From positions 868,001 through 932,000 of the forward strand of contig OZ014416.1 in assembly GCA_963965975.1 (NCBI GenBank): a stretch of 64,000 bases of DNA, written 5' to 3'. Positions within the stretch are counted from its first letter, which is position 1. Every line of letters begins with the position of its first letter. Under the pieces are notes generated by a model. That model was not told the origin of the DNA. It did not search any database and was given only the letters and a program-made list of their open reading frames with translations. Source of the stretch: Xestospongia bergquistia. Taxonomy: Eukaryota; Porifera; Demospongiae; Haplosclerida; Petrosiidae. Of the stretch, positions 1-64,000 are shown piece after piece. The translations under genes and the position numbers were made by a program.

Positions 1-233
1 TGTTATATATGATACAATGCTAGTACAAGTCTTAGATAACCACAACACACTACAGCATTAAAACAAACAAAACTGTTTACTTGATGATACTCTTATCATA
101 TTTGACTAGTTGCTATAGGTGATTTATTTACCTCAACATAAGCTATCTCTCCAAATTGCTCGAAATATTCTTTCAGAGCATATTCGTCAACATCATACTC
201 AAGTCCTCGAACAACTAGATGACTATCAGCCAT
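1..233 (-). CDS. RRM-protein gene, first exon only (runs off the left edge)
   Basis: Reading leftwards from an ATG at 233-231, a 34-codon exon (132-233) ends in a good GT donor (GAG|gtaaat). It encodes the first half of an RNA recognition motif: MADSHLVVRGLEYDV, then an ALKEYFEQFGEI helix and a break at YVE. The neighbouring TDP-43 gene has the same pattern (DLIVLGLRYDIDEQELREYF...QVE) with its intron at the homologous position. The RRM starts right at the initiator Met, so the ~80-residue N-terminal TDP-43 domain is absent. It is probably a tandem, N-terminally shortened relative of TDP-43 RRM1, but only one exon is visible, so another single- or double-RRM protein is possible. The remainder lies outside the window; no further exon is recognisable in 1-131. 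Confidence 0.6.
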
Positions 234-625
234 GATACTTCTTCTAGTTACTATAGGAGGATGTTAATTTTTAATAATAGCAATTATTGGAAGTCTGCTT
301 AAAAGATAATACCTATGGCGCAGAAAAAACAAATCTGTTATAGAGATCACGTTGTATTGTGCCTGTTCACTTATTTCACAATTTCAATAGAAGAAAGGTG
401 TTTAATTTTTCCAGTGTAAACAATAGTTACTAAACAGGAATAGACTATCAGTGGGTTTTTGTGAGTTATCATTTGGCAACAAGACATCTGGTTTATTGCG
501 TAATGTAAAGGTGATAAACATAATTATGTACTTCAACATCAGTGTCAACTATACTAGCTAGCAGCTGTGAATGGCTTTCATGAATTTGTTACAAAGTGTA
601 TTTTATTATTTCAAAAAGAACATGC

Positions 626-656
<31 letters not shown>

Positions 657-738
657 ATAATAATAATAATAATATATATATATATATATATACATACAAA
701 TTATTATGAGCAATTATTATTGTTGCCAGAACTATACA
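234..738. other. Intergenic region with TA-rich microsatellite
   Basis: About 500 bp between the stop of the TDP-43 gene and the start of the downstream RRM gene. It contains a (TA)n/(ATA)n tract at roughly 624-692 and no ORF with recognisable similarity. It should hold the TDP-43 3' UTR and the promoter of the left-edge gene. Confidence 0.6.
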
Positions 739-2311
739 TTACTTATAAAAACGATTATTACTAGTCTGATAACTACTATAGTGTTGCTGATGATCACTTG
801 TAGTATATTGTTGAGGTCTGCCTGAACTATCAGTTTGATAAGCGTAATATTGAGTAGCAGGAACATATGCAGTTGCATGGGTGGAGCTAGGTTGCTGGAG
901 CAACGAATAAGCGTACACTTGAGCAGGTGTGGTTTGATAAGCTGACATAGAAGATGATGATCTATAATCCATTTCTCGAGGACTAGATTTAATTCCCATT
1001 TTTGGTTCGGCAACACTGACATTTAAACGATGACCTCGGATAGTGTGGACAGACTTAGACATGGATTGAGCATCAAAACCATCCAAATAAGTCACAAACC
1101 CAAACCCACGATATGGTTTAGGAATGTAAACATCAGATAGTATTCCATACTGACTAAAATAGGTCTTCAGTTCTTCCACTGTTGTCTCGGGATCATTCGG
1201 TAAACAACCGATGAAAAATTTACAAGGTAAGTTGTTGGGACTCTAACATAAAGAAAGAAATGATATATGGATAGATCAGTAGAAAAATGGATACATGGAT
1301 TCAAAAATGGATACATGGTTACAAAAATGGATACATGGTTACAAAATAGAAATTGGTATATGGTCACAACTACAGACTTACTTTTCTGGGAGGACGAAGT
1401 TCACATCTTCGTCCTTTTATGGTGTGTGTCATGGCCATCACTCTGTCTTGAATGGAAGGGTCTTTAAACCTCAAGAACCCAAATCCACGAGACTGTTTGG
1501 TTTTATGATCACGTTTTATCTTTTAAGAGAGAAGAGTGGATAAGTCAATGATAGGAGGAAGTCCTTACTTCTACTTGGTCCACCTCTCCATAATGTTGGA
1601 AATATTCACGTAATTCCTGTTCATCAATATCGTATCGTAGACCTAACACTATGAGATCACCAGAGGAGGCAGAATGTTGGTATCTTGGGTAAGACGGGGG
1701 AGATGGAGAACGACGAGGACTCTTTGATGAGTTAGAAGAGTAATAGTGATCATCATAATGACTTCGCTTTTGACCAGCTGGGAAAAAAACTAATAGTTAA
1801 TTGTGTCTCGTGCTTATTAAATATTCATAGATACATAACAATACACCTTATTAAATATTCATAGCTAACAATTACTAATTGACAAACACATCTCTTTCCT
1901 GCCTATTCTCTCACCCATCCCTCCTGATTCTCGGCTACTCTCTCTGTCTCCTCTCTCTTGTTCTCGTTCCTTCTTCTCTTTCACTGACCCAACAACAACA
2001 AAAGTAGTATTACCACCCCAGCCATCCGGGGGAGCACGTAGGATACCATCCGATATCCTAACCCCACGCCAGGAACCCGAGTCTGGGTTTCTGGACAAGA
2101 GACATATTATGTAAATCACACATGTAAATGACTGATACTGGGTGTGTAGATGATCTGCCATTTTATCTTACTTGTACTTTAGACCAGTGGCTCCTTCAAA
2201 TTGTGATTGTAAAACAGACAACAAGAGGCTGCCATCTTCTTCAGTGGGCAGCTCGACAGTCAAGGCAGCTTCACCTTCCTCTCCATTACTCACGGTAACA
2301 TATTCGGCCAT
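739..2311 (-). CDS. TARDBP: TDP-43 (TAR DNA-binding protein) homologue, five exons
   Basis: RNA-binding protein expected in the nucleus, acting in splicing and RNA stability. Exons read on the minus strand: 2311-2172, 2090-1915, 1777-1569, 1519-1382, 1242-739. They total 1167 nt (388 residues) with consistent phases and GT-AG borders. Domains: N-terminal DIX-like fold, residues 1-80 (MAEYVTVSN..., GLKYKNPDSGSWRGVRISDG, APPDGWGG, matching the vertebrate domain closely); a basic Ser/Arg linker with QKR; RRM1 about 145-220 (RNP-2 LIVLGL, RNP-1 RGFGFLRF); RRM2 about 229-300 (KFFIGCLP, RGFGFVTY, ending in AEPK as in vertebrate TDP-43). The last ~88 residues are rich in Tyr, Gln, Ser and Thr, nearly free of Gly, and resemble a prion-like tail. 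Start chosen because the exon opens directly with the N-terminal domain. It is divergent from the VAMP gene at 2688. Confidence 0.92.
1263..1350. repeat. Minisatellite in a TDP-43 intron
   Basis: About four imperfect copies of a ~20-bp unit (aaaaatggatacatggttac) in the intron between the RRM1 and RRM2 exons. It is not coding. Confidence 0.8.
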
Positions 2312-2687
2312 GGTTTATTAAATATAGCTCCGCCTACATTAATAGTTATTGCTATTTATAACTACTAATAACTAGCTTGTCATGTGACACACCTCTCCTG
2401 AAAAGAAGGGCTAAACTTTGGACTTCTCCGTGCAGTCTAATACTACACTCTCCCTCTCGTTGGAAATTTTTGAGGTAAAAACACAAAAGAGCTCATTATC
2501 AAGTTACTATAAGCTGAGACACACTGATTGTAACTGTTGATTTTTTACTAATATGTTATTATTGTTTCCTGTTTTTAATTTCCTCTATGTAGAAAGTGCA
2601 TTCGTTAATGTCAGTAGGCAGCTGCCAATAAATTCACAGTAACACAAATTTTCAAACTCCTACAAGTCAAAAGAGATCTCATTCAAT
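2312..2687. promoter_or_regulatory. Short divergent promoter region between TDP-43 and VAMP-1
   Basis: 376 bp separate the two divergent start codons, so both promoters and 5' UTRs must lie here (inference). No TATA box or other element is clear enough to name. Confidence 0.45.
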
Positions 2688-4237
2688 ATGTGAGTAATTG
2701 TATCATGTGATAGTCATGTGAGAGTCACATGCCTTGCCAAAAATAATGTTTTGTTGTTAATGTAATGGCTTCCTGTCAGTAGTGATCACCAATGATGTGT
2801 GTGTGTATACTATCTTTAAGTTTCAGACTACATACTTTAAAAACTACCAACGAAAGTAAAAGTTGTAATTAGTGCTGTAGTGGGTGTGTTACCATGACAA
2901 CCATTATGTTTTGGATAGACTAATTGATAAAAGACAAAGATAATACTTACATGTACATGTGACCATTTTATAATAATACATGATATATAGGTCGTATGGA
3001 ACAGCTGGTGAAGATAGGGTGGAACAACTTAGGGGACAGGTTGATCAGGTAGGTGTGGCAATATAGACAACTTAATATATGTACAGTGTATTAGAAAATG
3101 TCATCTGTTGCATTGTTATCTAATTTATTATTGAAAAGCCCCACCCTCAATTTAAGTTGTAATATAAAGTACATGTACTATTTTTATTCCTATCCCTTGT
3201 TGTCCCCAAGATGTCCATTTGCTTATTGTTAGAAATGTTATGTGATAACTTTAGTCTAATTCCTTGGGCCACTTTTTGGGCTTACCGATCAGAATACACA
3301 AATCTATGACATCATTAGCAGATTAATTATATATATTATTATTAAAACAACATTAACAAACTGTAAAAGGAAAAGTTATATCAAGAGTAGTAAGTACTTG
3401 GAGTTGTCACAATTATTAACTAGTACTTACATTTTTTTGGAGCTATTAATCTCTGACTATTTTGTCCATGAATGATGTCACATATCACAATGCCAAGAAA
3501 TTGGACTGAAGTGACCCAGATGTCCTTTCTTGCATTAAGTGAGTGGGTGGTACCTGGACATGAGCCTAAAACAGGTGTGTCTTTTCGTATGGCTTCTTGT
3601 GAATGTGGCTTTGTTAAGTAGGTGGGCATTAAGGTGACACTATGTATTTCTATTTATAGTAATTGTATTATATGTAGTTGTGTTTCTATTTATAGTAATT
3701 GTATTATATGTAGTTGTGTTTCTATTTATAGTATATTGTATTACTACATAGTTGTGTTATATTAATAGTAATTGCATTACTATTAGTGTGTTTCTATTTA
3801 TAGTACATTGTATTATATGTAGTTGTGTTTCTATTTATAGTCATTGTATTAGATTAGAAGACAGCTATAGTTTAGATATTAAACATATTGGGAAATATTA
3901 TTAAATTGTTCATTTTTATGTCTTGTAATTATATCATGTGATATTTTAGTTAGCATGTTGCTGTTACAGGTTAAAGGTGTGATGCGTTCCAATATCAACA
4001 AAGTAGCTGAAAGGGGAGACAAACTTGATGATATTAGCGAAAGAGCTGGTATGGATGGATGAATGGATGGACTGTTAGATGAATGATATTATAATTAACT
4101 ATTGTCTTTCTTTGTAGAATATCTTGGTCAAAATGCTGACCAGTTCCAAAGAACAGCTACAAGACTGAAGAGAAAACTTTGGTGGCAAAATGTCAAGGTA
4201 AAGTGATCACTTACTAAAGTGAGAAGAATATTTTATC

Positions 4238-4294
<57 letters not shown>

Positions 4295-4451
4295 CCTCTA
4301 GCTTTGGATCATACTTATAATCATTATATTGGTGATACTACTTGTTATTATCAGTAAGTCACAAACAAGATGTTACAAATATAATATTGTGTTGCTCTTT
4401 ACCTTAGTTATAATTGTCATTGCAGTAGAGACAAACAAAAAAAGGAATTAA
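2688..4451 (+). CDS. VAMP: R-SNARE (synaptobrevin/VAMP family), copy 1
   Basis: Vesicle-anchored R-SNARE for membrane fusion. Exons: 2688-2689 (the AT of the start codon), 2991-3048, 3970-4048, 4118-4197, 4302-4353, 4408-4451; total 315 nt, 104 residues. The protein starts MSYGTAGEDRVEQLRGQVDQ. The SNARE motif spans about residues 8-70, with the zero-layer Arg in NKVAERGDKL. A basic WW segment (RLKRKLWWQNVK) follows, then a C-terminal Ile/Val/Leu membrane anchor and a short ETNKKRN luminal end. The order SNARE motif, KLWWQN-type juxtamembrane segment, tail anchor is typical of VAMP2/VAMP8-type brevins; the lack of a longin domain excludes VAMP7/YKT6/SEC22. The start codon is interrupted by intron 1 (AT|gtgagt ... 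tatatag|G). A paralogue follows at 4865 with identical exon phases. The exact VAMP subtype is not resolvable by eye. Confidence 0.88.
3640..3855. repeat. Minisatellite in VAMP-1 intron 2
   Basis: Roughly six imperfect copies of a 36-37-bp unit (core: gtgtttctatttatagtaat, then tgtattatatgtagtt), some internally shortened. Non-coding. Confidence 0.85.
4236..4301 (+). repeat. (CT)n tract ending at a VAMP-1 splice acceptor
   Basis: An uninterrupted CT/TTCT run flows into ccctccctctag, the acceptor of the membrane-anchor exon at 4302. It therefore doubles as an extreme polypyrimidine tract. Confidence 0.85.
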
Positions 4452-4864
4452 AGCAGTCCCAATGGATTATGTCGTGCATATATTGTTATGTCGTCCTGTT
4501 TCCACTTGTATACAAACTATAATAACATCTAGTTAATTAACTATTGTTTTATAGTCTTATTGTGTGAACCAGCTGTTGTCTATTGGATTTTAATTTAAAA
4601 TGATTACCAAATCAATATTACTTAAATGAATAAATGGTTGCGTTTGAGTCTGAGACTTTTAAAGTTTAGATTTGAGAACGGAATTATGGAACAGAAATAT
4701 ACAGATCTCAATTAATAGCACGTGTGAATTCACACCCCTTATCAGTTATTTGTTTTCCAGAAAGAATTCGAAATATTTTCTATATATCCCGTAAATGGGG
4801 AAAACTTAAGAGTTGTGAAGACGAGAGAGCACAGAGGAAACGAGGAGAATAGCAGCAGAAAGAT
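4452..4864. other. Intergenic region between the two VAMP genes
   Basis: 413 bp holding the 3' UTR of VAMP-1 and the promoter/5' UTR of VAMP-2. A purine-rich stretch (about 4815-4864) leads into the split start codon. No ORF or RNA gene is recognised. Confidence 0.5.
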
Positions 4865-6605
4865 ATGTAAGTATGCCGTTCCTGCGATCTGACGACATCT
4901 TTACATAAAATTAATAATGACTTTGCAAGCATAATGCGTTACTATAACGTATTGTGTAGCTGTGGCCATTTTTAGATAGCATTTATTAGAAATAGTTGTG
5001 TGTGTGTTTGTTTGTGCATATATAGTTCAATGACAGTGACTATACAGTTTAGTTATGTGCAAATATTAGGGCAACGTATGGAACAGCACCAGATGAGGAT
5101 CGAGTTGGTCAGCTCCGAGGTCAAGTTGATCAGGTGATGTTAGGACTGTCAGTCATTTGTCTACATGATTTTTGCTTTGAAGTATACCTCTTGAATTTTA
5201 TTAACATGTTGTGACAAATGCTGTTTATGTTAGATTGTTAATTTTGTAGGTTAAAAATGTAATGAGAAACAATATTGACAAGGTCACTGCGAGAGGTGAA
5301 CAATTGGATGACCTTGGAGAAAAAGCAGGTATTGTATGTGTGTGTGTGTGTATGCGTAAGTATGTGTGCGTGTGTGTGTTTCTGTGGTGACTACATGGAA
5401 GCTTGTGTTTATGACAACTTAAGTGGATAATTACTATAACTAAACAAGGTAGTTATGTGACTAATAGTTATAACATTAATAGTATACTTGGCGCTATGAG
5501 TCCATGGATGTATGGATGAACAATGGACAGATGAATGAATGGAAAGGTGGATCAATGGATGGATAGATAAATGAATTTGAACACTGGATTAATTAACATG
5601 TGACATATTAATATGATTTATATAAGTTCATGTTAATAAGAATTCCTTACATTATAATCGAGAACCAATTGATAATTTACTATAAGAGACTATACTAGTT
5701 TGTTGTCCTAAGGTAGGACATGTTTATTTCTAGTATATCCTTGCTATGGCTAATATAAACACAAGTATATGTGTTCTCGTCAATTTGTTGTTTCTTTTGA
5801 CAGTATTCTATTTGTTGATATTCTATTTCTATAGAATGTCTTGATCAAAATGCTAAGTTGTTTGAGAAAAGAGCTGTCAAACTTAAGAAAAAATTAAGGT
5901 GTCAGCATATTAAGGTAATACTCATTGTTACTATGGTTGCTATAGTTACGGTGTTGAATTGGAATGTGGTAAAAATTAATTAATATTAATTTAATTACAC
6001 ACTTTGGATAATAATTCTTCAATTGTAATTTATTGCAGTGGTAAATGTTTAAAAGTAATTAAACATTAATTGAGCTAGCTAATTGAATTGTAAAGTTACA
6101 AATAACATTTTGAAAAATCACTCACTCTATAAGGAACATTTCAAACATTCCAATAAATCACTCATTTTCTTTGTATACATCTCAAGATCAATGCTTAGTT
6201 TCTCTCAAATCAGGGTAACGTTGTATTTAGTTAGGTAAACTTTACTTGTACCATAATATGATGAGGTAACCATAGTAACAGTAATAATAAGTAATTGACA
6301 AATATGATAACAGTAAGACATTGTCATTGGTAAATCTCGTTCAATATTTCATTTTTTCTTTCTTTCTAGTTATGGCTTATTTTAATATGCATATTAGCAG
6401 TGATTGTATTGATTATAGCCGGTAAGTAATCACATGATACTCACATGATCATTGATTATGCTAAATAATTGTTCGTTTATTGACGTCAGCCCTTCCCTGA
6501 TCTCTGTAATAATACCATTGCTGACATATGTCCTAGACTAATAAAATTATTTCTTTTCTAAATATAGGCATAATAGCAGCTGTCATTTTTGGAATCAAAA
6601 AATAA
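4865..6605 (+). CDS. VAMP: R-SNARE (synaptobrevin/VAMP family), copy 2
   Basis: Tandem paralogue of the gene at 2688. Exons: 4865-4866 (AT of the start codon), 5070-5133, 5250-5328, 5835-5914, 6370-6421, 6568-6605; total 315 nt, 104 residues, the same length and the same intron phases. It begins MATYGTAPDEDRVGQLRGQV. The SNARE motif keeps the zero-layer Arg (DKVTARGEQL). The juxtamembrane segment is KLKKKLRCQHIK: the WW pair of copy 1 is replaced by RC, a visible divergence where brevins contact the membrane. A hydrophobic anchor ends in FGIKK. The start codon is split (AT|gtaagt ... attag|G). The basic C-terminal IKK differs from copy 1. Subfunctionalisation between the copies is inference. 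Confidence 0.86.
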
Positions 6606-6852
6606 CTCTAATGACAAACAACAGTCCACAAATTACTCATCAACAAATTATTATTAATTATAAATTTCCACAAGACTTAACTCTAATGACAAACAGTCAA
6701 CAAATTATTATTAATTATAAATTTCCACAAGACTAATCCTTCTTGCATATCAAAATTTTTAATGTAATTTTTTTAAATTTCATTTTAAAAACTAGTAAAC
6801 AAAATACATAAATTGATTATTGGTTAAAAATCACACACTATATATTGAAAGA
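6606..6852. other. Convergent 3' intergenic spacer (VAMP-2 / mTOR)
   Basis: 247 bp between the VAMP-2 and mTOR stop codons. It contains a ~58-bp direct duplication (aattataaatttccacaaga occurs at about 6657 and 6714). Confidence 0.6.
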
Positions 6853-20400
<13,548 letters not shown>

Positions 20401-21124
20401 AATTCTAACCCAAGTTCAAACTGAATAGGTAAGAGCTGTTGCATTTCAAGGAACAGTACACTTTCCGGATATTCCCGTAGTCCAAAGAACCCGTGTTAAT
20501 AAAGAACGGAATATAATAATTATTAATACTTAAAATTATTAATAATTATAATTATAGTTATTAATTATGTATCTACACACACACATGTATAATATATATA
20601 CATATATATGTATAATTAAAGTCTTTTTATGTATTCAGGTTTGCACAATTATAAACATGTTACGATGAAGAGTAGTCCAGCATAACAAAATTGAGACTAC
20701 ATTAATTATATTTTGTTATATAACTGTTCCATTATTTGTTGATAGATTGTACAATAACAAAAAGAGAGTCCTACTACACTCAGAATAGTAATGATACATA
20801 ATATATGTATATATATGCAACTCAACAGAAGAATTGCCCAGCAAAAAGAAACAAAAGTTGGGAGAATCAACTCAATAGGTGATGATATTAAAGGGAGTAC
20901 AATTACATTGAACATTATTATAATACATGATAATATTATTAAAATAGTATTTTAGAACGTTTGTAAGAGAAGAAAGACAGACATCTTAACAACTTTTCTT
21001 GTTTCTTTTATTAGCAAAGTTAAAGACATTAGTTTGGGGAAATTAAACAAGAAAACGTTAGAGGTCTGTGGTAAGAACAAACAGTACAACATAATACAAT
21101 ATAAGTTAGTGAGTTTACTTTAAA
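20401..21124. promoter_or_regulatory. TLE-mTOR intergenic region
   Basis: 724 bp between the TLE stop and the mTOR start on the same strand. It should contain the TLE 3' UTR and the mTOR promoter. It is very AT-rich, with a TA/CA-rich stretch at about 20575-20620. A 69-codon minus-strand ORF at 20706-20915 is hydrophobic but has no support as a gene. Confidence 0.45.
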
Positions 21125-32883
<11,759 letters not shown>

Positions 32884-33929
32884 GGCGCTGTAAAATGATT
32901 TTCTATTCAAAGTCTCCTCTAATCTTTAGAATGGAATCCCCTCAAACAGTTATCTCCTTGTCGTACGTAAATCTTCCTCGCAATTATAAAAAGCTTGACA
33001 CTATATTATTACCGCTTACTGACTTTAGCTTAACTACAGTTTCTTCCTAATTGGTAATTTAGCGAGTTAATTTGTCGCCGTCTCATATGCATAATACATT
33101 ACTGCACTGTTATGTACACTGATATTATTAATGGCGAAGTGTCATCGACTTACTTGAGGAAACATAGCCATCTTATATTTCGCAGCGGACTTGTCAAGTA
33201 CGAAAATTATATTCTTGCAACACTAAAGCGATCGATAAACAATGGAGTTGTCTTCTCTCTTGCTTACACCCAAAGGACACTTTTCTCAAGGATGAAACAC
33301 TTTGACACTTCAACAAGTCCAGACGGACTTCAACGATATTCAACGTTATCAAATATTTCCCCCCAAAATGCGTAAAAACTGAAGTGGGTGCGACACAATT
33401 AACATAATTTATACGTATTACTCCTTTATTACATAAGCGCCAATGTACTTGTACCACAGTAAACGCCTTCTTGACATTGTGGTAATTATACAAACCTTCA
33501 AAATGTAAGCTAGTCTAGTCAAAACTATTATAATAACTAGTTGTCCTTAGGGCTGTCCAAGTTTGGGTGCAAGTATACACAGAAGTAGGCTGGCTAAGGA
33601 AACCAAGATGTGTTGAGAGAGTAATAAAATCCGTATGAATGCTATTGATATCTCATCAGTAGTGGTTAGCCCAATCACTCGCTGTGTACACTATCAGATG
33701 TCTGCCATAATTTTCTCATACCGGTCACCTGACGGCAGGTGATCGTGGAAAGTTTATTGATTACCGAATTAATAGCATATCGAGTTTCAATTATTCAACA
33801 ACAAATATAACGACACGCCTACTTTTCGAAATATCAAAATGGCTCTGACATGATATATAGCTTCCAGTAATTAAAAGGTACTTAAAATTAATTATATATT
33901 TGCTTATTTTATTTTCTATTTAAAAATAG
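32884..33929. promoter_or_regulatory. Divergent TLE/OPA1 intergenic region
   Basis: About 1.05 kb between the TLE start and the OPA1 start, presumably with both promoters. It includes a perfect 7-bp-arm palindrome with two E-box cores (33725-33742). ORFs of 87 and 99 codons overlap on opposite strands at 33112-33493; neither has a recognisable domain or splice context, so they are not called. Confidence 0.45.
33725..33742. promoter_or_regulatory. Palindromic double E-box (TCACCTG-ACGG-CAGGTGA)
   Basis: A perfect 7-bp inverted repeat around a 4-base spacer, about 190 bp upstream of the OPA1 start codon. It contains CACCTG/CAGGTG, the core bound by some bHLH and Snail-type factors. Function is inferred only. 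Confidence 0.35.
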
Positions 33930-36900
33930 ATGTCCAACCTCAAAAAATGCAAAGGAGTTTTCAGGGCTCCTCTTGGTAATTTAATAAGGGCCCAAATAGG
34001 TTGCTCCACCAACCCACTCCCCCAGACAAAATTGATATTGGTGAGACATGCCAGTTCTTCCACTGGTGGTGGTGGACAGTTTTGGAAATGGATGCGAAGA
34101 AGGATTTATGGAATGGTGTTCATTGTGGGAGTAACTGGTGGTAGTTTACTGTTGGTATGTAATATACAATATACTTTAATGTATTATTGATCTCCTGACT
34201 TTCTATTAGATACAATATTGGATTAGTTCTAAAATTGATGGCAAGGTGGCCTGGATTAAGCAGTATTACCCGTCAAACCTGTCTGACAAGATATCAGGCG
34301 GTATGTAGATTGTATACATTTTATATTATTAATTTGTTCTAACCATCCATCCATTCATTAACGCATTTGTCTCTAATGATCTGTTGACTTAACCTCATGA
34401 ATCACGCTTTGATGGTTGCATGTCTGTTCACTAATCCATCACATTGTCTGTTCAATGTACTATGTCTACACTACTCCTAACTGCATATTCTTATCGTACT
34501 AACGTCACTTGTAAAATTTTAAAATGGATCGTTAATTACAAGTTGTTTAGTGCTCTATCGATTACCGGAATGACTTGTCAGAACTTGCACATAAGAGATC
34601 ATACTCACCGTCAATAGCACGTCAATTGTGCTAATGGCCTCTGACACTTTGTCATGTGTGAAAAGAAATGTGTTTATCTTGGTCCCTAAATGACTAACAG
34701 TTCTAGATAATTACTAATGATAATATGGCTTAGTGACCATTTAGGGACAGCTGCTCAAGTTGCTATGATATATCACTGCTATCATAATATGATGTCATAG
34801 TTACATATCTCACAAAACATTATGACTTTATTGAGTCTATTTTGAATAATATTATATTAAATTTTAAGTCAGTAATTTTAATTTTTTTGCTTTAATCTAT
34901 TCATATTTTAGATTGCAATTACATAAATTGTCTGTTCCGTTCATGACAGGTTTGGAGAGTATCTCTAGTTGGCTTAAAACCACACCCACTGGTTCTACTT
35001 TGAGCGACAAAGGTGGTAGTGAAAAGGAAGGAGGAGGAGTTAATACAGATAATAATGAATTAATCCAACTTCAAAGAGAAATTAAACGACTTCAGGTATT
35101 GTGAGTGTATAGATGGATTGATAGACCAACGGATGATAGATAAAAAGAGAGATGGATAAATGGATGTCTAGTATGGATAGATTGATGAATGGATGGATAG
35201 ATGGATGGATGGATCAATGATTTTATTATCTATACAGTTAAAACTATCAACTATTGATAAAGAGAATTACGAGTTGAGGAAAGAGCTTTCCAAACAAACT
35301 GGTGTCAGTCCCAATGCTATAAGACCAGGCCAAGTGAGGAAAACCTCATAATTATTAACAATAATTATACCAATAGATTAAATTACACTCAAGATAATTT
35401 ATTACAAAATATAATTTATTTATTTTGCAATAACGATACGTTCAACATCATATTATCATATTGCAGTATACTCTATTGGTAGTATGTATACTGGGTTTAA
35501 AAGTTCCATGTGTCTTTTGTTTCTGTAGAAGACATTGATTGAGTTATATGCTGATGTCTTGAATTTATTGACTGAATTTGATGCCAAATCTCCTCTCACT
35601 GACAGGAAACTGATCCATACATTACCTCAGGTATTGATAGATGAATGAACAGACAATTGATAGATCAATGAAAAAATAAATGGATGAATGGAAGGACAAA
35701 GAGATGTAATTATTAATGGAAATGAGAAATTTATAAACAAATAGATATTCAATAGATGTATGTAACAGTAAATATTGTGTTTATTTAATCATTCAGGTTG
35801 TCGTGGTAGGTGATCAAAGTGCTGGTAAAACCAGTGTATTAGAAATGGTCGCCAATGCTCGAATATTTCCAAGGTATTATAGCTGTCATATTATTTATGT
35901 CTTGAGGTTCTCTGTCTTTCACTAGAGGTGCCGGAGAAATGATGACTCGCTCTCCTGTGATGGTAAGTAAATAGAGAACTATAAATGTCTACAAATTAAT
36001 ACAATTAATTCATTCATACTTGGATAGAGGAAATGAGGCTGTCGTATTAGTAGAGATCTTACTCCAAGCAGAAATAAATCAAACACTGATAGATCAAACC
36101 ACTATCTTCTTCAGTGATATAGCATTCTTCAACAAGATGACAAACTGTGAAAGAGTGCTGTTTGAACTGTCAAAATGTTGATTTATTTCTGCTTGGAGTG
36201 AAATCTCTACTAATAATTAAATAATTATATTTTATCTTTAAGTAATTGCATAATTATGAAATGCTGGCTTCAATTTTTGATGAACTTTTCAACAGGAGAC
36301 AGTAGTTTACAAATTTCCTCTTTTTTTAAATGTTGTGTCTGGTATTAGGACCACTGCTACATTAATGTGGTTATAAGGTTTACATTGATGTCTGGATTTG
36401 TTCATTTCATTGAAGTTGTACAAATTTGTACTGGGCAGTCTCACTTTAATTATGTCCTTTGTTTATAGTCAGTTGAAAGAGTTCAAAATCAAGAAACCAT
36501 TCAATATAAATGTCTACAATGGTTGATATCCTTTGTGAAAATTAATGATAAAAGAGTTTGGTTCTCATAAATATAACCCTTAGCCATGTTGTGTCACTGT
36601 TGTAGATAAATTAGCATGACTTACATACCTGAGTAGTAGTAATTTGATATTAGTAATAATAGTGGATTACAATTTCTAGTTCCGATATTAATAACAACAC
36701 TTTCAAATTAAAATAATGGTATTTAATAAACAGTCAGTAATTGTAACAATACTAGTAACAACACATTGTGTTGTAATTCTGTAATTTGTTGACCATTTAC
36801 GGAGAGACATTTATAATTATGTTGTGATTGTCTGGGGAAATCCCTTTTATAATTGTTAATTAACTTTATGCAGGTCACACTCAGTGAAGGTTCTGAACAT

Positions 36901-39900
36901 ACAGCCATGTTTAATGATAGCTCAAAAGTGTATGAACTAAAAAACGAGGAGGAGGTAAAGGACCCTGTAATATTAATTATAATTAGGAACCAGTAAACAA
37001 AGTCTATTATTAATGTGTGCATTGCTCCAGCTGAAGTCTTTGCGTAAAGAGATTGAAAAACGTATGAAAGATAGTGTATTAAAGGACCACACTATCAGTA
37101 CTCGTCCGATATCATTGACTGTGAGAGGACCTCAACTCAAGAGAATGGTCCTAGTTGATCTCCCGGGAGTCATCAATGTAAGAGTCACCATAAAACATCA
37201 TATAGTTATTTCACTCCTTTTCTCTATAGACTGTTACTACTGGAATGGCTGCCGATACGAGAGAGGAAATTCTTAAGATGTGTCGGTCAGTAAGTTCTAT
37301 AAAATACTAATATTGAGTGAGCCAGTGATCTTTCAGGCAATATATGCAGAACCCTAATGCTATTGTAATGTGTATACAAGGTTAGTTTGAATTGGATGAT
37401 GGTGGTAGTGGATGTGATTGCTTGTTTATTGTGTGTCCAGATGGTTCTGTTGATGCTGAAAGAAGTATTGTTACTGATCTTGTCAGTCAAGTTGATCCTA
37501 ATGGTATGATAGTGGTGTATCAAGGACAAGTACTCTCTTCTCTCTCTCTCTCTCTTCTAGGGCAAAGGACTATTTTTGTCCTCACTAAAGTAGACATGGC
37601 TGAGAGCAGTGGTATGAAACAAAATAGAGTTAAGTTATTAAAATTTATAACTTGTTATGTGTGTGACTAACTCACTATTTATAGGTATTGTCAATATTGG
37701 ATGGCCAGCTGTTTCCAATGAAGGCTATGGGTTACTACGCTGTAGTTACAGGCAGGGGTGAGTACTAATGGAGAAATTATGATATTTACAACGAGGGACA
37801 TTTATAGGAGAAGACTATTAAAACAAACAAATTTTTTTAATTGTTATTGGCACTTATTTTGTACAGTGAGCCAATTACCAAATATATTGCATGTCATGTG
37901 ACAATATGGTTAACTAGTAACCATTTCAGGACATGTGACAATATGGTTACCTAGTAACCATTTCAGGACATAGAAATAGCTCACTTTTCATGCAATTGAA
38001 GCCACTTTTTCATTTTTTTATGTGTGTTATCTGTTGCTAGGTAACACTGGTGACTCCATTGAACAAATTCAAAGATATGAAAGAGACTATTTCGCTAAAT
38101 CTAAACTATTCCAGTAAGCTCATACTGTCTTTTAATTAGAATATATATGGTATTTTGCTCCTCACCCTCCTTATAAGGAATGGTATGTTACGTGAGAACC
38201 AACTAGGTACTCGTAACATGACTACAGCTGTAACTGACGAATTTTGGAAAATGGTTGAAGAATCTATTAATGAACAAGCTCTATTATTTAAAAGTGAGTA
38301 ATTCTGACATCATAATAAGAGACATCATACTTAACAGCTTTGAGATATAATCTAGAAGCAGAATGGCGAAACAAATTTCCTGGAGAGAGAACTTTAGACA
38401 GAGTAAGGAGAGAGAGAGAGGAGGAAAGAGGTGAAAACCCTTGATTTTGTCTTTCTTATAGGATGATCTATTTGAGTTGGGCAAAGCTGACATTTTAACA
38501 CAAGTAGCTAGTCTACAAGTTCTTCCTCCTCCTCAATGGTAACAACCCATGGTAGTATCCCTACTAGTACTTTTAGCTATGGTAGTACCTTCTTATTTTA
38601 ATAACCAATCCCTACTGTGGTAATAATTGATCCATATATTTGCCTTTTCTTCTTTAGGGAGGACATTTTGATGAAATCATTGTGGGACAACATAGGATCC
38701 AAAGTTATGGATGAAATATTTGTACGAGCTGCACAAAGTCGATCTTCAGAGTGAGTATGTAATGAATGGTTTGAGTTATAGGTATCTCTCTCACACACAC
38801 ACGCAAACACACAGTGAGTTCAATACAATTGTAGATATTGAACTACACAAATGGGCTGAAAGTCTACAATTGGCATCACTCTGTGCTGATGTTGGCATGG
38901 CAACCATGTTTGATCAACTCCGTAAAAAGATGACAAGCCTAAAAGTTAATACATTAACTATACACTAACTGTTTTATAGTACTACTGGTCTTATTTAGGG
39001 AGGGAAGTTTCATACATTAAGTCAAGGCCTTCGTGAAGAAGTAGAAACTTTGAGTCGTCAAGTGCATAAATGGGAGGGCCATAATGTAGATCAGCTGGTA
39101 AGGGAAAGATATGGGAAGAAAGTGCAAGAATATATTTTTTTGTTCTCAGAAATATGTTCAGATGTCAGCTCTTGATGATAAGGATGTTCGAACACTTGAA
39201 CAATGGCATTCATCCGTTGAATTTATGAAAAATATTCTCAAAAAACAGGTTTGATGTGTTTGGCCAAACTGGTTTGGTATTGTTTCCTTGATAAGGTAAA
39301 ACAAGCTGATGATGAACTCTCTGCCTTGAAGGGTCCAGCATCATTTTCAGATCGCTGGTTGGGCTGGCACAGTCAATCACAGGAACAAGTATGAATGGAC
39401 TGATGGATGTATGGATGGACACAATAATGAACAGAGGCACTGTAGATTGTTATTTTTTTAGTTTGAGAGACAAGCCATTTCTGAAGAACTAGAAAAATAC
39501 CTCAATGCTGAACCAGTAAAAAGATGACGTCATATATTATTATCATATTGTAGTCTATTGTTTTAGAATCATCCTAATAGGTTATTTTCAGATGAAATGT
39601 TAACTGTACAACGATCACTCAAAAACAGAGGATTGACTGTGTCCGAAGAAGAGGTCCTTTTCTCATTATCTATTCATTCATCCTTTCATTCTCTTTTAAT
39701 TTATCAGGTCAACTTCACATGGAATCATGTCTACAGACTCCATTTCTTGAAACAAGCTGAACAAAAAGCACAAAAATGTCAAAGAGGATTTGTATTAAGA
39801 GATCATAGTCCAGAAGTATATTGTATTGATATTTTCATATTTTATCTCACTTCTTGTCTAGTATGCTTGTCCTGAGGTGACTTTTTTCTCAAGAGTACAA

Positions 39901-40137
39901 CAAGTTATGAAAAGTTCAGCTCATACACTAAGAGTACAAATTTTAGACAGAGAAGGTGAGTGAGATGTATTTATTATCTTGCTTTTTTGTTAATATTATT
40001 GTTTTGTAGTTCGTCAGTTGGAACAACAGGTGAAATTAATATTGGACTCTATAGGCTGTGATGATCAAAGGAAAAGAGAACTCATCAGAGGAGATGCTGT
40101 TGATAAAGCAGAACAACTCAGTGAGAGAGAGAGAGAG

Positions 40138-40181
<44 letters not shown>

Positions 40182-40288
40182 AGAGAAGTATCATACTCTT
40201 ATTCATTTTTTTAGAGCAAGTCAGATTGATACAAGAGAAACTAGATTCATTTAGAGATGCTCTTTCAAAGCAACAAAAAAGACAGTGA
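33930..40288 (+). CDS. OPA1: OPA1-like mitochondrial dynamin GTPase
   Basis: Inner-membrane fusion and crista-shaping GTPase. The first exon (33930 on) gives a basic, Ser/Arg-rich mitochondrial presequence, then [20 protein letters not shown] and a membrane segment. Later exons give a coiled coil ([25 protein letters not shown]), [20 protein letters not shown], and the GTPase domain: G1 [13 protein letters not shown] (35.8 kb), G2 region [11 protein letters not shown]3 [11 protein letters not shown] (37.15 kb), [20 protein letters not shown]4 [10 protein letters not shown] (37.6 kb), then [17 protein letters not shown]. Stalk exons follow ([49 protein letters not shown]). The C-terminal assembly helix ends [19 protein letters not shown] at 40288. 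Domain order matches human OPA1, and all G motifs are intact. The presequence cleavage and S1/S2 processing sites cannot be placed. The gene is divergent from TLE and convergent with the UGT. Confidence 0.94.
36045..36215. mobile_element. TA-flanked inverted-repeat element (Tc1/mariner-type MITE) in an OPA1 intron
   Basis: Ends are inverted over ~33 bp: left ttagtagagatcttactcca (36047) and, from the other strand, ttagtagagatttcactcca (ending 36213), both continuing agcagaaataaat. The 167-bp element is flanked by TA on both sides (36045-36046, 36214-36215). No ORF. It sits in the 0.9-kb intron between MTRSPVM and VTLSEG. Confidence 0.8.
40121..40187. repeat. (GA)n tract following an OPA1 splice donor
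   Basis: GA run starting at the donor gtgagagagag after the exon encoding DAVDKAEQL; the last OPA1 exon follows at about 40215. Confidence 0.9.
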
Positions 40289-40736
40289 CTCGTTATAATT
40301 AATTAATTAGAAGTTTATAGGAACACAATTAATTTATCAACTTGTTTGTCGAATTTATTATAGTATCAAAAATCATTATAAGTATAATCTAACTGTGTTA
40401 TTGGTTTGCCTTTGTAATGGTAATTCTAAAACATCCAACCCACTCCTTCCCCAATTTCATAACTATAACAGTTCTTTGTCTTGCCTTCATTCTTATTTCC
40501 ATAAATGGAAACGTCTATATATATATTGTAGATAAATTAATTAATTATAAAATATATATTTCAACATATCAATTCAAGAAATTCCAAACAATATTGTCTA
40601 CAATTAAAATAAAGTGTGCAAAAGCAATTAAAACAGGAGCCTTTTTTAACCTTTGTACTTACATAATAATTAAATAAAATGGTGTAATAGACCCAAATAT
40701 TATAAAAGCTATACAATGTATAAGTACATTAGAAGT
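40289..40736. other. Convergent 3' spacer between OPA1 and the UGT gene
   Basis: 448 bp, very AT-rich, between two stop codons on opposite strands. An 86-codon plus-strand ORF (40417-40677) is Ile/Lys-rich, as expected for random AT-rich DNA, and is not called. Confidence 0.55.
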
Positions 40737-42320
40737 TCAGTCTTCCTTCTTCTTTTTCTTGTCACAACAGTCACAGCAGTATCTGACTAGTTTTATAGTT
40801 AAATAGATAACTCCACTAGCACATATTAACACTACACAATACACATCAATATTGTTATATTGAATCCAACTCCAATTATATTTAGCATAGGATGGTATCA
40901 GATGATCATAACCTATACTGGTATAGAACTCTATCAGTTCTGCTGCCCTTTCCACTCCTCCTGCTCTCAAGAACAATGTCCGCAATCTCTCAGCTTCTTT
41001 CATGTAGTTACCTGATCTGATAGATTGGACACTCTCTCGGACAACCTCTGCTGTAATCTTATCATAATCTAACATAATACCAGCTCCAGAATCCTGGACA
41101 CGAATAGCGTTACCCATTTGATCAGAAGATAATGGAGTTGTAATCAAAGGCACACCAAAATACAATGCTTGATGGATACCTCCTGCACCGCCATGCAGAA
41201 TTGCCATAGCGATAGCTTTGTGACTCAAAACTGTTGTTTGCGGTACCCATTTCAAAATATGGAATCGAGTCATATCAATTTCTAGACCTTCTACTGCAGC
41301 TTGATTGTGTACATTCATACTCCATAACACAGAGTAATTATCAGGTATACCATTGACGATAGCTTTTGCACATTCTCTACTCATTAAAATTACAGACCCC
41401 ATACTTACATAGATTACACTGGATGGAGTCTTCGCATCAAGCCAAGTTTGCAGTTCCCCAGGCAAGGGGTCTAATACTTTAGGAATGAGGGGTCCAACGT
41501 ATTCAGTCAGTGGAGAATGCGTGCGTGGGTATTCAAGACCAATAGCAGATACCACTATAGTGGGAAAATAATGTGTTTGGGGTACAGTGTAGCCATAGTA
41601 ACTCCAACAAGAATAGTCATTAACACTCACAGTGAATAACAACAAAATTTTAAACATCACTTCTAATATTATTTCAATCAAAAAGTTATTTAATCGTTCA
41701 ATGAAACTCATATTCTCTGAGAATGTAGACAGTATACTTGGAAAAGGCCATTGTGGTGCTAACCAGTATCCATCCAATAAATGAGGTACAACTATGACTG
41801 CTTTACTGTTGTAGTCTCTCACATGACACACTGTGCTCAACAGCATAAATTCCTCAATAATAATAATATCCCATTGGCTTAAGTTAAGAGTCTTCACATA
41901 ATTGTTAGTGTAAATAAACGTTGATTTTAGCATAAAAACTATTTCCAAAAAATTTACCAATACTGCGCTACCATTACGTTGAACTCGACTACGTAAATCA
42001 TCAGCTCTAAGTTCTGGAATTGGTACAAGAATACAATGAATATTCTTATACTCACATATGTCACGACTATATCTATTTCCTTCAATCTCTGGGATTATTA
42101 CAGTAAGATTGTGACCATGATGAACTAATTCCTCAGCTAATGTGAGAAGAGGGATCATGTGACCAGAAGATAAACTTGTTACCATGAGTATCGAGTGAGG
42201 TTGGATAATATGACTTTGGTCTAGATTGCTTAAAAGGACATGATCTTTTTGGTTATCATGGAATCCATTAGCTTGTAAGAGAGAAAACAACATAAAACTG
42301 ACAAGTAAGATGGGAGCCAT
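40737..42320 (-). CDS. Membrane UDP-glycosyltransferase (UGT family), intronless
   Basis: 527 residues in a single exon. Predicted ER enzyme transferring a sugar from a UDP-sugar to lipophilic acceptors. A signal peptide (MAPILLVSFMLFSLLQANG) is followed by the N-terminal acceptor domain with the usual S-x-GH-x-x-P motif (LSSGHMIPLL, His near residue 54, the likely catalytic base). The donor-binding UGT signature lies at about 357-405 (WVPQTTVLSH, HGGAGGIHQALYFGVPLI, SSDQMGNA). A C-terminal transmembrane helix at about 492-512 is followed by a cytosolic Cys-rich KLVRYCCDCCD and KKKKKED, which ends in a KKxx ER-retrieval signal. Length and topology fit animal UGTs. The true sugar donor (glucuronate, glucose or other) is not predictable. 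A Gly at HGGAGG replaces the more usual HGGxNS context (no Asn/Ser), a deviation from vertebrate UGTs. No intron, unlike every other complete gene here. Confidence 0.9.
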   Translation of the reverse strand: MAPILLVSFMLFSLLQANGFHDNQKDHVLLSNLDQSHIIQPHSILMVTSLSSGHMIPLLTLAEELVHHGHNLTVIIPEIEGNRYSRDICEYKNIHCILVPIPELRADDLRSRVQRNGSAVLVNFLEIVFMLKSTFIYTNNYVKTLNLSQWDIIIIEEFMLLSTVCHVRDYNSKAVIVVPHLLDGYWLAPQWPFPSILSTFSENMSFIERLNNFLIEIILEVMFKILLLFTVSVNDYSCWSYYGYTVPQTHYFPTIVVSAIGLEYPRTHSPLTEYVGPLIPKVLDPLPGELQTWLDAKTPSSVIYVSMGSVILMSRECAKAIVNGIPDNYSVLWSMNVHNQAAVEGLEIDMTRFHILKWVPQTTVLSHKAIAMAILHGGAGGIHQALYFGVPLITTPLSSDQMGNAIRVQDSGAGIMLDYDKITAEVVRESVQSIRSGNYMKEAERLRTLFLRAGGVERAAELIEFYTSIGYDHLIPSYAKYNWSWIQYNNIDVYCVVLICASGVIYLTIKLVRYCCDCCDKKKKKED

Positions 42321-42444
42321 TTTTGATCTTTGTAATTAAATAAAGAATTTTTAATATATGGTAGAAGGAAGTCCACATTAATATTACACATTACAACTGT
42401 TTTTGATAATTGAGAAGTTTAAAATAGTACAAGTAACCATCAGA

Positions 42445-44211
42445 CTATATATACTCTTCATCAGAGGAATATGTAGCAGTAAGAGGAGGAATATACTCTT
42501 CATCAGAATAATATGTAGGAGGAGGAAGAGGAGGAGCATCATGTCTACTCATTATCTCGTAATCATCATCATCTTGTTGTGGAATAGATTGGCTAGTGAT
42601 GTTGAATGTCACAACATTATGAACTAGCTCTAAATCTAAGGAGGATTATTCAATAATGGATTAATTATGGCTATACATGAATAATTATGTTTCCATGTAC
42701 TAGTCTATTGTACATTACATGCTGTAACCATAGCAATGAATAGGTATGTGTACATGTCTTGTTACTGTGGCTATGAATATTAAAATTAATTATGTCTTTC
42801 GTCAATGAGCTATAATTAAATCTGGTCCATCATGTTGGTCGTATTTGTATATATATACCTGTACCTATGTCTGGTTTAAGAGGCCACACTTCCACAAATA
42901 ATGCGATGATGAACACAACAACACCAGTGAGGCATCCCAATAAACCAAGTGAAATCAAAAAGTAACCAACCAAATCGGCAGTTTTATCACTATCATCTAA
43001 GGAGTTATAAATAAATATAAATAGAATAGGGAACACATGCAGCTGTGCATCTAAAAACTGGAAAGTATTAATTAAATGTCATATGCTGATTGAGTTAGTT
43101 ACAGAAGAATGCTCTCATCTTGTACAAATATAAATATTATAATATTTAAGGAACTGATATGGTAGAGATATCGTGAGAAAACTTACCTAAAGTGTAGTAG
43201 CTTGTCTGAGCCAATACTGGCTCAGATATAATTAAAAGAAGGAAAATAGCTTGAAAAATCATAATTATTATCCAGGCCAGCAACTAGAAGCGCATAATCA
43301 GAAGAGTTCGACTATAACTGTTTATATTAGTAAACGCATTATCGAGCGTGTCTTGACCATCTGGGCTATAAGAGGCATAAAGATAAGTACTATCTATGTT
43401 AGATCTATAGTAAGGCCATCAAAATGCACCGCAAATTTAATTACAATTTCATGGAATTTTGATAGAAATTAGAAAACGAAAGAAGACAGAAAATAATTGA
43501 CTTATGATGTTGAAGAACTAGTATTATATGTCCTGATATTAAATAAAAAGACTATCATAGTGATAACATTATTGATGAGCTAAAATATTAAAAATTGGAA
43601 AAATTAATATAAAAAAATCAGATACCAGCAAGTGGTCAGGCCATCACTTGGACTGGCCTAAGTGGGTCACACTACTATGACCCTGTCATACAGGAATGTT
43701 ACGATTACTTTTCAAATATTCAATTACTGATTACTTGAATCTAATTTTTATAATAATAATGACAATAACTAATTTCAGAATTACTAGGCTCATTTAAAAT
43801 TAGACTACAATCACTGATTATTCATGCACGAAAAAGCAAATCATTACATCCAGAGTAATAATAGCTTGTATATAAAATTCAGGTAAAGCATAGTGGTGAT
43901 CTCTTAATAATATACAAGATACCTTCAATCTATTGCATTGATTTATTTCCAACATATTCAGATATTTGATTTAAAACTGTATTATTTAAATCTGTCTTTT
44001 TTATTTATTTATTTATTTGACACTGCTCAAATCTCTATTACTGTCCAAACCTTAATTATCATTGCCCAAATGGGCTGTGATAACAGTTATTTTAGGCTCT
44101 GTACAGATATCATGAGAAAAACTTACCTGCAGTATAGTAGCTTGTCTGAGCCAACACTGATTCAAGTATCAATGAAGAAAGAAAGGTAGCTACAGCCAGA
44201 GATATTGTCAT
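42445..44211 (-). CDS. Array gene 1: small single-pass membrane protein, divergent tail, two alternative first exons
   Basis: Family not recognised. Exons (minus): alternative first exon 1B 44211-44127 (MTISLAVATFLSSLILESVL + AQTSYYTA) or 1A 43262-43187 (MIFQAIFLLLIISEPVLAQ + TSYYTL), transmembrane exon 42996-42865, tail exon 42635-42445. With 1A the coding length is 399 nt (132 residues). All junctions are phase 1. Predicted cleavage after VLA leaves about 15 extracellular residues, then one Gly-rich helix (VGYFLISLGLLGCLTGVVVF...), VWPLKP and a 63-residue tail. The tail differs from the other copies: acidic DDDDYEIMS, then PPLPPPTYYSDEEYIPPL with a PPxY motif and a repeated SDEEYI. The stop lies 124 bp beyond the UGT start. 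It is an edge copy of the array. An adaptor/receptor or WW-binding role is speculation. Confidence 0.72.
42690..42790. repeat. Dispersed 'CATAGCAATGAATAGG' repeat in intron 2 of each array gene
   Basis: Core tgctgtaaccatagcaatga plus ataggtatgtgtacatgtct. Further copies sit at the same intron position in the other units (about 45015, 47858, 50177, 53018, 55857, 58145). Since it is present in all seven genes, it predates the amplification. Confidence 0.8.
43634..43683. promoter_or_regulatory. Double palindrome upstream of exon 1A, repeated in every standard unit
   Basis: AGGCCA (43638) ... TGGCCT (43654) followed by GGGTCA (43664), 8 bases, TGACCC (43678). The same block recurs about 375 bp upstream of 1A in units 2-6 (about 45953, 48797, 51116, 53959, 56795), with slight damage in unit 3 (TGGTCT and one C lost from TGACCC). 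GGGTCA/TGACCC resembles inverted nuclear-receptor half sites. A promoter function is inferred. Confidence 0.35.
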
Positions 44212-44796
44212 GTTATCCAGCAATCTGGCAACTCTATGTGTTCTAAGCAAATTACTAATATATTTCTTCCTTGTTACGTTAGGGTAATTGTGAACTATTT
44301 TTTGAGTATACATTACCCTACCCAGGAATGTTATGATTACTTTAACTAACAATTGTAATTACTTTCAATGTGTCAGTCATCGTTTTATTACAATTGTTAA
44401 TCATTTATTTGCAGCTGCTGGCAAATGTACATGTAGTCATTATAGTATGAAGTTATTAGATGTGAACATAGCCTCATACCCGGGCATTAATTTTGGTGAA
44501 TGTCTAGGTATGAGGCTATGTAACTATATATAACTTGTTATGTGGTAATGTCACATGACGCTCTACTGTATATCTATTGTATAGGTCCAATCATACCTCA
44601 TCTAATTAAACTTTTAAGCCTTGAAATGTACAAGTATATGTTATATTATGAAGTTGACAATAACTAGTATGTTCATTAGCTTAAAATGAGGTCTGCACTC
44701 ACTTTGTAACATGTATAATATAAATATTACAGTACAGTGTGACTACAAGGATATATTAATTGTTATTACACAAGTCAACATCAAAATAAAGGGAAA

Positions 44797-46527
44797 TCAA
44801 TAATGATTTAATGGACTTGTCATTTCTTCATACGGGAAAGGCGATGTGGTGGGAGGAGCTTCATAGTCACTTGTTATTTCATATATTGCATTACCATCTT
44901 GTAAACAACGTGGAGCAGAAAGATTAACAATGTCATACGCCGTATTATCGACCACCTCTAAATCTGTAAATCAATAATTAAAAAGTGTATACGAATACTT
45001 AATAAAGTTAATTTTAATATACTAGTCTATTGTATACTACATACTGTAACCATAGCAATGAATAGGTATGTGTACATGTCTTGTTACTGTGGCTATGAAT
45101 ATTAAAATTAATTATGTCTTTCGTCAATGAGCTATAATTAAATCTGGTCCATCATGTTGGTCGTATTTGTATATATATACCTGTACCTATGTCTGGTTTA
45201 AGAGGCCACACTTCCACAAATAATGCGATGATGAACACAACAACACCAGTGAGGCATCCCAATAAACCAAGTGAAATCAAAACGTAACCAACCAAATCGG
45301 CAGTTTTATCACTATCATCTAAGGAGTTATAAATAAATATAAATAAAATATAGAACACATGCAGCTGTGCATCTAAAAACTGGAAAGTATTAATTAAATG
45401 TCATATGCTGATTGAGTTAGTTACAGAAGAATGCTGTCATCTTGTACAAATATAAATATTATAATATTTAAGGAATTGATATGGTAGAGATATCGTGAGA
45501 AAAATTATCTAAAGTGTAGTAGCTTGTCTGAGCCAATACTGGCTCAGATATAATTGGAAAAAGGAAAATAGCTTGAAAAATCATATTATCCAGGCCAGCA
45601 ACTAGGAGCTCATAATCAGAAGAGTTCAACTATAACTGTTTATATTAGTAAACCATCATCGAGCGCGTCTTGACCATCTGGGCTATAAGAGGCATAAATA
45701 TAAGTACTATCTATGATAGATCTATAGTAAGGCCATCAATATGCACTGCAAATTTAATTACAATTTTCATGGATTTTGGTAGAAATTAGAAAACGAAAGA
45801 AGACAGAAAATAATTGACTTATGATGTTGAAGAACTAGTATTATATGTCCTGATATTAAAGAAAAAGACTATCATAGTGATAACATTATTGATGAGCTAA
45901 AATATTAAAAATTGGAAAAATTAATATAAAAAAATCAGATACCAGAAAGTGGTCAGGCCATCACTTGGACTGGCCTGAGTGGGTCACACTACTATGACCC
46001 TGTCATACAGGAATGTTACGATTACTTTTCAAATATTCAATTACTGATTACTTGAATCTAATTTTTATAATAATAATGACAATAATTTATTTCAGAATTA
46101 CTAGGCTCATTTAAAATTAGACTACAATCACTGATTATTCATGCACAAAAAAGCAAATCATTACATCCAGAGTAATATAGCTTGTATATAAAATTCAGCT
46201 AAAGCATAGTGGTGATCTCTTAATAATATACAAGATACCTTCAATCTATTACATTAATTTATTTCCAACATATTCAGATATTTGATTTAAAACTGTATTA
46301 TTTAAATATGTCTTTTTTATTTATTTATTTATTTGACACTGCTCAAATCTCTATTACTGTCCAAACCTTAATTATCATTGCCCAAATGGGCTGTGATAAC
46401 AGTTATTTTAGGCTCTGTACAGATATCATGAAAAAAACTTACCTGCAGTATAGTGGCTTGTCTGAGCCAACACTGATTCAAGTATCAATGAAGAAAGAAA
46501 GGTAGCTACAGCCAGAGATATTGTCAT
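44797..46527 (-). CDS. Array gene 2: small membrane protein, exon 1A donor destroyed
   Basis: Exons: 1B 46527-46443, transmembrane exon 45318-45187, tail 44963-44797; 384 nt, 127 residues. The tail starts DLEVVDNTAYDIVNLSAPRC and includes NAIYEITSDYEAPPTTSPFP, then YEEM, ending PLNHY. The 1A copy (45584-45509) still encodes MIFQAIFLFPIISEPVLAQ but its donor reads TTTAG|ataatt instead of TTTAG|gtaagt, so only 1B can splice normally. A hAT-like fragment lies about 120 bp upstream of the 1B start codon. The TM exon is nearly identical to that of gene 1. Confidence 0.72.
45509..45584 (-). pseudogene. Disabled alternative first exon 1A of array gene 2
   Basis: The 76-bp exon retains its ATG and signal-peptide frame, but the donor GT is AT (45508-45507) and the following bases are also changed. 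Read-through would give SYYTLDNF and continue into the intron. Confidence 0.75.
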
Positions 46528-46648
46528 GTTATCCAGCAATCTGGCAACTCTATGTGTTCTAAGCAAATTACTAATATATTTCTTCCTTGTTATGTTAGGT
46601 TAATTGTGAACTATTTTTGGAGTATACATTACCCTACCCAGGAATGTT

Positions 46649-47173
46649 GCAGTGGTGTAGGAGCTGTAGCGACCATAGCAGCCATGGCCGCTACGCTTTA
46701 CTCATTAATTTCATAGTTATTAATATTCATAAACTATTAATAATAAATAATTAATTAACTACTCTAGCTGACTTCCCTTTCTTCACACTTCATTGAATCT
46801 AAGCTACATGCATGCAATGGCAATCGCTGGTAATAGTGGTAGATCTTTGCCTAACTAACCACACTAACCTCTTACTTTTCCATTTCCAAAAAGGGAATGT
46901 GAGAAAAAAGTGGTTTGTAGGAGAAGCTTCCAAGTTTCGTGGTTTAGTAAATGGTCTTAAATGGTCTTGGTTACATTATGTTGAAGATGAAGATGTTGTG
47001 TTGTGCTATACTTGTGGTCATGCTTATCCAGAAAAAAAACTTCATTGGAAAATTTTCACTTAATGATAATTAATCAAGTTAATTAATTTGTTCCACCCAT
47101 TAATAACTAGCCACGCCTACGTATTATACCATTGGCCTCTGCACTTAGAAATTGCTTCCTACATCTTTGTATT
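46649..47173 (+). mobile_element. hAT-like transposon fragment with partial zinc-finger ORF (copy 1)
   Basis: About 520 bp absent from the short units, inserted between ggaatgtt and gtgattacttt. The left end starts CAGTGGTGTAGGAGC, resembling hAT terminal repeats; no matching right terminal repeat is visible, so it is truncated or decayed. An ORF at 46812-47063 contains KKWFVGEASKFRGLVN and WSWLHYVEDEDVVLCYTC, the W-L-x-Y...C-x2-C pattern of the TTF/BED-like N-terminal finger of hAT and KIAA1586-type proteins. It ends soon after. The fragment lies about 120 bp upstream of exon 1B of array gene 2. Confidence 0.6.
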
Positions 47174-47638
47174 GTGATTACTTTAATTAACAATTATAAT
47201 TACTTTCAATGTGTCAGTCATCATTTTATTACAATTGTTAATCATTTATTTGCAGCTGCTGGCAAATGTACATGTAGTCATTATAGTATGAAGTTATTAG
47301 ATGTGAACATAGCCTCATACCCGGGCATTAATTTTGGTGAATGTCTAGGTATGAGGCTATGTAACTATATATAACTTGTTATGTGGTAATGTCACATGAT
47401 GCTCTACTGTATGTCTATTGTATAGGTCCAATCATACCTCATCTAATTAAACCTTTAAGCCTTGAAATGTACAAGTATATGTTTATATTATGAAGTTGAC
47501 AATAACTAGTATGTTCATTAGCTTAAAATGAGGTCTGCACTCACTTTGTAACATGTATAATATAAATATTACAGTACAGTGTGACTACAAGGATATATTA
47601 ATTGTTATTACACAAGTCAATATCAAAATAAAGGGAAA

Positions 47639-49373
47639 TCAATAATGATTTAATGGACTTGTCATTTCTTCATATGGGAAAGGCGATGTGGTGGGAGGAG
47701 CTTCATAGTCACTCGTTATTTCATATATTGTATTACCATCTTGTAAACAACGTGGAGCAGAAAGATTAACAATGTCATACGCCGCATTATCGACCACCTC
47801 TAAATCTGTAAATCAATAATTAAAAAGTGTATACAAATACTTAATAAAGTTAATTTTAATATACTAGTCTATTGTATACTACATGCTGTAACCATAGCAA
47901 TGAATAGGTATGTGTACATGTCTTGTTATTGTAGTCTGTGAATATTAAAATTAATTATGTCTTTCGTCAATGAGCTATAATTAAATCTGGTCCATCATGT
48001 TGGTCATATTTGTATATATACCTGTACCTATGTCTGGTTTAAGAGGCCACACTTCCACAAATAATGCAATGATGAACACAACAACACCAGTGAGGCATCC
48101 CAATAAACCAAGTGAAATCAAAACGTAACCAACCAAGTCAGCAGTTTTATCACTATCATCTAAGGAGTTATAAATAAATATAAATAGAATAGGGAACACA
48201 TGCAGATGTGCATCTAAAAACTGGAAAGTATTAATTAAATGTCATATGCTGATTGAGTTAGTTACAGAAGAATGCTATCATCTTGTACAAATATAAATAT
48301 TATAATATTTAAGGAACTGATATGGTAGAGATATTGTGAGAAAACTTACCTAAACTGTAGTAGCTTGTCTGAGCCAATACTGGCTCAGATATAATTAAAA
48401 GAAGGAAAATAGCTTGAAAAATCATAATTATTATCCAGGCCAGCAACTAGAAGCGCATAATCAGAAGAGTTCGACTATAACTGTTTATATTAGTAAACGC
48501 ATTATCGAGCGTGTCTTGACCATCTGGGCTATAAGAGGCATAAAGATAAGTACTATCTATGATAGATCTATAGTAAGGCCATCAAAATGCACCGCAAATT
48601 TAATTACAATTTCATGGAATTTTGATAGAAATTAGAAAACGAAAGAAGACAGAAAATAATTGACTTATGATGTTGAAGAACTAGTATTATATGTCCTGAT
48701 ATTAAAGAAAAAGACTATCATAGTGATAACATTATTGATGAGATAAAATATTAAAAATTGGAAAAATTAATATAAAAAAATCAGATACCAGAAAGTGGTC
48801 AGGCCATCACTTGGACTGGTCTGAGTGGGTCACACTACTATGACCTGTCATACAGGAATGTTATGATTGCTTTTCAAATATTCAATTACTGATTACTTGA
48901 ATCTAATTTTTATAATAATAATGACAATAACTAATTTCAGAATTACTAGGCTTATTTAAAATTAGACTACAATCACTGATTATTCATGCACGAAAAAGCA
49001 AATCATTACATCCAGAGTAATAATAGCTTGTATATAAAATTCAGGTAAAGCATAGTGGTGATCTCTTAATAATATACAAGATACCTTCAATCTATTGCAT
49101 TGATTTATTTCCAACATATTCAGATATTTGATTTAAAACTGTATTATTTAAATCTGTCTTTTTTATTTATTTATTTATTTGACACTGCTCAAATCTCTAT
49201 TACTGTCCAAACCTTAATTATCATTGCCCAAATGGGCTGTGATAACAGTTATTTTAGGCTCTGTACAGATATCATGAGAAAAACTTACCTGCAGTATAGT
49301 GGCTTGTCTGAGCCAACACTGATTCAAGTATCAATGAAGAAAGAAAGGTAGCTACAGCCAGAGATATTGTCAT
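47639..49373 (-). CDS. Array gene 3: small membrane protein, both first exons intact
   Basis: Exons: 1B 49373-49289 or 1A 48425-48350, transmembrane exon 48159-48028, tail 47805-47639. 1A gives 375 nt (124 residues) and 1B 384 nt (127 residues). Both donors are gtaagt. Signal peptides end in VLAQTS, the ectodomain is about 15 residues (DDSDKTADLVGY...), then one helix and the YDIV/YEIT tail. It lacks the hAT insertion. Its first-exon region is almost identical to that of gene 1 (offset 5162-5163 bp). Confidence 0.75.
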
Positions 49374-49958
49374 GTTATCCAGCAATCTGGCAACTCTATG
49401 TGTTCTAAGCAAATTACTAATATATTTCTTCCTTGTTACGTTAGGGTAATTGTGAACTATTTTTTGAGTATACATTACCCTACCCAGGAATGTTATGATT
49501 ACTTTAACTAACAATTGTAATTACTTTCAATGTGTCAGTCATCGTTTTATTACAATTGTTAATCATTTATTTGCAGCTGCTGGCAAATGTACATGTAGTC
49601 ATTATAGTATGAAGTTATTAGATGTGAACATAGCCTCATACCCGGGCATTAATTTTGGTGAATGTCTAGGTATGAGGCTATGTAACTATATATAACTTGT
49701 TATGTGGTAATGTCACATGACGCTCTACTGTATATCTATTGTATAGGTCCAATTATACCTCATCTAATTAAACTTTTAAGCCTTGAAATGTACAAGTATA
49801 TGTTATATTATGAAGTTGACAATAACTAGTATGTTCATTAGCTTAAAATGAGGTCTGCACTCACTTTGTAACATGTATAATATAAATATTACAGTACAGT
49901 GTGACTACAAGGATATATTAATTGTTATTACACAAGTCAACATCAAAATAAAGGGAAA

Positions 49959-51689
49959 TCAATAATGATTTAATGGACTTGTCATTTCTTCATACGGGAA
50001 AGGCGATGTGGTGGGAGGAGCTTCATAGTCACTTGTTATTTCATATATTGCATTACCATCTTGTAAACAACGTGGAGCAGAAAGATTAACAATGTCATAC
50101 GCCGTATTATCGACCACCTCTAAATCTGTAAATCAATAATTAAAAAGTGTATACGAATACTTAATAAAGTTAATTTTAATATACTAGTCTATTGTATACT
50201 ACATACTGTAACCATAGCAATGAATAGGTATGTGTACATGTCTTGTTACTGTGGCTATGAATATTAAAATTAATTATGTCTTTCGTCAATGAGCTATAAT
50301 TAAATCTGGTCCATCATGTTGGTCGTATTTGTATATATATACCTGTACCTATGTCTGGTTTAAGAGGCCACACTTCCACAAATAATGCGATGATGAACAC
50401 AACAACACCAGTGAGGCATCCCAATAAACCAAGTGAAATCAAAAAGTAACCAACCAAATCGGCAGTTTTATCACTATCATCTAAGGAGTTATAAATAAAT
50501 ATAAATAGAATAGGGAACACATGCAGCTGTGCATCTAAAAACTGGAAAGTATTAATTAAATGTCATATGCTGATTGAGTTAGTTACAGAAGAATGCTGTC
50601 ATCTTGTACAAATATAAATATTATAATATTTAAGGAATTGATATGGTAGAGATATCGTGAGAAAAATTATCTAAAGTGTAGTAGCTTGTCTGAGCCAATA
50701 CTGGCTCAGATATAATTGGAAAAAGGAAAATAGCTTGAAAAATCATATTATCCAGGCCAGCAACTAGGAGCTCATAATCAGAAGAGTTCAACTATAACTG
50801 TTTATATTAGTAAACCATCATCGAGCGCGTCTTGACCATCTGGGCTATAAGAGGCATAAATATAAGTACTATCTATGATAGATCTATAGTAAGGCCATCA
50901 ATATGCACTGCAAATTTAATTACAATTTTCATGGATTTTGGTAGAAATTAGAAAACGAAAGAAGACAGAAAATAATTGACTTATGATGTTGAAGAACTAG
51001 TATTATATGTCCTGATATTAAAGAAAAAGACTATCATAGTGATAACATTATTGATGAGCTAAAATATTAAAAATTGGAAAAATTAATATAAAAAAATCAG
51101 ATACCAGAAAGTGGTCAGGCCATCACTTGGACTGGCCTGAGTGGGTCACACTACTATGACCCTGTCATACAGGAATGTTACGATTACTTTTCAAATATTC
51201 AATTACTGATTACTTGAATCTAATTTTTATAATAATAATGACAATAATTTATTTCAGAATTACTAGGCTCATTTAAAATTAGACTACAATCACTGATTAT
51301 TCATGCACAAAAAAGCAAATCATTACATCCAGAGTAATATAGCTTGTATATAAAATTCAGCTAAAGCATAGTGGTGATCTCTTAATAATATACAAGATAC
51401 CTTCAATCTATTACATTAATTTATTTCCAACATATTCAGATATTTGATTTAAAACTGTATTATTTAAATATGTCTTTTTTATTTATTTATTTATTTGACA
51501 CTGCTCAAATCTCTATTACTGTCCAAACCTTAATTATCATTGCCCAAATGGGCTGTGATAACAGTTATTTTAGGCTCTGTACAGATATCATGAAAAAAAC
51601 TTACCTGCAGTATAGTGGCTTGTCTGAGCCAACACTGATTCAAGTATCAATGAAGAAAGAAAGGTAGCTACAGCCAGAGATATTGTCAT
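49959..51689 (-). CDS. Array gene 4: small membrane protein, exon 1A donor destroyed
   Basis: Exons: 1B 51689-51605, transmembrane exon 50480-50349, tail 50125-49959; 127 residues. It is practically a copy of gene 2 shifted by 5162 bp, including the dead 1A donor (ataatt, 1A at 50746-50671) and the hAT-like insertion upstream of 1B. Its transmembrane exon, however, matches that of gene 1 (KPDIG context, ...GYFLIS, FPILF upstream), showing mosaic exchange between units. Confidence 0.73.
50671..50746 (-). pseudogene. Disabled alternative first exon 1A of array gene 4
   Basis: Same lesion as in gene 2: TTTAG|ataatt in place of TTTAG|gtaagt, signal-peptide frame otherwise open. Confidence 0.75.
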
Positions 51690-51810
51690 GTTATCCAGCA
51701 ATCTGGCAACTCTATGTGTTCTAAGCAAATTACTAATATATTTCTTCCTTGTTATGTTAGGTTAATTGTGAACTATTTTTGGAGTATACATTACCCTACC
51801 CAGGAATGTT

Positions 51811-52335
51811 GCAGTGGTGTAGGAGCTGTAGCGACCATAGCAGCCATGGCCGCTACGCTTTACTCATTAATTTCATAGTTATTAATATTCATAAACTATT
51901 AATAATAAATAATTAATTAACTACTCTAGCTGACTTCCCTTTCTTCACACTTCATTGAATCTAAGCTACATGCATGCAATGGCAATCGCTGGTAATAGTG
52001 GTAGATCTTTGCCTAACTAACCACACTAACCTCTTACTTTTCCATTTCCAAAAAGGGAATGTGAGAAAAAAGTGGTTTGTAGGAGAAGCTTCCAAGTTTC
52101 GTGGTTTAGTAAATGGTCTTAAATGGTCTTGGTTACATTATGTTGAAGATGAAGATGTTGTGTTGTGCTATACTTGTGGTCATGCTTATCCAGAAAAAAA
52201 ACTTCATTGGAAAATTTTCACTTAATGATAATTAATCAAGTTAATTAATTTGTTCCACCCATTAATAACTAGCCACGCCTACGTATTATACCATTGGCCT
52301 CTGCACTTAGAAATTGCTTCCTACATCTTTGTATT
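51811..52335 (+). mobile_element. hAT-like transposon fragment (copy 2)
   Basis: Essentially identical to the copy at 46649, offset 5162 bp, upstream of exon 1B of array gene 4; ORF at 51974-52225. Duplicated with the unit, not an independent insertion. Confidence 0.6.
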
Positions 52336-52800
52336 GTGATTACTTTAATTAACAATTATAATTACTTTCAATGTGTCAGTCATCATTTTATTACAATTGT
52401 TAATCATTTATTTGCAGCTGCTGGCAAATGTACATGTAGTCATTATAGTATGAAGTTATTAGATGTGAACATAGCCTCATACCCGGGCATTAATTTTGGT
52501 GAATGTCTAGGTATGAGGCTATGTAACTATATATAACTTGTTATGTGGTAATGTCACATGATGCTCTACTGTATGTCTATTGTATAGGTCCAATCATACC
52601 TCATCTAATTAAACCTTTAAGCCTTGAAATGTACAAGTATATGTTTATATTATGAAGTTGACAATAACTAGTATGTTCATTAGCTTAAAATGAGGTCTGC
52701 ACTCACTTTGTAACATGTATAATATAAATATTACAGTACAGTGTGACTACAAGGATATATTAATTGTTATTACACAAGTCAATATCAAAATAAAGGGAAA

Positions 52801-54536
52801 TCAATAATGATTTAATGGACTTGTCATTTCTTCATATGGGAAAGGCGATGTGGTGGGAGGAGCTTCATAGTCACTCGTTATTTCATATATTGTATTACCA
52901 TCTTGTAAACAACGTGGAGCAGAAAGATTAACAATGTCATACGCCGCATTATCGACCACCTCTAAATCTGTAAATCAATAATTAAAAAGTGTATACAAAT
53001 ACTTAATAAAGTTAATTTTAATATACTAGTCTATTGTATACTACATGCTGTAACCATAGCAATGAATAGGTATGTGTACATGTCTTGTTACTGTGGCTAT
53101 GAATATTAAAATTAATTATGTCTTTCGTCAATGAGCTATAATTAAATCTGGTCCATCATGTTGGTCGTATTTGTATATATATACCTGTACCTATGTCTGG
53201 TTTAAGAGGCCACACTTCCACAAATAATGCGATGATGAACACAACAACACCAGTGAGGCATCCCAATAAACCAAGTGAAATCAAAAAGTAACCAACCAAA
53301 TCGGCAGTTTTATCACTATCATCTAAGGAGTTATAAATAAATATAAATAAAATATAGAACACATGCAGCTGTGCATCTAAAAACTGGAAAGTATTAATTA
53401 AATGTCATATGCTGATTGAGTTAGTTACAGAAGAATGCTGTCATCTTGTACAAATATAAATATTATAATATTTAAGGAATTGATATGGTAGAGATATCGT
53501 GAGAAAACTTACCTAAAGTGTAGTAGCTTGTCTGAGCCAATACTGGCTCAGATATAATTAAAAAAAGGAAAATAGCTTGAAAAATCATAATTATTATCCA
53601 GGCCAGCAACTAGGAGCGCATAATCAGAAGAGTTCAACTATAACTGTTTATATTAGTAAACGCATTATCGAGCGTGTCTTGACCATCTGGGTTATAAGAA
53701 GCATAAAGATAAGTACTATCTATGTTAGATCTATAGTAAGGCCATCAAAATGCACCGCAAATTTAATTACAATTTCATGGAATTTTGGTAGAAATTAGAA
53801 AACAAAAGAAGGCAGAAAATAATTGACTTATGATGTTGAAGAACTAGTATTATATGTCCTGATATTAAAGAAAAAGACTATCATAGTGATAACATTATTG
53901 ATGAGATAAAATATTAAAAATTGGAAAAATTAATATAAAAAAATCAGATACCAGAAAGTGGTCAGGCCATCACTTGGACTGGCCTGAGTGGGTCACACTA
54001 CTATGACCCTGTCATACAGGAATGTTACGATTACTTTTCAAATATTCAATTACTGATTACTTGAATCTAATTTTTATAATAATAATGACAATAATTTATT
54101 TCAGAATTACTAGGCTCATTTAAAATTAGACTACAATCACTGATTATTCATGCACAAAAAAGCAAATCATTACATCCAGAGTAATATAGCTTGTATATAA
54201 AATTCAGCTAAAGCATAGTGGTGATCTCTTAATAATATACAAGATACCTTCAATCTATTACATTAATTTATTTCCAACATATTCAGATATTTGATTTAAA
54301 ACTATATTATTTAAATATGTCTTTTTTATTTATTTATTTATTTGACACTGCTCAAATCTCTATTACTGTCCAAACCTTAATTATCATTGCCCAAATGGGC
54401 TGTGATAACAGTTATTTTAGGCTCTGTACAGATATCATGAAAAAAACTTACCTGCAGTATAGTGGCTTGTCTGAACCAACACTGATTCAAGTATCAATGA
54501 AGAAAGAAAGGTAGCTACAGCCAGAGATATTGTCAT
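52801..54536 (-). CDS. Array gene 5: small membrane protein, both first exons intact
   Basis: Exons: 1B 54536-54452 or 1A 53588-53513 (intact gtaagt donor), transmembrane exon 53322-53191, tail 52967-52801 with NTAYDIVNL and YEITS motifs. Predicted products are 127 or 124 residues. The unit carries the hAT-like insertion upstream of 1B but, unlike genes 2 and 4, keeps a working 1A donor. In 1B the residue before QTS remains Ala-compatible, although the codon before it changed (gaacca, giving VLVQTSHYTA). Confidence 0.72.
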
Positions 54537-54656
54537 GTTATCCAGCAATCTGGCAACTCTATGTGTTCTAAGCAAATTACTAATATATTTCTTCCTTGTT
54601 ATGTTAGGTTAATTGTGAACTATTTTTGAGTATACATTACCCTACCCAGGAATGTT

Positions 54657-55170
54657 GCAGTGGTGTAGGAGCTGTAGCGACCGTAGCAGCCATGGCCGCT
54701 ACGCTTTACTCATAATTTCATATTCATAAACTATTAATAATAAATAATTAATTAACTACTCTAGCTGACTTCCCTTTCTTCACACTTCATTGAATCTAAG
54801 CTACATGCATGCAATGGCAATCGCTGGTAATAGTGGTAGATCTTTGCCTAACTAACCACACTAACCTCTTACTTTTCCATTTCCAAAAAGGGAATGTGAG
54901 AAAAAAGTGGTTTGTAGGAGAAGCTTCCAAGTTTCGTGGTTTAGTAAATGGTCTTAAATGGTCTTGGTTACATTATGTTGAAGATGAAGATGTTGTGTTC
55001 TGCTATACTTGTGGTCGTGCTTATCCAGAAAAAAAACTTCATTGGAAAATTTTCACTTAATGATAATTAATCAAGTTAATTAATTTGTTCCACCCATTAA
55101 TAACTAGCCACGCCTACGTATTATACCATTGGCCTCTGCACTTAGAAATTGCTTCCTACATCTTTGTATT
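54657..55170 (+). mobile_element. hAT-like transposon fragment (copy 3)
   Basis: Same insertion upstream of exon 1B of array gene 5, with small deletions (near 54710) and a few substitutions; ORF 54809-55060 changes L to F and H to R near the CxxC (FCYTCGRAY). Confidence 0.6.
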
Positions 55171-55635
55171 GTGATTACTTTAATTAACAATTATAATTAC
55201 TTTCAATGTGTCAGTCATCATTTTATTACAATTGTTAATCATTTATTTGCAGCTGCTGGCAAATGTACATGTAGTCATTATAGTATGAAGTTATTAGATG
55301 TGAACATAGCCTCATACCCGGGCATTAATTTTGGTGAATGTCTAGGTATGAGGCTATGTAACTATATATAACTTGTTATGTGGTAATGTCACATGATGCT
55401 CTACTGTATGTCTATTGTATAGGTCCAATCATACCTCATCTAATTAAACCTTTAAGCCTTGAAATGTACAAGTATATGTTTATATTATGAAGTTGACAAT
55501 AACTAGTATGTTCATTAGCTTAAAATGAGGTCTGCACTCACTTTGTAACATGTATAATATAAATATTACAGTACAGTGTGACTACAAGGATATATTAATT
55601 GTTATTACACAAGTCAATATCAAAATAAAGGGAAA

Positions 55636-56422
55636 TCAATAATGATTTAATGGACTTGTCATTTCTTCATATGGGAAAGGCGATGTGGTGGGAGGAGCTT
55701 CATAGTCACTCATTATTTCATATATTGTATTACCATCTTGTAAACAACGTGGAGCAGAAAGATTAACAATGTCATACGCCGTATTATCGACCACCTCTAA
55801 ATCTGTAAATCAATAATTAAAAAGTGTATACGAATACTTAATAAAGTTAATTTTAATATACTAGTCTATTGTATACTACATGCTGTAACCATAGCAATGA
55901 ATAGGTATGTGTACATGTCTTGTTATTGTAGTCTGTGAATATTTAAATTAATTATGTCTTTCGTCAATGAGCTATAATTAAATCTGGTCCATCATGTTGG
56001 TCATATTTGTATATATACCTGTACCTATGTCTGGTTTAAGAGGCCACACTTCCACAAATAATGCAATGATGAACACAACAACACCAGTGAGGCATCCCAA
56101 TAAACCAAGTGAAATCAAAACGTAACCAACCAAGTCAGCAGTTTTATCACTATCATCTAAGGAGTTATAAATAAATATAAATAGAATATAGAACACATGC
56201 AGATGTGCATCTAAAAACTGGAAAGTATTAATTAAATGTCATATGCTGATTGAGTTAGTTAGAGAAGAATGCTATCATCTTGTACAAATATAAATATTAT
56301 AATATTTAAGGAACTGATATGGTAGAGATATTGTGAGAAAACTTACCTAAACTGTAGTAGCTTGTCTGAGCCAATACTGGCTCAGATATAATTGAAAAAA
56401 GGAAAATAGCTTGAAAAATCAT
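55636..56422 (-). CDS. Array gene 6: small membrane protein, only exon 1A usable
   Basis: Exons: 1A 56422-56347, transmembrane exon 56156-56025, tail 55802-55636; 124 residues. Exon 1B (57278 to about 57352) has lost its first codons through a ~19-bp deletion that removed the ATG, so this unit depends on 1A. That is the reverse of genes 2 and 4. No hAT insertion upstream. The TM exon has the V variant (VGYVLISLGLLGCL). Confidence 0.73.
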
Positions 56423-57277
56423 AATTATTATCCAGGCCAGCAACTACGAGCGCATAATGAGAAGAGTTCAACTATAACTGTTTATATTAGTAAACCCATT
56501 ATCTAGCGCGTCTTGACCATCTGGGCTATAAGAGGCATAAAGGTAAGTACTATCTATGATAGATCTATAGTAAGGCCATCAAAGTGCACCGCAAATTTAA
56601 TTACAATTTTCATGGAATTTTGATAGAAATTAGAAAACGAAAGAAGACAGAAAATAATTGACTTATGATGTTGAAGAACTAGTATTATATGTCCTGATAT
56701 TAAAGAAAAAGACTATCATAGTGATAACATTATTGATGAGCTAAAATATTAAAAATTGGAAAAATTAATATAAAAAAATCAGATACCAGCAAGTGGTCAG
56801 GCCATCACTTGGACTGGCCTAAGTGGGTCACACTACTATGACCCTGTCATACAGGAATGTTACGATTACTTTTCAAATATTCAATTACTGATTACTTGAA
56901 TCTAATTTTTATAATAATAATTACAATAATTAATTTCAGAATTACTAGGCTCATTTAAAATTAGACTACAATGACTGATTATTCATACATGAAAAAGCAA
57001 ACCATTACATCCAGAGTAATATAGCTTGTATGTAAAATTCAGGTAAAACATAGTGGTGATCTCTTAATAATATACAAGATACCTTCAATCTATTGCATTG
57101 ATTTATTTCCAACATAGATATTTGATTTAAAACTGTATTATTTAAATCTGTCTTTTTTATTTATTTATTTGACACTGCTCAAATCTCTATTTCTGTCCAA
57201 ACCTTGATTATCATTGCCCAAATGGGTGTGATAACAGTTATTTTAGGCTCTGTACAGATATCATGAGAAAAACTTAC

Positions 57278-57352
57278 CTGCAGTATAGTGGCTTGTCTGA
57301 GCCAATACTGATTCAAGTATCAATGAAGAAAGAAAGGTAGCTACAACCAGAG
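57278..57352 (-). pseudogene. Disabled alternative first exon 1B of array gene 6
   Basis: Compared with the other five copies, the bases spanning the start codon (gatattgtcatgttatcca in the others) are missing, while the frame from VATFLSSLILESVLAQTS-type sequence and the gtaagt donor remain. Confidence 0.75.
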
Positions 57353-57929
57353 CAATCTGGCAACTCTATGTGTTCTAAGCAAATTACTAATATATTTCTT
57401 CCTTGTTACGTTAGGGTAATTGTGAACTATTTTTGGAGTATACATTACCCTACCCAGGAATGTTGTGATTACTTTAACTAACAATTGTAATTACTTTCAA
57501 TGTGTCAGTCATCGTTTTATTATAATTGTTAATCATTTATTTGCAGCTGCTGGCAAATGTACATGTAGTCATTATAGTATGAAGTTATTAGATGTGAACA
57601 TAGCCTCATACCCAGGCATTAATTTTGGTGAATGTCTAGGTATGAGGCTATGTAACTATATATAACTTGTTATGTGGTAATGTCACATGATGCTCTACTG
57701 TATGTCTATTGTATAGGTCCAATCATACCACATCTAATTAAACTTTTAAGCCTTGAAATGTACAAGTATATGTTTATATTATGAAGTTGACAATAACTAG
57801 TATGTTCGTTAGCTTAAAATGAGGTCTGCACTCACTTTGTAACATGTATAATATAAATATTACAGTACAGTGTGACTACAAGGATATATTAATTTTTATT
57901 ACACAAGTCAATATCAAAATAAAGGGAAA

Positions 57930-59127
57930 TCAATAATGATTTAATGGACTTGTCATTTCTTCATATGGGAAAGGCGATGTGGTGGGAGGAGCTTCATAGT
58001 CACTCGTTATTTCATATATTGCATTACCATCTTGTAAACAACGTGGAGCAGAAAGATTAACAATGTCATACGCCACATTATCGACCACCTCTAAATCTGT
58101 AAATCAATAATTAAAAAGTGTATACGAATGCTTAATAAAGTTAATTTTAATATACTAGTGCTAGATGTTGTAACCATAGCAATGAATAGGTATGTGTACA
58201 TGTCTTGTACTGTGGTCTATGAATATTTAATAGTCCTCTCACAAGTATTATGCAAGATGAATAATAATTAGTCCATCTTGTTATATATATTTAAGGAAGC
58301 CCAGTGGGAGTCTTACTTTTGGACAGTCTAAACCTCAGGCCACATACTTTAATGCATTATGTTTATGATTTAGAGGATAGGGATCAGTATTAAAATATGA
58401 TGATCTTGGAGTGTCTCTCTGGACTTCTTGTACATATTTTCTGTTATGTAAAATATTTATCTATATATTACCTGTGTTTGGTTTAAGAGGCCACACCCCC
58501 ACAAAGAATGCAACAACGAATATAGCAATGCCACTGAGGAAAGCCAACACACCAAGTGATATCAAAATATAACCAACAGATTGTACATCATTTGATTCAG
58601 TGTTAGTAGTAACTATAGATATATGAAAATACAAGTATTCAAATAGATTTGCAAAAATAAAAGTCAAACCATCCTTCAAACTAGCGTTGTTTTAGTTAGT
58701 TATAGTTATCATCTGTCACAATAGGTCACAATAGTTTTAGTTAGTGATAGTTAGTTAACTAAAATATAACTAGACTAATAGTTAGTTAACTAAAATATAA
58801 CTAGACTAATAGTTAGTTAACTAAAAGACTAAACTAAAGGTTTTAGTTTTAGTTAACTAAAACAATACTACTTCCAAGCACACAGATATTGACCTCTATC
58901 TGTACACAATACATGAATATCTAAAGTGGAGTCCATCAATAGAGAAAGTAAGTTAAGTAACTGAATGATTTATTTGCATTGAGGTAGACTGTAGTATAAT
59001 CATCCTTACAATTATTTTAATTTACAAGAAACATACCCACAGTATAGTAGCTTGTTTGAGCAAATATGGACGCAGCAAATATCATTAAGAAAAGAAAAAC
59101 AACAAATACTGGATCGGATGTCATCAT
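57930..59127 (-). CDS. Array gene 7: divergent member at the right edge
   Basis: Exons: first exon 59127-59037 (MMTSDPVFVVFLFLMIFAAS then IFAQTSYYTV), transmembrane exon 58612-58472, tail 58096-57930; 399 nt, 132 residues, all phase 1. The first and transmembrane exons are diverged (TTNTESNDVQSVGYILISLG, FVGVWPLKP) but align along their length with the array consensus. The tail exon is close to the standard array tail (YDIV/YEIT type). Only one first exon is seen, which suggests an ancestral single-promoter form or a lost 1B. Conserved residues between this copy and the array (AQTSYYT, VGYxLISLG, VWPLKP) mark what selection probably keeps. Confidence 0.7.
58685..58870. repeat. TTAG/CTAA-rich tandem repeat in intron 1 of array gene 7
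   Basis: Three copies of a ~31-bp unit containing tagttagttaactaaaatat within a longer stretch of alternating ttagtt and aactaa words. It is self-complementary and able to form hairpins. Non-coding. Confidence 0.8.
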
Positions 59128-59770
59128 ATCGATACAAGTGCATTAATCAATAATGCATATACTTTATAGTATAGTATGTTTATTTTAGTTTAATTGAAAA
59201 TGGTAATTCAATTTATGATAACATTATCCGTTTTGCTAGGCTCATGTGTAAACAGTTATATTCACATATGAATTTATTAAACACCTGGTCAAACCACCTG
59301 GTTATGTAATAAAAAGGAAATGTTTAAAGTACCAGTAATAGAATGTCATACTTTAATGTGAAATTAATACATTTGGGTTCCTATGTTTAAAGTTTGGGGT
59401 CTGGGGTATGGTATTGAATTCCTATTAAAGTACAGCACCTATTACCAGCACTCTAGACACTACCTAATAATAAACTTACTTTCCAGTTATATTATCTAGG
59501 AAAGGACAAATTATCTATTGTTATGTTTTTTAATAAGTTACAACATTGTAAATCCATTTCATTTTGATCAGCATGTACTACATTAGACATGTAATAAGAA
59601 GGTGGTAGAATGTATTAATTATGTCTTGAAAATACAGGAGACTGAACAGTCTATTTTATACACAATAACCAAAACACAAATTGAAATATTAATTAAAAAA
59701 TTAATTATAATAATGATTAAATAGATTGAGCAAATAGTAGTAAAAAATCATTATATGGTAAATAAAATTA
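59128..59770. other. Intergenic region between array gene 7 and the RhoGEF gene
   Basis: 643 bp of AT-rich DNA with no recognised exon or RNA gene. It should hold the RhoGEF 3' UTR and the promoter of array gene 7. Confidence 0.5.
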
Positions 59771-61779
59771 TTAATTCCTGTCCAGCTGTAGATTGTTATC
59801 TGAGGCTATCACGTACATTTTCCTGGGACGTTGTTGGTGTGAAGACAAGGACAATCTATGTCTCTTTGTAAATGATGCAGGAGGTGTTCCACATTGTGGT
59901 GTTATCTTAATAGGTGTAGTCGCCATTGTGGGAGATGTTGGCTCATTCATCCCTGTTTCCATAGATAAAGCCTTCCCTCGTATCAACCCAAACAAACTCC
60001 TTTTACTCTGGATTGGAGATAACCCAACTGCTCGTTTGGAACGTCTTGAAAACCAAGATGATTTTTCTTGAGTAGACATGTTTTCTTCCTTAATGGGCAA
60101 CTTTAGACTGTTCTTCTTTGCTTGCTTGTCATTTGTATTCTCTTCTTCCCCAGAACTCTCAAATTTGTGTTCAAAAGCTGAGGGTAAAACTGGAGATGCC
60201 ATGACATCATTTTTTTCAGGTTGTATGAAGATATGCTCATTACTACGTCTCATCATGTGTGTAGTTAGAGGGCTTGGGTGTTTTAAAAATGTTCGTCTGT
60301 GGTTAAATGACAATTCATATGTACTCTTGCTTCGCCTGAGTTTGCTATTACGTAGGAAGTAAGATGAGCTAGTGTCATTTTCATTACTTTCATCATCTTC
60401 TTCATCATTACTCTCTAGGATGTTTGTCAGTTGGATAGCACTTCGTCGAGTGTTGAGTCGTTTTTCAAGGTTGTTATAGAAACGGAAATTGGAGTGCAGA
60501 CTTAAGCTTCGTTGTCTTTTTGTTTCATTCATGTCTCTGTGCTCTAAATAACCTGATTGGCCATTAAACAGTTGGAATTTTTGTGTAATGTCATCATCTT
60601 TTTTTGATAACTCTTTAATTATTTCTGTCATCAATGAGGAAGAGCTATGACATTCTTTTGTAGTTTGTTCAGAGAAGGATGAACACATTGATCCTTCATC
60701 AGAACTAAGGGACACACTTTGGAGAGGACAGGTTGATGTAGAAGGCTCACATTTAGTGGACTCCTCTTGTATGGAATCATTTTGAAAAGGTGTCATCAAA
60801 TCAGGAGAGTTGGTATCCAGAATGTATGTATTGGTGATGTTAGTTGGATTAGATCGAACACGACGATGTTGTCCCATTTTTCTCACATGGTCTGTTGGAC
60901 TTTCCAGGGGATTGACAGGGGAACAAAGTGAGAGAGGAAGATATTCTTCGTCATCAGTATTACTATCACTATCTTCAATAATTTTAGATGGATGTGATAA
61001 GGGGTGGGGCTGAATGGAATCTGTTTGCGTTGCTACGTCAACCAGGGTCACATTAAGACAATGCATATTTCTACCATATGTGGTGGGGTCAGAATGATCA
61101 CCATTCCTTTCCAGGAGAGTATTAAGACTAGCTGTTCTACTCCAACAAGGTGCAAGGGAAGATCTTTTCGATGATGTAGACCAGTTTTCAAATGCGGAAT
61201 CAGCAGGACTTAAGAGAAGTGGTATGGACAATCTTGGTGACTTTTTGTGGGGGTCAGATCCTGTCCGACCAGGTAATGTAGCGGGTAACGTCCCCCGTCT
61301 GCTCCCATGAGGAGAGGTAGAGAGCTGAAGATCAAACGGGAACGCTGAGGAGGAGTTACTGCTCAATGTTGAATCATTTGATGTCACACGACGAAATCCA
61401 ATTCCTGAGGATTTTGGCAAGATAGGAGAGGTACCTCCTATACTAGTTCTGTGATTTGATGATTGAAGGGGTTCTAAGAGGTCTTGAGATATGCCATGCA
61501 GTATTCTCTCCTGACGAAGGGAGTGCAAGATGTGCCAAGTTTGACACTTGCGCTGAACAGCTGAGTCATAAAATTCCTATAAAATTAACAAAATAGTTTT
61601 ATTACGTTTTAATAAAAATGTTTTGAGTATAAATATTAGCATGACTTACCTGTGCTGCTGCAATCTGATCCATCCATTCTTTTGCTATCTGAGGAGAGTG
61701 AGCTTTGAGAGTAAAAAATGTGGAAAGGACATGAAACTCATTCAACACTATACAACATATTGTGCCTGTGTGTGTGTGC

Positions 61780-61827
<48 letters not shown>

Positions 61828-63484
61828 GAAGAGAGAGAGAGAGAGAAGACAATGGTGCTATTGAATCATACACCACAGAAATTATAAACTGACCTCCGTC
61901 CCTCAATTCCACTTGGACATTTGAAATTTTGTAAGGCTACAATAAAAACAATAAAAAGCAGTTAATACTAAAGTTTGTACACAAAATAAACATTATAATT
62001 ATTGTATTTACTGGTCTAATAACAACATAGTTCTCAGTTCCCTTCTTAACAGGTTTAGTAATCAACAGCATATCAGAAAATAGAAAAACATGAGCAACTA
62101 TCTAAACAAAAGAAAGAAGAAACAAATAGGTAGGATAATCAATATACATAATTGCCCAATTTATTTTTATTATTCCAAATCTCAAAATTACATATTCCCA
62201 AATCCCAAACTCAAACTCTTAAATGTAATTTCCATTTCTTATAATTGGAGATATTTCCAGAATCATTTCATATGAAATAAGTTACATTTACTTCACTTAC
62301 TTTATTAGCATGTTGGTCTCTAAAACGTAGTTTTCCTTCTAGAACTAGAATGCGAGGTTTTGTCACATCGACATCAGGCATAGGAGCTAATAAGTCCAGA
62401 TGAGTGTGTGGTTGAATAAGCTAACATGTAGAAAATGTATGTAATTAATACATTGATATGTCAAGTACCTGATAAGTAAATTCACATGAAACACAATAAC
62501 AAGACATGCACATGTACCTATTCATTGCTATGGTTACAGCATGTAGTGTACAATAGACTAGTACAAGAAAACATGCTCATTAATTAAACTTATTCATAGA
62601 TCACAATAACAAGACATGTACATGTACCTATTCATTGCTATGGTTACAGCATTTAATGTACAATAGAATAATACAAGAGAAGCTTTATTAAATATTCATA
62701 GTCTTAATTTCTTACTTCTTTGAGTTCTCCTTGTACTTCTACTGGTGAATATCCAATAATCTTTTTCATGACTTCTTCAACTCTAGAACTCTCTGCTTGA
62801 GCTCTCAACACTCCATTTACAGAATCCACAAATAAAGAAACTTCCTCCATCTAATACAATATAAATTATGTTCATTATGATGTAATACATCATAATAACA
62901 AACACAATGTCAATTAAATCTTAAGCAAAGAGCATAGCTACATAAAATAAGGAAAACAAACTTTAAAATGAAATCTGTTTTGCTAGTTGTGGCTAAGATA
63001 GCAATTTATAAATTATTTTGCCTCTGTCCTTAATATATAGTACTTGATTGTGTTATATGATTTGATATTACATCAAATTAACATACTATTTGTTTGAGTT
63101 CTGCAGTGCAGCTGGGATCTGTGGTTTTCTTGAGGATGGCTGCAAATAGAAGTTTATATTTTGTAAGTCTTTGCATCGGTTTGGCTAAAAAGTCTTTCAG
63201 TTTCAATCTGTTACATTCAGGTTGTGACTCGCACCACTAAAGAGATGGAGAAAAAAAGTAAATATGAAATTAGGAATATTGTTATCAATAAAAATTATTA
63301 AGTACATCGTGTCTACATTCAGAAGGTTAAGTATGTGCGTTGATCTCTCTCTCTCTCTCTTTCTCATGTTGCCTACCTCAACATAAGCTTTGAAGTCAGC
63401 TCGACTCATAGCTTCATCCAAAGAGCGAAGATTAGTGGTCTCAAAAGCACAGTGCTGCTCATACACATCAAAATCATTAGAAAA
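59771..63484 (-). CDS. PLEKHG5: PLEKHG5-like RhoGEF (DH-PH, long Ser-rich tail), 5' end outside the window
   Basis: Guanine-nucleotide exchange factor of the Dbl family, expected to activate Rho GTPases at the membrane. Exons (minus): 63484-63377, 63236-63087, 62850-62716, 62420-62301, 62101-62012, 61936-61894, 61765-61650, 61576-59771; 2568 nt (855 residues) all in phase. The second half of the DH domain is visible: [40 protein letters not shown] and [10 protein letters not shown] (the conserved DH helix). The PH domain follows: [83 protein letters not shown]. The motif set (H-LDL-AP-P, LLEG, RVIRPP, LNEFH) fits PLEKHG5/Syx better than other PLEKHGs. The last exon alone encodes about 600 residues, low complexity and Ser/Thr/Arg-rich, with several RRxS-type candidate phosphosites. 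It is not recognisably homologous to the vertebrate tail. Confidence 0.87.
61783..61848. repeat. (GA)n tract in a RhoGEF PH-domain intron
   Basis: GA run interrupted by gtagaa, flanked by a short (TG)n at 61766-61778 that in gene sense forms the cacacacacag acceptor of the exon [11 protein letters not shown]. Confidence 0.85.
62480..62710. repeat. Two inverted-orientation copies of the dispersed 'CATAGCAATGAATAGG' repeat
   Basis: Copies at about 62488-62575 and 62603-62700, each with acctattcattgctatggtt followed by acagcat, in one RhoGEF intron. The orientation is opposite to the array copies. Outer sequence ttaaatattcatag also occurs twice at 1820-1865. Confidence 0.78.
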
Positions 63485-64000
63485 CTAGGATTGAAAAAAA
63501 ACAACAAAAAATTAACATTGGCCACTACATTATAGTAGAACATCATTAGTGTACATTTAAACATTCAATAGCAGCTGTCGATATTTGACACTAATTGAAT
63601 TCCACTGTTCTTTAAACAAACACTTTCTGACTATTCATTTCTTAATTAACCACCTCCCCCAATACACATCTAAATATTATTATAAACTGTTAAGATATTG
63701 TTGTACATCTAAACTATACATGAACTGAAATGTGAGAGATGTCACATGAATGGGAACAGTAGATGATAGAAGATCTATATCATTACTATAGCAGTACTAG
63801 TACATATATAAAGGTAACATTCCCAGACAATATGGATATAACTAACATTGTTTATGTCTACAAGAAAACAAGATAATTTACGACAAAACGCATTTACATG
63901 TAATATGAAATGACATGTCTTTGCAAGCCTATATAAGCTGTTTTAAATAATAAGGTTTGTTTACATATACACCTTCTCCTTTCACTCTATTCTATTTCAC
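63485..64000 (-). other. RhoGEF intron running off the right edge
   Basis: The exon at 63484 has a clear acceptor, so the gene continues beyond the window. No further DH exon is recognised in the last 516 bp, which are AT-rich and look intronic. Confidence 0.5.

Follow-up and report, generated by a model that had tools for sequence, protein, structure and literature searches.

A tandem array of seven small membrane-protein genes in the sponge Xestospongia bergquistia, lying within a window of 64,000 nucleotides, is a mosaic of two parental types. Five of its units join the first exons and transmembrane (TM) exon of one parent to the tail exon of the other, with the switch falling in a ~90-bp repeat common to intron 2 of both. 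An earlier note on this DNA noticed neither that the array is chimeric in origin nor that its tails carry tyrosine motifs; it is otherwise largely borne out, with corrections to its picture of a uniform family, of twelve intact first exons and of identical mature ends.

Architecture of the array

The units (U1 to U7) run head-to-tail, all on the reverse strand, with a start-to-start spacing of 2.3-2.8 kb. The TM and tail exons, together with the sole first exon of U7, are as follows (window coordinates):

42445..42635 (-) U1 tail exon, Y-type, 191 nt, acceptor ctccttag; homologous ORFs P0081, P0082
42865..42996 (-) U1 TM exon, Y-type
44797..44963 (-) U2 tail exon, X-type
45187..45318 (-) U2 TM exon, Y-type
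47639..47805 (-) U3 tail exon, X-type
48028..48159 (-) U3 TM exon, Y-type
49959..50125 (-) U4 tail exon, X-type
50349..50480 (-) U4 TM exon, Y-type
52801..52967 (-) U5 tail exon, X-type
53191..53322 (-) U5 TM exon, Y-type
55636..55802 (-) U6 tail exon, X-type, YEIM variant
56025..56156 (-) U6 TM exon, Y-type
57930..58096 (-) U7 tail exon, X-type
58472..58612 (-) U7 TM exon, X-type, 141 nt; outside ORF P0080
59037..59127 (-) U7 sole first exon, X-type, 91 nt

U1 to U6 each carry two first exons, 1A (76 nt) and 1B (85 nt), followed by a TM exon of 132 nt; the tail exon measures 167 nt in U2 to U7. Every exon junction is in phase 1, the TM and tail exons are open with intact splice sites in 7/7 units, and each unit retains at least one undamaged first exon. 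Re-reading of the exons thus agrees with the units, spacing and phase first described. Predicted coding sequences come to 375 nt (from 1A) and 384 nt (from 1B) in U2 to U6, 399 and 408 nt in U1, and 399 nt in U7; the three lengths previously listed (375, 384, 399) are indeed multiples of three, but the 408-nt form of U1 had been overlooked. Exon-length differences between paralogues (9, 6, 9 and 24 nt) are likewise all multiples of three, for which the chance expectation of (1/3)^4 = 0.012 is optimistic, because the frame was in mind when the exon limits were chosen. Splice signals, frames, these differences in threes and matching ORFs outside the array all support the view that the genes are real.

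Two parents and five chimeras

U7 is of X type throughout and U1 of Y type throughout, whereas U2 to U6 combine Y first exons and a Y TM exon with an X tail exon, giving three architectures in all (X/X, Y/Y and Y-head/X-tail). A single uniform seven-gene family was rejected, because U1 has a tail, and U7 a head, of another type; along with the TM exon of U7, these are strongly diverged from U2 to U6. Divergence is opposite at the two ends of the array, and the two regions of similarity overlap only within the intron-2 repeat, which has 7 matches in the array and 12 more nearby on the same contig:

42695..42784 (.) U1 intron-2 repeat, where homology with U2-U6 starts; chimera junction zone
58162..58230 (.) U7 intron-2 repeat, at which tail-side homology with U2-U6 stops; chimera junction zone

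Between U7 and U1, DNA alignments were found only for the first exon, for this repeat and for the TM exon together with short edges of its introns; their tail exons did not align, and just 21/51 aligned residues are common to the X and Y tail proteins. The earlier suggestion of a single mature protein, or of closely similar ones, thus needs amending. The parts of these genes have separate histories with a switch at a defined point, as in a hybrid tandem array. The switch falls in a repeat shared by intron 2 of both parents, so U2 to U6 probably arose by unequal crossing-over mediated by that repeat, although the event itself is something we infer from the sequence pattern.

Turnover seems to have continued. 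Two units 5,162 bp apart share an identical stretch of 2,576 bp, which ends at 47928, within the intron-2 repeat; U2 and U4 show no differences over segments of 858, 1111 and 223 bp, which points to very recent turnover. Among the aligned unit pairs listed, divergence is 1-5%, and lesions and indels distinguish individual units. The longer unit spacings arise because a dispersed element is inserted in 3/6 intergenic intervals (1111, 1111 and 1099 bp, vs 585, 585 and 567 bp without it):

46649..47170 (.) ~520-bp dispersed element in the U2-U3 interval; additional copies at 51811-52333 and 54657-55168

A zinc-finger-like fragment read in this element had suggested hAT, but as that reading lacks Pfam support we leave the element nameless.

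Paired first exons and their lesions

The first exons of U1 to U6 are:

43187..43262 (-) U1 1A, donor intact
44127..44211 (-) U1 1B, intact
45509..45584 (-) U2 1A, donor GT>AT, broken
46443..46527 (-) U2 1B, intact
48350..48425 (-) U3 1A, intact
49289..49373 (-) U3 1B, intact
50671..50746 (-) U4 1A, donor GT>AT, broken
51605..51689 (-) U4 1B, intact
53513..53588 (-) U5 1A, intact
54452..54536 (-) U5 1B, Ala>Val at the residue preceding the predicted signal cleavage site
56347..56422 (-) U6 1A, intact
57278..57362 (-) U6 1B remnant, in which the start codon is deleted, with an in-frame stop just upstream

Both first-exon sequences are present in 6/6 of these units, as reported, but three of the twelve copies are lesioned and a fourth (U5 1B) is weakened. 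Exon 1A of U2 and of U4 has ATAATTTT at its donor in place of the intact GTAAGTTT, making normal 1A splicing impossible in both; in U6 1B the stretch with the ATG is gone. Only U1, U3 and U5 keep both first exons free of splice or start lesions, and there the two exons, joining in the same phase, are in sequence compatible with mutually exclusive leaders. 1A and 1B are 77-80% alike over 74 nt, which supports the view that they are paralogous first exons of real genes, and the two first exons of Y probably came from a duplication. Their mature starts, described earlier as the same, resemble each other without being identical: 1A products begin QTSYY(T/S)L and 1B products QTS(H/Y)YTA. The pairs may be served by alternative promoters, as the earlier note proposed. 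Upstream of 1A and 1B no homology was detected, a point against the model favoured below. We also considered that 1B might belong to another gene, with a concealed TM exon between 1B and 1A; none of the candidates in the 3/6 units scanned was convincing, the best (in U1 and U3) being of 30 and 36 residues with a top hydropathy of 1.54.

Coding constraint and 3' signals

In favour of coding, dN and dS between X and Y are 0.33 and 0.52 for the TM exon and 0.56 and 1.22 for the tail, and within U1 to U6, 3/4 variable TM codons are synonymous. On the other side, dN/dS ranges over 0.25-0.68 in five comparisons, and X/Y differences in the TM exon number 7, 6 and 10 at codon positions 1, 2 and 3, a small third-position excess; 3/4 variable tail codons change the residue, as do all variable first-exon codons (three in 1A and two in 1B, U6 left out), and U2 and U3 differ at 4/76 nt in 1A, compared with 27/857 in the following intron. 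The outside ORF P0080 shows such close similarity that even its intron is identical, which makes it a weak guide to constraint. U7 has AATAAA 30 nt past its stop; in U2 to U6 both AATAAA and ATTAAA are missing over about 385 nt.

Predicted protein and database searches

The predicted layout comprises a signal peptide, an ectodomain of ~15-20 residues starting QTSYYT (counted after the predicted cleavage site), one TM segment and a short, acidic, tyrosine-rich tail of ~55-63 residues with YxxM/YxxP motifs. The four models scanned have two hydrophobic segments and a charge of -8 to -14 from residue 71 onward; the translations show no charged residue in mid-TM. X and Y tails have YEI[T/M]Sx[Y/H][E/D]APP in common; YDIV and YEEM occur in the X tail, YEIM in the Y tail and that of U6, and one to three EEYIPP units across Y tails, with more in P0081 and P0082 than in the array tail. 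Against shuffled tails, YxxM plus YxxP were in excess in 2/5 (U6, p 0.017; P0081, itself a repeat, p 0.003; uncorrected) and not in U3 (p 0.11), U1 (p 0.19) or P0082 (p 0.15). The genome holds at least 81 SH2 matches (0/14 control genomes). Its one match to p85 iSH2 lies 749 bp away from an SH2 match on C5; one of the 14 controls also gives an iSH2 signal, below cut-off.

The family went unrecognised in the earlier note, and our searches concur: no Pfam family exceeds the cut-off for the three models tested, and no copies were found elsewhere in the same genome. The 127-residue U3 1B protein as query found no match at E<=10 among 22 candidates, and a profile of four mature proteins matched 3/221 (E 7.4e-13, 1.4e-3 and 2.0e-2). 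All three ORFs lie on outside contigs, P0080 as an X TM exon and P0081 and P0082 as Y tails; only these parent types, and no chimera, were seen there. A PDB profile search gave 11 weak matches, the best (E 0.13) to residues 53-88 of a 5HT2B receptor chimera. Neighbouring genes had been read as mTOR, Groucho, OPA1 and RhoGEF, but only a UDPGT and a WD40 repeat exceed the Pfam cut-off. The UDPGT protein is 37% identical to an Amphimedon queenslandica protein and 86% to that of another relative, which makes A. queenslandica an unlikely source of this DNA.

Origin and function

Synthesising these observations, we lean on balance towards a model in which X (now U7) and Y (now U1) were adjacent ancestral paralogues, each a single-pass protein with a signal peptide, Y carrying two alternative first exons. 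Unequal crossing-over at the short intron-2 repeat would have joined the first exons and TM exon of Y to the tail exon of X, and more unequal exchange, with gene conversion, would have given the five chimeras. A tyrosine kinase might then phosphorylate the tail, with YxxM/YxxP sites recruiting SH2 proteins (PI3K p85 or Crk, for example). The array would raise dose, and the X tail would gain the expression pattern and ectodomain of Y. The predicted layout suggests a phosphotyrosine docking adaptor, which we consider the likeliest function; a signalling role is plausible but unproven.

The identity of 2,576 bp at a lag of 5,162 could be taken to mean that the array is wholly or partly an assembly artefact, but this is very improbable given the 1-5% differences and unit-specific lesions and indels of aligned pairs, and the occurrence on outside contigs of an X TM exon and of Y tails, all of parental type, even if no chimera accompanies them there. 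It is a less remote, if still rather unlikely, prospect that the units are mainly decaying recent local copies, with expression limited to U7, U1 or a few units and the second first exons as non-regulatory relics: the first-exon lesions, the residue change at every variable 1A codon, the lack in U2 to U6 of the AATAAA seen in U7, and the very recent turnover of U2 and U4 all fit, but open TM and tail exons with intact splice sites in all seven units, and an undamaged first exon in each, do not.

The array could also be real and chimeric and yet encode endocytic or lysosomal cargo, its tails binding clathrin adaptors and not SH2 proteins. By the standard definition of the YxxPhi motif, YDIV and YEEM of the X tail and YEIM of the Y and U6 tails would qualify; EEYIPP, the unit that recurs in P0081 and P0082, falls outside it, and we think this reading improbable. 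We are similarly doubtful of a bolder extension of the docking-adaptor model, a fast-evolving modular locus in which the intron repeat shuffles dual-promoter heads with phosphotyrosine tails of varying YIPP number, as an independent invention of transmembrane adaptors; if true, an early-branching animal would diversify adaptors by copy number and tail choice, much as immune or self-recognition loci do.

The locus offers a clean example of new genes built from the first exons, signal peptide and TM anchor of one gene and the cytoplasmic tail of its neighbour, in which the parents still lie on either side of the array and the zone of exchange can be seen. Its first-exon lesions make it possible to test whether a duplicated pair of first exons shares out the work or simply decays. 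Should the tails dock SH2 proteins, they would form an adaptor system, probably of sponge origin, for which we found no sequence similarity to known families.

Comparison with known systems

Among the literature titles listed, none names a sponge locus. As described for LAT, SIT, TRIM and PAG (PMC2803307), transmembrane adaptor proteins (TRAPs) have a short extracellular part, one TM segment and several tail tyrosines, a layout that hydropathy and tail tyrosines predict in four array models. Unlike TRAPs, the array proteins have a short tail and a predicted cleavable signal peptide; the juxtamembrane CxxC of raft TRAPs (LAT, PAG, NTAL, LIME) is absent from the translations, by eye, and the Pfam (three models) and PDB profile searches gave no homology to a named TRAP. 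The EEYIPP units of the Y tails resemble the cytosolic YxxP repeats of choanoflagellate transmembrane proteins, proposed as Crk SH2 sites (PMC5043372); in the set described there, 2/5 have thrombospondin or cysteine-rich ectodomains and 3/5 SH2-like domains, whereas the array protein is tiny and has neither.

IGF1 has two mutually exclusive leader exons that supply different signal sequences to a common mature protein (PMC3607797), as the two first exons may do here; it is, however, a single gene with a secreted product, while in the array the first mature residues also change and the arrangement is repeated in tandem. Chicken BG genes (PMC4046983), compared here by layout, encode an Ig V-like domain together with tails of heptad repeats; a head type that sets expression is, for the sponge array, unproven. 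In the account given there, BG genes nonetheless keep the signal sequence in the first exon, a separate TM exon and the tail exons 3', and, like the array, they are close, same-orientation membrane-protein genes that include 5'/3' hybrids of two lineages, attributed to unequal crossing-over or deletion.

Locus and exon anatomy

The window spans 868001-932000 of contig C6, in a genome of 146 Mb and 21 contigs. The seven units of the array (U1 to U7, numbered by rising plus-strand coordinate, such that U7 is the most upstream in the direction of transcription) all lie on the minus strand, head to tail, between a UDPGT gene and a large ORF (59771-61528) for which a Pfam search gave no match. The UDPGT protein has 86% identity to an ENA protein, its best named relatives among the 79 matches listed being from Amphimedon (37%) and Halichondria (36%); the source is therefore probably a sponge, though a different one from Amphimedon.

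40737-42320, minus strand: UDPGT gene, single exon, intact, directly downstream of the array
46649-47170, 51811-52333, 54657-55168: ~520-bp element, with matching pieces in the genome

The ~520-bp element has 40 matching pieces across 9 contigs (its three array copies included), and encodes an 83-residue ORF with one CxxC, for which no Pfam match above cut-off was found.

Exon positions were taken from minus-strand matches to each exon type, with splicing then verified for each unit. The two alternative first exons, 1A and 1B, that an earlier note had described for six units are indeed both present in all of U1-U6, with U7 having one first exon only; both are free of start or donor lesions, however, in just three units (U1, U3 and U5). 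GT donors and AG acceptors are found throughout, save for the 1A donor of U2 and U4, which reads ATAATTTT in place of GTAAGTTT. In U6, 1B has lost its ATG and carries an in-frame stop just upstream; in U5, 1B has an Ala to Val change immediately before the predicted signal-peptidase site, which we take to lie where the -3/-1 rule places it. Each unit retains at least one first exon without a start or donor lesion, but the resulting complementary pattern is not statistically meaningful, because the lesion events are so few. Coding sequences are of 375/384 nt in U2-U6, 399 nt in U7 and 399/408 nt in U1, thus including the three lengths previously predicted and adding that of 408.

Probable chimeric origin of the array

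We consider it highly probable that the array is of chimeric origin, a point of more interest than the idea of two promoters. The first and transmembrane (TM) exons of U7 are strongly divergent from those of the other units (69% nucleotide identity for TM), and yet its tail is 98% identical to that of U2. Conversely, U1 shares its head and TM exon with U2-U6 but not its tail (21/51 aligned residues the same). U2-U6 thus combine the head and TM of one parent type (Y, seen today as U1) with the tail of another (X, seen today as U7). Homology of U1 to the other units begins at 42695 and that of U7 stops at 58230; projected on U5, these limits fall at 53021 and 53110, overlapping by about 90 bp in intron 2. 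The overlap block is itself a repeat, with at least 19 genome matches (lower bounds, as common words were skipped in the search), seven of them in the array.

42695-42784, 13448-13542, 62492-62675 in the window, and 681-957 kb of the same contig (C6): ~90-bp repeat, from the genome search

All of these matches are confined to a stretch of about 275 kb on a single contig, which is unusual for a mobile element.

In the simplest history, an ancestral X-Y gene pair would have undergone unequal crossing-over within the ~90-bp repeat, joining a Y head to an X tail, and this unit would then have expanded in number. An exact identity of 2,576 bp (45353-47928) links units at a lag of 5,162, its right end lying inside the repeat. 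U2 and U4 match without a difference in 858 and 223 bp of intron, as do the 1,111-bp intergenic stretches that precede them. From 1A to TM, by contrast, the two units differ at 3/190 bp, which makes repeated exchange or gene conversion among units likely.

Coding capacity and constraint

The gene family is real and unrecognised, and apparently lineage-restricted, as judged by genome-copy, Pfam, homologue, ENA-ORF profile and PDB profile searches. Length differences among paralogous exons are all divisible by three: 9 and 6 nt for the first exons, 9 nt for TM and 24 nt for the tail. The similarity of 1A to 1B is 77-80% across the 74 nt compared, with no aligning sequence between the two upstream, and U7 and U1 align as DNA in the first exon, TM exon and intron-2 repeat, their tail exons being alignable as protein only. 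Estimates of dN and dS were 0.33 and 0.52 for the X and Y TM exons, 0.56 and 1.22 for the tails, and 0.40 and 0.59 for 1A against 1B (copies from U3); the U7 first exon gave a dS of 1.62 against 1A and 0.79 against 1B, with dN about 0.41 in both. TM-exon differences number 7, 6 and 10 at codon positions 1, 2 and 3, only a slight third-position enrichment. Variable codons within the array are synonymous in 3/4 cases for TM, but residue-changing in 3/4 for the tail, 3/3 for 1A and 2/2 for 1B. Constraint, as read from these substitutions, is moderate at best. Past the stop, U7 has AATAAA at 30 nt, where U2-U6 have AATAAC (plus-strand text reverse-complemented), and U1 has ATTAAA at 90 nt.

A profile search of ENA ORFs gave three matches from outside contigs (E = 7.4e-13, 1.4e-3 and 2.0e-2). 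P0080 agrees with U7 around the TM exon at 70/73 residues, intronic codons among them, and is therefore a genomic ORF rather than a transcript; its three departures (a codon loss, a codon gain and a codon change) are confined to the ectodomain part, and so close a relative is weak evidence of constraint. P0081 and P0082 match the U1 tail at 44/57 and 45/55 residues.

Protein features and proposed function

The protein is predicted to have a signal peptide, a mature N-terminus of QTS(Y/H)YT, an ectodomain of ~15-20 residues, one TM segment without charge in its middle, and a tail of ~55-63 residues. Tyrosines in the tail number 5 or 6, and charge from residue 71 on is -8 to -14 in the four models scanned. 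X tails carry YDIV, YEIT (YEIM in U6), YEAP and YEEM, and Y tails YEIM and YIPP. The Y tail also contains a 42-nt repeat, and EEYIPP/YIPP units number one in U1 (tail, 42448-42633), two in P0082 and three in P0081, a variation which suggests a coding minisatellite.

Beyond the exon anatomy, mosaic and lesions, which are directly observed, we propose that the tail is phosphorylated and then docks SH2 proteins. The summed YxxM and YxxP motifs exceed chance in only 2/5 tails by shuffling tests, so that motifs alone are no proof of an adaptor, and we hold that function to be possible but somewhat doubtful. The genome encodes SH2 domains (at least 81 matches) and also has a p85 iSH2 match. Some of the SH2 matches are clustered, with 10 on C6 (1622265-1697212) in open frames of 398-500 residues, and 12 on another contig (C3, 1266387-1283528) as six pairs, 318 bp start to start; both clusters look like tandem gene arrays.

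The proposal of alternative promoters, with 1A or 1B as the respective first exon in the manner of IGF1 (PMC3607797), survives in part only, given the lesions in half of the six units; we put the chances that dual use is real in at least one unit as evenly balanced. A phosphorylated, SH2-docking tail would resemble that of the transmembrane adaptor proteins (TRAPs), as outlined in PMC2803307, with YxxP as a proposed Crk site (PMC5043372). Finally, the chimeras would bring Y-head expression to the X tail, a hand-over for which chicken BG (PMC4046983) offers a precedent.
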